Below are positions 1 through 64,000 of a stretch of 64,000 nt of DNA, one piece after another. Source of the stretch: Oscillibacter valericigenes (lineage in GTDB: Bacteria > Bacillota > Clostridia > Oscillospirales > Oscillospiraceae); NCBI RefSeq assembly GCF_021531435.1, contig NZ_JAFBIS010000001.1:124001-188000 (forward strand), in the 5' to 3' direction. How positions within the stretch are numbered: the first letter of the stretch is position 1; the number at the start of each line of letters is the position of its first letter. The translations under genes and the position numbers were made by a program. Below the pieces are notes generated by a model. It searched no databases and had not been told where the DNA came from. It worked only from the letters and a program-made list of their open reading frames with translations.

Positions 1-137
1 GAAAGCGATTCCCCTTGGCAAGAAGCATGTGCTTGAATTATTTCTTTTTTGCCTTTGGGTACACGAAACATAATTCGATCTATTTTTTCCCTGTCGTATT
101 TCTGAATTGCTCGATTCATTGCATCCGAACGCGGCAT
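1..137 (-). CDS. Ribbon-helix-helix/Arc-like DNA-binding protein, partial (3' end outside window)
   Basis: Reading leftward from an ATG at 137, a 45-codon frame stays open to the window edge and begins MPRSDAMNRAIQKYDREKID, followed by RIMFRVPKGKKEIIQAHA. This matches a small, common Clostridia protein type that has a basic N-terminus and an Arc/ribbon-helix-helix fold; that assignment rests on family recall, not a search. A GAAAGGAG ribosome binding site lies about 12 bases upstream. Such proteins are usually small autoregulators or accessory-element genes. A 16-bp palindrome at 201-216, upstream of the start, could be its operator (inference). The C-terminus is missing, so total length is unknown. 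Confidence 0.6.
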   Translation of the reverse strand, partial: MPRSDAMNRAIQKYDREKIDRIMFRVPKGKKEIIQAHASCQGESL

Positions 138-200
138 GAGTTCTTCACGCTCCTTTCATCATTATATTTTAGATGTAGAAAACAGATAATCTCAATAAAC

Positions 201-216
201 TATACGTCAACGTATA
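201..216. promoter_or_regulatory. Perfect inverted repeat (possible operator)
   Basis: TATACGT, a CA spacer and ACGTATA form an uninterrupted palindrome about 65 bases upstream of the leftward ribbon-helix-helix gene and about 45 bases upstream of a rightward promoter. Its position suits an operator for either gene; no regulator has been assigned. Confidence 0.35.
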
Positions 217-258
217 AAACTGACAAAAATAAAAGGAGTATTTCGTAATAATTGACTA

Positions 259-287
259 TTGATATACGACAGCTTATATCCTATAAT
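259..287 (+). promoter_or_regulatory. Sigma-A-type promoter
   Basis: TTGATA (259-264), a 17-base spacer and TATAAT (282-287) form a near-consensus vegetative promoter reading toward the small membrane protein, the PemK-like gene and the GHKL ATPase. The predicted leader would be about 250 bases and contains a stable hairpin at 314-341. Confidence 0.6.
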
Positions 288-540
288 GTAGCAAAGAAAA
301 TAGAACAGCGGCAGCACAGAAGAGCACCACCTCTTCTGTGCCTGCGCAGGTGGATCAGCACCTACACAACGGACTTAGTCCGCACCGCAGGATTAGTATA
401 CCCTTTTTCATTCCAATGTGCAAGGGGTGTTTTCCTCCGGGCGACCAATTCTGTTATCTGTCATACCCGACACCGTGTAGGCTTCTCATGCCCTGCACGG
501 TGTTTTGTTTTCGGATTTTATGACAGAGGAGACGTTGTGC
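288..540 (+). other. Long untranslated leader with a perfect 11-bp hairpin
   Basis: No convincing gene lies here on either strand. Bases 314-324 pair perfectly with 331-341 around the loop CACCAC. A smaller hairpin (CGGAC/GTCCG) lies near 372-384, and a run ending in GGTGTTTTGTTTT is near 500. The hairpin at 314-341 is not followed directly by a T-run, so it is not a simple terminator. It could be a leader structure controlling the downstream genes; no known riboswitch was recognised. Confidence 0.35.
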
Positions 541-708
541 ATGTACGGAAAATGGCATTCGAAGCACCTTACTGATTGGGATAAAGCCTGCTTCATTGTC
601 CGGGGCGTTATCCGCTACCTCCTGACCGGCCTCCATTTACTTCTTCTCTGGATGCTGATTCGCCAGTCCGGAGTGCCTCCAGACGGCGCTTTCGAGCAGG
701 TTATCTAA
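541..708 (+). CDS. Small single-pass membrane protein, hypothetical
   Basis: Fifty-five residues start at an ATG preceded by GAGGAG with good spacing. The middle of the protein (VIRYLLTGLHLLLLWMLI) is a single strongly hydrophobic segment at about residues 23-40, preceded by a charged N-terminus. It is not recognised as any antitoxin or holin family. It lies 60 bases upstream of the PemK-like gene in the same direction and is probably co-transcribed from the promoter at 259-287. It could be a genuine small protein of the island or a chance frame; the ribosome binding site favours the former. Confidence 0.4.
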   Translation: MYGKWHSKHLTDWDKACFIVRGVIRYLLTGLHLLLLWMLIRQSGVPPDGAFEQVI

Positions 709-767
709 GATTACCTGGCCAGCAAAAACAATGGCAAAACATTCGGAATGATGAAGGAGTGATGAAC

Positions 768-1154
768 ATGGAACGATTTGAACTTTGGACAGCAGACCTT
801 CTGTTCCCGAAGGAAAGCGGCCTGAAGAAAGGACGGCGTCCGGTGGTAGTCGTTTCAGACGGAGAAACCATCGGAGACACTGGCTTCGTTAGCGTGGTGC
901 CCTTGACCAGAGAACTGACCAAGGAGCAGCGACTCAGCCACGTACTGCTTTGCAGCCGTTATTTGGATTACCCCAGCCGCGCTCTCTGCGAGCAGATTAC
1001 CACTGTTGACAAGGCTCGGCTTATCCGTCGAATTGGATATGTGGAAGATCCGTTTGACCGCTTCGCCATCAACCGCGCTTTGGCGGTGCATCTGCATTTG
1101 GCTCCGGCCGGAATCATTTATGTACAGGAGGATATGAACAATGGCTATTATTGA
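768..1154 (+). CDS. PemK/MazF-family toxin-like protein
   Basis: A 128-residue protein of the CcdB/MazF/PemK fold, a family of ribosome-independent mRNA endoribonucleases. Visible hallmarks are KGRRPVVVVSD near the N-terminus, SVVPLTRELT, and the core SRALCEQITTVDKARLIRRIG, which corresponds to the conserved segment carrying the family's catalytic Ser/Thr and dimer contacts. The ATG at 768 was chosen because AAGGAG lies eight bases upstream; in-frame GTG 759 and ATG 762 are too close to it. No MazE- or PemI-like antitoxin is seen upstream, where one is normally found. The 3' end overlaps the next ATG by 14 bases, so the gene is translationally coupled to the GHKL ATPase. Toxicity is inferred from family only. 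Confidence 0.75.
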   Translation: MERFELWTADLLFPKESGLKKGRRPVVVVSDGETIGDTGFVSVVPLTRELTKEQRLSHVLLCSRYLDYPSRALCEQITTVDKARLIRRIGYVEDPFDRFAINRALAVHLHLAPAGIIYVQEDMNNGYY

Positions 1155-2622
1155 CACGTTTAAGATCGACAACACCCCGGATGCTTCACGCATTTGGAAA
1201 GAGATGGGGAGCAGCTTTTCAAATCTGTCTCAGGCGCTCTGCGAGTTTGTGGATGACGCCGTCTCCAACTTCCGCGGCAACAAAGAGGACGAATCTCTGC
1301 GGCGTATAGTCCGCATTTTGGTGGAGCAGCAGAAGGACGCTGTAGACATCGTGGTAGAAGATGGCGGCACCGGCATTCGGAATGTGGCTAATGCCATGAC
1401 GCTGGCAGGTGTGGAAGAACAGGAGACTCCGCTGAACGAGCATGGCTACGGTCTGAAGCACGCGCTGTCCTACGTGGAAGGCAGCGGCAGCGATTGGGAG
1501 GTTTTTACCCGGACTGCGGAATCTGCGGCTCTGGGGCAGAGCTACGCCATGCGGGCACCGTATATTTTCGGGCACGATGAGTACCCCATCGAGATCCACG
1601 ATGATTGGCCTGGCAGTCTCGGTTCTACCGGCACAGTAATCCGCTTCCGCTCCCCGATGAACGTATTTGCCACACTGGAGCAGAGCGGCAAGCATAAGGA
1701 GATCCCCTTTGACCGGCTGATGGCAATTCTTAAAGAGCATCTGCGGTATACTTATGCTGAAATTCTGGAAGCAGGGGAGATGGGCATCGAGGTTATTACG
1801 AAGGCAGGAAAGGATGAAATGCGGGAGATGCTGGTTCCTCTGCTGCCTTCGTGGGAGGACGGCTCCATGGTGGATATTCCCAAGCGTAAGGTCAATTTGG
1901 GAGGCGGAAGCCTTCAGGTCAGCTGCCGGTATGGGCGTATCCTGCCTAGTAAGCAGAATTTCTGCCATTATCTTGGCAATATGGAGTCCAGCGGTGTGGA
2001 ACTGCGTATCAATGGACGGGTGATTGAGCACGGTTTACTGAAGACTATCTGGGGCAGAAAGGTACATAATTCCCAGAATGCTTTTCTGGCGCAGGTGGAT
2101 CTGACAACGGAATCGTTAGAGACAATCCCGGCTACTAAAACAGCCAAAAATGGTTTCCGGGAGGAGGATCCTCGGCTGCAGGAGTTGTTTAAGTGGATTC
2201 GAGCCAATGTGCAGCTTCCGGAGAATGAGTCTGAGTCAAAGGAACAGAAGATGTTCCGCAAGCTGGCGGAAAAGAAAGCGGAGCTGCCGGGCATGACCAG
2301 GGTTTCCCTGGAGGAGGCTACTTTCCGTACCATTGGACTCCGGGAACGGATGGATATGTTTACCTGCCAGAATGACCAGGTGACTATTTATGAGGGAAAA
2401 GTCAGGGGTACAAAAGCAAGCGATGTGTATCAGCTGAAAATGTACTGGGATGGCTGTATTCAGGACGGTGTTCCGGCAGATGAAGGTGTTCTGGTGGGAG
2501 GCCGACACCCCAAGGAAGTATATCGTCTGATCCAGCATGTCAACAGCACGATCGGTCCCGACGGCCGCCCCTATCACTTCCGGCTGACGACGTGGAAAGA
2601 AGAGGGGATTACCTGCGCGTGA
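1141..2622 (+). CDS. GHKL ATPase (MORC/Hsp90-like HATPase_c_3 protein)
   Basis: A 493-residue protein with an N-terminal GHKL ATP-binding module. The N-box Glu/Asn region is represented by ALCEFVDDAVSN (about residues 31-42), the G1 box by VEDGGTGI (about 76-83), and the G2 lid by HGYGLKHAL (about 100-108). The order and spacing match Hsp90/MutL/MORC-type ATPases rather than histidine kinases, and no H-box or receiver partner is present. The C-terminal half (about residues 230-493) is not recognised. The gene starts inside the PemK-like gene behind AGGAGG. GHKL proteins of this kind occur in bacterial defence and DNA-metabolism islands, but this role is only suggested by context. Confidence 0.7.
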   Translation: MAIIDTFKIDNTPDASRIWKEMGSSFSNLSQALCEFVDDAVSNFRGNKEDESLRRIVRILVEQQKDAVDIVVEDGGTGIRNVANAMTLAGVEEQETPLNEHGYGLKHALSYVEGSGSDWEVFTRTAESAALGQSYAMRAPYIFGHDEYPIEIHDDWPGSLGSTGTVIRFRSPMNVFATLEQSGKHKEIPFDRLMAILKEHLRYTYAEILEAGEMGIEVITKAGKDEMREMLVPLLPSWEDGSMVDIPKRKVNLGGGSLQVSCRYGRILPSKQNFCHYLGNMESSGVELRINGRVIEHGLLKTIWGRKVHNSQNAFLAQVDLTTESLETIPATKTAKNGFREEDPRLQELFKWIRANVQLPENESESKEQKMFRKLAEKKAELPGMTRVSLEEATFRTIGLRERMDMFTCQNDQVTIYEGKVRGTKASDVYQLKMYWDGCIQDGVPADEGVLVGGRHPKEVYRLIQHVNSTIGPDGRPYHFRLTTWKEEGITCA

Positions 2623-2637
2623 GAAAGAAACGGAAAG

Positions 2638-2838
2638 ATGAAACTCCTGTATTTCAATATTGTGGTGACAGTGGTGTACATTGTGGGCATGGTATTACTG
2701 GTCCGGGAACTGCGGATTGCCAGCGTAGAAGAGCGGCGGGAGCGGCAGACGATTCCGATGATGATGGCTGCCACACTATTGTATATCGTTCTGATTTGTA
2801 AGACGCATGCTCTGGTGGCGATGTTTGCGGGAGGATAG
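2638..2838 (+). CDS. Small two-pass membrane protein, hypothetical
   Basis: Sixty-six residues with two hydrophobic stretches, FNIVVTVVYIVGMVLLV (about residues 6-22) and MMMAATLLYIVLIC (about 41-54), separated by a charged loop (RELRIASVEERRERQ). The ribosome binding site is weak (CGGAAAG). It lies 15 bases after the GHKL ATPase and four bases before the XRE gene, in the same direction, so it probably belongs to the same transcript. No family recognised. Confidence 0.45.
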   Translation: MKLLYFNIVVTVVYIVGMVLLVRELRIASVEERRERQTIPMMMAATLLYIVLICKTHALVAMFAGG

Positions 2839-2841
2839 GTG

Positions 2842-3192
2842 ATGGACTACGAGGAAACTCTGAATTATCGGCTAATTGGAAAACGGATTCGTGAACTCCG
2901 AGAGAAGTTCGGAATGACGCAGGAAAATCTGGCGGAAGCCATCGAGGTGTCAGTGCCGTATGTGAGTCATATTGAGAGGGGGATGAAAAGACCAGGCCTT
3001 CAGATTCTTGTTAGGATCGCGGTAGCGTTCGAAGTTACTGTGGATACACTTCTGATTGGCAACCAGACGGCAGACAAAGAAGTGGCTTGTGCAGAAGTCC
3101 AAAAGCTCCTTGATGATTGTTCACCTAAAGAACGGAGGATGCTGCTTGCGGCCACAACTGCAATCAAAAATGTTTTACGAGATGAGACATAA
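2842..3192 (+). CDS. XRE-family helix-turn-helix regulator
   Basis: A 116-residue regulator. Residues about 10-65 form a classical Cro/C1 helix-turn-helix: IGKRIRELREKFGMTQENLA, then VSVPYVSHIERGMKRP, then a dimer-like segment VAFEVTVDTLLIG. The rest (about 70-116) is a helical tail. ATG 2842 is preferred over GTG 2839 because GGGAGG lies eight bases upstream of it. It is the last gene of the rightward island operon, followed by a strong terminator, and plausibly autoregulates the cluster. Confidence 0.8.
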   Translation: MDYEETLNYRLIGKRIRELREKFGMTQENLAEAIEVSVPYVSHIERGMKRPGLQILVRIAVAFEVTVDTLLIGNQTADKEVACAEVQKLLDDCSPKERRMLLAATTAIKNVLRDET

Positions 3193-3245
3193 GAAGAGCC
3201 AGTATTGAACAAAAAGTCTAATGAGATACTTTTAAACTTCTTATA

Positions 3246-3293
3246 AAAAGGGGTATGGGGAGCTACGTATTCTCCATACCCCTTTTCTTTTTT
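3246..3293 (+). terminator. Strong rho-independent terminator
   Basis: A 15-17 bp stem (AAAAGGGGTATGGRGA against its complement ending CCCCTTTT) with a short loop is followed by C and six T's. It closes the XRE-ending operon, and the A-run on its left arm may let it act in both directions. Confidence 0.8.
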
Positions 3294-3655
3294 CAGCAAT
3301 AAAGAATGGATGGAAGGACAGACAGATTTCCAGCAATGAAGATCGGGCGGAAGAGCATACAGATTTCCAGCAAAGAAGATCATGCGGAAGGGTAGACAGA
3401 TTTCCAACAATGAAGATTGGGCGGAAGGGTAGACAGATTTCCAGCAATAAAGACCGGGCGGAAGGGTAGACAGATTTCCAGCAATAAAGATCGGGCGGAA
3501 GGGTATTCAGATTTCCAGCAATGAAGATCGGGCGGAAGGGTAGACAGATTTCCAGCAATGAAGACCGGGCAGAAGAGCATACGGATTTCCGGTAATGAAG
3601 ATCGAGCGGAAGATCAGACAGATTTTCAACAACAAAAAATGGAAGGAAAGCGGGT
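3286..3655. repeat. Tandem array of about 8-10 units of 37 bp
   Basis: Units start at 3323, 3360, 3397, 3434, 3471, 3508, 3545 and 3582, exactly 37 bases apart, with degenerate partial units at both ends. The consensus begins CAGATTTCCAGCAATGAAGA and ends TCGGGCGGAAGGGTAGA. Divergence is spread over the whole unit, so there is no repeat/spacer division. Minus-strand frames through it are open only because 37 is not a multiple of 3 and stops are rare; they are low complexity and have no start signals. Confidence 0.85.
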
Positions 3656-4345
3656 TTCCAGCAAAGTAAGGTCAAACACTTAAACTGGGATGGAATTTTA
3701 TCATAAGTGATGCCAGGCAGACCACATTTGGTTTCAAGGAGAAGAAGGCATTTACGTCAGAGAGGATAGACTGCCAAATTTCCAGGATAGCAGATTGACT
3801 TTTGCGAGGACTGATGGAAAGGAAGCAGTGCGCAATTTTCCAGTAAAGAAACACAGAAGAGGAAGAGAATGCAGATTTCCAACAGAAAAAAACGGACGGA
3901 TTAGACGAAACGATTGGATGCCCAGACGAATTTCCAATATTGAAAATGAGCTGCTTTGAGACGCATAAAAAGGAAGAATAAACAAAATTCCAATATTGGT
4001 GTATTGCGAATATCAAATGCGGGCAAGGGCTCAATTTGGATGAGAATTGCTCGATAATGGACAAAGAGCGTATTGATGAGGGGGCGACGCTGGTTTTGAG
4101 ATGCGAGGATAGACTGCCAAATTTCCGGGATAGCTGATCGGACTTTGCATGGACTGATGGAAAGGAAGCGGTGAACGGATTTCCAGCAAAAAAATTGGAA
4201 GAGGAAGAAGATGCAGATTTCCAACAAAAAAACGATAGTATCTTGAGGCTATTGAAGGGAAGGATAGACAGATTTCCAGCATTCAGAAACCAGTCTGCTG
4301 TGTGCCTTTGAAAGGAAGAATGAACGTCTTTCCAACATCCGAGAA
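3656..4345. repeat. Non-coding region with dispersed TTTCCAGCA-like motifs and a duplicated ~130-bp block
   Basis: No credible gene is seen. The core of the neighbouring 37-bp unit (ATTTCCAGCA, ATTTCCAACA, TTTCCAATA and similar) recurs about a dozen times at irregular spacing. A diverged block at 3762-3894 (GAGGATAGACTGCCAAATTT onward) is repeated at 4105-4234, about 343 bases later, including the stretches GGACTGATGGAAAGGAAGC and GCAGATTTCCAACA. The block has probably decayed from the same repeat family. Confidence 0.65.
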
Positions 4346-4417
4346 TCATTGGGCAGAGAAGAAATCGTTAATTGTGGGGAAGCGATGACCGAAGAAAATC
4401 GAAAACTGAACAAAAGG

Positions 4418-4446
4418 AAAAGCCGCAGACGGGTATCTGCGGCTTT
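4418..4446 (-). terminator. Rho-independent terminator of the leftward XRE gene
   Basis: AAAAGCCGCAGA and TCTGCGGCTTTT flank a six-base loop, giving a stem with a T-run on the minus strand. It lies 30 bases beyond the stop of the XRE gene at 4476. Confidence 0.75.
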
Positions 4447-4475
4447 TGCACCAATGGTCGGGGGGCTGTTTGGCT

Positions 4476-4940
4476 TTACCGCCCCAGCTCCTTGCGGATG
4501 GCCTTGGCCAGGAGCTGCTGGCCCTCGGGGGAGCGGAGGACCTCCAGGACCGTGGAGCGGACCATGTCCTGGAAGGACTTGCTTTTCAGCAGGGCGCTGA
4601 ACACGGCGCCGTCTCCGTCGCCGCCGGATGACTGGACCACCTGGGCGGCGGGCCGGGGGGCCGCTTTCGGAACGGGCCGGGGCACGGCGGGTTCGTCGGC
4701 CACATTACCGCTGAGCCAGGAATCCGTGCCGGAGGGGTCGTCGGACTCGCCCCGGAGATAGGCAAGGGAGACGCCGAAATACTGTGCCAGCTTGGCCTGC
4801 TGATCCTGAGACGGGGTCTGGCGGCCCGTCTCGAACTTTTCAACGGACATGCGGGGCAGGCCCAGCGCCGCCGCCAGGGCGGGGCGGCTCAGGCCCTTTT
4901 CGACCCGCAGGGCTTCAATACGCTGTGCAATGGTGATCAT
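4476..4940 (-). CDS. XRE-family transcriptional regulator
   Basis: A 154-residue protein. Residues about 5-60 are a Cro/C1-type helix-turn-helix (RIEALRVEKGLSRPALAAAL, then PRMSVEKFETGRQTPS, then LAQYFGVSLAYLRGE). A Pro/Ala-rich linker (about 75-100) follows. The C-terminal helical segment about 110-154 (KSFQDMVRSTVLEVLRSPEG then LLAKAIRKELG) may mediate oligomerisation. It lies 21 bases downstream of nrdG on the same strand and may share its transcript, ending at the terminator at 4418-4446. The target is unknown. Confidence 0.8.
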   Translation of the reverse strand: MITIAQRIEALRVEKGLSRPALAAALGLPRMSVEKFETGRQTPSQDQQAKLAQYFGVSLAYLRGESDDPSGTDSWLSGNVADEPAVPRPVPKAAPRPAAQVVQSSGGDGDGAVFSALLKSKSFQDMVRSTVLEVLRSPEGQQLLAKAIRKELGR

Positions 4941-4961
4941 GTGTGGTTCCTCCTTATGTGT

Positions 4962-5489
4962 TCAGCGGCGGTCCGGCAGGAAGCAGAGGTGTCCCGCGGC
5001 CCGGCTGGCGTTCAGGTCGATGAGGCGCTGGTTCCGGCTGCCCCGGAACCGCAGGGAGATGTCCTTCAGCTCCTCCACGAAGCGGCCGTCCACCAGCACG
5101 TCCAGCAGGGACAGAAACTCGTCCGTCACCTCGCAGCGGGGATGGGTGCCGTCGGTGGTCAGCTCCTCGTAGGTGAAGCCGGAGAAGGACCAGATGTTCT
5201 TCTTCGGATAGGCGGAGCGGACCCGGCGCAGGAAGGGCACCAGCACCCGCTGGTTCTCCGGCTCGAAAGGCTCGCCGCCAAGAAGCGTCAAACCGTTGAT
5301 ATAGCTGGGGGACAGCAGCTCCAGGAGGTGCTGCTCCGTCTCTTCCGTGAAGGGCTGGCCGTAGTTAAAATCCCAGGTCTGGGGCTGGAAGCAGTTCTTG
5401 CAGTGGTTGGTGCAGCCGGAGACGAACAGCGTCACCCGGACGCCCTCGCCGTTGGCGATGTCACAGTTTTTGATCTCACCGTAGTACAT
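4962..5489 (-). CDS. nrdG: Anaerobic ribonucleoside-triphosphate reductase activating protein
   Basis: A 175-residue radical-SAM activase that installs the glycyl radical on NrdD using S-adenosylmethionine and a [4Fe-4S] cluster. The cluster ligands are in CTNHCKNC (CX3CX2C, about residues 27-34), and the SAM-binding GGEP motif is LTLLGGEPFEPEN. The start MYYGEIKNCD at 5489 has GGGAAGGCGG in front; the longer upstream open frame runs through hairpin repeats and is unlikely to be translated. It lies directly downstream of nrdD on the same strand, separated by a hairpin-rich gap. Confidence 0.93.
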   Translation of the reverse strand: MYYGEIKNCDIANGEGVRVTLFVSGCTNHCKNCFQPQTWDFNYGQPFTEETEQHLLELLSPSYINGLTLLGGEPFEPENQRVLVPFLRRVRSAYPKKNIWSFSGFTYEELTTDGTHPRCEVTDEFLSLLDVLVDGRFVEELKDISLRFRGSRNQRLIDLNASRAAGHLCFLPDRR

Positions 5490-5499
5490 GTTGCCGCCT

Positions 5500-5655
5500 T
5501 CCCAATTCCCGCCCGCAGGCGGGAATCTCATAAAATTGTTTTTCCCGAGGACATGCGCCTCGGGAAAAACACTTCTCGGTTTGTAAGTGTGCGAGCGCAG
5601 CGAGTGCGCGCACAAACCGTCACTCTTCTCCCAAAAGGCATTGCCTTTTGGGAAG
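5500..5655 (-). repeat. Cluster of four hairpins in the nrdD-nrdG gap
   Basis: In mRNA order there are: a TTCCCAAAAGGC/GCCTTTTGGGAA stem (about 5630-5655); a long stem around CGCACTCGCTGCGCTCG closed by GGTTTGT/ACAAACC (about 5578-5619); a TTTTTCCCGAGG/CCTCGGGAAAAA stem with the loop CGCATGT (5539-5569); and TTCCCGCC/GGCGGGAA (about 5503-5524). The third module recurs at 30316-30345 with almost the same loop. The cluster may modulate nrdG relative to nrdD or mark a dispersed element. Confidence 0.6.
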
Positions 5656-5659
5656 ATAA

Positions 5660-7858
5660 TTACAGGTGCAGGACCCGGTCACGAATTTCCTGGGTGCGGC
5701 CCTGGTTCCAGAACTGGGTACCGATGTAGCCGCAGGTACGGCGGGCCACATTCATCTTGCTCTGGTCGGTGTTGCCGCACTTGGGGCATCTCCAGATCAG
5801 CTTGCCGTTTTCCTCCACGATCTGGATCTCGCCGTCCCAGCCGCAGACCTGGCAGTAGTCGCTCTTGGTGTTCAGCTCGGCGTAGATGATGTTGTCGTAG
5901 ATGAACTTCATCACTTCCAGAACGGCGGGGATGTTGTTCTGCATGTCGGGGACTTCCACGTAGCTGATGGCGCCGCCGGGGGAGAGGTGCTGGAACTGGG
6001 CCTCGAATTTCAGCTTGGTGAAGGCGTCGATCTCCTCGGTGACATGGACGTGGTAGCTGTTGGTGATATAGCCCTTGTCGGTGATGCCGGGGATGATGCC
6101 GAAGCGCTTCTGCAGGCACTTGGCGAACTTGTAGGTGGTGGACTCCAGAGGCGTGCCGTACAGGGAGTAATCGATGTTCTCGGCGGTCTTCCACTCCTTG
6201 CACTTGTCGTTCATCTTCTGCATGATGCTCAGGGCGAAGGGGGTGGCGGAGGGGTCGGTATGGCTCTTGCCGGTCATAAACTTCACGCACTCATACAGGC
6301 CCGCGTAGCCCAGGGAGATGGTGGAATAGCCGTCGTAGAGCAGCTTGTCGATGGGCTCGCCCTTCTTCAGCCGGGCCAGGGCGCCGTACTGCCACAGGAT
6401 GGGGGCCACGTCGGACAGCGTGCCCTTCAGGCGGTCGTGGCGGCAGCGCAGGGCACGGTGGCATAGCTCCAGGCGCTCGTCAAAGATCTTCCAGAATTTC
6501 TCCAGATTGCCGCCGGAGGACAGGGCCACGTCCGGCAGGTTGATGGTGACCACGCCCTGGTTGAAGCGGCCGTAATACTTGTGCTTGCCCGGCTCGTAGT
6601 TGCCGGCGTTGGCGATGTTGCCGATGCCCGCGTCGGTGAAGCGGTCCGGGGTCAGGAAAGAGCGGCAGCCCATGCAGGTGTACACGTCGCCCTTCAGCTC
6701 CAGCATCTTCTTCTCGGAGATGTAGTCGGGCACCATGCGGCGGGCGGTGCACTTGGCGGCCAGCTCCGTCAGATACCAGTAGGGGTCGCCCTCGTGGATG
6801 TTGTCCTCCTCCAGCACGTAGATGAGCTTGGGGAAAGCGGGGGTGATCCACACGCCGTCCTCGTTCTTCACGCCCTCGTACCGCTGGAGCAGGGTCTCCT
6901 CGATGATCATGGCCAGGTCTTTCTTCTCCTGCTCGCTCTTGGCCTCGTTCAGGTACATGAACACCGTGACAAAGGGCGCCTGGCCGTTGGTGGTCAGCAG
7001 GGTCAGGACCTGGTACTGGATGGTCTGGACACCCCGGCGGACCTCGTCCCGCAGGCGGGTCTCCACCAGCTCGCTGAGCTTCTCCTCGCCGGGGTCCACG
7101 CCGATGGCGGCCATCTCCTGCTCCACCACCTTGCGCAGCTTCTTGCGGCTGACGTCCACGAAGGGCGCCAGGTGGGTCAGGGAGATGGACTGACCGCCGT
7201 ACTGGTTGGAGGCCACCTGGGCGATGATCTGGGTGGCGATGTTGCAGGCGGTGGAGAAGCTGTGGGGCCGCTCGATCATGGTGCCGGTGATGACGGTGCC
7301 GTTCTGGAGCATGTCCTCCAGGTTCACCAGGTCGCAGTTGTGCATGTGCTGGGCATAGTAGTCAGAATCGTGGAAGTGGATGATGCCCTCCCGGTGGGCC
7401 TCCACGATGTCGGGAGGCAGCAGCAGACGCTCGGAGAGGTCGCGGGAGACCTCGCCCGCCATGTAGTCCCGCTGGGTGGAGTTCACGATGGGGTTTTTGT
7501 TGGAGTTCTCCTGCTTGGCCTCCTCGTTGCAGCACTCGATGAGGCTTAAGATCTTCTCGTCGGTGGTGTTGCTCTTGCGGACCAGGGAGCGGGTGTAGCG
7601 GTAGGTGACATAGTTCTTCGCCACCTCGTAGGCGCCGTGGGCCATGATCTGGTACTCCACCAGGTCCTGGATCTCCTCCACGGAGGGAGAACGGTTCATT
7701 TTCAGGCAGCTCAGCTCCACAAATTCGGCGATGCGCTTGACCTGCATCGGCGTCATGCGGGCGCCTTCTTCCACGCTCTCGTTGGCTTTCGTGATGGCGG
7801 CGATGATCTTGGTGATGTCGAACACGACTTCCGTACCATTGCGCTTGATGACTTTCAT
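5660..7858 (-). CDS. nrdD: Anaerobic (class III) ribonucleoside-triphosphate reductase
   Basis: A 732-residue enzyme that reduces ribonucleoside triphosphates to deoxy forms without oxygen. The N-terminus (MKVIKRNGTEVVFDITKI, to about residue 95) is an ATP-cone regulatory domain. The core carries the typical LTTNGQAPFVTVFMYL and YTCMGCRSFLTPDRF segments. The C-terminus has the zinc-site cysteines CQVCGWDGE and RCPKCGNTD, then the glycyl-radical loop RRTCGYIGTQFWNQGR. Length fits the family. GGAGGG precedes the ATG. NrdR-like boxes overlap its promoter region, so control by NrdR and dNTP level is likely. It is followed by its activase. Confidence 0.95.
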   Translation of the reverse strand: MKVIKRNGTEVVFDITKIIAAITKANESVEEGARMTPMQVKRIAEFVELSCLKMNRSPSVEEIQDLVEYQIMAHGAYEVAKNYVTYRYTRSLVRKSNTTDEKILSLIECCNEEAKQENSNKNPIVNSTQRDYMAGEVSRDLSERLLLPPDIVEAHREGIIHFHDSDYYAQHMHNCDLVNLEDMLQNGTVITGTMIERPHSFSTACNIATQIIAQVASNQYGGQSISLTHLAPFVDVSRKKLRKVVEQEMAAIGVDPGEEKLSELVETRLRDEVRRGVQTIQYQVLTLLTTNGQAPFVTVFMYLNEAKSEQEKKDLAMIIEETLLQRYEGVKNEDGVWITPAFPKLIYVLEEDNIHEGDPYWYLTELAAKCTARRMVPDYISEKKMLELKGDVYTCMGCRSFLTPDRFTDAGIGNIANAGNYEPGKHKYYGRFNQGVVTINLPDVALSSGGNLEKFWKIFDERLELCHRALRCRHDRLKGTLSDVAPILWQYGALARLKKGEPIDKLLYDGYSTISLGYAGLYECVKFMTGKSHTDPSATPFALSIMQKMNDKCKEWKTAENIDYSLYGTPLESTTYKFAKCLQKRFGIIPGITDKGYITNSYHVHVTEEIDAFTKLKFEAQFQHLSPGGAISYVEVPDMQNNIPAVLEVMKFIYDNIIYAELNTKSDYCQVCGWDGEIQIVEENGKLIWRCPKCGNTDQSKMNVARRTCGYIGTQFWNQGRTQEIRDRVLHL

Positions 7859-7895
7859 GCGTTATCCCTCCGTATAGTATCTGTGCGCGCAAAGC

Positions 7896-7944
7896 GCACT
7901 ATATCTATTGCAACGACCTCATTATACAGCACAAGATATGGATA
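7896..7944 (-). promoter_or_regulatory. Pair of NrdR-box-like sites over the nrdD promoter
   Basis: GCACTATATCTATTGC (7896-7911) and GCACAAGATATGGATA (7929-7944) both resemble the NrdR box (ACACWATATMTWGTGT-like). They are 33 bases apart, about three helical turns, as in known NrdR operators. A minus-strand TATAAT lies between them at 7921-7926. Match quality was judged by eye. Confidence 0.5.
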
Positions 7945-8067
7945 TGCGAGTGGCAAAAGCCACTAAATAAAGAAATTTTTTTGTGTGTTCCAACAAGAGG
8001 GGCACAAAAGGAAATGTAACGGGATTTGGGAAAACCGCCGGAACAGCCGGACTTTCGGCCTCTGAGG

Positions 8068-8095
8068 TTGAAGAATCGGCGGGACATGGTATAAT
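8068..8095 (+). promoter_or_regulatory. Promoter of the M18 aminopeptidase gene
   Basis: TTGAAG (8068-8073), a 16-base spacer and TATAAT (8090-8095) lie 60 bases upstream of the ATG. The gap to nrdD (7859-8154) otherwise holds only the NrdR-like sites. Confidence 0.6.
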
Positions 8096-8154
8096 ACCAT
8101 ATTATCATCAGCATGTTGCCCCGGCCCTGCCGGGCTTGGAACAGGAGGACGGAC

Positions 8155-9456
8155 ATGGAACAGGAGAACAAGCGGCTGCTGGCGTTTCTGGACGCCAGCC
8201 CCAGCTGCTATCACGCGGCGGCCAATGTGATGAAGGCACTTTTGGAGGCGGGCTATACCCGGCTGTATGAGGGAGAGGTTTGGAATCTCACGGAGGGCGG
8301 ACGGTATTTTACCCTGCGGGGAGACGCCAGCGTCATCGCGTTCCGCGTTCCCCGGCGGGATTTCCGGGGCTTCATGATCGCCGCGGGACACAGCGATTCC
8401 CCCACCTTCAAAGTGCGGGAGGAGGCGGAGGTCCCCTCCGCCGGCGGGTGCCTGCGGCTCAGCGTGGAGCCTTACGGCGGCATGATCATGCGCTCCTGGC
8501 TGGACCGGCCCCTGTCCGTGGCGGGCCGGGCGGTGGTCCGGGAGGGTGGCTGCCTCAAGACCCGGCTGGTGAACGTGGACCGGGACCTGCTGGTCATCCC
8601 CAGCGTCGCCATCCACATGGACCGGGAGGTCAACAAGGGCACCGCCCTGAAAGCAAACGTGGATATGCTGCCCCTCTTCGGCATGGGCAAGGAGCCGGGG
8701 GCTTTCCGACGGCTTATCGCGGAAGAGGCGGGCGTGACGGAGGAGGATCTGATCTCCACCGACCTGTTCCTGTATCCCCAGCAGGCGGCGTCCCTGACAG
8801 GCGCGGCGGAGGAGTTCATCCTGTCGCCCCGGCTGGACGATTTGCAGTGCGTGTTCGGCTGTCTGGAGGGCTTCCTGGCGGCGAAGGGCAGTGAGAGCGT
8901 CCCGGTGCTGGCGGTGTTTCACAACGAGGAAGTGGGCAGCGGCACCCGGCAGGGAGCGGACTCCACGTTCCTGACGGATGTGCTGCGGCGCATCAGTGCT
9001 GCTTTGGGGAAAACAGAGGAGGAATACCGGGCGGCGGTGGCCAACAGTTTCCTGGTGTCGGCGGACAACGCCCACGCTGTCCATCCCAACCACCCGGAGT
9101 ACGCCGACGGCAGGGAGTTCCCGGTACTGAACGGCGGCGTGGTGGTGAAGTACAACGCCGCCCAGCGGTACACCACCGACGCGGTGTCCGACGCTGTGTT
9201 CCGCCAGGTGTGCCGGGAGGCCGGGGTGCCGGTGCAGCGGTACAGCAACCGGGCGGACCTGCCCGGCGGGTCCACGCTGGGCAACATCAGCACTGCCCAC
9301 CTGTCCGTCCACAGCGTGGACATTGGATTGCCGCAGCTTGCCATGCATTCCGCCTGCGAGGTGGCGGGGGCAAAGGACACGGCGTATCTGGTCCGGGCCA
9401 TGACGGGATACTTTGAAAAGAGCTTCCGGGCGGGGCCGGAGGGCATTGAGATTTGA
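8155..9456 (+). CDS. M18-family metalloaminopeptidase (aspartyl aminopeptidase-like)
   Basis: A 433-residue cytoplasmic zinc peptidase that trims N-terminal residues, typically acidic ones, from peptides. Family motifs are all present: the zinc-ligand segment AAGHSDSPTFKV (about residue 80), the bridging Asp in LSPRLDDLQCV (about 225), the catalytic Glu pair in FHNEEVGSGTRQGA (about 258), the Asp of SADNAHAVHPNHP (about 302), and the C-terminal GGSTLGNIS with the His-bearing AMHSACEVAGAKD. ATG 8155 was chosen because CAGGAGG precedes it. It forms a short rightward unit with the LURP-one-like gene 33 bases later. Confidence 0.9.
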   Translation: MEQENKRLLAFLDASPSCYHAAANVMKALLEAGYTRLYEGEVWNLTEGGRYFTLRGDASVIAFRVPRRDFRGFMIAAGHSDSPTFKVREEAEVPSAGGCLRLSVEPYGGMIMRSWLDRPLSVAGRAVVREGGCLKTRLVNVDRDLLVIPSVAIHMDREVNKGTALKANVDMLPLFGMGKEPGAFRRLIAEEAGVTEEDLISTDLFLYPQQAASLTGAAEEFILSPRLDDLQCVFGCLEGFLAAKGSESVPVLAVFHNEEVGSGTRQGADSTFLTDVLRRISAALGKTEEEYRAAVANSFLVSADNAHAVHPNHPEYADGREFPVLNGGVVVKYNAAQRYTTDAVSDAVFRQVCREAGVPVQRYSNRADLPGGSTLGNISTAHLSVHSVDIGLPQLAMHSACEVAGAKDTAYLVRAMTGYFEKSFRAGPEGIEI

Positions 9457-9489
9457 ACCGGCAAGCGGCATCACACGGGAGGGACATAA

Positions 9490-9960
9490 ATGCGGCTGAT
9501 CTTCAAACAACGGTTTTTCAGCTGGTTTGACAGCTATGACATCTACGACGAGGACGGGAATGTGGTCTACACCGTGGAGGGAAAGCTCTCCTGGGGCCAC
9601 TGCCTTCATATCCTCAACAGTGTGGGGGAGCACATCGGCACGGTGCGGGAGCGGGTGCTTACCTTCCTGCCGAAATTCGAGATGTATGTGGGGGACAGCT
9701 ATGTGGGCTGCATTCAGAAGGAGTTTACCTTCTTCACGCCCCGGTTTGACATCGACTGCAACGGCTGGCAGGTGGAGGGCAGCTTCATGGAGTGGGACTA
9801 CGCCGTGACGGAAGCCTGCGGCGCTCCGGTGGCCCGCATCACCAAGGAGCTGTTCAACTGGACGGATACCTATGTCATCGACGTGGCGGACCCGGGAAAC
9901 GCCCTGTGCGTGCTGATGCTGGTGCTGGCCATCGATGCGGAGAAATGCTCCAGAAACTGA
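9490..9960 (+). CDS. LURP-one-related (YxjI-type) protein
   Basis: A 156-residue protein of the LURP-one/tubby-like beta-barrel fold: FKQRFFSWFDSYDIYDEDGN at the start, a middle strand pattern HIGTVRERVLTFLPKFEMYV, and the late motif WDYAVTEACGAPVARITKEL followed by DTYVIDVADPGNALCVLMLV. The last segment packs as the central hydrophobic helix in this fold. Biochemical function is not established for bacterial members; some are proposed to bind membranes. GGGAGGG precedes the ATG, and the gene ends at a bidirectional terminator shared with trmD. Confidence 0.75.
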   Translation: MRLIFKQRFFSWFDSYDIYDEDGNVVYTVEGKLSWGHCLHILNSVGEHIGTVRERVLTFLPKFEMYVGDSYVGCIQKEFTFFTPRFDIDCNGWQVEGSFMEWDYAVTEACGAPVARITKELFNWTDTYVIDVADPGNALCVLMLVLAIDAEKCSRN

Positions 9961-9992
9961 AAAAATCAGGCGCGTTGAGCGCCTGATTTTTT
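9961..9992. terminator. Bidirectional terminator between LURP-one-like gene and trmD
   Basis: AAAAATCAGGCGC and GCGCCTGATTTTTT flank a five-base loop. A T-run is present on each strand, and the structure overlaps the trmD stop codon. Confidence 0.85.
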
Positions 9993-10758
9993 ATGATTCC
10001 GCATCCTCCTGGGCCAGCTCGTCCTTGGCCTGCTGGAGGACTTTTTTTTCCGCCTTTGTCTTGAGCTGGGATTCGTCGAATTTGGCGAACATGTCCGGGC
10101 GGCGGCGCATGGTGCGCTTGTAGCTCTCCTTCTTCCGCCAGGCGGCCACCTTGCCGTGGTCGCCGGAGAGCAAAATCTCCGGCACCTGCCGGCCGTGCCA
10201 CTCGGCGGGACGGGAATACTGGGGGTACTCCAAAAGGCCGTTCCAGTGGGATTCTTCCTCGAAGCATTCGGCGTCGGGGAGGACGCCGGGGACCATACGG
10301 CACACCGCGTCCGCCACCGCCATGGCGGGAATTTCGCCGCCGGTGAGGACGAAGTCGCCCATGGAGATCTCCTCGTCCACGCACTCGTCGATGAAACGCT
10401 GATCGATGCCCTCATAGTGGCCGCAGACCAGAATGAGGTGGTCATAATTTTCCTTCAGCTCCCGGGCCACATCCTGGTTGAAGGTACGGCCGCAGGGGGA
10501 CATGAAGATGGTGCGGCCGGGGCCGTAGACTTCCACGATGTGGGCCCAACAGCGGTACAGGGGGTCCGCCTGCATGACGGCGCCCCGGCCTCCGCCGTAG
10601 GGGTAGTCGTCCACCTGCATCTGCTTGTTGGTGGTGTATTCCCGGATCTGGTGGCTCTGGATGGTGATATAGCCCCGCTCCTGGGCACGGCCCAGGATGC
10701 TGACGTTCAGCATGGCGTCCACCGAGTCGGGGAAAAGCGTCATAATGTCAATCCTCAT
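9991..10758 (-). CDS. trmD: tRNA (guanine37-N1)-methyltransferase
   Basis: A 255-residue SPOUT-class enzyme that methylates G37 next to the anticodon, using S-adenosylmethionine, to prevent +1 frameshifting. The N-terminus MRIDIMTLFPDSVDAML is diagnostic. The knot region includes VCGHYEGIDQRFID and ISMGDFVLTGGEIPAMA, and the C-terminal linker EYPQYSRPAEWHGRQVPEIL is typical. The start at 10758 lies inside the 3' end of rimM (11-base overlap), giving translational coupling. The C-terminus has an extra charged tail. Confidence 0.96.
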   Translation of the reverse strand: MRIDIMTLFPDSVDAMLNVSILGRAQERGYITIQSHQIREYTTNKQMQVDDYPYGGGRGAVMQADPLYRCWAHIVEVYGPGRTIFMSPCGRTFNQDVARELKENYDHLILVCGHYEGIDQRFIDECVDEEISMGDFVLTGGEIPAMAVADAVCRMVPGVLPDAECFEEESHWNGLLEYPQYSRPAEWHGRQVPEILLSGDHGKVAAWRKKESYKRTMRRRPDMFAKFDESQLKTKAEKKVLQQAKDELAQEDAES

Positions 10759-11254
10759 CGGTGGCCATCCCCTCCAGCACATGGATCTCCATGCGGTTTG
10801 CGTCCAGATCTACGGATTTGATGAAAACATCCTTCACGGCGGGGATCAGGTACTCCCTTTTGCCCTTGACCGTATAGACCTTATGGGCGGGGTAGCTCTC
10901 CACCGCCGTCAGCTCGCCTAATACCTCCCCGGTCTCGGCATTGCAGACGGACAGGCCCAGCAGTTCGTCGTCAAAGTATTCGCCGTCGGGCAGGCGGGCG
11001 TCGGCGCGGCGGATATACAGGTCCTTGTCCTTATAGGTCAGGGCGGTGTTCATATCGTCCACGCCGGGAAATTTCATTAAGACCAGGCTTTTATGAACGT
11101 GGTTGGCGGTGGGAGTGACGGGCTGGCCGTCGATATAGAAGGTCTTGAAGCGGGTCAGAAAGGCCGGGTCACCGTCCCGGGGCTGCACCCGGACTTCGCC
11201 CCGGATGCCGTGGGCGTTGACGATACGGCCAATTTTGATCATGTCAAGTTTCAT
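10748..11254 (-). CDS. rimM: Ribosome maturation factor RimM
   Basis: A 168-residue protein that binds ribosomal protein S19 and assists 30S head maturation. The N-terminal domain begins with KIGRIVNAHGIRGEVRVQP, and the C-terminal PRC-barrel includes EYFDDELLGLSVCNAETGEV and KREYLIPAVKDVFIKSVDLD. It overlaps trmD in the usual rimM-trmD order and has its own promoter at 11285-11313, so it is separated from rpsP-khpA by a terminator. Confidence 0.95.
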   Translation of the reverse strand: MKLDMIKIGRIVNAHGIRGEVRVQPRDGDPAFLTRFKTFYIDGQPVTPTANHVHKSLVLMKFPGVDDMNTALTYKDKDLYIRRADARLPDGEYFDDELLGLSVCNAETGEVLGELTAVESYPAHKVYTVKGKREYLIPAVKDVFIKSVDLDANRMEIHVLEGMATDED

Positions 11255-11284
11255 GGAGAATGGCTCCTTTTTGTTGATGGGGAT

Positions 11285-11313
11285 AGTATAGCCTGTTTTG
11301 CGGGAACTGGCAA
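11285..11313 (-). promoter_or_regulatory. Promoter of rimM-trmD
   Basis: On the minus strand, TTGCCA (11313-11308), a 17-base spacer and TATACT (11290-11285) lie 31 bases upstream of the rimM ATG. Confidence 0.65.
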
Positions 11314-11341
11314 GGGGGCCCCTGCATCCTGCGGCGAAAAC

Positions 11342-11366
11342 AAAAGAAGAGGAGCCGAAGCTCCTC
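11342..11366 (-). terminator. Terminator after khpA
   Basis: On the minus strand a GAGGAGC/GCTCCTC stem with a UUCG tetraloop is followed by TTCTTTTG. It separates rpsP-khpA from rimM-trmD. Confidence 0.7.
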
Positions 11367-11379
11367 CTCTCTGGACGAA

Positions 11380-11610
11380 TTAGTCTACAATGTCCACGGA
11401 AACCTTCACGCCGGTGCGCTGGGCGTAGGAGCGGACGACCGTCCGGATCTCCTTGGCGATGCGGCCCTGACGGCCGATGACCTTGCCCATGTCGTCGGGG
11501 GCGACGCGCAGCTCCAACGTCAGCTCCTGATCGCCCTGGATCTCCGTGACGGAGACCGCGTCGGGATCATCCACAAGGTTTCTGGCGATATAGAGCAGCA
11601 AGTCTTTCAT
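11380..11610 (-). CDS. khpA: KH-domain RNA-binding protein
   Basis: A 76-residue single KH domain. The GXXG RNA-contact loop is in MGKVIGRQGRIAKEIRTVVR. Members partner with KhpB/Jag and bind RNAs affecting cell division and sRNA function in Bacillota. It sits between rpsP and rimM, the usual place. GGAGGA precedes the ATG, and only 15 bases separate it from rpsP. Confidence 0.92.
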   Translation of the reverse strand: MKDLLLYIARNLVDDPDAVSVTEIQGDQELTLELRVAPDDMGKVIGRQGRIAKEIRTVVRSYAQRTGVKVSVDIVD

Positions 11611-11625
11611 GATCCGTCCTCCGGA

Positions 11626-11865
11626 TCAGAGGACTTCCACTTTTTTCAGCAGAGCTCTGACAGTGTCGGTGGGCTGGGCGCCGGACTTGATCCAGGCCTG
11701 AGCGCGCTCGGTGTCGATCTTGATCTCGGCGGGAGCCACGCAGGGATTGTAAGTGCCGATCTCCTCGATGAAACGGCCGTCGCGGGGGAAACGGGAATCG
11801 GCCACCACAACGCGGTAGAAGGGAGCCTTCTTGGCGCCCATGCGGCGCAGTCTGATCTTAACCAT
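11626..11865 (-). CDS. rpsP: 30S ribosomal protein S16
   Basis: A 79-residue ribosomal protein starting [20 protein letters not shown], followed by the conserved [18 protein letters not shown] and a C-terminal [13 protein letters not shown]. The ATG at 11865 has GGAGG eight bases upstream; the longer in-frame start overlaps that site and is rejected. Length and order (ffh-rpsP-khpA) are standard. Confidence 0.97.
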
Positions 11866-11931
11866 GATTTGTACCTCCAAAAGTAAAATAGATTGTTTTT
11901 TATCTATAAATGCGGGTGCACTTATATACGG

Positions 11932-13293
11932 TTATTTGAAACGCTTTTTCCGGCCAAAGCCGTGCATCCGGCCGCCTTTGCCCATCATGTTAGGCATCCG
12001 GCCCTTCGTCATCTGCTTGGTGAGCTGCTGCATCATGTCGAACTGCTTCAACAGGCGGTTGACGTCCACGACCTCCAGACCGCAGCCGGCGGCGATGCGC
12101 TTCTTCCGGCTGGCGTTCAGGATCTGGGGATTCTCCCGCTCCAGCGGAGTCATGGAGAGAATGATGGCCTCGGTGTGGGCCATGGCCTTTTCGTCGATGG
12201 TGGCGCCCTGGAGCTGACGGCCCAGGTTGCCGGGCATCATGCCCGCCAGCTGACTCAGGTCGCCCATGCCGCGCAGCTGCTGGAGCTGGTCGTAATAGTC
12301 CTGGAGGGTGAAGCGGTTTTTCCGCAGCTTTTCCTCCAGCTTGGCGGCCTGCTTCTCGTCGTAGTTGGCCTGGGCCTTTTCAATGAAGGACAGCATGTCG
12401 CCCATGCCTAAGATACGGGAGGCCATGCGGTCGGGGTGGAAGGGCTCGATCATATCCAGCTTTTCGCCGGTACCCACGAACTTGATGGGCTTGCCGGTGG
12501 CCGCCCGAATCGTCAGAGCCGCGCCGCCGCGGGCGTCGCCGTCCAGCTTGGTGAGGACCACGCCGTCGATGCCCAGGGCTTCGTCAAAGGCGCTGGCGGC
12601 ATTCACCGCGTCCTGGCCGGTCATGGCGTCCACGACCAGCAAAATCTCGTTGGGATGGACGGCGGCTTTCATCCGCTTCAGCTCGTCCATCAAGGTCTCG
12701 TCCACATGGAGACGGCCGGCGGTATCCAGGAACACCATGTCGCTGCCGTAATCCCGGGCGTGACGGATGGCGTTCTGGGCAATGGTGACGGGGTCGCCTT
12801 GGCCTTGCTCGAAAACAGGCAGATCCAGCTGGCCGCCCACGACCTTCAGCTGCTCAATGGCGGCGGGACGGTATACGTCGCAGGCCGCCAGCAGGGGACG
12901 CTTCGTGTACTGCTTCCGCATCAATCCCGCCAGCTTTGCGGTGGTGGTGGTCTTGCCGGCGCCCTGGAGACCCACCATCATCACAACGGTGGGGCCGTTG
13001 TTGGCCATGGTCAGCTTGGCGGTGCCGCCGCCCATCAGCTTCGTCAGCTCCTCGTTGACGATCTTGATGACCTGTTGGGCGGGGGTCAGGCTGTCCAGCA
13101 CATCGGTGCCGATAGCCCGCTCCGTGACGGTAGCCACGAAGTCCTTGACCACTTTATAGCCCACGTCAGCCTCCAGCAGGGCGAGGCGGACCTCCCGCAT
13201 GGCCTCCCGGACGTCGTTTTCCGTCAGGCGGCCCTTGCCCCGCAGGCGCTTGAATGTGGCGTTCAGTTTTTCAGTGAGTCCTTCAAATGCCAT
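11932..13293 (-). CDS. ffh: Signal recognition particle GTPase Ffh
   Basis: A 453-residue SRP54 homologue that binds signal sequences with 4.5S RNA and docks on FtsY. Domains in order are the N domain (about 1-90), the G domain with P-loop GLQGAGKTTTTAKLAG (about 108), the DTAGR box FLDTAGRLHVDE and TKLDGDARGGAAL, and the Met-rich M domain (about 300-450, e.g. QLAGMMPGNLGRQLQ and MPNMMGKGGRMHG). It directly follows ylxM, whose stop is two bases away, and AAAGGA serves as the ribosome binding site. Confidence 0.96.
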   Translation of the reverse strand: MAFEGLTEKLNATFKRLRGKGRLTENDVREAMREVRLALLEADVGYKVVKDFVATVTERAIGTDVLDSLTPAQQVIKIVNEELTKLMGGGTAKLTMANNGPTVVMMVGLQGAGKTTTTAKLAGLMRKQYTKRPLLAACDVYRPAAIEQLKVVGGQLDLPVFEQGQGDPVTIAQNAIRHARDYGSDMVFLDTAGRLHVDETLMDELKRMKAAVHPNEILLVVDAMTGQDAVNAASAFDEALGIDGVVLTKLDGDARGGAALTIRAATGKPIKFVGTGEKLDMIEPFHPDRMASRILGMGDMLSFIEKAQANYDEKQAAKLEEKLRKNRFTLQDYYDQLQQLRGMGDLSQLAGMMPGNLGRQLQGATIDEKAMAHTEAIILSMTPLERENPQILNASRKKRIAAGCGLEVVDVNRLLKQFDMMQQLTKQMTKGRMPNMMGKGGRMHGFGRKKRFK

Positions 13294-13295
13294 AC

Positions 13296-13661
13296 TTAAT
13301 CCTTTAAGGCGCTGGTTTCCGCTGTGATACGGTCCGCCAGCTCCGTGAGCCGGCTGTCCTCATACTGGCGGTAGTTGATGGTCCTGATCTGCTCGGCGGC
13401 GGCTTCAATGGCGTCCAGATGGGGACGCTGGGCCTCGAACCGCCGGATGATGCCGGTCTTGTCCTCGACCTCCTGCATGACGGCCTCCGCCCGGACGATG
13501 ACGTCCCGTACGCCCTGCCGGGAGATGCCCGCGTTCTCCGCGATCTCCGCCAGGGACAGGTCCTCATTGTAGTAGAGGTCGAAAAATTCCTTCTGCCGGT
13601 CGGTCAGGAGTTCTCCGTAAAAATCGAAGAGCATAGTCATACGGTACGTCTGATTTTTCAA
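13296..13661 (-). CDS. ylxM: YlxM-type helix-turn-helix protein
   Basis: A 121-residue protein with MTMLFDFYGELLTDRQKEFF followed by a sigma-70 region-4-like helix-turn-helix (DLSLAEIAENAGISRQGVRD). YlxM is found next to ffh in Bacillota and is reported to modulate SRP function. The start is placed at a TTG (13661) preceded by GGAAGGGGCGG, giving the usual N-terminal length; ATG 13631 is the alternative. The open frame extends far upstream but is not coding there, because it is antisense to the DUF819 gene. Confidence 0.85.
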   Translation of the reverse strand: MKNQTYRMTMLFDFYGELLTDRQKEFFDLYYNEDLSLAEIAENAGISRQGVRDVIVRAEAVMQEVEDKTGIIRRFEAQRPHLDAIEAAAEQIRTINYRQYEDSRLTELADRITAETSALKD

Positions 13662-13913
13662 GAGACCGCCCCTTCCTGTAAAGTTATACGCCTTTACAAC
13701 ACGAAATAGTTTACAGGAATTCGGGGGAAAAGTCAAGGGAAAAATGGAAAGAAATTTTGCGGAAATCAAAGATTTTTTCATGGCGGGGAAACGTGGGGAA
13801 AATGGTTGATTTTCGGTGAATTTTCCGGGCCGGACTTGCGCGGAGAGGCGGGGTGGGATATACTGGTGCAAACGCCGCCGACGGCGGCTGACGTGGAAAA
13901 TGGAGGAAACCGT

Positions 13914-15155
13914 ATGTTTGCAGACTTCTTTCTGGCGCATCTGGGGCGGGAGAGCCTCATTGCTGCCGATGATACCTGGGCGCTGCTGGCACTGATGGCG
14001 GCGTCCGTGGCCCTGGCCATCTGGCTGGAGCAGAAATATGTGTGGGCGTCCAAAATCTCCGGCGCCATCATCGCCCTGCTCATCGCCCTGGCGGCTTCCA
14101 ACCTGGCGATCATCCCCACCAGCTGCGTGCTCTACGACAGCATCGTCTGGGACTACGCGGTGCCCATGGGCATCCCGCTGCTGCTTCTCCAGTGCAATAT
14201 GAAGAAGATCTGGAAAGAGACCGGGCGGATGATGGCCATTTTCCTCATCGGCGCCGCCGGCACCGTGGCGGGGGCGTTTCTCGCCTACGCCCTTCTGCAC
14301 CCCTTTATTCCCGGACTGGAGGGCGTGGCGGCCATGATGACCGGCTCTTACATCGGCGGCGGCGTCAACTTTGCAGCCCTGGCCTCGGAGTTTGATGTGG
14401 GCGACATCAAGGCGGCGACCACGGTGGCGGACAACCTGCTGATGGCCCTGTATTTCTTCGCCCTCATCTTCATTGCGGGCATGAAGTTCTTCCGGAAGCA
14501 CTATTCCCATCCCCACATTGACGCCATCGCCGAGAGCGGCGACCTGTCCGGCGCCCAGACTCAGGCGGCGGCCTACTGGAGCCGGAAGGACATCTCCCTG
14601 AAGGACATCGCCATGAATTTCGCCTACGCGGTTTTGGTGGTGTTCGCGGCAAAGCTCATCGCGGCCTTTATCGGAGGCCTGATTCCCGACACCGGCGTGG
14701 TGCTCCACATGCTGTATACCTTCTTCGGCAGTGAATATGTGTGGATCACCACCGTTTCCATGGCCTGCGCCACCTTCGGCGAAAAGCAGGTGGCAAAGCT
14801 CAGCGGCTCCCAGGAGATCGGCACCTACCTCATTTACCTGTTCCTGTTCGTCATCGGCGTGCCCGCCTCCATCGTCAAGATCGTTCAGGAGACGCCGCTG
14901 CTGCTGGTGTTCACGGGTATCATGGTGCTGGTGAATATGCTGTTCTGCTTCATCGGCGGCAAGCTGCTGCACTTCGACCTGGAGGACATCATCCTGGCCT
15001 CCAACGCCAATATCGGCGGGCCTACCACCGCCGCGGGCATGGCCATCTCCCAGGGCTGGAGCGCCTTGGTGGGGCCTGTCATGCTGGTGGGCACCTTCGG
15101 ATATGTGATCGGTACATATCTGGGCATCCTGGTGGGCGGTCTGCTGGGGGCTTAA
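13914..15155 (+). CDS. DUF819 family membrane protein
   Basis: A 413-residue integral membrane protein with about ten to eleven hydrophobic segments, starting around LLALMAASVALAIWL. Glycine-rich intramembrane motifs MMTGSYIGGGVNFAALAS and ASNANIGGPTTAAGMA are characteristic of DUF819 (YjcL-like) proteins, which look like two inverted transporter halves. Substrate is unknown. ATG 13914 has GGAGG upstream. It is a single rightward gene ending at the terminator at 15203-15235. Confidence 0.85.
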   Translation: MFADFFLAHLGRESLIAADDTWALLALMAASVALAIWLEQKYVWASKISGAIIALLIALAASNLAIIPTSCVLYDSIVWDYAVPMGIPLLLLQCNMKKIWKETGRMMAIFLIGAAGTVAGAFLAYALLHPFIPGLEGVAAMMTGSYIGGGVNFAALASEFDVGDIKAATTVADNLLMALYFFALIFIAGMKFFRKHYSHPHIDAIAESGDLSGAQTQAAAYWSRKDISLKDIAMNFAYAVLVVFAAKLIAAFIGGLIPDTGVVLHMLYTFFGSEYVWITTVSMACATFGEKQVAKLSGSQEIGTYLIYLFLFVIGVPASIVKIVQETPLLLVFTGIMVLVNMLFCFIGGKLLHFDLEDIILASNANIGGPTTAAGMAISQGWSALVGPVMLVGTFGYVIGTYLGILVGGLLGA

Positions 15156-15202
15156 ACGCGAAAAGAAGCTTTCTGCCGGGCATTGGCGGAAAAGCGTAAA
15201 GG

Positions 15203-15235
15203 AAAAGCCGGGCGGGGCTCCGTCCGGCTTTTTTC
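15203..15235 (+). terminator. Terminator after the DUF819 gene
   Basis: AAAAGCCGGGCGG and CGTCCGGCTTTTTT form a GC-rich stem with a T-run, about 50 bases after the stop. Confidence 0.7.
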
Positions 15236-15296
15236 AGGTGCGAAGGCCGCCGGCGGCAGATCATGCTGCGGCGGAAGAAAAAGCGGAAGAAAGAAT

Positions 15297-15325
15297 TTGA
15301 ATTATGGGAAGAGATATACTATAAT
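15297..15325 (+). promoter_or_regulatory. Promoter of the M16-lgt-folD operon
   Basis: TTGAAT (15297-15302), a 17-base spacer and TATAAT (15320-15325) lie 43 bases before the GTG start of the first M16 gene. Confidence 0.75.
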
Positions 15326-15367
15326 ATCTTCCGTATATATCCACTCCGCAAGAGAGGAGCTGAAAAT

Positions 15368-16630
15368 GTGACAAGAACAAAACTGACCGACGGGGTGTAC
15401 CTCACCTATCTGCCGGCCCGGAAATTCAAGACCAGCCTGCTCTCCGCCCAGTTCGTGACGCCGTTGGCGGAGGAGACCGCCTCCGCCTATGCGCTGCTGC
15501 CCGCCGTGCTGCGGCGGGGCACCGTCACCTATCCCGACATGGGGGCACTGTCCGCCCGGCTGGACAAGCTGTACGGCGCCCGCATCGACTACACGGTGCG
15601 GAAAAAGGGCGAGACCCAGTGCGTGGGCTTTGTGGCCAGCTTCATCGACGACAGCTTTACCCCCGATGGGGAGCGGCTTTTGGAGCCGGTGGCGGCGCTG
15701 CTGGGCGAGCTGGTCTGCGACCCCGCTACGGAGCGGGGACGGTTCGTGCCCGCCTATTTTGAGAGCGAAAAGACCAACCTCATCGATGCCATCCGCAGCA
15801 TCATCAACGACAAGCGGGACTACGCCGACAGCCGCCTGCTGCGGGAGATGTGCGCCGGGGAGCCCTATGGCATCCCCCGTTTGGGCAGCGAGGAGGGCGC
15901 GGAGCGGCTGCAGCTGCGGAAGCTGTACGCCCAGTACGGAAAGCTCATCGCCGCCTCCCGGCTGGAGCTGTTTTACAGCGGCAGCGCCGACCGGCGGCGG
16001 GTGGAGGACGCGTTGCTGTCCGCCTTTGCCACCCTGCCCCGGGAGAACATCCGGGAGACCTTCCCGGCCCAGGCCCACCCCGCCCGACAGGAGGTGCTGC
16101 GGGTGACGGAGGAACTGGACGTGACCCAGGGCAAGCTGGGCATGGGCTTTGCCTGCGGCAGCGACGACACCGCCGCGCTGCTGATGGGCAACACGCTGTT
16201 CGGCGGCAGCAGCAATTCCAAGCTGTTTTTGAACGTGCGGGAGAAGCTGTCCCTTTGCTACTACGCATCCTCCCTGTACCACCGCCAGAAGGGCATCATC
16301 ACGGTGTCCTCCGGCATCGAGTTTGAGAACTATCAGAAAGCATACGACGAGATCATGGCCCAGCTGGACGCCGTGCGAAACGGCGACCTGGAGGACTGGG
16401 AGCTGGACGGCGCCCGGAGCACCTTGCTGAACGCCTACGCTTCTATGGGCGACTCCCAGGGAAAGCTGGAGAACTTCTACCTGGGCCAGGCGGCCACCGG
16501 ACAGTCCGAGACGCCGGAGGAGCTGGCGGAGCAGGTGCGGAACGTGACGCCGGAGCGCATCTTCAACGCCATGAAGTCCGTGGAACTGGACACGGTGTAC
16601 TTCCTGCGGGGAAAGGAGGCGGCGGAATGA
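15368..16630 (+). CDS. M16-family peptidase-like protein without the zinc motif (YmfF/YfmF type)
   Basis: A 420-residue protein with the two-lobed insulinase fold: FKTSLLSAQFVTPLAEETAS then AYALLPAVLRRGTVTYPDMG in the first half and GKLGMGFACGSDDTAALLMG with NSKLFLNVREKLSLCYYASS in the second. The HXXEH zinc motif expected after the first strand is absent, so it is probably the non-catalytic partner of the following gene. Database names for such pairs link them to EF-P 5-aminopentanol modification; that role is knowledge by family only. The start is a GTG at 15368 behind GAGAGGAG. Confidence 0.82.
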   Translation: MTRTKLTDGVYLTYLPARKFKTSLLSAQFVTPLAEETASAYALLPAVLRRGTVTYPDMGALSARLDKLYGARIDYTVRKKGETQCVGFVASFIDDSFTPDGERLLEPVAALLGELVCDPATERGRFVPAYFESEKTNLIDAIRSIINDKRDYADSRLLREMCAGEPYGIPRLGSEEGAERLQLRKLYAQYGKLIAASRLELFYSGSADRRRVEDALLSAFATLPRENIRETFPAQAHPARQEVLRVTEELDVTQGKLGMGFACGSDDTAALLMGNTLFGGSSNSKLFLNVREKLSLCYYASSLYHRQKGIITVSSGIEFENYQKAYDEIMAQLDAVRNGDLEDWELDGARSTLLNAYASMGDSQGKLENFYLGQAATGQSETPEELAEQVRNVTPERIFNAMKSVELDTVYFLRGKEAAE

Positions 16631-17889
16631 AGCAGAGCTTTTACGAGCGGCTGGGGGAGTCCGTCTACCGGGAGACCCTGCCCAACGGACTGCAAATTTA
16701 TGTGGTGCCCAAGCCCGGCTACGCCAAGAAATACGCCTTTTTCGCTACCCGCTACGGCGGCATGGACACCCGCTTCTGCCTGAACGGAAAGTGGCTGGAC
16801 ACCCCGGCGGGCATTGCCCATTACCTGGAGCACAAGATGTTCGACACCAAGGAGGGCAACGCCCTCCAGGAGCTGGCGAAGAACGGCGCGGAGCCCAACG
16901 CGTTTACCTCCAACGCCATGACCGGCTATTATTTCGATTCCACCGACCATTTTGAGGAGAATCTGGAGATTTTGCTGTCCTTCGTGTCCATCCCCTATTT
17001 TACCGAGGAGAGCGTTGCCAAGGAGCAGGGCATCATCGGCCAGGAGATCCGCATGGTGGAGGACAACCCCGACTGGCAGATCTACGTCCGCATGATGCGG
17101 GCGCTGTACCAGAACAGCACTGCCCGCACCAGCATCGCCGGAACGGTGGAGAGCATCTCCCACATCACGGCGGAGACGCTGTATGACTGCCACAAGGCGT
17201 TCTACACGCCGTCCAACATGGTTTTGACCGTTGTGGGCGATGTGGACCCCATCCATGTTGTGGATTTGGCCCGTCGGGTGCTGCCCCGGGAGGGCGGCCC
17301 GGTCATCCCCCGGGACCACGGCACGGAGCCGCCGGAGGTGGCGGAGAAGGAGACCAGCCTCGCCATGGAGGTCTCCTGTCCCCAGTTCCTCACCGGCTTC
17401 AAATGCGCACCCGCCCGGGAGGGAGATTGCCTGCGTGCCAATGTCGTCGGCGACATGGCCTGCGACATTTTGCTTGGGGATTCCAGCCCCCTGTACCTGC
17501 GGCTCTACGATGAAGGGCTCATCAACACCAGCTTCGGCGGCGCCTTTGAGACCATGCCCGGTGTAGCGTACCTCTACGCCGGCGGTGACAGCAAGGACGC
17601 CCGGAAGGTCCGGGAGGAGATCCTGAAGGAATCCGCGCGGCTGGTGAGAGAGGGTATCGACGAGGAGTTCTACCAGCAGGTGCGGAAAGCCGCCTTCGGC
17701 GCCAATCTGCGGGGGCTGAACTCCTTTGAGAACATTGCCGTCTCCCTGACGGAGGGTTATTTCAACGGCTACGACCCCTTCCGGTTCCCTCAGGTGTTCG
17801 ATGAGGTCACCAAGGAGGACATCCGGGACTTCCTGCGGGAGAACATCACGGAGGAGCGGTGTGTCCTCAGCGAGATCGTGCCCCGTTAA
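16627..17889 (+). CDS. M16-family zinc peptidase (YmfH/YfmH type)
   Basis: A 420-residue partner of the preceding gene, starting within its stop (ATGA overlap). It carries the inverted zinc motif HYLEH in GIAHYLEHKMFD (about residue 64) and a downstream Glu in the EEnlEiLLSFVSIPYF helix region, so this is the catalytic subunit. The second half has NTSFGGAFETMPGVAYLYAG. Pairing of an active and an inactive M16 protein parallels mitochondrial MPP-type heterodimers. EF-P modification is the family association; the actual substrate is unknown. Confidence 0.87.
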   Translation: MKQSFYERLGESVYRETLPNGLQIYVVPKPGYAKKYAFFATRYGGMDTRFCLNGKWLDTPAGIAHYLEHKMFDTKEGNALQELAKNGAEPNAFTSNAMTGYYFDSTDHFEENLEILLSFVSIPYFTEESVAKEQGIIGQEIRMVEDNPDWQIYVRMMRALYQNSTARTSIAGTVESISHITAETLYDCHKAFYTPSNMVLTVVGDVDPIHVVDLARRVLPREGGPVIPRDHGTEPPEVAEKETSLAMEVSCPQFLTGFKCAPAREGDCLRANVVGDMACDILLGDSSPLYLRLYDEGLINTSFGGAFETMPGVAYLYAGGDSKDARKVREEILKESARLVREGIDEEFYQQVRKAAFGANLRGLNSFENIAVSLTEGYFNGYDPFRFPQVFDEVTKEDIRDFLRENITEERCVLSEIVPR

Positions 17890-17933
17890 ACCGCCCCGGC
17901 CACAGCGTTTTTTAAGAAAGGAAGAATTTTGTT

Positions 17934-18932
17934 TTGACTGCGTTAAAGGATATGCCCATCAGCTTTCCCGGCCTGTTCGGTGACTGGGAATTCAACCCCG
18001 ATCCCATCGCCCTCCACATCGGCCACGGGATTTACTGGTACGGGATCATCCTGGCCTGCGCTATGCTGGCCGGATTGTTCCTGTGCATGAAGCAGGCCAA
18101 GCGCTTTGGCCTCACCGAGGACAATGTGCTGGACCTGGTGCTGTGGGCGGTGCCCTGCTGCATCCTGGGCTCCCGTATCTATTACGTCATTTTTTACCTG
18201 GACCTGTACCGCAACGCCGACGGAAGCCTGGACTGGGGCCGCATCGTTGCCATCTGGGACGGCGGCCTTGCCATCTACGGCACGGTCATCGCCGGCGTGA
18301 TCGTGGTGCTGATCTTCACAAAGGTAAAGAAGCTGCGGTTCGCCGCCATGACGGACCTGGCCGCCATGGGTCTGCTGCTGGGCCAGATCATCGGCCGGTG
18401 GGCCAACTTCATCAACCGGGAGGCCTTCGGCGGCCTCACCGACCTGCCCTGGCGGATGCGGCTGTGGGTCAGCACGACCCAGTATATCGAGGTGCATCCC
18501 ACCTTCCTCTATGAGAGCCTGTGGAACCTGGTGGGACTGCTGCTGATGCTGCTTGTTATCACCAAGGGCCGTCGGTTCGACGGCGAGAACACCTGGTTCT
18601 ACTTCCTGTGGTACGGCCTGGGCCGCTCCTGGATCGAGGGCCTGCGGACCGACAGCCTGTACCTGTTTAACTGGACCTTTATGGGCCAGCCCATCCGGGT
18701 GTCCCAGGTGCTGAGCATGGTGATGGTCGTGGTGGCGGCGTTTATGCTGTTTTACAATATCAAGATCAAAAAACGCACTGCAGACGGTCTGTTGGTGAAG
18801 CAGGTGGCCGCGGCAGCTGCCGCTGAAACTGCGGAAACCGCGGCGGATGCTCCGCTGGAGGAGATAACGGCAGAGGAGACCGCGGCAGAAGCGTCGGAGA
18901 CGGAGGAACTTGACGATGGCGGTACGGATTGA
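17934..18932 (+). CDS. lgt: Prolipoprotein diacylglyceryl transferase
   Basis: A 332-residue multi-pass membrane enzyme that transfers diacylglycerol from phosphatidylglycerol to the lipobox Cys of prolipoproteins. Conserved signatures are GIYWYGIILACAMLAGL, GSRIYYVIFYLD, WDGGLAIYG and the Lgt signature GQIIGRWANFINREAFGG. HPTFLYESLWNLVG follows, with the late GLGRSWIEGLRTDSLYL. The last 60 residues are an Ala/Glu-rich tail. The start is a TTG at 17934 with AAAGGAAG nine bases upstream; ATG 17952 is the alternative. It overlaps folD by 17 bases. Confidence 0.94.
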   Translation: MTALKDMPISFPGLFGDWEFNPDPIALHIGHGIYWYGIILACAMLAGLFLCMKQAKRFGLTEDNVLDLVLWAVPCCILGSRIYYVIFYLDLYRNADGSLDWGRIVAIWDGGLAIYGTVIAGVIVVLIFTKVKKLRFAAMTDLAAMGLLLGQIIGRWANFINREAFGGLTDLPWRMRLWVSTTQYIEVHPTFLYESLWNLVGLLLMLLVITKGRRFDGENTWFYFLWYGLGRSWIEGLRTDSLYLFNWTFMGQPIRVSQVLSMVMVVVAAFMLFYNIKIKKRTADGLLVKQVAAAAAAETAETAADAPLEEITAEETAAEASETEELDDGGTD

Positions 18933-19755
18933 CGGCAAGGCCCTGGCAGCCCAGGTGAAGGAACGGGTCCGGGAGGAGGCGGCAAAGCTGCCCCGAAAGC
19001 CTGGCCTGGCGGTGATCCTGGTGGGGGAGAACCCCGCCAGCCAGGTCTATGTCAATGGCAAGGAAAAAGACTGTACAGAGTGTGGAATTCAGAGCTTTTC
19101 TCACAGATTGCCCGCGGAGACCAGTCAGGAAGAGCTGCTGGCGCTGGTCCGTGAGCTGAACGAAGACCGGTTGGTGGACGGCATCCTCTGCCAGCTTCCC
19201 CTTCCTAAGGGTCTGGATGAGGATGCGGTCATCAACGCCATTGCCCCGGACAAGGACGTGGACTGCTTCCATCCCTTCAACGTGGGGCGGATGTCCATTG
19301 GGGAGCCGGTGTTCCTGCCCTGTACCCCCGCCGGCGTCATGGAGATGCTGCGGGCCTACGCCGTTCCGGTGAAGGGCAAAAACTGTGTGGTGCTGGGACG
19401 GAGCAACATCGTGGGCAAGCCTATGGCGATGCTGCTGACCCAGGCCGACGGCACCGTGACGGTCTGCCACTCCAAGACGGAGCATCTGGAGGAGTTTACC
19501 CGTCAGGCGGACATTCTGGTGTCCGCCATCGGCAAGACGGGCTTTGTCACCGCTGACATGGTGAAGGACGGCGCGGTGGTCATCGACGTGGCCATGAACC
19601 GGGACGAGAACGGGAAACTCTGCGGCGACGTGGACTTCGCCGCTGTGGAGCCGAAAGCATCTTACATCACTCCCGTGCCCGGCGGTGTAGGGCCCATGAC
19701 CCGGGCTATGCTGATGGAAAACATCCTCACCGCATCAAAACAGCATCAGGCGTGA
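18916..19755 (+). CDS. folD: Bifunctional methylenetetrahydrofolate dehydrogenase/cyclohydrolase
   Basis: A 279-residue enzyme of one-carbon metabolism interconverting 5,10-methylene-, methenyl- and 10-formyl-tetrahydrofolate. Key features are VILVGENPASQVYVNGKEKD with the catalytic Lys of YVNGK, the QLPLPKGLDED loop, the Rossmann segment VVLGRSNIVGKPMAMLL, and the C-terminal PVPGGVGPMTRAML. ATG 18916 was chosen behind GGAGGAA inside the lgt tail. It ends at the terminator at 19767-19795. Confidence 0.96.
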   Translation: MAVRIDGKALAAQVKERVREEAAKLPRKPGLAVILVGENPASQVYVNGKEKDCTECGIQSFSHRLPAETSQEELLALVRELNEDRLVDGILCQLPLPKGLDEDAVINAIAPDKDVDCFHPFNVGRMSIGEPVFLPCTPAGVMEMLRAYAVPVKGKNCVVLGRSNIVGKPMAMLLTQADGTVTVCHSKTEHLEEFTRQADILVSAIGKTGFVTADMVKDGAVVIDVAMNRDENGKLCGDVDFAAVEPKASYITPVPGGVGPMTRAMLMENILTASKQHQA

Positions 19756-19766
19756 TATTCTTGCAG

Positions 19767-19795
19767 CGGCGGCCGGGAACGGCCGCCGTTTTTTT
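19767..19795 (+). terminator. Terminator after folD
   Basis: CGGCGGCC and GGCCGCCG flank a six-base loop and are followed by seven T's. Confidence 0.8.
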
Positions 19796-19805
19796 GTGGC
19801 GGGGA

Positions 19806-19834
19806 TTGCATACACTGTAAAGAAGTGGTATATT
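19806..19834 (+). promoter_or_regulatory. Promoter of the SLH/glycosidase gene
   Basis: TTGCAT (19806-19811), a 17-base spacer and TATATT (19829-19834) lie 34 bases before the preferred GTG start. Confidence 0.6.
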
Positions 19835-19867
19835 GACTCTATTCTTGTAAGAATGGAGCGAAAAACC

Positions 19868-21559
19868 GTGAAAAAGCGCATGTTATCTTGTTTGCTGGTA
19901 TTGATATTGGCGGCGGGACTTCTTTCCGTTCCGGCTGCGGCCTCCGGGTCCAGTGCGGAATCCACCAACCGGGCGGACAAGCTGGTGGCCCTGCATCTGT
20001 TTCAGGGTACTGCAGACGGCTACAAGCTGGACAATACCCCTACCCGGATGCAGGGACTGGTGATGCTCATTCGACTGCTGGGCAAGGAGGAAGAGGCACT
20101 GAGCCGTAAGGAGGTATCTCCCTTCACGGACCTGACCTGGGGCCAGGACCATGCGGGTTATGCCTATGTTCACGGCCTGACCAAGGGAACCAGTGCGACG
20201 ACCTTTACGCCCAACAGCCCCCTGACTGCCACGGGATATGTGACCTTCCTGCTGCGTGCCCTGGGGTACAGCGACACCGAGGGCGATTTTGCATGGGGAC
20301 AGCAGATGGCATTTGCCAACAGTATCGGCATGATGGACCAGGCGGCGGTGAGCAAGCTGCCCGGCCTGACGCTGAACCGGGGCGATATGGTGGACCTGTC
20401 CTACGCTGCTTTGACCTGCCGCATGAAGGGGGAGAATCGTACCCTGGCGGAAAAGCTGCGGGATGACGGCGTATTCACCACCGCCGAGGGTAAGGCTGCC
20501 GGCGTACTGGGCAGCGGCGCGGGCTGGACCTATTCCTACGTTCCCTACAACAATTCCACGGTGAAATACGCGAAAAAGACGGTTGCCACATCCAAGGGCA
20601 ATGTGACCGCCCATGTGCTGACGGTGAACACCGCCAATCCCCGGGTGACCGTGAAGTCCGCCATGGTGAACAACACTTTAGGCGCCACCGCTCCGTTTTC
20701 CCAGATCGTGAAAAATTCCGGCGGCGCCGTGGCCGTGATCAACGGCAATTTCTTCGCCGCTTATGACGCGTTCAAGGTTCCCATCGGTCATGTGATGGTG
20801 GACGGCGAGTTCCTGTATGCCAGCTCCGGCGTGTCCTCTCTGGGTATTACGAAAAACGGCGAGGTGCGCATCGGACGTCCCGCCCTGTTTACCCGGGTGA
20901 AAGAGACCGGCGGCTCCAACTCCTGGGCCGCCTATGAGATCAACACCTACTACCAGGGTGACAGCGTGTCCGTGATGTATACCCCGGCCTACGGCAAGAG
21001 CGTGGCTGTCACCGGCACCGGCAGTATGCTGACGGTCAGCGGAGGCGTCATCACCGGCTTTGACCCGGTGGCGCCGGGCGCCGTGGTGAGCATCCCTGCC
21101 GACGGCTATGTGGTGTTTATGGGCACCGGATACACCTCCACGGATTATTTCCGTATCCCCACTGTGGGTAAGAGCGTGACGATGGAGTATTACCTCTTTA
21201 AGGAGGACCCGGAGGGCTTCCGGCTGGATGATGTGGAGAGCATCATCTCCGGTGCGCCCCGGCTGGTACAGGACGGGGCCATTGTTACCTCACTAGAGCC
21301 GGGCTTTACCGAGGCGCGCTTCACCACCAATTCCGCGCCCCGGACCGCTGTGGGCGTCAACGGGGAGGGAGAGCTGCTGCTGGTGTCCGTGCCCGGCGGG
21401 GCGACGATCCAGCAGATGCGGGAGCTGATGCTGGCGCTGGGCTGCGTGGATGCCTTCAATGTCGACGGCGGCGCCTCCTGCGGCATGTACTACAACGGTT
21501 CCTATCTGGCGACACCGGGGCGGGAAATTCCGGTGACGCTGCAGGTATTTGTGGATTGA
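19868..21559 (+). CDS. Secreted SLH-domain protein with phosphodiester glycosidase (NAGPA-like) domain
   Basis: A 563-residue exported protein. The signal peptide is MKKRMLSCLLVLILAAGLLS with a cleavage-like AAA-S site. Residues about 35-190 contain SLH-like repeats (e.g. SPFTDLTWGQDHAGYAYVHG, TFTPNSPLTATGYVTFLLRA), which bind secondary cell-wall polymer. The C-terminal half (about 215-563) is a NAGPA-type domain: AVINGNFFAAYDAFKVPIGH, APRTAVGVNGEGELLLVSV and the closing FNVDGGASCGMYYNG. Such domains cleave sugar phosphodiesters. The GTG at 19868, behind GGAG, gives the ideal signal peptide; ATG 19853 is an alternative. Confidence 0.85.
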   Translation: MKKRMLSCLLVLILAAGLLSVPAAASGSSAESTNRADKLVALHLFQGTADGYKLDNTPTRMQGLVMLIRLLGKEEEALSRKEVSPFTDLTWGQDHAGYAYVHGLTKGTSATTFTPNSPLTATGYVTFLLRALGYSDTEGDFAWGQQMAFANSIGMMDQAAVSKLPGLTLNRGDMVDLSYAALTCRMKGENRTLAEKLRDDGVFTTAEGKAAGVLGSGAGWTYSYVPYNNSTVKYAKKTVATSKGNVTAHVLTVNTANPRVTVKSAMVNNTLGATAPFSQIVKNSGGAVAVINGNFFAAYDAFKVPIGHVMVDGEFLYASSGVSSLGITKNGEVRIGRPALFTRVKETGGSNSWAAYEINTYYQGDSVSVMYTPAYGKSVAVTGTGSMLTVSGGVITGFDPVAPGAVVSIPADGYVVFMGTGYTSTDYFRIPTVGKSVTMEYYLFKEDPEGFRLDDVESIISGAPRLVQDGAIVTSLEPGFTEARFTTNSAPRTAVGVNGEGELLLVSVPGGATIQQMRELMLALGCVDAFNVDGGASCGMYYNGSYLATPGREIPVTLQVFVD

Positions 21560-21566
21560 ACAGCAT

Positions 21567-21606
21567 AAAAAATTACCGTGAGCATGTTTGCTCACGGTAA
21601 TTTTTT
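21567..21606. terminator. Bidirectional terminator
   Basis: AAAAAATTACCGTGAGCA and its complement flank a four-base loop. It ends both the rightward SLH gene and the leftward PAP2 gene. Confidence 0.85.
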
Positions 21607-22234
21607 ATGGACGTTTTCGCCGGTAGATAGGGACGGCGGCCAGCAGGGACAGAACCAGTCCGCCTGCCACATCCAGGACGGAGTGCTGCTTGATGAACAG
21701 GGTGGAGACGCAGATCAGGGCCGCCAGCACCGGAACGCCCAACCGCGGCAGGGGATGGGAGCGCAAGCGGGGGCTGTCCCACACCGCCAGGGCCGCGCCC
21801 ACGGAGCCCACCACGTGGACGGAGGGAAAGACGTTGGTATTGGTATCGACATGGTAGAGGGCGGCTATCAGGGCGGTAGGGAGGTTGTCACGGGGAAAGA
21901 CCTGGGGACGGAGATCCTGGCCGTTGGGGATCAGGAGCCAGATCAGGACGCTGGAAAAGAAAGTGACAGACAGGAAGGCCATATAACGGCGAAAACCGGG
22001 CGCGTCCTGGAGCAGCAGGTACAGTCCGACCGCTATCAGCAGGGGATACCATGCGCAGTAAAACAGGACGAACCACTCACAGAAGGGAATGCGGCTATCC
22101 AGCGGGAGCTGGGTGGACCAGTAGTTGTTCATGGGGAGGTGCTCAATCAGTACGAAAGCCAGGAGGTAGAGCGGCAGCCACAGGACATATTTCAAATCCT
22201 TCCAGGGAATATTGGACAGGCGCAAGAATATCAC
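21605..22234 (-). CDS. PAP2-family membrane phosphatase
   Basis: A 209-residue integral membrane protein with about six hydrophobic segments. The acid-phosphatase superfamily signature is partly visible: FPSVHVVGSVGAAL (the SGH-type motif, here PSVH) and KQHSVLDVAGGLVLSLL (the SRxxxxxHxxxD-type motif with His and Asp). The usual KxxxxxxRP first motif is not obvious, so this is a divergent member. Likely substrates are lipid phosphates such as phosphatidate or undecaprenyl diphosphate. It is preceded by two palindromes at 22244-22280. Confidence 0.8.
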   Translation of the reverse strand: MIFLRLSNIPWKDLKYVLWLPLYLLAFVLIEHLPMNNYWSTQLPLDSRIPFCEWFVLFYCAWYPLLIAVGLYLLLQDAPGFRRYMAFLSVTFFSSVLIWLLIPNGQDLRPQVFPRDNLPTALIAALYHVDTNTNVFPSVHVVGSVGAALAVWDSPRLRSHPLPRLGVPVLAALICVSTLFIKQHSVLDVAGGLVLSLLAAVPIYRRKRP

Positions 22235-22243
22235 CTTTTTATC

Positions 22244-22280
22244 TGTACAGATTTGTACAAAAAAGATAGCACAAGTGCTA
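22244..22280. promoter_or_regulatory. Two palindromic sites upstream of the PAP2 gene
   Basis: TGTACAGATTTGTACA (22244-22259) and TAGCACAAGTGCTA (22267-22280) are near-perfect inverted repeats in the short upstream region of the PAP2 gene. They look like operators; no regulator is assigned. Confidence 0.35.
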
Positions 22281-22334
22281 TGGGGAAATCATGGATATTT
22301 TGGGAATAAAATATGAAAAAACTGTAAAGCGACA

Positions 22335-22370
22335 AGAAAAAAAGAACCGCTGCGAAATTCGCAGCGGCTC
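22335..22370 (-). terminator. Terminator of the BMP-type ABC transporter operon
   Basis: On the minus strand GAGCCGCTGCG pairs with CGCAGCGGTTC and is followed by TTTTTTT. It lies 14 bases beyond the second permease stop. Confidence 0.8.
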
Positions 22371-22383
22371 TTTGCAGGTTGCG

Positions 22384-23373
22384 TCAGCGCTCTTCTCTGA
22401 AATAGGCAAGGCCCAGGCTTGCCGGGGGCTGGTTTTCACGCTTCTTGCGCAGGGAGGTGACCACCAGCACCACGATGGTGACCAGGTAGGGCAGCATCTT
22501 GAACAGCTCGATGTCCTTGCGGCCCAGGCCGGGAATGATGAGGTAGACCCAGAACAGCAGGCCGAACAGGTAAGAGCCCCAGATGGCGTTGACAGACCGC
22601 CAGGTGGCGAAGATGACCAGCGCCACGGCCAGCCAGCCCAGAGACTCGATGGTGCCGTCGTTGGCCCAGGTGCCCTTGATGTAGTCCATGGTGTAGTACA
22701 GGCCGCCCATGCCGGAGATACCGGCGCCGATGCAGGTAGCCAGATACTTATAGCGGGTGACATTGATGCCCGCCGCGTCAGCGGTGGCAGGATTCTCGCC
22801 CACGGCCCGGAGGTTCAGACCAGTGCGGGTGCGGTTCAGGAACCAAGCCATGGCCACCGCTACCACAATGGCGAGATAGGCCATGAAGCCGTAGCTCAAA
22901 AACAGCTTGCCCACGACGCCCAGATTCGTCACGTTATTGAGGTTGGCGCGGTAGACGGAGCTGGTGGCCGCCACGGAGATCTGGCCCACGCCGCCGGCCA
23001 TGGTGTTCAGGCCGCCGCCGAAGAAGTTTGCCACGCCGCCGCCGAAGATGGTCAGCGTCAGGCCGGTGACGTTCTGGTTGGCCCGGAGGGTGATGGTCAG
23101 GAAGCTGTACAGCAGGCCGCCCAGAGCCGCCGCCGCGAAGGCGGCGATGAAGCTGATGAGCAGGCACACTACCTTGTTGGGCGCGGGATTGTTGAGCTCA
23201 TAGAAGAAAGAAGCCGCCAGACCCGCGATGCCGCCCAGGTACATGATACCGGGGACGCCCAGGTTCAGGTTGCCGGATTTCTCCGTCAGGATCTCGCCGA
23301 TGGCGCCGAACATGATGACGGTGCCAAAGCATACGGCAGACTGCAGAAGCTGAATGATCTGTGCGCTTGTCAT
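22384..23373 (-). CDS. BMP-type (nucleoside) ABC transporter permease, second subunit
   Basis: A 329-residue membrane permease with 8-10 hydrophobic segments, of the branched/ribose-type permease family used by nucleoside importers (NupQ/YufQ-like). Typical motifs are FGAIGEILTEKSGNLNLGVPG near the N-terminus and NLRAVGENPATADAAGINVTRYK, the cytoplasmic loop that contacts the ATPase. The ATG at 23373 overlaps the upstream permease stop by four bases; longer frames upstream lie inside that gene. It is the last gene of the transporter operon. Confidence 0.9.
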   Translation of the reverse strand: MTSAQIIQLLQSAVCFGTVIMFGAIGEILTEKSGNLNLGVPGIMYLGGIAGLAASFFYELNNPAPNKVVCLLISFIAAFAAAALGGLLYSFLTITLRANQNVTGLTLTIFGGGVANFFGGGLNTMAGGVGQISVAATSSVYRANLNNVTNLGVVGKLFLSYGFMAYLAIVVAVAMAWFLNRTRTGLNLRAVGENPATADAAGINVTRYKYLATCIGAGISGMGGLYYTMDYIKGTWANDGTIESLGWLAVALVIFATWRSVNAIWGSYLFGLLFWVYLIIPGLGRKDIELFKMLPYLVTIVVLVVTSLRKKRENQPPASLGLAYFREER

Positions 23374-24479
23374 TTGGCCTCGCCCTCCTTTTTGCCCCGC
23401 AGGATAACACGGTAATTGATGAAGAACTCGCTGCCCAGGATGAAGAACAGGATGATGCCGGTGATGATATTGGAAGCGTAATCGTTCAGGTTGAACTGGG
23501 AGGCGATCTGGATGGCGCCCTTCTGCAGGAACACCAGTAGCAGGGAAATGAGGATCATGACGAAGGTGTTGAACTGGGCGAGCCACGCAACGATGATAGC
23601 GGTGAAGCCCCGTCCGCCGGCGGTGGAGGTGGAGATGGTGTGGCTGGCACCGGCCACGGCGATGAAGCCCGCCAGACCGCAGATGGCGCCGGAGATGGCC
23701 ATGGTGCGGATGGTGACCTTCTTCACGCTGATGCCCGCGTACCGGGCGGTGTTGACGCTGTCGCCGACGACGGTGATCTCATAGCCGTGCTTGGAGTATT
23801 TCAGGTACAGGAACATGCCCACAGTCAGCACCAGGACCAGGATCACGTTCAGGCCGTACGTCTGGCCGAAGACCTCCGGGAACCAGCCGGCCTTCGTCTG
23901 CTGGTTGATGACGCCCACGGTGTTAGAGCCGATGGGGTTTTCCCACAGTGCCACGCAATAGCTGGTGATCTGGATGGCGACGTAGTTCATCATCAGGGTG
24001 AACAGCGTCTCGTTGGTGTTCCACACCGCCTTGAAGGTGGCGGGGATGACGCCCCAGACACAGCCGGCCAGGATGCTCATGATGGCCATGATGACCAGCA
24101 GCACCGGGGTGGGGAGGGACGTGCCGTAGGCCCGCATGATGCCGGCGGTGATGACGCCGCCAATCAGCACCTGGCCCTCGGCGCCGATGTTCCAGAATTT
24201 CATTTTGAAGGCGGGAGCCAGACCCACGCCGATGCACAGCAGCATCATGGTGTCACGGATGGTGACCCAGCTCCGGCGGGAGGTGCCGAAGGCGCCGTCG
24301 AAAATGGCCTCATAGACCTGGATGGGATTCAGCTTGGTCACGGCAAAGATGAAGATGCCGCTGACGATCAACGACAACAGCACCGCGATCACACGGATGC
24401 CGTATGCCTTGGGACGGGAGATGCCGTCCCGCTTGGCGATGCGCAGCAGGGGTTCTTTTCCTTGTTTCACTTGACTCAT
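23370..24479 (-). CDS. BMP-type (nucleoside) ABC transporter permease, first subunit
   Basis: A 369-residue membrane permease (NupP/YufP-like). Hallmarks are an N-terminal transmembrane segment, KMKFWNIGAEGQVLIGGVIT, and GYEITVVGDSVNTARYAGIS, the coupling-helix loop. It overlaps the ATPase gene by four bases on one side and the second permease by four on the other, so all three subunits are translationally coupled. The charged C-terminus RGKKEGEAK is cytoplasmic. Confidence 0.9.
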   Translation of the reverse strand: MSQVKQGKEPLLRIAKRDGISRPKAYGIRVIAVLLSLIVSGIFIFAVTKLNPIQVYEAIFDGAFGTSRRSWVTIRDTMMLLCIGVGLAPAFKMKFWNIGAEGQVLIGGVITAGIMRAYGTSLPTPVLLVIMAIMSILAGCVWGVIPATFKAVWNTNETLFTLMMNYVAIQITSYCVALWENPIGSNTVGVINQQTKAGWFPEVFGQTYGLNVILVLVLTVGMFLYLKYSKHGYEITVVGDSVNTARYAGISVKKVTIRTMAISGAICGLAGFIAVAGASHTISTSTAGGRGFTAIIVAWLAQFNTFVMILISLLLVFLQKGAIQIASQFNLNDYASNIITGIILFFILGSEFFINYRVILRGKKEGEAK

Positions 24480-26026
24480 GCCTCCGCAGCCTCCTTATTA
24501 AAGCGGGTCATCAGCAGGCCCACTTCCTCTTTGGTGGTGGTGCGGGCGTCCACGATGCCGCTGACCTGGCCGCCGCACAGGACCAGGATGCGGTCGCACA
24601 GCTCCAGCAGCACGTCCAGATCCTCGCCCACGTAGACCACGGCGACGCCCTTCATCTTCTGCTCCGTCAGCAGGTTGTAGATCGTATAGGAGGTGTTGAT
24701 GTCCAGGCCGCGGACGGCGTAGGCCGTCATCAGAACAGAGGGCTTCTGGGCGATCTCACGGCCCACCAGGACCTTCTGCACGTTGCCGCCGGACAGACGC
24801 CGGACCGGGAAGTTGACGCTGGGCGTGACAACATCCAGCTCCTCCATGACTTCCTCGGCCAGCTTCTTGGGGGCTTTGCGGTCGGTGAAAATACCGTGGC
24901 CCTTGCGGTAGCTGCGCAGCAGCATGTTGCCCGTCATGCCCAGGGACCCTACCAGGCCCATGCCCAGACGGTCCTCCGGCACAAAGGCCAGAGACACGCC
25001 GGAACGCTTGATCTGCAGAGGCGTTTTGCCCACCAGCTCCACACCGTCCTTGTTATCGGGATGACCGATGGGGCGGTAGCGGATGGAGGCGCCGCTCTGC
25101 ATGGGCTGGAGGCCGGCGATGGCTTCCAGCAGCTCCTTCTGGCCGGAGCCGGCGATGCCGGCGATGCCCAGGATCTCGCCGCCCATGGCGGTGAAGGTCA
25201 CATCGTCCAGCCGCTTGACGCCCATGGCGTCAAAGACGGTGACGTGCTCGACCTCCAGACGGGGAGTGGGGTCCTTGGGCTCCGGGCGGTCGATGTTCAG
25301 CGTCACCGCGTGCCCCACCATCATATCCGTCAGCGCCTGGGGCGAGGTGTCCTTTGTCAGGACGTCGCCTATGTACTCGCCCTTCCGCAGGACCGCCACC
25401 CGGTCGGAGACGTCCATGACCTCGTGGAGCTTGTGGGTGATGATGATCATGGCCTTGCCGTCGGCCTTCATGTTCCGCATGACGTCAAAGAGGCGGTCGG
25501 TCTCCTGAGGCGTCAGCACGGCGGTGGGCTCGTCCAGGATCAGGATCTGCGCGCCCCGGTAGAGGACCTTGACGATCTCCACCGTCTGCTTTTCCGATAC
25601 GGACATATCGTAGACCTTTTTGGCGGGGTCGATATGGAAGCCGTATCGATCGCAGATCTCCGTGATCTTGGCGGAGGCGGCCTTCAGGTCCAGCTTGCCC
25701 TCTTCCTCCAGGCCCAGGACGATGTTCTCCGCCGCGGTAAACACGTCTACCAGCTTGAAATGCTGGTGGATCATGCCGATGCCGTTGTCGTAGGCGTCCT
25801 TGGGGGAGGCAATGGTGACAGGCTTGCCGTTCACCAGGATCTCGCCTTCGTCAGGGAAGTAGATGCCGGCCAGCATGTTCATCAGGGTGGTCTTGCCGCT
25901 GCCGTTCTCTCCCAGCAGGGACAGGATCTCTCCCCGGTTGATGTCCAAGGAGACATTGTGGTTGGCGACTACCTTTCCGAACCGTTTTGTGATGTTTTTC
26001 AATTGGACCGCTGCTACAGTTTCCAA
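24476..26026 (-). CDS. BMP-type (nucleoside) ABC transporter ATP-binding protein, two NBDs
   Basis: A double nucleotide-binding-domain ATPase of about 516 residues. NBD1 has Walker A GENGSGKTTLMN and Walker B ILILDEPTAVLTPQE. NBD2 has GIAGIAGSGQKELLEA (a degenerate P-loop) and a proper RRLSGGNVQK signature, but its Walker B reads VLMTAYAVRGLD without Asp-Glu, so site 2 is probably inactive. This is common in sugar/nucleoside importers. The start is placed at a TTG (26026) because AGGAAGG lies nine bases upstream; ATG 26035 directly abuts that site and ATG 26056 lacks one. The promoter is at 26124-26152. Confidence 0.9.
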   Translation of the reverse strand: METVAAVQLKNITKRFGKVVANHNVSLDINRGEILSLLGENGSGKTTLMNMLAGIYFPDEGEILVNGKPVTIASPKDAYDNGIGMIHQHFKLVDVFTAAENIVLGLEEEGKLDLKAASAKITEICDRYGFHIDPAKKVYDMSVSEKQTVEIVKVLYRGAQILILDEPTAVLTPQETDRLFDVMRNMKADGKAMIIITHKLHEVMDVSDRVAVLRKGEYIGDVLTKDTSPQALTDMMVGHAVTLNIDRPEPKDPTPRLEVEHVTVFDAMGVKRLDDVTFTAMGGEILGIAGIAGSGQKELLEAIAGLQPMQSGASIRYRPIGHPDNKDGVELVGKTPLQIKRSGVSLAFVPEDRLGMGLVGSLGMTGNMLLRSYRKGHGIFTDRKAPKKLAEEVMEELDVVTPSVNFPVRRLSGGNVQKVLVGREIAQKPSVLMTAYAVRGLDINTSYTIYNLLTEQKMKGVAVVYVGEDLDVLLELCDRILVLCGGQVSGIVDARTTTKEEVGLLMTRFNKEAAEA

Positions 26027-26104
26027 AATGACCATCCTTCCTGCCGTCTTCGGCATAAAATGGGGAAGCGCCGGAGAAACCGGAAGCCCGGCGCTTCATT
26101 TGAA

Positions 26105-26152
26105 AGGTCGATATCTGACTTAAAGTATAGCATGGTTTTTTGATAATGTAAA
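26105..26152 (-). promoter_or_regulatory. Promoter of the ABC ATPase gene with downstream AGGTCG half-site
   Basis: On the minus strand TTTACA (26152-26147), a 17-base spacer and TATACT (26129-26124) are followed by ATATCGACCT (26114-26105), a half-conserved version of the AGGTCGACCT palindrome in the lipoprotein promoter. A second variant, AGGACGACCT, is at 26210-26219. Confidence 0.55.
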
Positions 26153-26237
26153 TCGCAAATGGCAAAATAATTGTGAGAGTTGCACACAAAATTTTTGAAA
26201 ACGGCGGAAAGGACGACCTATTTTTCACAAGAAAACG

Positions 26238-26272
26238 AAAAGAGGGGACTGCCGGCCGGCAGTCCCCTCTTT
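26238..26272 (-). terminator. Terminator after the BMP lipoprotein gene
   Basis: AAAGAGGGGACTGCCGG pairs with its complement with essentially no loop, and the minus strand continues TCTTTTCGTTTTC. It partly insulates the lipoprotein gene from the ATPase-permease operon, suggesting higher expression of the binding protein. Confidence 0.75.
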
Positions 26273-26284
26273 GGAACTGAGAGA

Positions 26285-27538
26285 TCAGTTGTTGTTCAGC
26301 TCGGTGATGCCGTCGATCCGCAGAGCGAAGTAAGGAGCGGAACGCAGGACGGACTCCTGGAAGGCGCCGTCAACGATGGCCTCGCCGGTGTCGTTGACCC
26401 AGTCGCCGTCGGTATCCAGACCGAAGGCGGTGGTGACGGTCTCGCCGCCGACAGTGAAGGTAGAGGTATCAAAGACCTTCAGGCTGCCGTCCTTGATGCC
26501 GGCCCAAGCGGCGTCAACGGCTTCCTGGGTGCCCTCGGCGCAGCTCTCGCCCAGAGCGGAGATCATAACGGCACCGTCAGCAGCGCCGCAGGCAAAGTCG
26601 GTGGGGACTTCCTCGCCGGCCAGGAATTTCTCCAGCATGTGCTGATACAGCACGGCCCAGTTGTTCTGAGCGGAGGTCAGGGCGGCGGTGGGAGCGACAG
26701 ACAGCATGTCGATGTTGTAGCCGACGGAGTAGACTTCCTTGCCGGAGTCCTTCACAGCCTGGACAGCGGAGGGAGCGCCGGTGGAGTCGGCGTGCTGGCC
26801 GATGATGACGCAGCCGCGGCTCATCAGAGCATTGGCGACCTCGCCCTCAGCCACGGGATCATACCAGGAGTTGGTGTACTGCACGTCCATGTGGGCCTCG
26901 GGGACGATGGACTGGATGCCCAGCAGGAAAGCGGTGTAGCCGCAGACCACCTCGGCGTAGGGGAAGGCGCCGACATAGCCGATGTAGGGATCGGAGACCT
27001 TACCGGCGTCCATCAGCTCCTTGAGCTTCATGCCGGCGACGACGCCGGAGACGTAACGGGACTCATAAGTATAGGGGAACATGTTCTTGAAGTTGGCCAG
27101 GCCGGAATTGGCGGCGGTATCGCCGGTGCAGGCCACGAAAACGACATCCTCATACTCGCTGGCGGCTTCCTGCATGTACAGCTGGTGGCCGTAGGAATCG
27201 GAGAAGATGATGCCGCAGCCCTGCTCCGCCAGGTCGACGGCGGTATCATAGCAGGTCTCGTCCTCGGGAATGTTGTACTTCATGATGATCTGGGAATCAG
27301 AGATGCCCAGAGCCGCGCAGGCGTTCTTCACGCCCTCGATGTGGGCGGCGTCGTAACCGGAGTTCTCGTCGTGGACGCAGATCAGGCCGACCTTCACTTC
27401 GGCGGCGGGATCAGCAGCGGGCTCTTCGGTCTTGGCGGGTTCCTCGGTCTTGGCAGGCTCCTCAGTCTTCTTGCCGCCGCAGGCAGCCAGACTCAGGACC
27501 ATGACCAGAGCGAGAAGCATTGCAAGGAACTTCTTCAT
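26285..27538 (-). CDS. BMP-family substrate-binding lipoprotein
   Basis: A 417-residue exported lipoprotein with signal peptide MKKFLAMLLALVMVLSLAAC and lipobox LAAC (Cys 20), then a Thr/Glu/Pro-Ala linker with three TEEPAK repeats. The mature part is a Med/BMP (PnrA-like) type-1 periplasmic-binding fold: VKVGLICVHDENSGYDAAHI, GCGIIFSDSYGHQLYMQEAA, YVSGVVAGMKLKEL and VIIGQHADSTGAPSAVQAV. Relatives bind purine nucleosides. Next to ygeW/ygeY/arcC it plausibly supplies purines or their derivatives. Its promoter at 27600-27628 carries an internal palindrome. Confidence 0.92.
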   Translation of the reverse strand: MKKFLAMLLALVMVLSLAACGGKKTEEPAKTEEPAKTEEPAADPAAEVKVGLICVHDENSGYDAAHIEGVKNACAALGISDSQIIMKYNIPEDETCYDTAVDLAEQGCGIIFSDSYGHQLYMQEAASEYEDVVFVACTGDTAANSGLANFKNMFPYTYESRYVSGVVAGMKLKELMDAGKVSDPYIGYVGAFPYAEVVCGYTAFLLGIQSIVPEAHMDVQYTNSWYDPVAEGEVANALMSRGCVIIGQHADSTGAPSAVQAVKDSGKEVYSVGYNIDMLSVAPTAALTSAQNNWAVLYQHMLEKFLAGEEVPTDFACGAADGAVMISALGESCAEGTQEAVDAAWAGIKDGSLKVFDTSTFTVGGETVTTAFGLDTDGDWVNDTGEAIVDGAFQESVLRSAPYFALRIDGITELNNN

Positions 27539-27599
27539 GCTAATAATCCTCCTTCAAAAATGATAGGGATCCGGGTCAGAAATGACCTCTCTTACTGAC

Positions 27600-27628
27600 A
27601 TCATACAAGGTCGACCTAAAAAATTCAA
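27600..27628 (-). promoter_or_regulatory. Lipoprotein promoter with AGGTCGACCT operator in the spacer
   Basis: On the minus strand TTGAAT (27628-27623), a 17-base spacer and TATGAT (27605-27600) form the promoter. The perfect palindrome AGGTCGACCT at 27608-27617 lies inside the spacer, the classic position for a repressor operator. Confidence 0.65.
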
Positions 27629-27722
27629 CTGGATTTTTACAATTTTGTGAAAAATCAAGCCGGAAATTTACTGTAAACAAGATTCGCTTTTATCCATTCA
27701 GACAAATGTGTGGAAAAATTTA

Positions 27723-27753
27723 CAAAAAAGGAGAGCGGATTGATCCGCTCTCC
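27723..27753 (-). terminator. Terminator after arcC
   Basis: GGAGAGCGGAT and ATCCGCTCTCC form a perfect stem around two bases, with TTTTTT following on the minus strand. Confidence 0.8.
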
Positions 27754-27766
27754 AGGTAATTTGACA

Positions 27767-27776
27767 GGTCGACCTT
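27767..27776. promoter_or_regulatory. Second perfect AGGTCGACCT palindrome
   Basis: An identical 10-bp palindrome lies nine bases beyond the arcC stop and 150 bases upstream of the lipoprotein promoter copy. It may support looping or be an upstream operator copy. Confidence 0.4.
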
Positions 27777-27784
27777 TTGAAATT

Positions 27785-28720
27785 TTACATGGAGATGGAG
27801 GTGCCGGTCTCTCCGGCGATGCCGGCCTTGGCTTTCTCCAGCAGGGTGATGAGGGCGGTGCGGCCGGGCTTGCTCTCCGCGAACCTGACGGCGGCCTGGA
27901 CCTTGGGCAGCATGGAGCCGGGGGCGAACTGGCCCTCCGCGGCATACTGCTTGGCCTCCGCGGGCGTCAGATGGTCCAGCCATTTCTGGTCGGGCTTGCC
28001 GTAGTTGACGGCGACCTTTTCCACGGCGGTGAGGATGATGAGCGCGTCGGCGTCCAACTCCTCAGCCAGCAGCTCGGAGGCAAAGTCCTTGTCGATGACG
28101 GCGCCGGCGCCCTTGAGGTGGTTGCCCTCGGTGGGGTAGACGGGAATGCCGCCGCCGCCGCAGGCGACGACCACCTGTCCGGCGTCCATCAGCGCCCGGA
28201 CCGTCTCGATCTCCACGATGGCCTTGGGCAGGGGAGAGGCCACGCAGCGGCGCCAGCCCCGGCCCGCGTCCTCCATGACGGCGTTGCCGCGGCGGCGCAT
28301 CTCCTCCGCCTCGGCCTCGGTCATAAAGGTGCCGATGGGCTTGGTGGGATTCTGGAAGGCGGGGTCGTCGGGGTCTACCTCCACCTGGGTCAGGATGGTG
28401 GCCACGGGCTTGTGCATCCCCCGGTTCAGCAGCTCCTCCCGGAGGGAGTTCTGCAGGTCATAGCCGATATAGCCCTGGCTCATGGCGGTGCAGACCGACA
28501 TGGGAGCCATGGGATGGGTGGGGTCCTCACGGGACAGGGTGGTCATGGCGATGTTGATCATGCCCACCTGGGGGCCGTTGCCGTGGGCCACCACCACCTG
28601 GTGGCCCTCTTCAATCAGGTCCACGATGGCCTTCGCCGTGTGCTTCACGGCGATCATCTGCTCCGGCAGGTTCTTGCCCAGAGCGTTGCCGCCCAGGGCG
28701 ATGACGATACGTTTACCCAT
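27785..28720 (-). CDS. arcC: Carbamate kinase
   Basis: A 311-residue amino-acid-kinase-family enzyme that makes ATP from carbamoyl phosphate and ADP, releasing ammonia and CO2. The N-terminus GKRIVIALGGNALGKNLPEQ is the substrate loop, VVVAHGNGPQVGMINIAM is the second signature, and VVACGGGGIPV and DKDFASELLAEELDADALII complete the fold. It follows ygeW on the same strand, so it would harvest carbamoyl phosphate produced by that enzyme acting in the catabolic direction, giving substrate-level ATP. Confidence 0.95.
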   Translation of the reverse strand: MGKRIVIALGGNALGKNLPEQMIAVKHTAKAIVDLIEEGHQVVVAHGNGPQVGMINIAMTTLSREDPTHPMAPMSVCTAMSQGYIGYDLQNSLREELLNRGMHKPVATILTQVEVDPDDPAFQNPTKPIGTFMTEAEAEEMRRRGNAVMEDAGRGWRRCVASPLPKAIVEIETVRALMDAGQVVVACGGGGIPVYPTEGNHLKGAGAVIDKDFASELLAEELDADALIILTAVEKVAVNYGKPDQKWLDHLTPAEAKQYAAEGQFAPGSMLPKVQAAVRFAESKPGRTALITLLEKAKAGIAGETGTSISM

Positions 28721-28770
28721 GATAAAAATACCTCAATAATAATTTGAAGTTAAAATCAGGAGCTTCAATT

Positions 28771-29049
28771 ATTTTCGGCAGGACAGAAGGTGAATTGCCG
28801 CAAAGCGGCAAGAGAAGCCGCCCTGGGGCGTGCGCCTGCCGAAAATACATTGACTCAGCCGCCGTTACCCGCAAGGGGCACGCGATATCCGTAAGGCGCT
28901 GAAGCGCCAACGGCTATCCAGGGGCGGCGTTCACCAGTGACCGATGTCACTGATGGGGGGGATCTACTGCGCAGCCGTTAGCAGCTTTGCTGCTTTACGG
29001 ATGCGGCGTCCCCCTTGCGGGGAAAGGGGGGACAAAGTCCCCCTCTTTA
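28771..29049 (-). repeat. Composite multi-hairpin element in the ygeW-arcC gap
   Basis: The 330-base gap (28721-29050) holds no gene. Modules from left to right are: TTTTCGGCAGG pairing with CCTGCCGAAAA (28771-28848, with nested AATTGCCGC/GCGGCAA); TTGACTCAGCCGCCG (28849-28863); a hairpin-rich insert; GGCGGCGTTCACCAGTG with CACTGATGGGGGG; and GGGGACAAAGTCCCC with CTCTTTAAT at the right end. The module order and several sequences match the element at 30277-30433. Confidence 0.65.
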
Positions 29050-29050
29050 A

Positions 29051-30241
29051 TCAAAAGATCTTCCGCTTTCCGCCCTGGTCCAGAGCCATCAGCGCGGCCA
29101 CGGGGTCCTTCACCTTGCTCATCATGATCATAGCGGCGATGATGTAGGGCTTGTAGCTGGCCTCCTTGTACAGGGGCACCAGGTAGCGGTCGAACACGGA
29201 GTTGTCGACCTCGCCCTCGGGACAGCTCAGGCCGGAGATGTCGGCGGGCAGGCAGTGCAGGTACAGGGCCTTGCCGTTCTTGGTCTTGGCCATCATCTCC
29301 TCGGAGCAGGTCCAGTCCTTGTGCTGGGCGTTCTGGGCCAGCAGCTGCTTCTCCAGCGCGTCGATGCCGGCCTGGTCACCGGCCTGGTACAGCTTGGTGC
29401 GCTGCTCCATGGCGGCAAAGGGAGCCCAGCTCTTGGGATACACGATGTCGGCGTCCTGGAAAGCCTCCTCCATGGTGGCGACCTTCTTGTAGGAGCCGCC
29501 GGTAGCGGCAGCGTTCTTCTTGGCGATCTCCTCCACCTCGGGCATCACGTCATAGCCCTCGGGATGGGCCAGGACCACGTCCATGCCGAAGCGGGTCATC
29601 AGGCCGATGACGCCCTGGGGCACAGACAGGGGCTTGCCGTAGGAGGGAGAATAAGCCCAGGTCATGGCGATCTTCTTGCCCTTCAGGTTCTCCACGCCGC
29701 CGAACTCATGGATGATGTGCAGCATGTCGGCCATGCACTGGGTGGGGTGGTCCACATCGCACTGCAGGTTCACCAGAGTGGGCTGCTGCTCCAGGATGCC
29801 GTCCCGGTAGCCTTCCTTCACGGCGTCCATGAAAGTCTTCTGATACTTGTGGCCCTCGCCGATGAACATGTCGTCCCGGATGCCGATGACGTCGGCCATG
29901 AAGGACACCATGTTGGCGGTCTCGCGGACGGTCTCGCCGTGGGCAATCTGGGACTTCTTCTCGTCCAGGTCCTGGACGGTCAGGCCCAGCAGGTTGCAGG
30001 CGGAGGCGAAGGAGAAGCGGGTGCGGGTGGAGTTGTCGCGGAAGATGGAGATGCCCAGGCCGGAGTCGAAGATCCGGGTGGACTTGTTGCGCTCGCGCAG
30101 GTCACGCAGGGCGTCGGCCACGGTGAAGATGGCGTCCAGCTCCTCGTCGGTCTTGTCCCAGGTCCAATAGAAATCGGACTTGTACATATTATTGATGTGC
30201 AGCTTTTCAAGATGCTTGGCAAGCTCGATGGTCTTAGACAT
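29051..30241 (-). CDS. ygeW: Knotted carbamoyltransferase YgeW
   Basis: A 396-residue aspartate/ornithine-carbamoyltransferase superfamily member. The carbamoyl-phosphate loop STRTR is at about residues 71-75 (FRDNSTRTRFSF). The second signature is HPTQCMADMLHIIHEFGG, and the late LYLHCLPADISGLSCPEGEV matches the HCLP motif with the extra residues of knotted enzymes. In E. coli YgeW sits with YgeX, YgeY and a carbamate kinase in the anaerobic purine catabolic region; related clusters in gut bacteria degrade urate. The true substrate here is inferred. ATG 30241 has AAGGAG upstream. Confidence 0.93.
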   Translation of the reverse strand: MSKTIELAKHLEKLHINNMYKSDFYWTWDKTDEELDAIFTVADALRDLRERNKSTRIFDSGLGISIFRDNSTRTRFSFASACNLLGLTVQDLDEKKSQIAHGETVRETANMVSFMADVIGIRDDMFIGEGHKYQKTFMDAVKEGYRDGILEQQPTLVNLQCDVDHPTQCMADMLHIIHEFGGVENLKGKKIAMTWAYSPSYGKPLSVPQGVIGLMTRFGMDVVLAHPEGYDVMPEVEEIAKKNAAATGGSYKKVATMEEAFQDADIVYPKSWAPFAAMEQRTKLYQAGDQAGIDALEKQLLAQNAQHKDWTCSEEMMAKTKNGKALYLHCLPADISGLSCPEGEVDNSVFDRYLVPLYKEASYKPYIIAAMIMMSKVKDPVAALMALDQGGKRKIF

Positions 30242-30276
30242 AATCTTTTTCTCCTTATATGTATTTCTGAATAGAG

Positions 30277-30433
30277 CGGAGTTTGCGGCGTGTGCGCCGC
30301 AAAGAATTTTAATCATTTTTCCGAGGACATGCGCCTCGGAAAAATACCTTGACTCAGCCGCCGTGGGCGGCGTTCACCAGTGCGCACACTGGTGGGGGGA
30401 ATCTCAAGGGGGGACGAAGTCCCCTCTTGATTT
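30277..30433 (-). repeat. Composite multi-hairpin element in the ygeY-ygeW gap
   Basis: The 191-base gap contains: TTGCGGCG/CGCCGCAA (about 30283-30302); TTTTTCCGAGGACATGCGCC closing back to CCTCGGAAAAAT (30316-30345); TTGACTCAGCCGCCG then GGGCGGCGTTCACCAGTG with CACTGGTGGGGGGA (30349-30401); and TCAAGGGGGGAC paired with GTCCCCTCTTGA (30403-30430). The same module set occurs at 28771-29049, and the second module at 5539-5569. Confidence 0.7.
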
Positions 30434-31845
30434 TATTTAATGTCGTTGTTGGTCAGGCTCTGACGGAACTCGGTGACGTCGGCGGTCTTGTTTTCGGGCT
30501 TGTACAGACCGGGCACGGCGGCGTACAGGGCGGCGCAGGTGACCAGGTCCTGCTTCCAGGTGATCTCGTTGGGGGCGTGAGCCTGGGACTCGGCGCCGGG
30601 GCCGAAGCCCACGCAGGGGATGCCGTAACGACCCTGGATGGACACGCAGTTGGTGGAGAAGGTCCACTTGTCGGTCAGGGGACGGCCGTCGCGCAGGTGC
30701 ATGGCGTCCTTTTTGGGATCGGCATCGGCGTGGCCGATGCGCTTGTCGCCCCACAGGGCGTGGTGGGCGTCGATGAGAGCCTGGACGTGAGCGGCGCTCT
30801 CCTTGTTGATCCAGGTGGGGAAGAAGCACTCGGTCTCATAGACGGTGCCGGTCCAGGCGGGACGGTCGTACATGTACATGCTGACCTTCACATCGTCCTT
30901 GTACTTCTGGACGGAGGGCAGGTCCTCGATCTCCTTCAGGCAGGAATCCCAGGTCTCGCCGGCGGTCATGCGGCGGTCGATGGAGATGGCGCAGCTGTCC
31001 GCCACGGCGCAGCGGGAAGGAGAGGTGTAGAAGATCTGGGAGGTGGTGCAGGTGCCCCGGCCCAGGAACTGGGCGTCTTCGTAATGCTCGGGGTTGAATT
31101 CGGGGTTCAGCATCTTCACCAGGCCCTTGACCTTGTTGGAGGGGCCGTCGCCGTTCTCGTTCAGGGCGCGGACGTCCTGGAGAATGTCGGCCATCTTGTA
31201 AATGGCGTTGTCGCCGCGCTCGGGAGCGGAGCCGTGGCAGGAGATGCCCTTCACGTCCACGCGGATCTCCATGCGGCCGCGGTGACCGCGGTAGATGCCG
31301 CCGTCGGTGGGCTCGGTGGAGATGACGAACTCGATCTTGCTGCGGGCGTCCTCGGGACCGTTGAAGTACTTGTTGACGATGTACTGCCAGCACATGCCGT
31401 CGCAGTCCTCTTCCTGGACGGAGCCGACGACCATGATCTTATAGCCCTCGGGGATGAGGCCCATGTCCTTCATGATCTTGGCGCCGTACACGGCGGAAGC
31501 CATGCCGCCCTCCTGGTCGGAGCCGCCGCGGCCGAAGATGATGTCCTCGGTCTCGTAGCCCTGGTAGGGGTCGGCTTCCCAGTTGTTGATGTTGCCGATG
31601 CCGACGGTGTCGATGTGGGAGTCGATGGCGATGATCTTGTCGCCCTCGCCCATCCAGCCGATGACGTTGCCCAGGCCGTCGATCTCGACCTTGTCGAAGC
31701 CCAGCTTCTCCATCTCGGCCTTGATGCACATGACGACTTCCTTCTCCTCACAGCTCTCGCTGGGGTGGGAGATCATGTCCCGCAGGAAACGGGACATATC
31801 GGCCTTGTAGCCCTCTGCTGCTTTCTTGATCGCTTCAAAATCCAT
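30433..31845 (-). CDS. ygeY: YgeY-type M20 metallohydrolase (selenium-metabolism/purine-cluster hydrolase)
   Basis: A 470-residue M20-fold zinc hydrolase (deacetylase/peptidase superfamily). Metal-site motifs are [14 protein letters not shown] (His-x-Asp, about residue 78), the bridging Asp in [19 protein letters not shown] (about 107), [16 protein letters not shown] (catalytic Glu pair, about 140), and the late [15 protein letters not shown] with the C-terminal His. The lid domain begins near [15 protein letters not shown]. In known clusters YgeY acts with YgeW and a diaminopropionate ammonia-lyase in ring-opened purine breakdown. ATG 31845 is chosen because GGAGGG precedes it. Confidence 0.92.
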
Positions 31846-31916
31846 AACGTTGCCCTCCATCATAATTATGTGATTCGGATACGCGTTTTCGTGTTGTGGG
31901 GTCCTTATCTATCCCT

Positions 31917-31944
31917 ATCATAGCATAAGAAATCCACTTGTCAA
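31917..31944 (-). promoter_or_regulatory. Promoter of ygeY-ygeW-arcC
   Basis: On the minus strand TTGACA (31944-31939), a 16-base spacer and TATGAT (31922-31917) lie 72 bases upstream of the ygeY ATG. It is divergent from the regulator promoter 40 bases away. Confidence 0.7.
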
Positions 31945-31984
31945 ACAAAAAATTAGAAAACCAAAAAAATTTTTTGAAAAACGG

Positions 31985-32012
31985 TTGATTTCTATGAAAA
32001 ATATGATATGAT
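31985..32012 (+). promoter_or_regulatory. Promoter of the YheO-type regulator operon
   Basis: TTGATT (31985-31990), a 16-base spacer and TATGAT (32007-32012) read rightward. The shared 218-base intergenic region would let one regulator control both catabolic operons. Confidence 0.6.
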
Positions 32013-32063
32013 AAGGACGATGGATTGGAATGTTTCCATAAGAAAATGCCAAAAAAGGAGGGA

Positions 32064-32717
32064 ATGCCCACGGAAAGCGGAAAATTAGAGATGCTGCGGC
32101 AGGTGGCTGTCGGCATTGCGACCCAGTTCGGGAGCGGCTGTGAGGTGGTCATACACGATTTAAGTAAGCACCCCGACCACTCCATCGTGGCCATCGTCAA
32201 TGGCCATGTGTCCGGGCGGAAGGTAGGAGATGGTGCGTCCAACGTGGTCATGGAGCAGCTGGAGACCAATGACCAGTCGCCCAAGGATCATCTTTGCTAC
32301 CTGATGAAGACCCCGGACGGGAAGATTTTGAAATCCTCCACGGTATATATCCGCAACAGCAAGGGAAAGGTCTCTGCCATCCTGGCCATCAACTATGATA
32401 TCTCCAAGCTGATGATCGTGGAGGATGCCGTCCGTGAGCTGATCTCCACACCGGAGCCCCAACAGGCGGAACCGGAAAAGATCGTCAACATCAATGACCT
32501 GCTGGACGACCTGATCCAGCAGTCGGTGGCGCTGGTGGGCAAGCCGGTGGCGCTGATGAACAAGGACGACAAAGTAAAAGCCATCCAGTTCCTCAACCAG
32601 AACGGCGCGTTCCTGGTGACAAAGTCCGGCGATAAGATCGCCAAATATTTCGGGATCTCCAAGTATACCTTATATTCTTATATCGATACAAAACAACAGG
32701 AGGGTAAAACGACATGA
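32064..32717 (+). CDS. YheO-type PAS/helix-turn-helix transcriptional regulator
   Basis: A 217-residue regulator of the YheO/DauR type. The N-terminal PAS-like domain begins VAVGIATQFGSGCEVVIHDL and contains NSKGKVSAILAINYDISKLM (about residues 100-120). The C-terminal DNA-binding domain ends NGAFLVTKSGDKIAKYFGIS and KYTLYSYID. Family members regulate amino-acid or purine-derivative catabolism by sensing a ligand in the PAS domain. The ATG at 32064 gives the usual N-terminus although AGGAGG is only two to three bases away; ATG 32046 and TTG 32025 are alternatives. It overlaps the next gene by four bases and is divergent from ygeY. Confidence 0.85.
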   Translation: MPTESGKLEMLRQVAVGIATQFGSGCEVVIHDLSKHPDHSIVAIVNGHVSGRKVGDGASNVVMEQLETNDQSPKDHLCYLMKTPDGKILKSSTVYIRNSKGKVSAILAINYDISKLMIVEDAVRELISTPEPQQAEPEKIVNINDLLDDLIQQSVALVGKPVALMNKDDKVKAIQFLNQNGAFLVTKSGDKIAKYFGISKYTLYSYIDTKQQEGKTT

Positions 32718-34189
32718 TTGATCTGTCCATCAACAAGCAGGGCCTGGAACACAACATTAAAAAGGCCAAGGAAAACGGGATCATCATCCCCACCATCGCG
32801 CAGATGCAGCACCCGGAGACCATCCCCGGCAAGATCCAGGATCAGCTGAAGAACGTGGGCCTGTGGGACGTGAATCCCCTGAACCTGTTCCGCATCACCT
32901 GGAAGAACGAGCCCAAGGAGTCCGGCGGACTGTTCCAGGCGGTGCCCAACTACATCGAGCTGCCTCCCGAACTCACCGGCGTGCCCTGCCGCATCGTCGC
33001 CATGGTGGGCAAGTGGTTCCCCACCGGCTGCCACAAGGTGGGCGCCTCCTTTGGCTGCCTGGCTCCCCGGCTGGTGACCGGCCAGTTCGACGTCGACAAG
33101 CACAAGGCCGTCTGGCCCTCCACCGGCAACTACTGCCGCGGCGGCGCCTTCAACTCCCGGCTGCTGGGCGCCCAGGGCGTGGCCATTCTGCCCGCCGAGA
33201 TGAGCCAGGAGCGGTTTGACTGGCTCCATGAGATCGGTGCGGAGGTCATCGCTACCCCCGGCTGCGAGTCCAACGTCAAGGAGATCTTCGACAAGACCAA
33301 CGAGCTCAAGCAGGACCCCCAGTACATGATCTTCAACCAGTTCGAGGAGATGGGCAACCCCCTGTGGCACTATAACGTCACCGGTAACGCCCTGGCGGAC
33401 GTGTTCGAGGCCATCAAGCGGCCCGGCGACAAGTTCGCGGGTGCCTGCTTCACCTCCGGCTCCGCCGGCACCATGTCCACCGGCGACCGCCTGAAGGAGC
33501 TGTATCCCCACCTGAAGCTGGGCGTGGGCGAGGCCCTGCAGTGCCCCACCATCCTGAATAACGGCTTCGGCGGCCACCGCATCGAGGGCATCGGCGACAA
33601 GCACATCCCCTGGATCCACAATGTGAAGAACACCGACATGGCCATCGCCATCGACGATGAGGACTCCCAGCGGCTGCTGCGGCTGTTCAACACCCCCGAG
33701 GGTCAGGATTACCTGCTGAACACCCTGAAGCTGGACCCCGTCCTGGTGGAGAAGCTGACCTGGCTGGGCATCTCCGGTATCGCCAACGTGCTGTGCTGCA
33801 TCAAGATGGCCAAGTACTACGAGTTCACCGAGCATGACGTCATCGGCACCGTCCTGACCGACTCCGCCGTCATGTACGGCAGCCGCATCGCCGAGCTGAA
33901 CGAGATGCACGGCGCTTACAGCGTGAAGGATGCTGAGCTGGACCACAACCTGCACATGCTGGGCCTCAAGACCGACAACCTGATGGAGCTGACCTACGCC
34001 GACCGCAAGCGGGTCCACAACCTGAAGTATTACACCTGGGTGGAGCAGCAGGGCAAGGATATGCACGACCTGAACGCCCTGTGGTACGACACCGAGGGCA
34101 CCTGGGACGCCGTCCACGCACAGGCTAAGGACCTGGATGAGCTCATCAATGCCTTCAACGAGGAGACCGGCCTGCTGAAGAACCTGTAA
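32714..34189 (+). CDS. PLP-dependent fold-type-II enzyme (cysteine-synthase/ammonia-lyase-like)
   Basis: A 491-residue tryptophan-synthase-beta-superfamily protein. The PLP-binding Lys is likely in PTGCHKVGASFGCLAP (about residue 107). The substrate loop STGNYCRGGAFNSRLLGAQG corresponds to the SxGNHxxG loop, and the phosphate cup is TSGSAGTMSTGD. It is about 90 residues longer than E. coli YgeX and only distantly similar, but it occupies the place where a diaminopropionate ammonia-lyase is expected. That role is inference; a cysteine- or serine-type lyase is possible. It is translationally coupled to the regulator before it. Confidence 0.75.
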   Translation: MIDLSINKQGLEHNIKKAKENGIIIPTIAQMQHPETIPGKIQDQLKNVGLWDVNPLNLFRITWKNEPKESGGLFQAVPNYIELPPELTGVPCRIVAMVGKWFPTGCHKVGASFGCLAPRLVTGQFDVDKHKAVWPSTGNYCRGGAFNSRLLGAQGVAILPAEMSQERFDWLHEIGAEVIATPGCESNVKEIFDKTNELKQDPQYMIFNQFEEMGNPLWHYNVTGNALADVFEAIKRPGDKFAGACFTSGSAGTMSTGDRLKELYPHLKLGVGEALQCPTILNNGFGGHRIEGIGDKHIPWIHNVKNTDMAIAIDDEDSQRLLRLFNTPEGQDYLLNTLKLDPVLVEKLTWLGISGIANVLCCIKMAKYYEFTEHDVIGTVLTDSAVMYGSRIAELNEMHGAYSVKDAELDHNLHMLGLKTDNLMELTYADRKRVHNLKYYTWVEQQGKDMHDLNALWYDTEGTWDAVHAQAKDLDELINAFNEETGLLKNL

Positions 34190-34211
34190 GGGGAAACTAC
34201 ATTACATAGAC

Positions 34212-34248
34212 CAAGGGGCGGGCGGCTCGCCCGCCCCTTGCTTCTTTT
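34212..34248 (+). terminator. Intra-operon terminator between the two PLP enzymes
   Basis: CAAGGGGCGGGCG pairs with CGCCCGCCCCTTG around GCT and is followed by CTTCTTTT. It may reduce expression of the downstream threonine-synthase-like gene. Confidence 0.6.
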
Positions 34249-34261
34249 GGGAGGAGACAGC

Positions 34262-35506
34262 ATGAAAAACGTGTTATACGGCAAGTGCGTCAAGTGCGGC
34301 AAGACCTACGAGGCCACGCCGGACCTGACTACCTGCGAGTGCGGCGGTATTCTGGATATTACCTATGATTACGACTACATCAAGACCCAGCTGACGAAAG
34401 AGAAGCTGGCGGCCCGGCAGGAGCGGACCATGTGGCGCTATCGGGAACTGCTGCCCATCGAGGAGACCACCGAGCCCACGCCCCTGCGGGTGGGCTGGTC
34501 CCCGCTGTATGAGGAGCCGCGCCTTGCGGAGAAACTGGGCCTGAAACGCCTGTGGGTGAAGGACGACGGCCAGAATCCCACCGCGTCCCTGAAGGACCGG
34601 GCCTCCGCTATGGCGGTGGCAAAGGCGAGAGAGGCGGGGGCGAAAGTGATTGCCTGTTCCTCCACCGGCAATGCCGCGTCGTCTCTGGCGGGCAACGCCG
34701 CCGCCGCGGGGCTGAAAACCTATATCTTTGTCCCCAGCCGCGCCCCCAAGGGCAAGGTGGCCCAGCTGATGACCTTCGGCGCCACCGTCATCTCTGTCCA
34801 GGGCAGCTATGAGGACACCTTTGAGCTTTCCAAGCAGGCCATCGACAAGTGGGGCTGGTATAACCGCAACGCCGCCATCAATCCCTACCTGTCCGAGGGC
34901 AAAAAGACCGTCTCCCTGGAGATCATGGAGCAGCTGAACTGGGAGGTTCCCGACTACATCGCTATCTCCGTGGGTGACGGCTGCACCATCGCGGGCCTGT
35001 GGAAGGGCCTGAAGGACCTGTACGCCATCGGCTTCATCGACAAGCTGCCCCGGCTGATCTCCGCCCAGGCGGAGGGCTGCTGCCCTCTGAACCGGGCCAT
35101 TGCCACGGGTGAGGACTGGTATCCCATGGAGGAGAACACGTTGGCCGATTCTATCGCCGTGGGCGTGCCCCGGAACGCAGACAAGGCCCTGATGGCCATT
35201 CGGGAGAGCAATGGCCTGGTGGTGAATGTCTCCGACGAGGAGATCATGGCGGCCCAGAAGCTGCTGGGTATGACCTGCGGCGTATTCGGCGAGCCGGCGG
35301 GCGTCACCGGCACAGCAGGCGTGAAGAAGCTGTGCGAGCAGGGCGTCATCGGGAAGAACGACACTGTGGTTAGCGTGGTGACGGGCAACGGATTGAAGGA
35401 TGTCGCCAACGCCATCAAAGCCTGCGGCGAGCCCATCTCCATCCCCAGCAACATGGACCTGCTGCTGAAAGCCTTTGATGAAAAGGGCATCGATGTGGAA
35501 GCATAA
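34262..35506 (+). CDS. Threonine-synthase-like PLP-dependent lyase
   Basis: A 414-residue fold-II PLP enzyme with an N-terminal zinc ribbon (CVKCGKTYEATPDLTTCECG, about residues 7-28), typical of Bacillota/archaeal threonine synthases. The PLP Lys is in NPTASLKDRASAMAVA (about 107), the substrate loop is SSTGNAASSLAGNAAAAGLK, and the phosphate cup is SVGDGCTIAGLW. By sequence it is a threonine synthase type. Its position at the end of a purine-catabolic operon, not beside hom/thrB, suggests it may instead deaminate or cleave an amino acid such as 2,3-diaminopropionate (inference). ATG 34262 has GGGAGGAG upstream. Confidence 0.8.
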   Translation: MKNVLYGKCVKCGKTYEATPDLTTCECGGILDITYDYDYIKTQLTKEKLAARQERTMWRYRELLPIEETTEPTPLRVGWSPLYEEPRLAEKLGLKRLWVKDDGQNPTASLKDRASAMAVAKAREAGAKVIACSSTGNAASSLAGNAAAAGLKTYIFVPSRAPKGKVAQLMTFGATVISVQGSYEDTFELSKQAIDKWGWYNRNAAINPYLSEGKKTVSLEIMEQLNWEVPDYIAISVGDGCTIAGLWKGLKDLYAIGFIDKLPRLISAQAEGCCPLNRAIATGEDWYPMEENTLADSIAVGVPRNADKALMAIRESNGLVVNVSDEEIMAAQKLLGMTCGVFGEPAGVTGTAGVKKLCEQGVIGKNDTVVSVVTGNGLKDVANAIKACGEPISIPSNMDLLLKAFDEKGIDVEA

Positions 35507-35522
35507 AACGAACAGGATATGA

Positions 35523-35561
35523 AGCCGGCGGCTGACAAATGTCAGCCGCCGGCTGTTTTTT
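35523..35561 (+). terminator. Terminator after the threonine-synthase-like gene
   Basis: AGCCGGCGGCTGAC and its complement flank AAAT and are followed by GTTTTTT. It separates the catabolic cluster from the injection-system locus. Confidence 0.85.
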
Positions 35562-35636
35562 GGCGGGCTGGGAGAAGCCGGAGAGGGGGAAGGCGATTTT
35601 TTAAGAAACCTTTAGGAAAAAAACAGCGAAGGATGG

Positions 35637-35642
35637 TATAAT
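35637..35642 (+). promoter_or_regulatory. Probable -10 element of the injection-system locus
   Basis: TATAAT lies 94 bases before the first gene of the locus. The matching -35 region (AGGAAA at 35614-35619) is poor, suggesting activator-dependent or alternative-sigma control. No other promoter is obvious in the next 28 kb, where gaps are mostly under 100 bases. Confidence 0.4.
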
Positions 35643-35735
35643 ATTGTCAAAAAGGAACGATTTGAAAGCGCGGTACGCCGCCTTTCCCATATGACCGCGG
35701 GCCAAGGCCGGCGATGATGTAAGGATGGTGCTTTT

Positions 35736-37523
35736 ATGGAAAACAACCAGCTGCTGCCCTTTGAGCGTAATCGCTATTATGTTGGAAAACTGCTGACCTC
35801 CGCCGATTTTCAGGCGGAACAGACCTACAACAATCATAAGCGCCGTTTCCTCAACGAGATGATGTTCGGCAGCGGCATCGTCTGCGGCCTGGGCGTGTAC
35901 AGCCTGGACGACCTCTCCATCATGGTAGATTCCGGTGTGGCCGTGGACGGCTGCGGCCGGGAGATCGCCGTGGAGAGCCCGGTGGTGCGGAAGCTGTCGG
36001 CGGTGGAGGGCTTCGAGAGATTGGAGACGGAGCGGGCCACCCTGTGCCTGCGGTATCAGGAGGAGGACGTCCACCCGGTCTATACCGTCCGGGGCCAGGA
36101 GAGCGGAGAGAGCTACGAGTGCAACCGCGTCCGGGAGGGCTGGCAGCTCGTCCTGCGGGACAGCGAGTCCCTGCCGCCGGTCTGTCCTCCGGAGCCGGAG
36201 TTCCTGGCGACGGCGGTGCTGTACGAGGATGAAGATTACGCCGTCACCTGTGTCATGCCGGCCCAGAGTCCCTGCGGCGCGACGGTGCGGCTGGAGGTCA
36301 CGGTCCGCCGCCTGCGGGACACCGCGGAGCCCCTGACGCTGAAAGCCGCCGTGCAGACGCCGGCGTTTACCGATGAAAACGGCAGCCATGAGCTGCTCCT
36401 GGAGCTGCTGGACCTCTGCCCGGAGGGAGAGGCCACCATATCCCGGCATCTCAGAGCCCAATCCGTTCCGGCGCCGGAATCCGTGCTGCTGGCGGACAGC
36501 CAGAGCATCCAGGTCCGGGTGGGCGGAGACGAGCGGTCTGCCGGGGAGAATTTCATGCTGCGGGTGACCGTGGTGGAGGCGACCGCGGCGCAGATCGTGG
36601 ACTATGCGGCATCGTCCGCCAGCCTGGAGATGCGCAGCGCCGCCAGCGGCCAGGAATTCGTGCCCCTGGCGGAGATCTCCCTTCAGCGTACCCGCAACGC
36701 CTATCTGATCGAAGAGATCCGCACCACCGGTGTGCGGCAGTACATACGGACGGCGGCCACCGACGCCCTGCGGCAGGAGCTGGAGGGCTGGTTCCGACCC
36801 GCTTCCGCCGTGTCCGCCGACAGCCCGGCGGCCCGGAGCGCGGTACCGCCGGCGGAGTGCCGGGCGGAGCCCATCTACGCCACCGGCGTCTGTGAGATCC
36901 CCCTGGGCACCAATATGCGCCGGGGCCAGGTGGCGTATTCCGATGAGATCGTTCATGGCCTTGGGGCGGGGACGGTGTTCGTGTCCGTGGGCGCGGAGTA
37001 TCTTGCGGATGACCCGAAGCTGGGGACCGCCGCCCGCAACACCATATACGGCAACGTGGACCTGTTCCCCCAGGAACAGGCGCCCACGGTGGCCGCTGAG
37101 ACGGCTGTGAAGGTGATGAACGACCGGGGCAGCTTTGTGGTGGCGGCAAGGCTTCTGGAGGACAGCACCCAGGTGGTGCTCCCCCTGCGCTGGGTGGCGG
37201 TATCCCTGCCCGGCAGCGGCGAGGAGAGCAAGATCCAGAAGCTGTCCGGCAAGAGCATCGCGGCGGTACAGCCCACCGTGGTGATGGCCGCCCGGGAGAG
37301 CCATTTCTTCAACGTGCGCTTCAACAACATGGAGCCCTGCACACTGACCTACGAGCTGACGGAGAAGGACTCCGGTGAGATCACCTCCGACGGCATTTAC
37401 ACCGCTCCCGGACGGGAGGGCGTCTTTGAGATCCGCATCTCCTGCGCGGAGCTGCCGTTGATCTCCACCTACGCGTACGCGGTGGTGAAAAAGCGGGACG
37501 CCCGGGAAGACGAGAAAGCATAA
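35736..37523 (+). CDS. Contractile-injection-system-associated protein, uncharacterised
   Basis: A 595-residue soluble-looking protein with no signal peptide. Its first 60 residues (RNRYYVGKLLTSADFQAEQT, then NHKRRFLNEMMFGSGIVCGL) match an N-terminal module recurrent in extracellular CIS clusters, where it precedes beta-rich domains. The rest contains alternating strand-rich segments and, at about residues 440-590, Ig-like sequence (e.g. RWVAVSLPGSGEES and CTLTYELTEKDSGEITSDGI). Its role is unknown; a structural or baseplate-decorating function is possible. It is the first gene of the rightward locus, 34 bases before the next gene. Confidence 0.6.
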   Translation: MENNQLLPFERNRYYVGKLLTSADFQAEQTYNNHKRRFLNEMMFGSGIVCGLGVYSLDDLSIMVDSGVAVDGCGREIAVESPVVRKLSAVEGFERLETERATLCLRYQEEDVHPVYTVRGQESGESYECNRVREGWQLVLRDSESLPPVCPPEPEFLATAVLYEDEDYAVTCVMPAQSPCGATVRLEVTVRRLRDTAEPLTLKAAVQTPAFTDENGSHELLLELLDLCPEGEATISRHLRAQSVPAPESVLLADSQSIQVRVGGDERSAGENFMLRVTVVEATAAQIVDYAASSASLEMRSAASGQEFVPLAEISLQRTRNAYLIEEIRTTGVRQYIRTAATDALRQELEGWFRPASAVSADSPAARSAVPPAECRAEPIYATGVCEIPLGTNMRRGQVAYSDEIVHGLGAGTVFVSVGAEYLADDPKLGTAARNTIYGNVDLFPQEQAPTVAAETAVKVMNDRGSFVVAARLLEDSTQVVLPLRWVAVSLPGSGEESKIQKLSGKSIAAVQPTVVMAARESHFFNVRFNNMEPCTLTYELTEKDSGEITSDGIYTAPGREGVFEIRISCAELPLISTYAYAVVKKRDAREDEKA

Positions 37524-37557
37524 CCGGCTGAAAAACTGACAGGGAAGGAGGCAGGAC

Positions 37558-38430
37558 ATGGTTTACTACGCCCAGGGTATGGAACTGGAAGTGGTCTCCC
37601 AGGCATTCCACGGCAGCGTCAACGATGTGGCCGTGTGCCGGGACCGGCTGTCTGCCTCCGGTACGCTCTACACGCTGCTGGCGGTCCACGACCGGGAATG
37701 CGCCCGCAAAATGCTGATGGTCATGGAGGACAGCCAGCGAACAGGAGAAGCTTCCTGCCTGCTGTGCTTTTCTCAGAACGAGACGATGCTGTTTTTGTTC
37801 CCTTACCGGGAGGAGCGGAAGTTTTCCGCCTTTGCGCCTGGGCAGGTGACCAGTCCGGAGGCGGGAGAGGCCATCTGCATCAATCTGGTGATGGAGTGCC
37901 TGTCCACCAGCCTGCCGTGGCCGCTGCTGTACCTGGTACTGGAGCAGGACTGTGTGCAGATCGCCAAGGACAACACGGTCTATTTCACTATGATCCTGGA
38001 TCTGAAAGACCTGGAGCCGGCCCGCACGGAGCGGAACTGTGTTTCCAGCTGCGCCCGGCTGCTGCTGGATCTGCTGGCGGGCCCGGCGGCGGGCGGCAGA
38101 CGCCGCAAAAAGCTGAAGAGCTTTGAACTGATCCGGAAAAAAACGGGGAAGAACGCCTATACCGGCTTCCCGGAGCTGTATCAGGATATTAAGGTGACGG
38201 CCCTGACGAGGGTGAAGCCCTCCCTGAAAAGCACGTTCCGCGTTTTCTGGCAGAACAACCGGGACCGGCTGTTCCGGCTCCTGCTGGTGCTCTGCATCCT
38301 GCTGGCGATTGCCGCGGTGGTGATCCTGGTCTCCCAGCTGATCTTCGGCGATGTACCGCTGCTGCGGCTTTTCCGCCACACCTTTGATGTGATCGGGACG
38401 GAAAATCTTCACCAGGGAGGACGCTCATGA
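37558..38430 (+). CDS. Single-pass membrane protein of unknown function
   Basis: A 290-residue protein. Residues 1-180 are a mixed alpha/beta cytoplasmic-looking domain with no signal peptide (starts MVYYAQGMELEVVSQAF; contains LVLEQDCVQIAKDNTVYFTM). A basic linker (RRRKKLKSFELIRKKTGKN) follows, then one strong transmembrane helix at about residues 238-262 (FRLLLVLCILLAIAAVVILV) and a short outside tail. The layout, an N-terminal soluble domain then a C-terminal anchor, fits an adaptor or sensor partner. GAAGGAGG precedes the ATG, and the stop overlaps the next start by four bases. Confidence 0.6.
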   Translation: MVYYAQGMELEVVSQAFHGSVNDVAVCRDRLSASGTLYTLLAVHDRECARKMLMVMEDSQRTGEASCLLCFSQNETMLFLFPYREERKFSAFAPGQVTSPEAGEAICINLVMECLSTSLPWPLLYLVLEQDCVQIAKDNTVYFTMILDLKDLEPARTERNCVSSCARLLLDLLAGPAAGGRRRKKLKSFELIRKKTGKNAYTGFPELYQDIKVTALTRVKPSLKSTFRVFWQNNRDRLFRLLLVLCILLAIAAVVILVSQLIFGDVPLLRLFRHTFDVIGTENLHQGGRS

Positions 38431-40415
38431 AAAGAATGACGATCCTGCTGGCTTTGCTGCTGGCAGGCATGCTGGCAGTCGCGGGCGCGATGCCCTGGGG
38501 ACTGCCGAATACCGAAGACCTGGTGCCCGGTCCCGCGGAGCGGGAGGACGGCGCGGTTTTAGCGGCGGAGAACCGCTGGTTCACCTCCCGCGTCTACACC
38601 CTGCGGGAGGGACGCGTCGCTGAACTCTATGAGGAGAGCCGCATCCGGGGCGGCGAGGAAAGCCGCATCGTCCGGGCGGCGGCCCTTGGAGACGGAGCCT
38701 GCTTCATCCGCATTCTGGGCGATGGAGCGGACTGGGAGCTGGTGAAGCTGGAAAACGGCAAAGCGGAGCTGCTTCACAGGGATACGTTTGAGGATGAAGT
38801 GACGGTCACAGGCCTGCGGGTCCGGGGAGATTCTTACTGGATCACGGCCGTGGGCGCAAACAAAGCTATTTTTATCTATGAATACACGGCGGCGGACGGC
38901 GCCGGGCTGCGGATGATCCTGCCGGCCTGGTGGCTGCGGGAGACAGTGACCGCGGAATATGACGGCGAAACCGTTCGGGCCACCACCGCCTATGGCGACA
39001 CCTGCTTCCTGACAATGGACGGACAATGCACCTATTCTCCCGACGCGGCGGAGGCCCCGCTGCCTTCAGTCAGCGCGAAGGGTGGCGGATGGCTGCTGTG
39101 CAGGAGAGCGGTGCTGCTGGCCGCGCTGGTGCTGTGGCTGCTGATCGCCGTGGTACTGCTGGCAGCCGGCGCCATCAGCCGCCGGGCTGACCGGCTGGCA
39201 AACCGGCTGACGGCGGTAGGAGGCGCGGCGCTGCTGCTGGCCCTGCTGACGTCGGCGGGCACGGTGTTCTGTGTGGTACGTTTCACCGGCGGCCTGCTGG
39301 CATCCTGGCGGGCCGGGCGGATGGCGTTACTGGCCGCACTCATCATTTGGCTGCTGGCGCTGGCGGCGCTGCGGATCGCCGCGGGCCGCATTACCCGGCC
39401 GGTGGCTGCCCTGAAGCGGCAGATGGACCGCGTGTCGGACGGGGACATGACCCCTCAGGAGCCTGCCGCCGGAAAAGACGAGCTGTGCCGGATGGACCAT
39501 TCCCTGCAGATGATGTGCATGAACCTCTCCGTGTGGCGCTATGAGTCAGCCGGCACGATCCAGTCCTATAAACGTTTTGTGCCTGAAAAAATGGCGGAGC
39601 TGCTGGAGCGGCCCGTGGCGGAGGAGATCCAGCTGGGCGACAGCCGCCGTATGGTGGGCAATGTGGGCGTGTTCTCGGTGGGGAACCGGGCAGAGGCCCG
39701 GAATACGCTGGAGGACGCCGCGTTTGTGGACTTTATCAACCACAGCTTCGGCATTTTCCACGACTGCGTTGAGGAAAATCACGGCTGGATGCTCTCCAGC
39801 GGGCTGCGCCTCTCCGCTATGGAGGCCCTGTTCCCGGATTCTCCGGCGGACGGCGTCCGGGCCGGACTGGACTTCCTGGGGAAGCTCCGGGTGCGGACAG
39901 CGGAGGACATTCCGGAGCCGAGAGCCTGCCTGATCTTACATAAGGCATCCTTCCTGTACGGCATCGCCGGCCAGGAGGAGCGGCTGTTCCCCTATCTTTC
40001 TTCCTCTGAACTGGAATTTTTGGGCGGCTTTACCCAGCAGTTCGACGAGGCCGGTGTGCGTATCGTGGCCACGGAAGCTTACTGGAAGCAGCTGGAGGGC
40101 TGCGGCTTCACGGGACGCTACATCGGTTTCGTGTCCGCGGGCGAGCGGAGCGGAGCCTACAAGCTCTATGAGGTGCTGGACGCCTATCCGGGACTGGAAC
40201 GGGAACTGCGGCGGGGCTACGACCAGCGGTTCCAGGAGGCCATCAATCTGTTCTATCACAACGATTTCTATCTGGCCCGCAATGTGTTTTCCTCTTTGCT
40301 GCGGGCCTGTCCGGGCGACGGTATCGCCCGCTGGTACCTGTTCGCCTGTGAGCACTTTTTCAATCAGGAAGGCAACGCAGAGCCTGATTACAGCCTTTTT
40401 GGGATCGAGGCTTGA
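38427..40415 (+). CDS. HAMP-linked class III adenylate-cyclase-like membrane protein, probably catalytically inactive
   Basis: A 662-residue protein in this order: an N-terminal signal anchor (about 4-22), an extracellular beta-rich domain (about 30-215), three hydrophobic helices (about 227-250, 262-286, 298-319), a HAMP-like linker (about 317-368, RITRPVAALKRQMDRVSDGD), then a nucleotidyl-cyclase-like domain from about 383 (YKRFVPEKMAELL, then IQLGDSRRMVGNVGVFSVGN). Normal cyclases have LFSDIRGFT and GDAIMALFP metal sites; here these read VFSVGNRAE and LRLSAMEALFP, lacking the metal-binding Asp residues. The C-terminus (about 595-645) is the helical tail common in such proteins. It therefore probably senses and signals by conformation rather than by making cAMP (inference). 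Confidence 0.7.
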   Translation: MKRMTILLALLLAGMLAVAGAMPWGLPNTEDLVPGPAEREDGAVLAAENRWFTSRVYTLREGRVAELYEESRIRGGEESRIVRAAALGDGACFIRILGDGADWELVKLENGKAELLHRDTFEDEVTVTGLRVRGDSYWITAVGANKAIFIYEYTAADGAGLRMILPAWWLRETVTAEYDGETVRATTAYGDTCFLTMDGQCTYSPDAAEAPLPSVSAKGGGWLLCRRAVLLAALVLWLLIAVVLLAAGAISRRADRLANRLTAVGGAALLLALLTSAGTVFCVVRFTGGLLASWRAGRMALLAALIIWLLALAALRIAAGRITRPVAALKRQMDRVSDGDMTPQEPAAGKDELCRMDHSLQMMCMNLSVWRYESAGTIQSYKRFVPEKMAELLERPVAEEIQLGDSRRMVGNVGVFSVGNRAEARNTLEDAAFVDFINHSFGIFHDCVEENHGWMLSSGLRLSAMEALFPDSPADGVRAGLDFLGKLRVRTAEDIPEPRACLILHKASFLYGIAGQEERLFPYLSSSELEFLGGFTQQFDEAGVRIVATEAYWKQLEGCGFTGRYIGFVSAGERSGAYKLYEVLDAYPGLERELRRGYDQRFQEAINLFYHNDFYLARNVFSSLLRACPGDGIARWYLFACEHFFNQEGNAEPDYSLFGIEA

Positions 40416-40458
40416 CAAAACCGGCACCCCGTGACCGGGGGCCTGGGAGGTGAGGAAC

Positions 40459-41676
40459 GTGAAAAATCTGCTGAATATGCTGTTCTCGGCGGCCAGAGCC
40501 AAGATCATGCCGCTGTGGATCAAGCTGCGGATGTGGACCTCTCCGGCGTTCCTCCGCTCTAAGGTCCTGATCAAGGTTCGGGAGTTCTTCTCAAAGCTGG
40601 TGGATGTCCGGCCCCGGGACAAGCGGGACTACTATCCCATCTTCCGCTGGCTGGTCAGCAAGCGGTTAGCATTTGCGCTGGTCGTGGCGCTGGGACTTGT
40701 GTCAGTGCTGTACATAACCAAAATGCTGCCGGATAATTTCACGAAAGACAGTGGGGGAATTCCCACCTACAAGTATCGGGCTGTCCCGCTGAAATTCCAC
40801 ACGGGCACGGTGAACATCCTGGCGAAAGACGGACATGTCGCCTACACCGGCGAGGTGGACGGCGGCGCGGCCTCCGGCCAGGGAACGCTGTATGCCGCCG
40901 ACGGCAGCACCGTCTATGAGGGGCAGTTTGAAAACAGTATGTACAACGGCGAGGGGACCCTGTATTACCCCAACGGCGGCCCGAAATACGTGGGGAGCTT
41001 CACCGACAACGAGTACAACGGCACCGGCAGCAGTTACCGGCCCAACGGCGTGCTGGAATACAGCGGCGACTATGTGGCCGGCGTCCGCACCGGAAGCGGC
41101 ACGCTGTACAACAGCGTGGGGAGCAAGGTGTTCCAGGGCGGTTTCCTGGGCGGAGAGATCGTCTATCACGACTTCCTGACCCGGCCAACCAGTGAAGTAC
41201 CGGAACTTTACAGCGGCGAGACGGCAGTGTATCAGAGCAATGAAGAGTATTGCGTTACCATGCCGGAGATCGACGCGGTGTACGCCGTGAAGGACGGGAG
41301 CAACACCCTGGAAAACGAGTGGACCGTGGACCGGGTGTATGTGCTGCACAGCAGCGTGCCCCTGGAGAGCGGCACCTGCACCACTCTCCGCCAGCTGATG
41401 GCCTCCATGGGCGAGCCGCTGTATTTCGGCACCGCCTGGGTGGACCTGCCGGAGGCGGTGGCCTGGGACCTGGCGGCAGAGGAACAGCCGGACCGCATGA
41501 GTCCGGTACGGATCGAATCCACCGCCAGCTTTGAGAATGTGTTTTCCGTCTCGGATTATGACCGGGATTTCCAGATGTACCTGTATACGTTCGAGCAGAA
41601 CGGACTGCTGTATACCTTCTATTTCACGGGCGCGGGTGAGTCCGAGTTCGTGATGTACGCCATTGAAAAAGCCTGA
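40459..41676 (+). CDS. MORN-repeat membrane protein
   Basis: A 405-residue protein with a basic cytoplasmic N-terminus (about 1-66), one transmembrane helix (about 67-88, LAFALVVALGLVSVLYI) and an extracellular part. About residues 115-215 contain MORN repeats (YEGQFENSMYNGEGTLYYPN, YVGSFTDNEYNGTGSSYRPN, YSGDYVAGVRTGSGTLYNSV). The C-terminal domain (about 230-405) is unrecognised and ends YTFYFTGAGESEFVMYAIEK. MORN repeats usually mediate protein or lipid contacts. The GTG at 40459 was chosen because GGGAGG lies eight bases upstream, rather than GTG 40450 which overlaps that site. Confidence 0.7.
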   Translation: MKNLLNMLFSAARAKIMPLWIKLRMWTSPAFLRSKVLIKVREFFSKLVDVRPRDKRDYYPIFRWLVSKRLAFALVVALGLVSVLYITKMLPDNFTKDSGGIPTYKYRAVPLKFHTGTVNILAKDGHVAYTGEVDGGAASGQGTLYAADGSTVYEGQFENSMYNGEGTLYYPNGGPKYVGSFTDNEYNGTGSSYRPNGVLEYSGDYVAGVRTGSGTLYNSVGSKVFQGGFLGGEIVYHDFLTRPTSEVPELYSGETAVYQSNEEYCVTMPEIDAVYAVKDGSNTLENEWTVDRVYVLHSSVPLESGTCTTLRQLMASMGEPLYFGTAWVDLPEAVAWDLAAEEQPDRMSPVRIESTASFENVFSVSDYDRDFQMYLYTFEQNGLLYTFYFTGAGESEFVMYAIEKA

Positions 41677-41777
41677 GAAAGGCATGGAACCGGGAAAGGG
41701 GGCGGGGGCCTATCCGACGCGAAACGATCAAACGGCAGCTGATCCGGCTGAGCGCGCTGCTGCTGTGCGCCGCGCTG

Positions 41778-43766
41778 GTGGGGCCCACCATGACCGCGGA
41801 TACCCAGGCGGCCCTGAATTCCCGCACCTTCAGTCTGGAGCAGGCGCAGCGCATGGCTATCAGCTCCAGCAGCGACATCAGCAAGCAGAACAACCAGATC
41901 ATTTTGAAGCAGATGAAGTATGTGGAGGCTGTGGAAGGTATCCGGGCCAAGGTGAAGAACCTGCGCAGCTTCCGGTGGAGCCCGCTGCTGAGCTTCAAAT
42001 TCCCCCAGCAGCTGGATTTGACCGAAGAGTACGATTTGAATGTGAAGCCGCTGACCATCCAGACGGAGATCGACACGCTGAGACATGGTCTGGATGATTT
42101 GAAATATGAGATCACCCACAAAGCCAACCAGCAGTATTTTGAGGTCTACCTGCTGCAGGAGACCACAGCGTTTACCCAGGACCGTCTGGATGACGCAAAG
42201 ACACAGCTGGAGCGGAACCAGGCGGGCCTGCGCACTGGAAAGGCCACCCAGAGCGATGTGGATAGGGCGCAAAAGTCGGTGGATACGCTGGCGAAAAGCT
42301 TGTCCACACAGCTTCGTGAGTTTGAGAACGCCAAGACGAAGCTCTCCGAGCTGATAGGCGTGGACGTCACCGTGGGATATACCTTCGCAAACCCCTTTAA
42401 AACGGCCTCCATCCCCCGTGAACAGCTGGAGAACCTGATCCAGTACACCCTGGACCATGACCAGTCCTTCTACGAGGCGAAGGCTGCCACCTCCACGGCA
42501 AAATTGAACGTGGAATCCTATGAGAGCCTGATGCGCAGCGAATACGGTTCCAAAATGAACATCATCCAGAACTACATCAACATGGCGAAGCAGGGGATGG
42601 ATGTGGACTACGGCGCGTTCCAGCTCAAGTACAAGGAGATGCTGGCGGCGCTGGACAAGCCCTGGAACGGCAAGATCCGCATTCTGTTTTTCAGCTTTAC
42701 CAAGGAGTGGTTCAAGGGCGAGATCGACGGCACCCGGTATATAGAGGACGAGATGTACGCCGTGTACACCGCCTGTATGGAATACGGAAACGCCAAAAAA
42801 GACCAGGACGCTCTGGAAAAGGACCTGCGGAGCCAGGTGCGGGACACCTATGAAAATGTCGTCACCGGCTGGAACACCTATGAGACGCTGCAAAGTTTGG
42901 CATCTGAATCCAGGGAGACGCTGGACCGGCTGCTGGTGCTGAACCGGATGGGAAAAGCCACCTACACCGAGGTGGCCGACCAGCAGGAGGCCTATCAGGT
43001 GGCCCAGCAGGATGCGCTGGACGCGCTGAAGGAGTATAACGTGACCCTGAGCGAGTTCGACCGGCTGACCTGCGGCGCCGTGACGAAGTACCTGAAGGGC
43101 ACCGGCATGGGGCTGGACACCGGCGAGGGCGGCGACGCCTACGCGATCCTGGACCCCATCAACGACCCCTACTATTACATTTACACCAGTGTGGCGGACC
43201 TGACGTTTTACATCGGCGTCAGCATCCCCGACGGCTTTGAGCCGGCGATCGACAGTTTTGAGGTGTGGTACGCCGGGACCCAGATCGGGGAGCGGACCCA
43301 GGTGGGAACGGAGCTGCGGCACCTGACGCTGGACTATCAGGATACCAGCGAGCTGACCATCCGCCTGTACAACGGCGATACCTATGTGGACGAGTGCACG
43401 GTGGACGCCTCCGTTCCCCGGGACGTGCTGGACATCCAGCGGCAGGAGACGGAGACAGAGACGGAGCGGGTCATCGGCAGCTACGCGGTGACTACCACCA
43501 TGGAGGGCGGCGTTTCCGTATCGGAGCTGAAGCTGACCGTCAACGCGGCGGAGAATGCTTCGACCTATACGCTGACCTATGGCGACCAGGGCATCTACAC
43601 CACGGAACAGCGCCCGGTCACGGAGTCCTTCACCTATTTGACGCTGCTGATCGCCAGCCTGGAGGATGTGACCGCCAAGCTGTACGACAGCGGCGGCGGG
43701 GAACTGATGGACATTCGGTTTGACACATCCACCCAGGAACTGGTGACTACCGTTTCCGGGACATGA
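41778..43766 (+). CDS. TolC-like coiled-coil protein, N-terminus probably frameshifted
   Basis: A 662-residue frame from GTG 41778. About residues 18-430 are long helices with the outer-membrane-factor pattern ([72 protein letters not shown]). About 470-662 is a strand-rich C-terminal domain not found in classical TolC. No ribosome binding site precedes 41778. Upstream, an ATG at 41684 with GAGAAAGG begins another frame, and a +1 shift in the G-tract at 41698-41708 would join it to this frame and create a perfect signal peptide ([16 protein letters not shown]). The true gene therefore probably starts at 41684. Confidence 0.7.
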
Positions 43767-43783
43767 GAAAGGAGGGACCGGCC

Positions 43784-46681
43784 ATGGAGAAAAAACTGCA
43801 TATGCGCCGCTGGCTCACCGTCTTGACGGTGGTGCTCCTGGCGGGGTCCCTGATACTGGGGACGCTGTACGCCCAGGGCTTTTGGGACGAGAGCCGGGCC
43901 GTCCACATCAAGGCGCGGGACATCGAGTCCTCCACCCTGGCCATCGGCACCCATTTGATTCACCTCTCCGCTCTGACGGACAGCATCTATGAGATCGCGG
44001 AAAAGTCGGCGGAGGAATCCGGTCAGAACCAGATCTACTACAAGTCCGAATTGGGTGGTGATACTTGGTTCAATATCTCCTCCGCAACCTCTCTGGCGGA
44101 CATCACCACCTCCGGTGCTCCTGTTACGGATGAGGAAATTGAGGCACTGTACTTTACCCACCACACCAAGTCCGACAAGATCACCTATGACCTGCGGACG
44201 GGAGAAGCGGTGAACATCTTCGATATCCGGGACCCCTATGATCTGGAGTCTTTGGAGGAACTGTCACCCCTGAAGATGCAGTATGACCAGATACGGGAGA
44301 CCAAAGGGGAAAACATTGTAACGAAGCGGATCGATGAGATCTGGAAGACGCCGGTCAGCGGTGAGGATGCCCCGGAGACCATTCAGAAAGCGGATGAAAG
44401 ACTGTCGGGTCTGCAGGCGTATTTGAACGTGCTGAAGGAAAACGGAGCAGACTCCCGGGAGATCGACAAAGTCTCAGGCGTGATGGAGGCGGTGGACGCT
44501 GCCCGGCGTTATGAGGTATTCACTGCTCTGGAGCCGCAGCTGGCCAGCTTATTGGATGAGATCAGCAAGGAAAAACTGATTTTCACCACCATCAACGACG
44601 AGGGGCAGGAAGAGAGAAAGGTGGAGGAGCTGAAGGAGAGCGAGCCGGAGGTGATGAGCGCCGTGGCGGAGAGCCTGGGCAATATACAGGATGCACTCAT
44701 CACATACGGCGGCAAGATGCTCGGCGAGGGCACCACGGTGATGAGCCAGGCGGAATACGAGTTTTCCAACGCCCTCATCAGCCATGTGGAAAACGATGAC
44801 CACGCCTCCTGCGACACCGATGTACAGAACCTGCTGCTGCTTGACAACATCATGAACGACATCATCTCCGACCGGCCCCGGGAGCTGGCGCTGCTGGAGA
44901 ACACGCTGCTGCCCAAGGCAGGTTCCGCCTACCTGAAAGCATTGAGCCAGGGCGAGAGCGCGGAATACCGGGCGGAGGTGGCAAAGCAATCCTCCCAGGC
45001 GATTTTGAACCGCCTCATCAGCGAGAACGAGGGCGAAGTGAACACCCGGCGGGGGGAACTGGAGTTCCTCATTGAAGCCAAGTGCAGCCGCATCGACGCT
45101 TCCAGCGGCATGACCTTTATCGACCATCGGCTGGAGCTGACGAACAGCAGCTATGCCTCCGCCATCCCGCAGGATGCTTTCGCGGAGACCAGCCAGGCTT
45201 CCGTGGATTCCCACATTGCATTCCTGACGCAAAAGCGCCGGGAGCTGGAACTGGCTACCGGCGGCAACGCCATGGATGAGTTGACCGCCAAGAAAGAGGA
45301 TTTGCAGACCCAGCGGCTGTCGGCACTGGACAAGAATGACCTGGCCGGCGCCAAGGCGCTGGAGCAGCAGATCGCCGCTGTGGAAGAAGAAATTCGTGCC
45401 ATAGAAGCCGAGGCTGCCGCGCAGATCTCCCAGACCCGGGATAAAATCAAAGACCTGGAGGCACAGGTGGCCGCGGACCCGGAGAACACGGACCTGAAAA
45501 ACCAGCTGAGCGCTGCCAAGGCGGAGCTTTCCAACCTGGAAAACAGCCTGTCCGACGGTTCTTTGGGCGCTATGGTGGCCCAGTTGAAGAAGGATGCGCT
45601 GGACGGTATTTCGGATGGCGGAACAGAGGGTATGGAGACAGCCTCCGATGCGGTGGACGCCCTGTCCGGCCTTTTGGCGACGGACCCGAAGTTGGTGCTT
45701 CCGGCCATGCAGGAGATCTACAACAAGCTGCTGCTGGGCGACGGCGACCAGGGCCTCATTGATTCCATTGAGCAGGCTATTCTGGAAAATCCCAATGCCC
45801 TGCGGGATGAATTGACCGCATCTCAGCTGAAGGAGATCGCCAGGGAATATCTGGCGGAAAACGGCAGCGGGACTGGTACAGGCACCGGAAGCGGTACAGG
45901 CAGCGGAACCGGGACAGGTACAGGAACTGGTACGGGTACAGGAACTGGTACAGGCGCCGGAAGCGGCACGGGTACAGGAACCGTAACAGGAACCGGCACA
46001 GGTACCGGCACAGGAACCGGCACAGGTACCGGCACAGGAACCGGCACAGGTACCGGCACAGGTACCGGCACAGGTACCGGCACAGGTACCGGCACAGGTA
46101 CCGGCACAGGTACCGGAACTGGTACAGGAACCGGGAGCGGCACCGGAAGCGGCGGAACATCGCTGCTGGGCACCGGGGGCATCACCCGGGCGGCAGCCAG
46201 TGACGCGCTGATCGAGCTGGTGGCCCTGCAGCTGTACTGCGACGAGACCGGCAGCCGGGCAGCCTCGCAGCGGTTTGCTTCCGTGGCCCAGGAGCAGAAG
46301 AACCTGGGCAATCCCATGGTGTTCCAGCGGGTGCAGGACAGCACCGGCGAATACGTGCCGCTGTCGGCCATCCAAGCTTTGACAGGCCGCCGGTATGTCT
46401 GGAACAAAAACGCGTCTCTGGGCGTGCTGGCCCGGGGCAGCGATTACTATGGCTTTACCGTCTATTCCACCAAGGTCCTGCGGGACCGGGATGGGGAAAA
46501 GACGGAGGAGATGACCCGGAGCGCCCGCTATCAATCGGGCGTCCACATCCCGGAGGAATACGCCTACGACCAGTTCGGCGTACAGGCGCTGTACCTCACC
46601 GGGACCTCACTGGGCTGCGCCTGTGACGACGCGGTGCTGGCAAAGGCGCAGGAGCTGTTCGCGCAGTTCCTGGCGGCCTGA
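43784..46681 (+). CDS. Large anchored protein with coiled coil, Gly-Thr linker and C-terminal domain
   Basis: A 965-residue protein. A basic N-terminus and single hydrophobic helix (about 10-30, [20 protein letters not shown]) look like an uncleaved anchor or signal. About 45-480 is a helix-rich region of unknown fold. About 495-592 is a coiled coil ([20 protein letters not shown]). About 694-792 is an almost pure Gly-Thr/Gly-Ser repeat. About 810-965 is a globular C-terminus with a segment resembling a copper-amine-oxidase-type stalk domain ([20 protein letters not shown]). The arrangement suggests a wall-spanning linker that presents the terminal domain outside. ATG 43784 has AAGGAGG upstream. 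It lies 27 bases before the DUF4255 gene. Confidence 0.6.
45863..46159 (+). repeat. In-frame Gly-Thr codon repeat
   Basis: About 99 codons encode alternating Gly-Thr (some Gly-Ser, one Gly-Ala and one Val). In the DNA the unit is roughly GGTACCGGCACA, 12 bases, with near-identical copies around 46010-46120. Perfect copies make the tract prone to length change by slippage in multiples of 6 or 12 bases, which keeps the frame. Confidence 0.9.
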
Positions 46682-46708
46682 GGCCGGGGCAGAGAAAGGA
46701 GTGATGCA

Positions 46709-47302
46709 ATGGCTGATTATCCCATCATATCGGATGTGTCCCAGCACATGGTGCGCATCCTCCGGGAGAAGATGTGCCCGGAGCCCATCCCATCTCCCAA
46801 CAACATCTCCGTTTCCTCCCCGGCGGAACAGGACGTGGACTACATCCTGGGCCTGTACCTCTACGACATTCGGGAGGAGGGCGAGGTGGCCGTTCCCTCC
46901 CTGGTAGGGACGGGGCGGACCCGCCTGCGGCGCCCTCCAAGGCCGTACAGCCTGTACTACATGCTGTTTATCAACGGTTCCTCCCAGATGGGCCTGAAGG
47001 CCGCTGACACCCAGAAAATTCTGGGCCGGGCGGCGCAGATCATCAACGACGGCAACTCTGTGGACCCCAGGCGGCTGCAAAGCTGGCTGGAGACCCAGGA
47101 ACCGCCCATCATATTCTCTCCGGCAAAGATCTCCCTGGAGGATAAGGTCCGCGTCTGGTCCGCCATCAACAAGCCCTATCAGGTAAGCTTGTTCTACAAG
47201 GCGGCGCCGGTGTTCCTCTCCAGCGAGATCGTGGTGGACCCGCCCCGGGTCACGGAAGCGGAATTCACCATCGGGATGCTGGACGGAAGGGGGGATGGAT
47301 AA
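46709..47302 (+). CDS. DUF4255 (Pvc16-type) tail terminator/cap protein of a contractile injection system
   Basis: A 197-residue protein of the DUF4255/Pvc16_N family, which caps the sheath-tube end in extracellular CIS. Recognisable are an N-terminal ISDVSQHMVRILREKM, a middle DVDYILGLYLYDIREEGEVA, the RPPRPYSLYYMLFI strand and TQKILGRAAQIINDG. It is the first structural gene of the CIS core in this window, ahead of the PAAR-like and sheath genes. GGAGTG precedes the ATG. Confidence 0.82.
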   Translation: MADYPIISDVSQHMVRILREKMCPEPIPSPNNISVSSPAEQDVDYILGLYLYDIREEGEVAVPSLVGTGRTRLRRPPRPYSLYYMLFINGSSQMGLKAADTQKILGRAAQIINDGNSVDPRRLQSWLETQEPPIIFSPAKISLEDKVRVWSAINKPYQVSLFYKAAPVFLSSEIVVDPPRVTEAEFTIGMLDGRGDG

Positions 47303-48058
47303 ATGGAAAAAACAACGGTGTTCACCCACAGCCTGGACCTGGCTCTGCGGCTGGTGGACACCACCTCCGGCAGAGGCGTATCCGGCAGGGGCATGGCGGT
47401 CCGCATCGACGGCAAGCCCGTCCGTTTCGGCGAAAAGGGCGACGGGATGCTGATTTTTCAGAACCTTGGAACGAGACGCTTTCGGTTGGAGATCTCTTCT
47501 CCCGCCTATGAGACGGCGGAGCGGGAGGTGGACTTGGACGCCCTCGGAAAAGGTATTCCCTTATTGGAGCTCCACCTGATCCCCGGCCCCGGTTATCCCG
47601 ACGCCGCTGAATTCCAGACCCTGGAGGGGACGCTGCCGGGCATTGAAAACCTGTCGGCTGTCCGGGTGGGAGACAACGCCTGCCTCATCCGGGAGTTCGA
47701 CCCCCGGAAGCGGCTGGTGAAGCTGTTCAATCCCCATCATCTGTCCCTGGACCGGGTGCTGTACGCCCTGGTGGACCCGGACAACGGCTGCTACGAGCCT
47801 TTCCAGATCGTCCGGACCCTGGACGACCAGACCATCAAAACCGACCGGGTGCTGGAGACAGCCTTCCGAAATTACTTCCCCATCAGTCCTACGGTCATGG
47901 GAACATGCGGCGGCGACGGCCGCTACTGCCTCCGGGTCCGGGACGACGGCACGGCCTGCAAATGGCTGGTCCGGTGGGAAGTGCAGGGAACCGCCCGGTT
48001 CCGAACGGTGGATTTCCGGCAGGAGCCCCACCCGCATTTGGAAGAGGGGGGTGGCTGA
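47303..48058 (+). CDS. CIS-locus protein with carboxypeptidase-regulatory-like N-terminus
   Basis: A 251-residue protein starting directly after the DUF4255 stop. The first 95 residues have the pattern of an Ig-like/CarboxypepD-regulatory domain (LALRLVDTTSGRGVSGRGMA, then LGTRRFRLEISSPAYETAER). The remainder (about 100-251) is unrecognised, with VRVGDNACLIREFDPRKRLV and a Cys-containing CGGDGRYCLRVRDDGTACKW. Proteins of this layout occur next to DUF4255 genes in CIS clusters, but the role is not established; a decoration or tip-associated part is possible. Confidence 0.55.
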   Translation: MEKTTVFTHSLDLALRLVDTTSGRGVSGRGMAVRIDGKPVRFGEKGDGMLIFQNLGTRRFRLEISSPAYETAEREVDLDALGKGIPLLELHLIPGPGYPDAAEFQTLEGTLPGIENLSAVRVGDNACLIREFDPRKRLVKLFNPHHLSLDRVLYALVDPDNGCYEPFQIVRTLDDQTIKTDRVLETAFRNYFPISPTVMGTCGGDGRYCLRVRDDGTACKWLVRWEVQGTARFRTVDFRQEPHPHLEEGGG

Positions 48059-48059
48059 C

Positions 48060-48443
48060 ATGGGAATCCCTGTTGTAGCGGGAGCCACTTGTGTCTGCAC
48101 CATGGGGACCTCCCCGGGACAGATCAATCCCACCAACCAAGTGACCATCCGAATGGGCGGAAAGCCCGTAGCCAGCATCACCGACTGCGCACCCATGAGC
48201 AACGTGGGCAGCTGCGGGATGTGCACCTCCCTGGCAAATCCCACGGTGGCCGCCGCCACAGCGGCGGCGCTGGGGGTACTGACGCCCCAGCCCTGCGTGC
48301 CCGCGCCGGCGGGAGCCTGGGTCTGTCCCGGAAAGGTCCGGGTGGCGGGGAAACCCGTCCTCACCAGCGATGGCAAGCTGACCTGTGCCTACGGCGGCAC
48401 CATTTCCATCTTGAATCCTGGCCAGACGACCACAAAAATATAA
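48060..48443 (+). CDS. PAAR-like (DUF4280) tip protein
   Basis: A 127-residue Cys-rich protein of the DUF4280/PAAR-like type, expected to sharpen the spike tip of the CIS. Visible are GATCVCTMGTSPGQINP, the DCAPMSNVGSCGMCTSLANP cluster and a C-terminal SDGKLTCAYGGTISILNPGQ. The cysteines probably bind a metal. The ATG at 48060 is just past the upstream stop, with a G-rich ribosome binding site; GTG 48051 is an alternative. Such proteins can carry fused effectors, but none is fused here. Confidence 0.83.
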   Translation: MGIPVVAGATCVCTMGTSPGQINPTNQVTIRMGGKPVASITDCAPMSNVGSCGMCTSLANPTVAAATAAALGVLTPQPCVPAPAGAWVCPGKVRVAGKPVLTSDGKLTCAYGGTISILNPGQTTTKI

Positions 48444-48520
48444 ACCAATCAAACACCTAAATTCGTTCGACAATGAAAGGAGGAAGGTTTCGGGATCACG
48501 TTCCCGGAATCGAAAGAATT

Positions 48521-50224
48521 ATGGCTGAGTATCTGTCTCCCGGCGTCTATGTGGAGGAGTACGAGTCCTCTCCCCGTGCCATCGAAGGCGTTGGCACCAG
48601 TACCGCGGGCTTCATCGGTATGACGGTGAAGGGCCCCACCGTGGGCGCTCCCTCCCTGGTTACCAGCTTCGCCGACTTCCAGCGGCAGTTCGGCGGCTAC
48701 CTCAGCGAGTACACCCACGGCGAGTACCGCTACCTGCCCTATGCGGTGGAGCAGTTCTTCACCAACGGCGGCACCCGCTGCTATGTCACCCGCGTCATCC
48801 CCGACGACGCTAAGGTGGCCACGGCCAAGTCCGGCATCCTGTCCCTGCGGGCTGCCAACGAGGGCAAGTGGGGCAACCGCATCCTGGTCAGCTTCACCAC
48901 CGTCAACAAGCGGAAGATGCAGTTGATCGCCAAGGAAGGCGACCTGGTGTACACCGCCAAGAGCACCGCCGGCTTCGCCGAGGGCGACCTGGTGGAGTTC
49001 GCCGGTGAGATGAACCGCATTTCCGCCATCTTCGAGAATACCGTCACCTTCGAGCAGGCCTTTGCCGGCGACCCCGTGGATAACGCCCTGGTGCCCAAGG
49101 CGGTGCTGTACTCCGTGGAGATGGACGTCACCGTCCGCTACGAGGCCGACACCGAGGCCTACACCGGACTGAACCTGAATCCCACCTCTCCCAACTACGT
49201 GGCCGATAAGCTGAAGGCCAGCGCCCTGCTGGCTGTGGAGGATGTGGATCCCGCTCCTGAGATCGCCAACCCCGTCAGCCTGATCTTCGGCGAGGGCAAG
49301 CTGGCCGGCACCCTGGCCTTCACCGGCGGCAGCGACGGCACCGTGGAAGCGGTCAACGCCGGCACCTTCATCGGCGATGACAAGGGCCCCGGCAAGCGCA
49401 CCGGCATCCAGTCCTTCATCGAGAACACCGTGGCCAGCATCATCGCTGTTCCCGGCGTCACCATCCCTGAGGTGGTGGTCTCCCTGGTGGCCCACTGCGA
49501 GAACCAGCAGAACCGCTTCGCCATTCTGGACATTCCCAAGGACAAGGTGAAGGTCAATGACGTACTGGAGTACCGCGGCATCGTGGATTCCACTTACGCC
49601 GCCATGTACCACCCCTGGGTCCAGGTCTTCGACCCCATCACCAAGAAGCCCGGCTTCGTACCGCCTTCCGGCTCCGTGGCCGGCGTGTACTCCCGGACCG
49701 ACGTGACCCGCGGCGTCCACAAGGCTCCCGCCAACGAGGTTGTCCAGTGCACCGGCCTGTCCGTGGGCTACAACAACGGTGAGCAGGACATCCTGAACCC
49801 CGCCGGCGTCAACCTGATCCGCGCGCTGCCCGGCCAGGGCATCCGTGTCTGGGGCGCCCGCACCGCCAGCTCCAATGCCAGCTTCAAGTATGTCAACGTC
49901 CGCCGCCTGTTCATCTATGTGGAGCAGTCCATCAAGGCCGCTACAAACTGGGTGGTGTTCGAGCCCAACAACTCCTCTCTGTGGGCCCGTGTCCAGATGA
50001 CCGTGTCCTCCTTCCTGGAGAATATGTTCCGCGCCGGTATGCTGGCTGGTGAGTCCCCCGCTGAGGCCTTCTTCGTGGACATCGGTCCCAGCACCATGAG
50101 CCGGGACGACATCATGAACGGCCGTCTGATCTGCGAGATCGGCATTGCCCCCAGCCGTCCCGCCGAGTTCGTCATCTTCCGCGTGACCCAGTTCACCTCC
50201 GAGGCCGCCGGCGGCGCCGAGTGA
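48521..50224 (+). CDS. Contractile tail sheath protein
   Basis: A 567-residue sheath subunit that polymerises around the tube and contracts on firing. The N-terminus AEYLSPGVYVEEYESSPRAI is diagnostic, with STAGFIGMTVKGPT and YAVEQFFTNGGTRCYVTRVI. The C-terminal region has the conserved YVNVRRLFIYVEQSIKAATN and WVVFEPNNSSLWARVQMTVS, where the handshake strands reside. The start is set by homology; the ribosome binding site is modest (GAAAG), while a strong AAAGGAGGAAGG lies farther up at about 48476 with a short hairpin between them. This is the central marker of a contractile system. Confidence 0.96.
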   Translation: MAEYLSPGVYVEEYESSPRAIEGVGTSTAGFIGMTVKGPTVGAPSLVTSFADFQRQFGGYLSEYTHGEYRYLPYAVEQFFTNGGTRCYVTRVIPDDAKVATAKSGILSLRAANEGKWGNRILVSFTTVNKRKMQLIAKEGDLVYTAKSTAGFAEGDLVEFAGEMNRISAIFENTVTFEQAFAGDPVDNALVPKAVLYSVEMDVTVRYEADTEAYTGLNLNPTSPNYVADKLKASALLAVEDVDPAPEIANPVSLIFGEGKLAGTLAFTGGSDGTVEAVNAGTFIGDDKGPGKRTGIQSFIENTVASIIAVPGVTIPEVVVSLVAHCENQQNRFAILDIPKDKVKVNDVLEYRGIVDSTYAAMYHPWVQVFDPITKKPGFVPPSGSVAGVYSRTDVTRGVHKAPANEVVQCTGLSVGYNNGEQDILNPAGVNLIRALPGQGIRVWGARTASSNASFKYVNVRRLFIYVEQSIKAATNWVVFEPNNSSLWARVQMTVSSFLENMFRAGMLAGESPAEAFFVDIGPSTMSRDDIMNGRLICEIGIAPSRPAEFVIFRVTQFTSEAAGGAE

Positions 50225-50259
50225 TCCAACCGAAATACGTGACAAAGGAGATTTAAGAT

Positions 50260-50757
50260 ATGGCTACTGATATGAACAGCGCGGGTATGGCTTATCCGCT
50301 GACTAAAATGAACTTCCTGGTGTCCATCCCTGACCTGGCCGGCTCCATGGCCGCCTTCAGCGAGGTCACCGGTATCGAGGCCAGCGTGGACGTGGTGGAG
50401 TTCCGCCAGGGCAACGCCCACTCCCTGGCTCCCGTCAAGATCCCCGGTCTGGTGAAGCACGGCAACATCACCCTGAAAATGGGCTACACCATCGGCAATG
50501 GCTTTAAGAAGTGGATCCAGGAGTGCGTCAGTGAGACCCGCGGCGCCATGCCCCGCAAGACCGTTACCATCGAGCTGCTGGACATCCGGGACGGTTCTCC
50601 CAACTCCGCCTATGAGACCGTCAAGAACAACATCGTCTGGATTTTGAAGGAAGCCTGGGTCACCAAGTATTCCGGTCCCGACCTGAACGCCTCCGCCAGT
50701 GAGGTCGCCATCGAGACCGTGGAGCTGGCCTACGAAGAGCTGACCATTCCCGACTGA
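50260..50757 (+). CDS. Tail tube protein
   Basis: A 165-residue inner-tube subunit of the gp19/Hcp-like fold: YPLTKMNFLVSIPDLAGSMA, FSEVTGIEASVDVVEFRQGN, LVKHGNITLKMGYTIGNGF and the C-terminal ETVELAYEELTIPD. It lies 35 bases after the sheath gene with AAAGGAG before the ATG, the standard sheath-tube order. It forms stacked hexamers through which cargo would pass. Confidence 0.94.
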   Translation: MATDMNSAGMAYPLTKMNFLVSIPDLAGSMAAFSEVTGIEASVDVVEFRQGNAHSLAPVKIPGLVKHGNITLKMGYTIGNGFKKWIQECVSETRGAMPRKTVTIELLDIRDGSPNSAYETVKNNIVWILKEAWVTKYSGPDLNASASEVAIETVELAYEELTIPD

Positions 50758-50823
50758 TCTTTGTGAATATGTCGTGGGGAGGGCGGAGTATTCCGCCCTC
50801 CCCGGACAGGGAGGTAAAAGAGC

Positions 50824-51186
50824 ATGACGACTGTATATGATTTTGAGCTGCCCAAGGGCTTTGTAGACCAGCAGGGCGTCGTCCACAAGCGGGGCAAGAT
50901 GCGTCTGGCTACCGCCGGAGACGAGATCGCCGCCACACGGGACCCCCGTGTGCTGTCTAACCCTTCCTATCTGACCATCGTGGTTCTGGCCGCCGTCATC
51001 ACGGAGCTGGAGGGACTGGACGCCGTGGTGCCCTCCACTGTGGAGCGGCTTTTCACGGCGGACCTTGCATTTTTGCAGGATATGTACCAGCGCATCAACA
51101 ACGTGGAGCCGCCCACCATGCGGGCCGTCTGCCCGGACTGCGGCAAGATCTTTGAGGTCCCTATAAATTTTACGCGAGAGGGATAA
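50824..51186 (+). CDS. Small tail-assembly (chaperone-like) protein
   Basis: A 120-residue protein with DFELPKGFVDQQGVVHKRGK, an ITELEGLDAVVPSTVERLFT core and a C-terminal Cys pair (CPDCGKIFEVPI) resembling half a zinc ribbon. Its position between the tube and DUF6760 genes is that of tail-assembly chaperone-like proteins in extracellular CIS and Mu-like phages. The gene ends overlapping the next small frame. Function is inferred from context and length. Confidence 0.7.
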   Translation: MTTVYDFELPKGFVDQQGVVHKRGKMRLATAGDEIAATRDPRVLSNPSYLTIVVLAAVITELEGLDAVVPSTVERLFTADLAFLQDMYQRINNVEPPTMRAVCPDCGKIFEVPINFTREG

Positions 51187-51188
51187 CG

Positions 51189-51383
51189 CTGTATCCGAAA
51201 GAGGAGCTCTACCGGGAGATGGGCTTCATCTCCTACTACTTTCACTGGAGCTCCGAGGAGGTGCTGGCGCTGGACCATGCCAGCCGCCGCCGGTGGTGTG
51301 AGGAGATCTCCGCCATCAACAGCAGCTTGAATCCCTCGAAGAAGAAAAAGGAAAAGAGCATTCTGGAATTCGGCAGAAAATAA
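51189..51383 (+). CDS. DUF6760-type small CIS protein with non-canonical start
   Basis: A 64-residue frame reading LYPKEELYREMGFISYYFHW, SSEEVLALDHASRRRWCEEI and ending in a Lys-rich tail. This is the conserved layout of the small DUF6760 protein encoded between the assembly-chaperone and second tube genes in CIS clusters. The frame has no ATG/GTG/TTG before the YP motif; a CTG at 51189 sits six bases after AGAGGG. ATG 51219 would remove ten conserved residues. The function is unknown; it may link tube and baseplate. Confidence 0.7.
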   Translation: MYPKEELYREMGFISYYFHWSSEEVLALDHASRRRWCEEISAINSSLNPSKKKKEKSILEFGRK

Positions 51384-51404
51384 CGGGCAAGGAGGCGCAT
51401 CGCC

Positions 51405-54400
51405 ATGGCCAGCATTACAGATCAAAACTGGGTCGTTTGGAACCAAGGGAAAAACCCACTGGTCAATTTCAATTTCATGCTGCGCGTGGAGCTGATGTTC
51501 GACCTGCCCTGTAAAAGTGTGCGGGCGTTCACGAGAGAGCTGGAGTATGACTACATCCAGGAGGGCGGTCTAAACGACTACGTCCATATGCGGCGCAAGC
51601 CCATCTCCCGGCCCTTCACACTGGAAATAGAGCGCTATGTAGGCGTGGATTACATAGATCCGCTGCCTCTGGGCGCGGACCTGGTGTTGCCGGTGCTGCT
51701 GTTCGTCAGCAGAAACCACGACCAGTTCATCCCGGGCGTGGTAGCCCGGACCTATGTGTTCACCGGCTGCACCGTGATGAAGAAAACCTACGGCGATTTG
51801 GTGGCGGACCAGTCCGGCCTTTTGGTGGAGACCACCACCCTTGGCTACCGGGAGATGCTCTGCGTGGATATCCCCTGGAGCGAGGTGGGAGACAACATTC
51901 CCAAGGACATCAAGACGGTACCCACCAATGCCAAGTCCGCGGATAAGACGCCCGCGGAGCTGAAAGCGCTGGCCAACGACCTGTACAGTCAGGCACTGGC
52001 CGCCAAGACCCAGGCGGACGTGGAGTTCGCGGAAGAGGACGCGACAGCCCTCATCAACGAACTGGATGAGATTTTGACGAAGCTGCGGGCGGCTGTGGGG
52101 CCGGGCGGAAGCCTGACCCAGCAGCTGGATACGGCGAAAAGTGGCATCAACGGCGAAGGCGGCAAGACGAAAAAGGCGCTTGCCGACGAGGCAATGGATG
52201 CTGCCCGTCTGGCGGAGCAGGATTCTAAAGAGAAAGAAAACGCTTGGCGGGAAAAAGATGCCGTTTGGCGTAAAGCGAAAGGCGAACTGGATGACATCCA
52301 GACGCAGATGGAAGGACCTGCAAAAAAGCTCGAGGATCTGGAAGCGCAGCTGAGCAAGGCAAAGAAAACCAAGGCGGAGCTGGAAGACAGGCTGCCAGTT
52401 GACCTGCGGGATGTGGAAAAGGCCAGGTCCGCGCAGCAAAAGGCACAGACTGACTATGACGCGGCGGAGGCGGCGCTGGCAGAGGCGAATGCAGCCCTTG
52501 AGAAAGCCATGGAAGACGCCCGGGCCGAAACGGATGTGAAGGATGCCCGGGAAAAAGCGGAGAGTGCCGCCGCGGAAGCGGCATCCAAACAGGCGGATGT
52601 TGATGAGGACTCCCGGGCACTGGCAGAGGCGCAGAAAGCGTATCAGACTGCGCTGCGGGCGTGGCAGGAGGAGCAGAGCGAAGAGTTGGAGCGGGCCGCT
52701 GTCAAGCGGCGCTCCTGCGAGGGTGCGGTCCCGGCCAAGCAGACGGATGTTGATGAGGCATCCCGGGCGCTGGAAGAGGCGCAGAAAGCATATCAGCCTG
52801 CGCTGCAGGCGTGGCAGGAAGAGCAGAACGAAGAGTTGGAGCGGGCCACTGCCGAGCGGAGCTCCTGCGAGGGCGCGGTCCCGTCCAAACAGGCGGATGT
52901 TGATAAGGCCTCCCAAGCGCTGGCAGAGGCGCAGAAAGCATATCAGCCTGCGCTGCAGGCGTGGCAGGAGGAACAGGGCGAAGAGTTGGAGCGGGCCGCT
53001 GCCGAGCGGAGCTCCCGCGAGGATGCGGCTTCGTCCAAACAGGCGGATGTTGATAAGGCCTCCCAAGCGCTGGCAGAGGCGCAGAAAGCGTATCAGGCTG
53101 CCTTGCGGTCATGGCAGGAGGAGCAGGGCGATGAGTTGGAGCGGGCCGTTGAGAAACGGCGCTCCTGTGAAGGCGCGGTCCGGGCTAAGGAGGAAGCTGT
53201 CCGTAAAGCCGGAGAAGACACGCTGGAACGGGCAAAAGAGGAACTGGCAGCCGCCCAAAAGGAACTGGAGGAAGCGCGGGCGGCAGAAGAAGCCGTGAGT
53301 GAAAAAATCGAAAAGGGCCCAGAAGACGGCGAAACAGAACAGCGCCGGAGCGCTGTGGAAGCGGCGGAACAGGCACTGGCAGAAGCTCAGAAAGAACTGG
53401 CAGCCGCTCAAAAGGAACTGGAGGAAGCGCAGGCGGCAGAAAAAGCCGTGAGCGAAAAAATCGAAAAGGGCCCCGAAGACGGTGAAGCAGGACAGTGCCG
53501 GAGCGCTGTGGAAGCAGCGGAACAGACACTTGCAGAAGCTCAGAAGGAACTGGCAGCCGCTGAAAAGGAAGCAGAGGAAGCGCGGGCGGCAGAAAAAGCC
53601 GTGAGCGAAAAAATCGAAAAGGGCCCCGAAGACGGTGAAGCAGGACAGCGCCGGAGCGCTGTGGAAGCAGCGGAACAGACACTGGCGGATGCTCAGAAAG
53701 AACTGGATACTGCTCAGATGGCCAATGACGAAGCACAGGCACAACTCCAGAAGGCGCTGAAAGAGAAAGAGGAGACCTTAGCCGCAGGCGAAGCGGGAAA
53801 AGCGGTGGAAGCTGCCTCTGAACTTCGTAATGAGGCGAAAAAGGCCCTGGATACCGCGGCGGGTCAGGTGAAGGACAGCGAGGACCTGGCGGAGCTGAAC
53901 GATGAGATCAAGAATCTGGAAGAGGCGCGTAAGGCCGCCGAGACGGAGATTGAGGACATCGGCAAAGAACGGCTGAAAGAAGCCGAAGACAATGAGCGCA
54001 GCACAAAGGCGGAGGCAGACGAGGCCAAGAAGGACTATGACGCGGCGGCAGGAAAGTGGAAGGAAGCTGCCGCGAAAGCCAGAAATGCCCGGGATGCCGC
54101 CGATCTGGCGGAGCAGGCGCTGAGCAAGGCTCAGGCGGCCCATAATATGGGCTCAAAGCAGATCAACCCGCTGCAGAACAGCCTGACCAATATGAAGCTG
54201 CGGAAGGATACCGGCAAGGAAGCCCAGGAGAGCTGCGGAGAGCAGCACGACCAGTGCAAGGAGGCCAATATCGCCCTTCAGGCGACATCGGATGATAATT
54301 TGCTTGAGATCAACACCGGTTATGGGAAAGTCAAAAGGCTGTCCAAGCAGACGTGCTACCATGAGAAGCGGGTGCGGGAGGTATGCCAGCATATGGAAGC

Positions 54401-54488
54401 CGCCCGGAAGCTGCTGTCGGAAGTGGTAGAGATTCCCGATATTACTGATACATCTGATCCCTCTGATACCCCCGAAGCCGGGGAATGA
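51405..54488 (+). CDS. Second tail-tube protein fused to a giant coiled coil
   Basis: A 1027-residue protein. Residues 1-170 are a tube-type domain (NFMLRVELMFDLPCKSVRAF; ISRPFTLEIERYVGVD; SGLLVETTTLGYREML), equivalent to the tube-initiator/baseplate tube proteins of other CIS, which are normally about 150-200 residues. From about 190 to 990 comes a nearly continuous Ala/Glu/Lys/Gln-rich coiled coil including two internal tandem repeats (four 50-residue and three 51-residue units). The last 100 residues contain five Cys and a Thr/Asp/Pro tail. The coil could measure length, plug the lumen or reach the envelope (inference). Confidence 0.8.
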   Translation: MASITDQNWVVWNQGKNPLVNFNFMLRVELMFDLPCKSVRAFTRELEYDYIQEGGLNDYVHMRRKPISRPFTLEIERYVGVDYIDPLPLGADLVLPVLLFVSRNHDQFIPGVVARTYVFTGCTVMKKTYGDLVADQSGLLVETTTLGYREMLCVDIPWSEVGDNIPKDIKTVPTNAKSADKTPAELKALANDLYSQALAAKTQADVEFAEEDATALINELDEILTKLRAAVGPGGSLTQQLDTAKSGINGEGGKTKKALADEAMDAARLAEQDSKEKENAWREKDAVWRKAKGELDDIQTQMEGPAKKLEDLEAQLSKAKKTKAELEDRLPVDLRDVEKARSAQQKAQTDYDAAEAALAEANAALEKAMEDARAETDVKDAREKAESAAAEAASKQADVDEDSRALAEAQKAYQTALRAWQEEQSEELERAAVKRRSCEGAVPAKQTDVDEASRALEEAQKAYQPALQAWQEEQNEELERATAERSSCEGAVPSKQADVDKASQALAEAQKAYQPALQAWQEEQGEELERAAAERSSREDAASSKQADVDKASQALAEAQKAYQAALRSWQEEQGDELERAVEKRRSCEGAVRAKEEAVRKAGEDTLERAKEELAAAQKELEEARAAEEAVSEKIEKGPEDGETEQRRSAVEAAEQALAEAQKELAAAQKELEEAQAAEKAVSEKIEKGPEDGEAGQCRSAVEAAEQTLAEAQKELAAAEKEAEEARAAEKAVSEKIEKGPEDGEAGQRRSAVEAAEQTLADAQKELDTAQMANDEAQAQLQKALKEKEETLAAGEAGKAVEAASELRNEAKKALDTAAGQVKDSEDLAELNDEIKNLEEARKAAETEIEDIGKERLKEAEDNERSTKAEADEAKKDYDAAAGKWKEAAAKARNARDAADLAEQALSKAQAAHNMGSKQINPLQNSLTNMKLRKDTGKEAQESCGEQHDQCKEANIALQATSDDNLLEINTGYGKVKRLSKQTCYHEKRVREVCQHMEAARKLLSEVVEIPDITDTSDPSDTPEAGE
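52584..53183 (+). repeat. Four tandem 150-bp units inside the tube-coiled-coil gene
   Basis: Units start at 52584, 52734, 52884 and 53034. Each encodes 50 residues starting SKQADVDKASQALAEAQKAY (or near variants) and ending in ELERAAAERSSCEGAVP-like sequence. Divergence is low, so the duplications are recent or homogenised. Confidence 0.9.
53241..53699 (+). repeat. Three tandem 153-bp units inside the tube-coiled-coil gene
   Basis: Units start at 53241, 53394 and 53547. Each encodes 51 residues (ELAAAQKELEEAQAAEKAVS then EKIEKGPEDGEAGQ and RSAVEAAEQTLAEAQK). The KGPEDGE segment breaks the coil once per unit, giving periodic hinges. Confidence 0.9.
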
Positions 54489-54517
54489 GCGTGTGATACC
54501 GGACACAGGAGGTCCCA

Positions 54518-57500
54518 ATGCTGACACTGAAAGCCCCCATTCAACTCCATATTGCGCAGAACCTCACGGGGAACGCGGAAGCTTTCGGTGAGCGCATCCG
54601 GGGCAACTACGGTCTGCTGGGCGCCCATTTCGCGGCCAAGGACCTGCTGTTCCTGATGACCGCGCCGCCGGAGCTGCCGGAGGATCTGGGCGGCATGACC
54701 ACCCTGGTGAACCAGCAGAACACGGTGGATGTGCGGAGTGTCACCATGGAGGTCGTGAACAACGTGGTGAACCGAATCCTGCTGGACGGCACGGAGCAGT
54801 TCACCTACCAGGACCAGGTGTATATCACCACGGTGCTGAACCGGCTGGGTATCACCAATGTGGCCCAGTTCATGGAGCAGGTGCGCCAGCTCCGGGTGGA
54901 GAATGAGAGCACCGTCCACATGACGAAGCTCTACCGGGAGGAGCTGGAGCGCATCCTCCAGCGGCAGGCGGCGGGAGAAGACGCTCCCGCGCTGCCCCTG
55001 CCCGCGGCGAAAGAGGAGGAGACTCCTGCCCCGGCCCAGGACCCCCGGGTGACGCTGTGCATGGAGATTTTGAACCGTCTGGACACGACGAATCTATATG
55101 AAACGGTCCACGCATTTCAGCGGAATTGGTCCGGCGGCGTCAATATTTTCCGTAATCAGGAATTGAAGCTGTCGGAGCAGCTGCGTTTCAGCAATGCGGT
55201 GTCTCTGGCGGAGATCAAGCAGCAGGTCTACCAGCAGCCGAACCTGCATCTGCTGCACCATTTGAATGCCTACGAGACAGGCGACTTGCTGGAAGCGCCC
55301 CGGGACGAGGAAGAAGTCCTTTCCCAGGCGGCGGCTGCCGCCCTGATGACCGCCGTGGACAACACGGTGGTGGAGGTGCTGAACCGCCCCCAGTTCCGGC
55401 AGGAGCAGTGGGTCCAGGTGCAGAACGCCCTGTGGCAGGTGGCGGAAAACACCTTGTCCCGGTTCGAGACTTATCACAGCCAGCCCCAGCCGTCCGTTGA
55501 CCTGTCGGTGCGGACGGATATGGTCTGGAACAACTATGTGCAGGAGCTGAAAGAGTATCAGGCCCTCTACCGGCAGATGTATCCAAAGGCGGCGGACAAA
55601 CAGCTCCCGCTGCCGGAACGCCGGGAAGGCGGCAGAACTTTTTTGACGCATCTTACGAAAGAGGGCGGAACGGAAGAAACTCTGCTGGAGCGCAGCACCG
55701 TGCTCCACGAAACTGACAGGGAAAAACACTTTACAGAGAATGCACTGCGGGAAAGCCTCCGGCAGACGATTCGGGAGTTACCGGAGAGCGGTGTTCAACT
55801 GACCGGAGGGGATACCGCGCCTGGTGCGGAGTTCCTGCAGCTTACTTACCGGAATGAAAACCGGGAGGGAGACCAGATCCAATACCAGGAAAATACGGAG
55901 AATGTTTACGTTCCTGGAAAGATGACGGTGGAATCCGAGCAGACAGAGGCCTTGACAGGGCGCTCCGTCGAAGCGGCGGAGCCTGCGGACCGGGAGACCT
56001 TGCTCCGCCAGGAGCGGGAGCGGCAGCTGGCCAGTGAGCGGCTGCGGGAGGTCATCCGGCAGCAGCTGCAAAAGGGCGGCGCCCCGTCCACAGCGCCGGG
56101 AGAAGCAGTCCCGATGATTCCTGCCCTTTACCGGGAAGAGCCGGACGAAAAAGAAGCTATAATAGATAAAAAGCTCGTTTCTGAAAGAACTGAACAGGAA
56201 AAACACTTTACATATGAACATAGCCGGGAGAGCCAGCGGCAGACGATTCAGGAGCTGCTGCGGACTGCCGGAGCGATCCCCGGAGGGACGCCTGTGCCGC
56301 CGGGAGAGATATGGAACCTTACCCAATTGAACCAAATTCGGGAAGGGGATCTGATCCATCGGCAGGAGGCCAGGGAACAGCTGACTGTTGAGGAGCAAAC
56401 TGCCATCCGGGAACTGATCGCGGCTCCGGAACTTCAGCGTATTTGGCCGCCGAAGCCCTCTGCCCATACGGTCATGCTCCACAGGGAGCATGCGTACCGG
56501 GAGCGGGAACAGATCGTGCGGGAGAGCCGGGAGACGGCGGAACCGCTGCCGCCGGCCCGGGAGAGAGCGGAGACCGCCATGCCGTGGCTGGAGCTGCGGC
56601 AGCGGACGGAGACCCAGCCTGTCCCGCCTGTTCAGCCGCTTCCCCTGACGCCCAGAGAGGCAGAGGAGCAGGCACCGGAGGTGCTGCTGGAGGAGATGAC
56701 CCGCATTGACCAGCATAACCGCACCGTTCTTCAGGCGGTGCAGGCGGAGAGTCGTCGGAAAGAGACCCGGATGCCCGCCGGTCCGGATCTCCAGCGGACC
56801 ATGCGGGACGCGCTGCGGGCCCTGAATGAGCCGGAAAGCGTTCTGCGGGAGGTCTACGCACAGAGAGAGCAGCCGGCCGACACCGTTCATCCGGAGCTGA
56901 CGCCCCGGGAGGAGGCGCTGCTGCGGCAGGCGGAGCCGGAGAACCAGGCCGTGTATGAAGCGGTGCTGGCCTACCAGAAGGACCCGGAAGGGGCTTTGGC
57001 GAAAGGGCTGCTGAAGCCCGGAAACCTAGGCGCTCTCCATGCCGAACTGCAAAAAGCAGTGCGGGAAGAAACGCCGCTGGAGCTGGAGCATCCGAGCGAG
57101 GAGGCCCAGCGGCAGCGGGAGCTGCTGCGGGAGCAGTCGGAGGCGGTGCTGGAGCGGTTCCACCATCTGCCTGTGAAGCCGCGGAGCGTTGTGGAAGAAA
57201 ACGTAACGCCGCCTCCGGCGGTGAAGATCGTCCACAAGCAGGCGGCCCCCGATGTGACGGAGGAGCTGCTGGAACAGCTGGAGGAGCAGCGGACACGCAG
57301 TACCGTCCGTACGGATACCCATGAGGAAGTGAACCGCCGTGAGAGCCATCAGGTGGATGTGAACCAGGTGGAGCGCAAGGTGGTGGCCCAAACCGCAGAG
57401 GATATCACCGAGCTGGTGAACCGGACCCTGGCACGGCAGATGCGGACCATCTCCGACCAGGTGTACCGGCAGATGGAAAAGCGCCTTCAGGCGGAACGCA

Positions 57501-57520
57501 GCCGCCGGGGCAGACTGTAA
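54518..57520 (+). CDS. 1000-residue Gln/Glu-rich CIS-locus protein, unknown
   Basis: The N-terminal third is alpha-helical (LTLKAPIQLHIAQNLTGNAE; VNRILLDGTEQFTYQDQVYI). The middle holds an internal duplication: REKHFTENALRESLRQTIRE at about residue 400 and QEKHFTYEHSRESQRQTIQE at about 560, each followed by a GG-rich stretch and a second shared segment. The C-terminus (about 930-1000) is a basic coiled coil. No signal peptide or membrane segment is seen. It lies 29 bases after the tube-coiled-coil gene and before the tube adaptors, so a structural or cargo-associated role is likely; a tape measure is less likely because it lacks long hydrophobic stretches. Family not recognised. Confidence 0.5.
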   Translation: MLTLKAPIQLHIAQNLTGNAEAFGERIRGNYGLLGAHFAAKDLLFLMTAPPELPEDLGGMTTLVNQQNTVDVRSVTMEVVNNVVNRILLDGTEQFTYQDQVYITTVLNRLGITNVAQFMEQVRQLRVENESTVHMTKLYREELERILQRQAAGEDAPALPLPAAKEEETPAPAQDPRVTLCMEILNRLDTTNLYETVHAFQRNWSGGVNIFRNQELKLSEQLRFSNAVSLAEIKQQVYQQPNLHLLHHLNAYETGDLLEAPRDEEEVLSQAAAAALMTAVDNTVVEVLNRPQFRQEQWVQVQNALWQVAENTLSRFETYHSQPQPSVDLSVRTDMVWNNYVQELKEYQALYRQMYPKAADKQLPLPERREGGRTFLTHLTKEGGTEETLLERSTVLHETDREKHFTENALRESLRQTIRELPESGVQLTGGDTAPGAEFLQLTYRNENREGDQIQYQENTENVYVPGKMTVESEQTEALTGRSVEAAEPADRETLLRQERERQLASERLREVIRQQLQKGGAPSTAPGEAVPMIPALYREEPDEKEAIIDKKLVSERTEQEKHFTYEHSRESQRQTIQELLRTAGAIPGGTPVPPGEIWNLTQLNQIREGDLIHRQEAREQLTVEEQTAIRELIAAPELQRIWPPKPSAHTVMLHREHAYREREQIVRESRETAEPLPPARERAETAMPWLELRQRTETQPVPPVQPLPLTPREAEEQAPEVLLEEMTRIDQHNRTVLQAVQAESRRKETRMPAGPDLQRTMRDALRALNEPESVLREVYAQREQPADTVHPELTPREEALLRQAEPENQAVYEAVLAYQKDPEGALAKGLLKPGNLGALHAELQKAVREETPLELEHPSEEAQRQRELLREQSEAVLERFHHLPVKPRSVVEENVTPPPAVKIVHKQAAPDVTEELLEQLEEQRTRSTVRTDTHEEVNRRESHQVDVNQVERKVVAQTAEDITELVNRTLARQMRTISDQVYRQMEKRLQAERSRRGRL

Positions 57521-57550
57521 AGTAAAATAACTTGAACGGAGGTGACGGAC

Positions 57551-58351
57551 ATGGCAATGGGCATCGGTCAGCAGGCACTAGCTTCGCTGACTGGCAATGT
57601 GGAGACAGCGCTGCTGGTCATCCATGATTACCGGGAAAAAGCCGCGCAGATGAGTGCCGGCGTCACCGGGGGACTCAGTGCGGCGGAGAACCTCAGCTCC
57701 CTGAACCAGTCCCGCATCCGGGCCACCGCCGCGGCGCTGGAGACCGGTTCGCCGCCTACCTATCCCGGCAGCTTGGACCGCATCCTCCGGGTGCAGTTCA
57801 ACCCCTCCGAGCTGACGCTGAACGCCTCCGCTGTTCCCAAGAGCGAGCAGGACAGCACCACCGGCCGGAGCAGGACTATGGCGGTGGAGGATGCCAAGCT
57901 GAATCTGACGGTGATGCTGTATTTCGACGATATGGACACTTACGATGCGTTCATGTGGGACAAATTCACCGCCGGCATGACGGCCCAGGGCGTCGCTAAC
58001 CTGGCGAAGATGGGCATGGAGCTTGGCGGAGGGCAGAAGGTTCACAGCATCCAGGGACAGGTGGAGGCGCTGGTAGCGGCTCTGCGGAATCCCTATACCC
58101 GGCTCATCAGTTTCCGGTGGGCGGATTTTACCTTTATCGGCCAGCTGAACACGGTCCGGGCGAACTACACCATGTTCTCCCCGTCGGGGCGGCCCATCCG
58201 GGCGCAGGTGCTGCTTCGGATCCAGCATGAGATGGATCCGAAGACGCTCCAAGGGTGGTACGACAGCTTTGACAAGGCCTTCGGCGGCGACACCAGCAAT
58301 CTGGTGAAGACAGAGCAGAACATGAGCAATCTGCTGAATCTGAGCCTGTAA
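57551..58351 (+). CDS. CIS tube-adaptor (Afp7-type) protein, first copy
   Basis: A 266-residue protein with the tube-adaptor core: GSLDRILRVQFNPSELTLNA (the YxxQFNPxel strand), AKLNLTVMLYFDDMDTYDAF, RLISFRWADFTFIGQLNTVR and NYTMFSPSGRPIRAQVLLRI. In Afp/PVC this adaptor joins the tube to the spike hub and ends in a LysM domain; no LysM is present here. ATG 57551 is chosen behind GGAGG. The following gene is a paralogue. Confidence 0.78.
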   Translation: MAMGIGQQALASLTGNVETALLVIHDYREKAAQMSAGVTGGLSAAENLSSLNQSRIRATAAALETGSPPTYPGSLDRILRVQFNPSELTLNASAVPKSEQDSTTGRSRTMAVEDAKLNLTVMLYFDDMDTYDAFMWDKFTAGMTAQGVANLAKMGMELGGGQKVHSIQGQVEALVAALRNPYTRLISFRWADFTFIGQLNTVRANYTMFSPSGRPIRAQVLLRIQHEMDPKTLQGWYDSFDKAFGGDTSNLVKTEQNMSNLLNLSL

Positions 58352-58369
58352 GGGAAGGGAGGGAACTTT

Positions 58370-59143
58370 ATGAGCTTGGTAAGTACCCTGGCTAATTCGG
58401 CCCTGGGCAGCGTGCAGAAGGCGCTTTTGATCATTCATAAGTCGGATGCCTCCCAGATAGATTCTTCCCAGGTGGCGGCGGCAACGCAAAATGCCCTGCT
58501 GGGCGCCGCTGCGGGCATGGCCGCCACCAGTGCTGCCATGCAGGGCGCGGGGATGAACACCAGCGTGATGAAGGTGCAGTACAATCCCACATCCTTGTCC
58601 ATCCAGGCCAATGCGGAGGCCATCCCCTTTACTTATTTGCAGCAAAATATCGACAGCGGCATCCCCAACCAGAGCCCCCGGCCGCCCATGGTGGTGTTGT
58701 CGGTGGAGCTGATCTTCGACGCTATGAACCCCAAGGACGCCTTTATGGCGGAAAAGTTCAGCCTGTCCACCGGAGGTATCGTATCCTCGGTGGCGGGCGG
58801 TATCCAAACCGCCAAGGGCGGCGGCTACACCGTCCAGCCCCAGACGGACGGCCTGATCGCCGCCCTCATGCGGCCCAGCACCCGGGTGGTGACCTTCCGG
58901 TGGGCGGACATGGCCTTTACCGGGCAGCTCATCGAGGTCCAGGCGGAATACACCATGTTTTCCGTCTCGGGAAAGCCGGTCCGCAGCAAGGTCCGGATGA
59001 ACATCGCCCAACAGGTGGAGTCCGACGCGGATATCCAGTACTGGAACAAGGTGCTGGATACCACCTTCAGCGGCAACGGAGAGGCCGGCGGAAAGGACAT
59101 GGGACAGCAGCTGGGGAACCTGCTGAATCTGGGCGCGTTCTGA
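58370..59143 (+). CDS. CIS tube-adaptor (Afp7-type) protein, second copy
   Basis: A 257-residue paralogue of the preceding protein: MKVQYNPTSLSIQANAEAIP, VVLSVELIFDAMNPKDAFMA, RVVTFRWADMAFTGQLIEVQ and EYTMFSVSGKPVRSKVRMNI align throughout. The N-terminus differs, being longer and Ala-rich, and the C-terminal helices share NLLNL. Two adaptors suggest either a heteromeric ring or two stacked rings at the tube-hub junction. It lies 18 bases after the first copy. Confidence 0.78.
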   Translation: MSLVSTLANSALGSVQKALLIIHKSDASQIDSSQVAAATQNALLGAAAGMAATSAAMQGAGMNTSVMKVQYNPTSLSIQANAEAIPFTYLQQNIDSGIPNQSPRPPMVVLSVELIFDAMNPKDAFMAEKFSLSTGGIVSSVAGGIQTAKGGGYTVQPQTDGLIAALMRPSTRVVTFRWADMAFTGQLIEVQAEYTMFSVSGKPVRSKVRMNIAQQVESDADIQYWNKVLDTTFSGNGEAGGKDMGQQLGNLLNLGAF

Positions 59144-59183
59144 CGCATTGAAACATCTTTGAAACGGAAGGGAGAGAGCGTGT

Positions 59184-60710
59184 ATGCCGCTTTCCGGAGC
59201 AGGCGGGATCCCGGGCGGGATTCCTGGGGCCTGCCAGTTCACCTATAAGGACCTGCAGGACAAATACGTGGATTTTGCCCATCCCAGAGCCCAGGTGCTG
59301 TTGGGCGATACGCCCTTTGACAGCGTGAGCACGAAGATGGCAGTCAATGACATCCACGTGGAGGTGACCTCCGGCTATGAGGCATCGGTGGCCTCCTTTC
59401 GGCTTTACGATTCCTACGACCCCTCCACAGGCAAGTTCTTTTATGAAAAAGTGAAGAAGCAGGTGCTGATGGGCAACTCCGTCACCGTTCAGCTTGGGTA
59501 TCTGGACAAGCTGGAAACGGTCTTTGTGGGCTTTGTCTCCGGTGTGGCCTTCGGCTTTGAGCCGGGCGGACTGCCCTACATCGAGATCAACGCCATGGAC
59601 ATCAAGGGTCTGATGATGGGCGGCTCCTACGCCACCTCCCTGAGGGCCACCACGTACAGCGCGGCGGTGAAGGAGGTTCTGGACCGGACCGGTGAGGGCA
59701 GACTCCAGCAGATGAAGGGCATCACGTCCTCGGAGATCATCAATACGCCGGACGCCGGAGGCGCTACGGGCGTTCCCGGCGGTGCACCAACCGGCGGCTC
59801 GTCCAAGTCCAGCCCTATTACCATGGAGATGGTCAGCGAGAGTGACTATGAATTCGTGGTGCGGGCGGCAAAGCGCTACAATTACGAGTTTTTTGTGGAC
59901 CGGGGCAAGGTGCTGTTCCGACCGGCGAAAAGCGACACATCGCTTTTGACCAAAATGGGTACCCGCACCGGCCTCCGGGGGTTCCACATCCAGTACAGCA
60001 TTACCGGCGTGGTGGGGAAGATCGAGGCCCGGGCCATGGACCCCGGCAAGGGTGAGGTCATCACGGCAAAGAGCTCTTTCAACAACACGATTTCCACAGC
60101 CAGCAAAGCGAAACAGCTGGTGGGCAAAGGAGCTAAGGTATATCTGGATGCCTCCATCACGTCCAAGGAGGAGGCGGAGGCCCGGGTAGCATCTCTGATG
60201 GAGCAGATGAGCTACCGCCTGGGTTCCCTGGAGGCGGACTGCGTGGGCATCCCGGACCTGGTGCCGGGACGGTTTATCGAGGTGACGGGCATGGGCGTGC
60301 CGGTGGACAATCAGTTTTACCTCACCGCCGTCACCCATGATTTCACCAGTGACGGCGGCTATCGCACTCACATCGAGGGCTGTGCCGCCCAGATCAAGAC
60401 CAGCTCCGCCTCCGAAGCGGCAGGTGCCGCAGCCGGTGCTGCCGCTGCCGCGGGAAGTGCTGCCGGCGCCGCCGGCGCAGCGGCGGGTGCTGCCAGCACT
60501 GCGACAGAAGCCGCCGGTGCGGTGGGCGGCGCAGCAGCGGGAGCCGCCAGTACCGCTGCCACCGCGGCCGGTATTGCCGCCTTGGTGGGTATGGGGGCGG
60601 CCACCGCGGCACCCCTTGCCGCAGGTATTGTGGGCATGGCGGGTGGATTCGGCCAGGATGACCAGGATGGCCAGCAGAGCCAGGAGGGTCAGGAAGGCCA
60701 GGAGGAATAA
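59184..60710 (+). CDS. VgrG/gpD-like spike hub protein with Ala/Gly-rich tail
   Basis: A 508-residue late-control-D/VgrG-hub homologue: HVEVTSGYEASVASFRLYDS, VTVQLGYLDKLETVFVGFVS, INAMDIKGLMMGGSYAT, VSESDYEFVVRAAKRYNYEF with FFVDRGKVLFRP, and GRFIEVTGMGVPVDNQFYLT with AVTHDFTSDGGYRTHIEGCA. Residues about 407-490 are an unusual run of Ala, Gly, Ser and Thr ending in hydrophobic GIAALVGMGAATAAPLAAGI, then a Gln/Glu/Gly-rich end. Typical hubs lack this. The OB/spike part is a separate gene downstream, as in gp27/gp5-type splits. Confidence 0.88.
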   Translation: MPLSGAGGIPGGIPGACQFTYKDLQDKYVDFAHPRAQVLLGDTPFDSVSTKMAVNDIHVEVTSGYEASVASFRLYDSYDPSTGKFFYEKVKKQVLMGNSVTVQLGYLDKLETVFVGFVSGVAFGFEPGGLPYIEINAMDIKGLMMGGSYATSLRATTYSAAVKEVLDRTGEGRLQQMKGITSSEIINTPDAGGATGVPGGAPTGGSSKSSPITMEMVSESDYEFVVRAAKRYNYEFFVDRGKVLFRPAKSDTSLLTKMGTRTGLRGFHIQYSITGVVGKIEARAMDPGKGEVITAKSSFNNTISTASKAKQLVGKGAKVYLDASITSKEEAEARVASLMEQMSYRLGSLEADCVGIPDLVPGRFIEVTGMGVPVDNQFYLTAVTHDFTSDGGYRTHIEGCAAQIKTSSASEAAGAAAGAAAAAGSAAGAAGAAAGAASTATEAAGAVGGAAAGAASTAATAAGIAALVGMGAATAAPLAAGIVGMAGGFGQDDQDGQQSQEGQEGQEE

Positions 60711-60729
60711 GGAGGAATAAGGAGGAGCC

Positions 60730-61590
60730 ATGGGGCTTTACGATATCATTGATGAGATCACGGAGCGGCAGGTCACCAAGACCGAGACCGGGGACAACCG
60801 CATCTGGGGCGTGATGGTGGGCATCGTCGCCAAGAACTTCGACCCCAACAGCACTGCCTCCGGCGGCGTCAACTCCGGGGCCGACGCCATGGACGGGCGG
60901 GTCTGCGTGACCATTCCCACCCGGGATGTCAATGCCAACGAGCTGAAGTGGGCCCGGGTGGCCATGCCCTCCAGTGGCAGCAAGTGGGGCCACTACTTCC
61001 TGCCGGAGGTAGGGGACCAGGTGCTGCTGGCCTTTGAGGGCGGTAATATCGAAAAGCCCTATGTGATCGGCTGCATCCCCAAGACGGCGGATAAGTTTTT
61101 GAAGGATTCCGTGGATAAGGACAACCAGTTCAAGCGCATCGTCACCCGCCACGGGACCTCCATTATTTTCGAGGACAACAGTACCGATGAAAACGGCCTG
61201 AAGGATAAGTTGACCCTGGAAACGGCGGGGCAGAAGCTCCAGATCCTGATGGACAACGAAAACGAGAAGATCCGCATTGGCGACAAGGCCAAGGAGGACT
61301 TCATCGAGATGTACACCAAGGAGGGCTCCGGCACTCTGACGGTGCAGATCAAGAGCAAGATCGACATCAAAGTAGGCGACAAGATCACCGTGACGCTGAA
61401 TGGTGAATCCGGCGCTGTGTCCGTCAAGGCGGATTCTATCCAGCTGGAGGGCGCCAACGGCGTCACCACCAAGAGTGACAGCGCCGTGAAGATGGAGGCT
61501 CCCCAGGTGGCGGCCAACGCCAGCTCCGCGCTGAAGATGGAGAGCTCCGGCACCGCAACGGTGTCCGGCTCCACGGTATCCGTGGGATAA
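60730..61590 (+). CDS. Spike protein (gp5/baseplate assembly protein V-like)
   Basis: A 286-residue protein. An OB-fold at about 25-115 (RIWGVMVGIVAKNFDPN; RVCVTIPTRD; RVAMPSSGSKWGHYFLPEVG then DQVLLAFEGGNIEKPYVIGC) is followed by a beta-strand-repetitive C-terminal half (TLTVQIKSKIDIKVGDKITV and SVKADSIQLEGANGVTTKSD) that would form the triple-stranded needle. GGAGGAATAAGGAGG precedes the ATG, a doubled ribosome binding site. It pairs with the hub before it and the PAAR-like tip. Confidence 0.9.
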   Translation: MGLYDIIDEITERQVTKTETGDNRIWGVMVGIVAKNFDPNSTASGGVNSGADAMDGRVCVTIPTRDVNANELKWARVAMPSSGSKWGHYFLPEVGDQVLLAFEGGNIEKPYVIGCIPKTADKFLKDSVDKDNQFKRIVTRHGTSIIFEDNSTDENGLKDKLTLETAGQKLQILMDNENEKIRIGDKAKEDFIEMYTKEGSGTLTVQIKSKIDIKVGDKITVTLNGESGAVSVKADSIQLEGANGVTTKSDSAVKMEAPQVAANASSALKMESSGTATVSGSTVSVG

Positions 61591-61607
61591 CAGGAAGGAG
61601 GTACAGG

Positions 61608-62021
61608 ATGAACGACAGGGCGTTTTTAGGTGCGGGCATGAAATTCCCGCCGCAGATCGACCCCGGCACGGGGCGCTTCGCGGTCTCTGCAAGAGAGCAG
61701 AGCGTCCGGGAGTCGGTGTATCTCATTCTGATGACCAGCCGGGGCGAGCGGTGGCTGGAGCCGAATTTCGGCAGCCAGATGGCCAGCTACGCCTTCATGG
61801 ACACCTCGCCCACCATGCTGCGGATGCTGTCCGACGATCTGCGGGACCTGCTGCTGACCCAGGAGCCCCGCATCAGCGACGTGGATGTGGAGATCGACCC
61901 CGAGGTGAAAAACGGCTGCCTGCTGGTATCCATCCGGTACACCGTGGCGGCCACCAACAGTCAGGATAACCTGGTGTTTCCCTTCTATCTGAACGCCGCG
62001 CGAGAGGAGCCGACCTTATGA
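61608..62021 (+). CDS. GPW/gp25-family baseplate wedge protein
   Basis: A 137-residue lysozyme-like-fold wedge protein: GAGMKFPPQIDPGTGRFAVS, VRESVYLILMTSRGERWLEP with the EPnFG turn (EPNFGSQMASYAF), and LLTQEPRISDVDVEIDPEVK. The family's conserved Arg-Gly-Glu-Arg region is intact. It starts the baseplate genes and its stop overlaps the next ATG. Confidence 0.93.
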   Translation: MNDRAFLGAGMKFPPQIDPGTGRFAVSAREQSVRESVYLILMTSRGERWLEPNFGSQMASYAFMDTSPTMLRMLSDDLRDLLLTQEPRISDVDVEIDPEVKNGCLLVSIRYTVAATNSQDNLVFPFYLNAAREEPTL

Positions 62022-64000
62022 ACCACGACGAACTGACGCTGGACCCCCGGACCCAGGCGGACCTCTGCGCCCGGGTGGAGGAGCTGGCATCGTCCTATAC
62101 GCCGGAATGGCGGTTTGACCGCCGGGACCCGGACATCGGTTCCACCCTGGCCCTCATTTACACGGGCCAGATGGCTGACAACATCCGGCGGCTGAACCAG
62201 CTCCCGGAGAAGTACCATACGGAATTTGTGAACCTGCTGGGCCTGACGCTGCAGCCTGCCTATCCCGCCTCCGGCGTGGCCGTGGTGGAGCTGCTGCGGG
62301 GGACGGTGCCCGGCGTGGCGCTGCCCCGGGGCTCCCGCCTGATGGCGGACGGGGCCGACGGCTCGCCGATTTTGTTTGAGACCACCGGCGATGTGTACCT
62401 CACCAACGCCCGGATCACGGACGTTTTGTCCCTCTCCGGCACCCAGGGACGGATACAGCCCCTGCTGGGCGGCCCGAAGATGGCGCAGCTGGTGCCGCAG
62501 ACGCAGGAACTGCCGGAGGCAGGCGCGGTGCCGGAGATGGCACCGGAGAGCCCCGAAGCTTTCCGCCTGTTTGACTACGAAGAACCGGGCATTGAGAAAA
62601 ACGCCCTGCTGCTGTACCACCGCAGCATGTTCGGCGGCGACAGCAGCGTGCCCATTCAAATTGCCCTTACCACGCCGGAGGGGACCTCTCTGGCGTCTGA
62701 GCTGACAGATTCCACCCGCTGGCGCTGGAGCTATTACGACGGCGAAGAGCTGCGGCCCTTTGCCAGCGTGGAGGAGCGGGACGGCACCGTGCTGCTGCGT
62801 CGGGAGAGTGCCTCCGAGCCCTTGACGCTGGACGGCGCGGAATACCACCTCATCTGCCTGGAGGCCCTGGGCCCTGTTTCCACCGCCGTGACGGTGGGGG
62901 ACATCCGGGTGGCTTCCGCCGGGGAACCGGCGGCGCCGGAGCTGATCCTCCACAACGGGGAGGAACTGGAAGCGGAAGCGTGTATGCCCTTCGGCGACAC
63001 GGCGTCTCTGTTCGACGAGTGCTACCTCTGCGACGATCAGGTGTTCGCCCAGCAGGGCGCGTCCGTGACGCTGACATTCCGGCTGGAGAGCCGGAAAAAG
63101 CTGCTGCGGCTGACGGCCCAGCAGGAGTCCGAGGAACTGAAGATCATCAAGCGCAAGCCCAGGGCGGTGCAGTACGACACGGCCTCCGCCGCGCCGGAGC
63201 GCATTGCCATGGAATATTTCAACGGCCGGGCCTGGCGCCGCCTGCCCTGCGACAGCGAGTGGGCAACCGTCATGGACGGCACCCACGGCGGCGAGATACG
63301 GATCACCTTCCAATGCCCGGCGGACTGGGTCCCGGTGCCGGTGAACGGTTACACGGGCAGGAGCCTGCGGCTGCGGGTCATCCAGGCCGATAACTGCTAC
63401 CTGCTGCCCTGCGAGCACACCATGCCGCTGCTGCGGGATGTGCGGTTGTCCTACGCCTATACCGGCCAGTGGAAGCAGCCCCAGCGGCTGCGGACGGTTT
63501 GCGGCACCCGGACAGAGGACCAGAGCAAGGCGCTGCTGGACGGCGGCCCGGTGACGGTGTTTGCTCCGCTGCCTTACCCGGCGGCGTCGCTGTACCTGGG
63601 CTTTGACCGTCCCCTGGAGGGCGCACCGGTGTCTGTACTGTTCGACGTGGAGGAAAACGTCCACTTCCGCATGGAGCCGGTGTGCTACGAGTATTCCACC
63701 CGCACAGGCTTCAAGCAGATGAAGGTCATCGACGGCACAGGGGACTTTTCCGGTGCCGGAACGGTGCTGTTCATGCCTCCGGCGGATTTCGCACCGCTGG
63801 AAGTAGAGGGCGTCCGCCGCTGGTGGCTGCGGCTGCGGGGCAGCGAAAACGCTGTCCGGGGCTATCACGCCCTGGTGCGGTCCATCCGGCTCAACGCCGT
63901 GGACATCCGCAACCAACAGACCCAGGACGAGGAAGCGTTCTATGTGGAGACGGCTGTCGCCAATATGACCTTCCCCCTGGCGGCCAAGAACATCCTCTCC
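62018..64000 (+). CDS. Baseplate assembly protein (gpJ/gp6-like), partial at right edge
   Basis: The frame is open for 661 codons to the window end. It starts at an ATG overlapping the gp25 stop, with GAGAGGAG upstream. The N-terminus YTPEWRFDRRDPDIGSTLAL followed by QMADNIRRLNQLPEKYHTEF and a VNLLGLTLQPAYPASGVAV segment matches the large putative baseplate assembly proteins of CIS (Afp11/12-type). The middle has repeated strand-rich domains and MEYFNGRAWRRLPCDS, a stretch typical of this family. The C-terminus is missing. Confidence 0.85.
   Translation, partial: MNHDELTLDPRTQADLCARVEELASSYTPEWRFDRRDPDIGSTLALIYTGQMADNIRRLNQLPEKYHTEFVNLLGLTLQPAYPASGVAVVELLRGTVPGVALPRGSRLMADGADGSPILFETTGDVYLTNARITDVLSLSGTQGRIQPLLGGPKMAQLVPQTQELPEAGAVPEMAPESPEAFRLFDYEEPGIEKNALLLYHRSMFGGDSSVPIQIALTTPEGTSLASELTDSTRWRWSYYDGEELRPFASVEERDGTVLLRRESASEPLTLDGAEYHLICLEALGPVSTAVTVGDIRVASAGEPAAPELILHNGEELEAEACMPFGDTASLFDECYLCDDQVFAQQGASVTLTFRLESRKKLLRLTAQQESEELKIIKRKPRAVQYDTASAAPERIAMEYFNGRAWRRLPCDSEWATVMDGTHGGEIRITFQCPADWVPVPVNGYTGRSLRLRVIQADNCYLLPCEHTMPLLRDVRLSYAYTGQWKQPQRLRTVCGTRTEDQSKALLDGGPVTVFAPLPYPAASLYLGFDRPLEGAPVSVLFDVEENVHFRMEPVCYEYSTRTGFKQMKVIDGTGDFSGAGTVLFMPPADFAPLEVEGVRRWWLRLRGSENAVRGYHALVRSIRLNAVDIRNQQTQDEEAFYVETAVANMTFPLAAKNILS

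Follow-up and report, generated by a model that had tools for sequence, protein, structure and literature searches.

Among the described systems close to the arrangement reported here is the contractile injection system (CIS) of Streptomyces coelicolor. As far as the published description goes, its CisA is a membrane protein that is required for CIS function and firing and acts as a membrane adaptor for CIS; it is bitopic, its C-terminal domain being periplasmic-binding-like and its N-terminus unstructured, and PDB 9gtp is the S. coelicolor baseplate entry (PMC12237407). The window, the whole 64,000-nucleotide stretch of Oscillibacter valericigenes DNA that was analysed, carries a CIS locus that shares sheath, tube, cap, hub and spike homologues with extracellular and cytoplasmic CIS (eCIS and cCIS) but adds a membrane module made of a pseudo-cyclase, a kinase-fold protein and a membrane MORN protein. 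Like CisA, the pseudo-cyclase is a membrane protein encoded with the CIS, and by analogy with CisA's description it may be a membrane adaptor; the main text of the CisA paper (PMC12237407) does not contain the word ‘cyclase’. The features of the locus are as follows.

35736..37523, + strand: conserved protein of the g35736 family, marker of this CIS type (conserved in context loci)
37558..38430, + strand: kinase-fold protein without kinase motifs, 290 aa (AF2 pLDDT 86.2, Foldseek, VIA, motif count)
38427..40415, + strand: membrane-anchored pseudo-cyclase, 662 aa, ATG start
38556..39038, + strand: its residues 44–204, a beta-rich, probably extracytoplasmic domain (AF2 secondary structure)
39381..39509, + strand: its residues 319–361, HAMP (Pfam PF00672, E 1.9e-6)
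39642..40196, + strand: its residues 406–590, dead class III cyclase fold (Foldseek, VIA; catalytic columns replaced)
39669..39695, + strand: its residues 415–423, one-time metal site 1, VFSVGNRAE, without Asp
39804..39836, + strand: its residues 460–470, one-time metal site 2, LRLSAMEALFP, without Asp
40197..40412, + strand: its residues 591–662, C-terminal helical tail (helices in the AF2 model)
40450..41676, + strand: MORN-repeat protein with one predicted membrane segment near 68 (Pfam E 1.1e-11)
41778..43766, + strand: OEP/TolC-like module protein (Pfam PF02321, E 4.6e-16)
43763..46681, + strand: 972-aa module protein with an N-terminal hydrophobic segment (gene context, hydropathy)
46709..47302, + strand: CIS cap protein, Pvc16_N (Pfam E 3.9e-30)
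47303..48058, + strand: conserved CIS module protein, 251 aa (gene context)
48473..50224, + strand: CIS sheath (Pfam; PDB sheath relatives)
50260..50757, + strand: CIS tube (Pfam PF06841, E 6.3e-32)
57542..61590, + strand: genes for a CIS_tube pair, a hub (GPD, below the Pfam cut-off) and a spike (Phage_base_V) (Pfam)

The sheath is closest to PDB 9ezm, then to 8bky/9gtp, and a sequence search of the PDB at E 0.01 gives no relative of the marker protein g35736.

The cyclase link of the pseudo-cyclase rests on structure, on profile comparison and on three distant members that exceed the Pfam cut-offs for both Guanylate_cyc and HAMP. Structure was needed to establish the fold, because sequence searches nearly missed it: Pfam Guanylate_cyc matched one of 21 members (E 0.046), the window protein not being that one, and a profile built from 23 members retrieved no cyclase from the PDB sequences. 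With the AF2 model (pLDDT 83.4), all 50 matches listed by Foldseek against the PDB were class III cyclases (best E 5.6e-10), and VIA comparison with class III cyclases gave Z 18.3 over 228 residues at an rmsd of 4.1. Residues 406–590 thus have the same fold as the class III adenylyl/guanylyl cyclases (4yus, 5o5l, 3r5g, 2w01, 1ybt) and are homologous to them. In profile–profile comparison, 44 members scored E 4.8e-16 against 33 canonical cyclases and the window's clade alone E 1.5e-5, with unrelated pairings at E 0.33 and 0.57; the 33-cyclase set superseded a smaller one, from which most canonical cyclases were missing and against which the clade gave E 0.0028 and 0.0068. The canonical set comprises 33 of 39 PF00211 loci from the same phylum, the weaker or partial L097, L098, L101, L127, L129 and L130 having been left out. 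The original prediction, which recognized the markers of this fold behind a HAMP linker, was therefore borne out.

Judged by its residues, the window protein, a class III cyclase homologue inside a CIS locus, is catalytically dead. The joint alignment with the 33 canonical cyclases shows S/S/S/Y/E/G at the six catalytic columns, where D/K/D/T/N/R is typical, so that all six positions are replaced. A second alignment, to which eight further relatives were added, reads S/G/S/Y/E/G, differing solely in the poorly aligned base-Lys column, and each metal Asp is absent in all eight. Both metal Asp occur together in none of the 44 members, as opposed to 33/33 canonical cyclases; these residue counts derive from 50 sequences after removal of six from genomes counted twice. 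Two of the earlier claims were tested directly here. VFSVGNRAE and LRLSAMEALFP do lie at the two metal sites, with Ser in each Asp column, as had been proposed. The same prediction had named displaced Asp residues as grounds for giving up the idea. The window protein has no Asp within four columns of either metal position, and therefore displacement does not account for its loss.

Although catalytically degenerate, the domain is under strong constraint. Against two close relatives, dN/dS of the cyclase domain is 0.102 and 0.071, compared with 0.176 and 0.147 for the whole gene, and the dead cyclase domain and the tail are the most constrained parts of the protein. Such constraint on a dead domain identifies a conserved pseudoenzyme rather than decay, and makes a clear case of a cyclase lineage that lacks the metal site in every member examined, yet is strongly selected.

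The original prediction placed the protein in an injection locus, and its position there is indeed conserved. Nineteen of 394 genomes carry the pseudo-cyclase, and the same 19 plus one carry a strong match to the marker gene (p = 1.8e-31); it is present at 19 of the 21 marker loci, and the marker is found in 20/20 context loci. The pseudo-cyclase is thus a conserved part of one kind of CIS locus. The CIS members of its family form one side of a branch with SH-aLRT 100 (tree without rows L065, L074 and L075), and the CIS-linked pseudo-cyclases have a single origin. Three same-type CIS loci (L189, L190 and L239, the contig of the last ending 4.4 kb beyond the last module gene) are without the gene, which is therefore not strictly required. 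Its occurrence is also patchy within the genus, where three of the 36 other genomes carry it and one more (G019) has a broken copy. As to counting, 33 of 52 rows in the order that matched around the HAMP region only were not taken as carriers. G414, whose match is divided between two contigs and has a stop in its second part, was taken as one but is outside the context set. Weak marker rows in G056 and G094 (order) and in eight genomes (phylum) were not counted as this CIS type; three of the eight score near 1e-31 but match just the first 150 residues at the N-terminus. In the search for relatives, 13 of 22 genomes scored weaker than 1e-36 and were not inspected singly; these include at least one canonical cyclase locus, G454. 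The 62-locus context set includes several genomes twice, plus controls. Separately, a phage or plasmid origin was rejected, since tblastn of the window protein returned nothing from 50,697 phage and 72,556 plasmid records; viral contigs gave three pattern matches, all unconfirmed.

The gene immediately upstream, whose last 4 nt are shared with the beginning of the pseudo-cyclase gene, encodes a protein with a kinase fold (VIA Z 15.3, 194 residues, rmsd 2.7), and all 50 matches listed for it by Foldseek are kinases. Its sequence relation to kinases is weak (profile E 0.0035), and none of 26 family members has a Pfam kinase match at E 0.1. In a loose alignment, the VAIK Lys and the HRD Asp are each found in 0/46 and the DFG Asp in 3/46 members (nine of 55 rows were dropped, namely duplicates and L056, an ORF that lies on the other strand from the genes around it). 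Canonical kinases have the Lys in 18/19; their 19/19 for HRD and DFG is true by construction, 19 of 24 loci having been chosen by those motifs. We accordingly read the protein as a probable pseudo-kinase, a reading that rests on the fold. The bacterial kinase-fold protein Rv3910 (PDB 3otv), which we take to be a pseudo-kinase, is a structural match (Z 12.5). Unlike it, the window's protein has a predicted C-terminal anchor (a single hydrophobic segment, near 241), a CIS link and only that weak kinase relation in sequence.

What might such a pair of proteins do? On balance, we lean towards the pseudo-cyclase being a pseudoenzyme membrane receptor and adaptor, linking an outside cue to the docking and/or firing of the CIS through protein contacts. 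This model builds on what was observed, namely the cyclase fold, the missing catalytic residues, the purifying selection, the CIS linkage and the neighbour's kinase fold; the topology, dimer, CIS contact, signal and firing are what we infer. Thus, the beta-rich domain would sit outside the membrane, a placement suggested by the order of the hydrophobic segments, which begin near residues 4, 228, 266 and 299 by crude hydropathy. The membrane helices and the HAMP, which follows them, would pass a conformational state inward to a cyclase domain that presumably makes no cyclic nucleotide any longer. That domain and the helical tail could then form a protein-docking platform that, working with the membrane-anchored pseudo-kinase and the membrane-bound MORN protein, may keep the CIS at the cytoplasmic membrane, let it go for firing, or both. 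A conformational switch acting on the CIS, one of the roles originally predicted, is consistent with the protein's anatomy and with how strongly its dead domain is constrained. The window protein is, on the other hand, shorter than most relatives (784–1133 aa in 41 of 50), which may mean that its sensing part is reduced. Taken together, the data suggest that a dead-enzyme module, pseudo-cyclase plus kinase look-alike, links the surface of the cell with the injection apparatus. More tentatively, the dead cyclase receptor and the dead membrane-anchored kinase, encoded by overlapping genes, might form a receptor complex in gut Clostridia that docks a cytoplasmic CIS at the membrane and sets it off in response to an outside cue, no second messenger being involved. 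The module bears on how, in bacteria that have no T6SS-type envelope complex, a CIS engages the membrane and its firing is timed, and a dead cyclase beside a motif-less kinase-fold protein offers a concrete, testable candidate for the CIS–membrane link in gut Clostridia. In the open-licence PMC literature, searched mostly at listing level, we found no report of a conserved dead cyclase of CIS loci.

The alternative that survives best, though we consider it unlikely, is that the dead domain is a structural anchor only, which tethers the CIS, or the place where it is assembled, to the membrane without passing any signal. Membrane segments are predicted in the pseudo-cyclase, the kinase-fold protein and the MORN protein alike, and the requirement for the membrane protein CisA in Streptomyces CIS function and firing (PMC12237407, as described there) would by analogy agree with an anchor. 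So would the short members in two genomes, which hold the cyclase domain and tail only, have no Pfam HAMP match and still adjoin the MORN, cap and kinase-fold genes. Their persistence in the locus indicates that what the CIS holds on to is the dead domain itself, and disfavours signal relay as a universal role. (One segment within their cyclase fold was flagged by crude hydropathy as hydrophobic; in our judgement it is a buried strand.) Against an anchor, Pfam finds HAMP in 17 of 21 members and in five of six full-length distant ones (the exception being L156), and a pure anchor would presumably have no need of it. The tail is TPR-like in some distant relatives, with weak TPR matches in L157, L159, L161 and L162.

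Somewhat less probable is that the degenerate pocket serves as a putative nucleotide sensor, binding a nucleotide or cyclic nucleotide as a switch; nucleotide sensing was the other role originally predicted. The fold is retained, and the pseudo-cyclases share with class III cyclases two Gly columns that are invariant in the canonical set (conserved at 0.98 and 1.00 across the 44 members). Beyond these, the pocket departs from the canonical one. Besides the metal pair, the base-recognition Lys is missing from all 44 members (the canonical set has 30 Lys and three Glu of 33; the column is poorly aligned in the window's clade), the transition-state positions, Glu and Gly in the window protein, keep N in two and R in one of 44, and the Gly of the IGD motif (33/33 canonical) is Ser in 42/44. 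Its replaced catalytic positions, helical tail and fixed place in the CIS locus likewise set the pseudo-cyclase apart from class III cyclases.

We regard as improbable a role in gene control, in which the pseudo-cyclase would regulate the CIS operon, or pair with a transcription regulator, instead of acting on the particle. Protein contacts made by a receptor that joins HAMP to a dead output domain could take effect anywhere; against this, a Pfam search of the window protein at E 0.1 detects no DNA-binding domain, and the gene sits in a tight neighbourhood with particle and membrane genes.

We give very little credence to a working cyclase with an unorthodox site, or to a heterodimer in which a canonical cyclase supplies the other half. 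An Asp does occur within four columns of site 2 in 34 of 44 members (site 1, five of 44), and D405 and D430 are conserved in 18/18 members of the window's clade. The window protein itself lacks an Asp that near to either site, as well as the transition-state N and R. A heterodimer could draw on the one canonical cyclase encoded elsewhere in the window's genome, but 23 of the 29 other carrier genomes, some of them incomplete, have no class III cyclase match (PF00211, E 0.001), which rules the pairing out for most carriers.

A decaying pseudogene or chance ORF is the least credible reading, contradicted, despite the broken copy in the same-genus relative G019, by the whole-gene dN/dS given above and by frames of 655–1133 aa that are open in 20/20 context loci. 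In the tail, segment 591–645 has the highest mean conservation in the C-terminal region (42 members), and A634, R635, W636, Y637, L638, F639 and C641 are invariant (23 members).

The gene analysed here sits in a contractile injection system (CIS) locus whose relevant features are the following:

35736..37523, plus strand: conserved marker gene of this CIS type (g35736)
37558-38430, plus strand: kinase-fold neighbour, 290 aa
38427-40415, plus strand: pseudo-cyclase, 662 aa, ATG start
40450..41676, plus strand: MORN protein

HAMP, at residues 319-361, is the sole Pfam domain found in the window's pseudo-cyclase, and its hydrophobic segments begin at about residues 4, 228, 266 and 299. In the AlphaFold2 model (mean pLDDT 83.4, 22 relatives in the alignment), a beta-rich part (44-204) is followed by long helices, a mixed domain (~406-590) and tail helices. 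The 50 PDB matches that Foldseek listed for this model belong without exception to the class III cyclases; the best is 4yus (E 5.6e-10), target-normalised TM among them reaches 0.77, and VIA returned Z 18.3 with 228 residues and an rmsd of 4.1. Thus, the original prediction of a class III cyclase fold is right.

This fold almost escapes searches by sequence alone. With Pfam Guanylate_cyc, a single member out of 21 was matched (E 0.046), and searching PDB sequences with a profile of 23 members recovered no cyclases. Profile comparison bridges the gap: against 33 canonical (intact) class III cyclases, E was 4e-19 for a distant clade of CIS members, 4.8e-16 for all 44 CIS-linked members and 1.5e-5 for the window's own clade, while pairing unrelated profiles as a control yielded 0.33 and 0.57. 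Three distant members (L157, L158, L159) score above the Pfam cut-offs for Guanylate_cyc and HAMP alike; weak TPR matches are seen in the tails of two of them, and weak single-Cache matches N-terminal to HAMP in L158 and L159. In a tree made without the six catalytic columns, from a quick search and with several long branches, the 49 CIS rows are all set apart by one branch (SH-aLRT 100).

In the joint alignment, 33/33 canonical cyclases carry the two metal-binding Asp together with the Asn and Arg of the transition state; these cyclases were selected on profile score and not on catalytic residues, with six weaker or partial loci excluded. Among the 44 CIS-linked domains, the first metal Asp occurs in one, the second in four and both together in none; Asn is kept in two, Arg in one and the base-recognition Lys in none. 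Since the pair is absent in 44/44, and each metal Asp is missing in 8/8 further, more distant members, the metal pair is lost in every member examined. Members closest to canonical cyclases by profile score still retain other catalytic residues, and three of the eight, L157, L158 and L159, are intermediates, having lost both metal Asp and Arg; all three retain the catalytic Asn and two the Lys. As for the 12 canonical-invariant columns, the 44 members mostly retain three, two Gly (0.98, 1.00) and an Asn (0.68); the catalytic columns are retained at 0.02-0.09 and the remaining five at 0.00-0.18, among them the Gly of the IGD motif, which is Ser in 42/44. Against a dead active site, 34 of the 44 members have an Asp no more than four columns from site 2 and five have one that close to site 1, and D405 and D430 are kept throughout the window's clade (18/18), albeit at non-metal columns. 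In the window protein itself, no Asp lies within four columns of metal site 1 or 2, and the loss of metal Asp, first noticed as the replaced motifs VFSVGNRAE and LRLSAMEALFP, is borne out by the canonical-cyclase alignment. Separately, the window's genome encodes one other class III cyclase (L001, G000:C77:47222-47740), with canonical catalytic residues present.

Strong constraint acts on the dead cyclase domain. Compared with two close relatives, its dN/dS is 0.102 and 0.071 (whole gene, 0.176 and 0.147); values are higher in the beta-rich (0.221, 0.153) and membrane-HAMP (0.253, 0.308) parts and similar in the tail (0.112, 0.069). In two more distant comparisons the domain (0.268, 0.171) is still below the beta-rich and membrane parts; the tail gave 0.119 in one and was not computable in the other.

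Downstream of the pseudo-cyclase, Pfam identifies the CIS genes cap (Pvc16), sheath, tube, CIS_tube, hub and spike. The g35736 marker shares a stretch with a pseudo-cyclase homologue in 20/20 context loci, the MORN protein in 19/20 and the cap gene in 17/20, contig ends cutting the other three. A survey of 394 genomes from the order matched the pseudo-cyclase beyond its HAMP part in 19 and the marker (E 1e-24 or better) in 20, at 21 loci; the marker genomes are the 19 carriers plus G372 (Fisher p = 1.8e-31 for co-occurrence), and G175 holds two marker loci. The two marker loci of the order without a pseudo-cyclase (L189, L190) retain the marker along with the MORN, cap and sheath genes. At the level of the phylum (398 genomes), a strong marker occurs in nine and the pseudo-cyclase in nine, eight being common to both, including the window's genome; the exceptions are G635 (L239), with the same kind of CIS locus and the marker but without pseudo-cyclase, and G687, with pseudo-cyclase but without marker. 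A named-genome scan gave 29 pseudo-cyclase loci, each with at least one other module gene (29/29), under record labels including Oscillibacter, Agathobaculum, Anaeromassilibacillus, Flavonifractor, Pseudoflavonifractor capillosus and Lachnospiraceae, among others. Within the genus the distribution is patchy: three of 36 other genomes (G028, G021, G015) have the pseudo-cyclase, and one further genome, G019, a broken copy.

Some features of individual loci may be recorded here. G175 has one CIS locus with the pseudo-cyclase and one without. In the broken module copy L005 (G019:C140), pseudo-cyclase pieces are spread over several frames, and one ORF spans from the pseudo-cyclase HAMP exit to the end of the OEP-like protein. 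The window's OEP/TolC-like protein (41778-43766) has no predicted membrane segment, belongs to a single-membraned lineage and is present in 30/62 loci. Two pyridoxal-phosphate enzyme (PALP) genes (32714-35506) lie immediately upstream of the CIS module; they adjoin it in L064 too, at 98% identity.

Two genomes outside the order encode the cyclase domain and tail only (L161:4485-5408, 307 aa; L162:9305-10234, 309 aa). These short proteins have no Pfam HAMP match, yet their genes still neighbour those for MORN, cap and the kinase-fold protein. Together with the constraint on the domain and the conserved tail, they suggest that what the CIS needs is the dead domain with its tail, which would probably serve as a protein-docking platform; in most members HAMP may couple the dead domain to the outside. 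A recognisable class III cyclase is absent from 23/29 other carrier genomes; therefore there is no need to invoke a heterodimer with such a cyclase or class III second-messenger signalling. CIS docking and firing might run via the pseudo-cyclase, by analogy with CisA, a Streptomyces membrane protein reported to be required for CIS firing (PMC12237407). In searches of open-licence PMC papers, we found no report of a CIS paired with a cyclase, HAMP or pseudo-kinase. 'Cyclase' and 'HAMP' are both absent from the main text of an eCIS survey (PMC8213781), and the cyclase mentioned in PMC8894135 is a two-hybrid tool.

The kinase-fold gene lies directly upstream and overlaps the pseudo-cyclase start by 4 nt. 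Its product has one hydrophobic segment near the C-terminal end, a predicted C-terminal anchor. For its AlphaFold2 model (pLDDT 86.2), every one of the 50 matches that Foldseek listed is a protein kinase (best E 1.3e-6), and VIA gave Z 15.3 with 194 residues. The VAIK Lys is present in 0/46 family members, as against 18/19 canonical kinases. The family has the HRD Asp in 0/46, the DFG Asp in 3/46 and the catalytic-loop Asn in 26/46, for which canonical counts are no control, the 19 kinases having been selected by those motifs. The putative pseudo-kinase identity rests mainly on fold, because the sequence relation is weak: the family's profile match to kinases has E 0.0035, and no Pfam kinase domain was found in 26 members. 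The protein is likely a second pseudoenzyme of the same CIS module. The family gave 54 ORF matches in 59 loci, or 42/62 by a stricter count; at one locus (L056:6540-7793) the match lies on the opposite strand from its neighbours.
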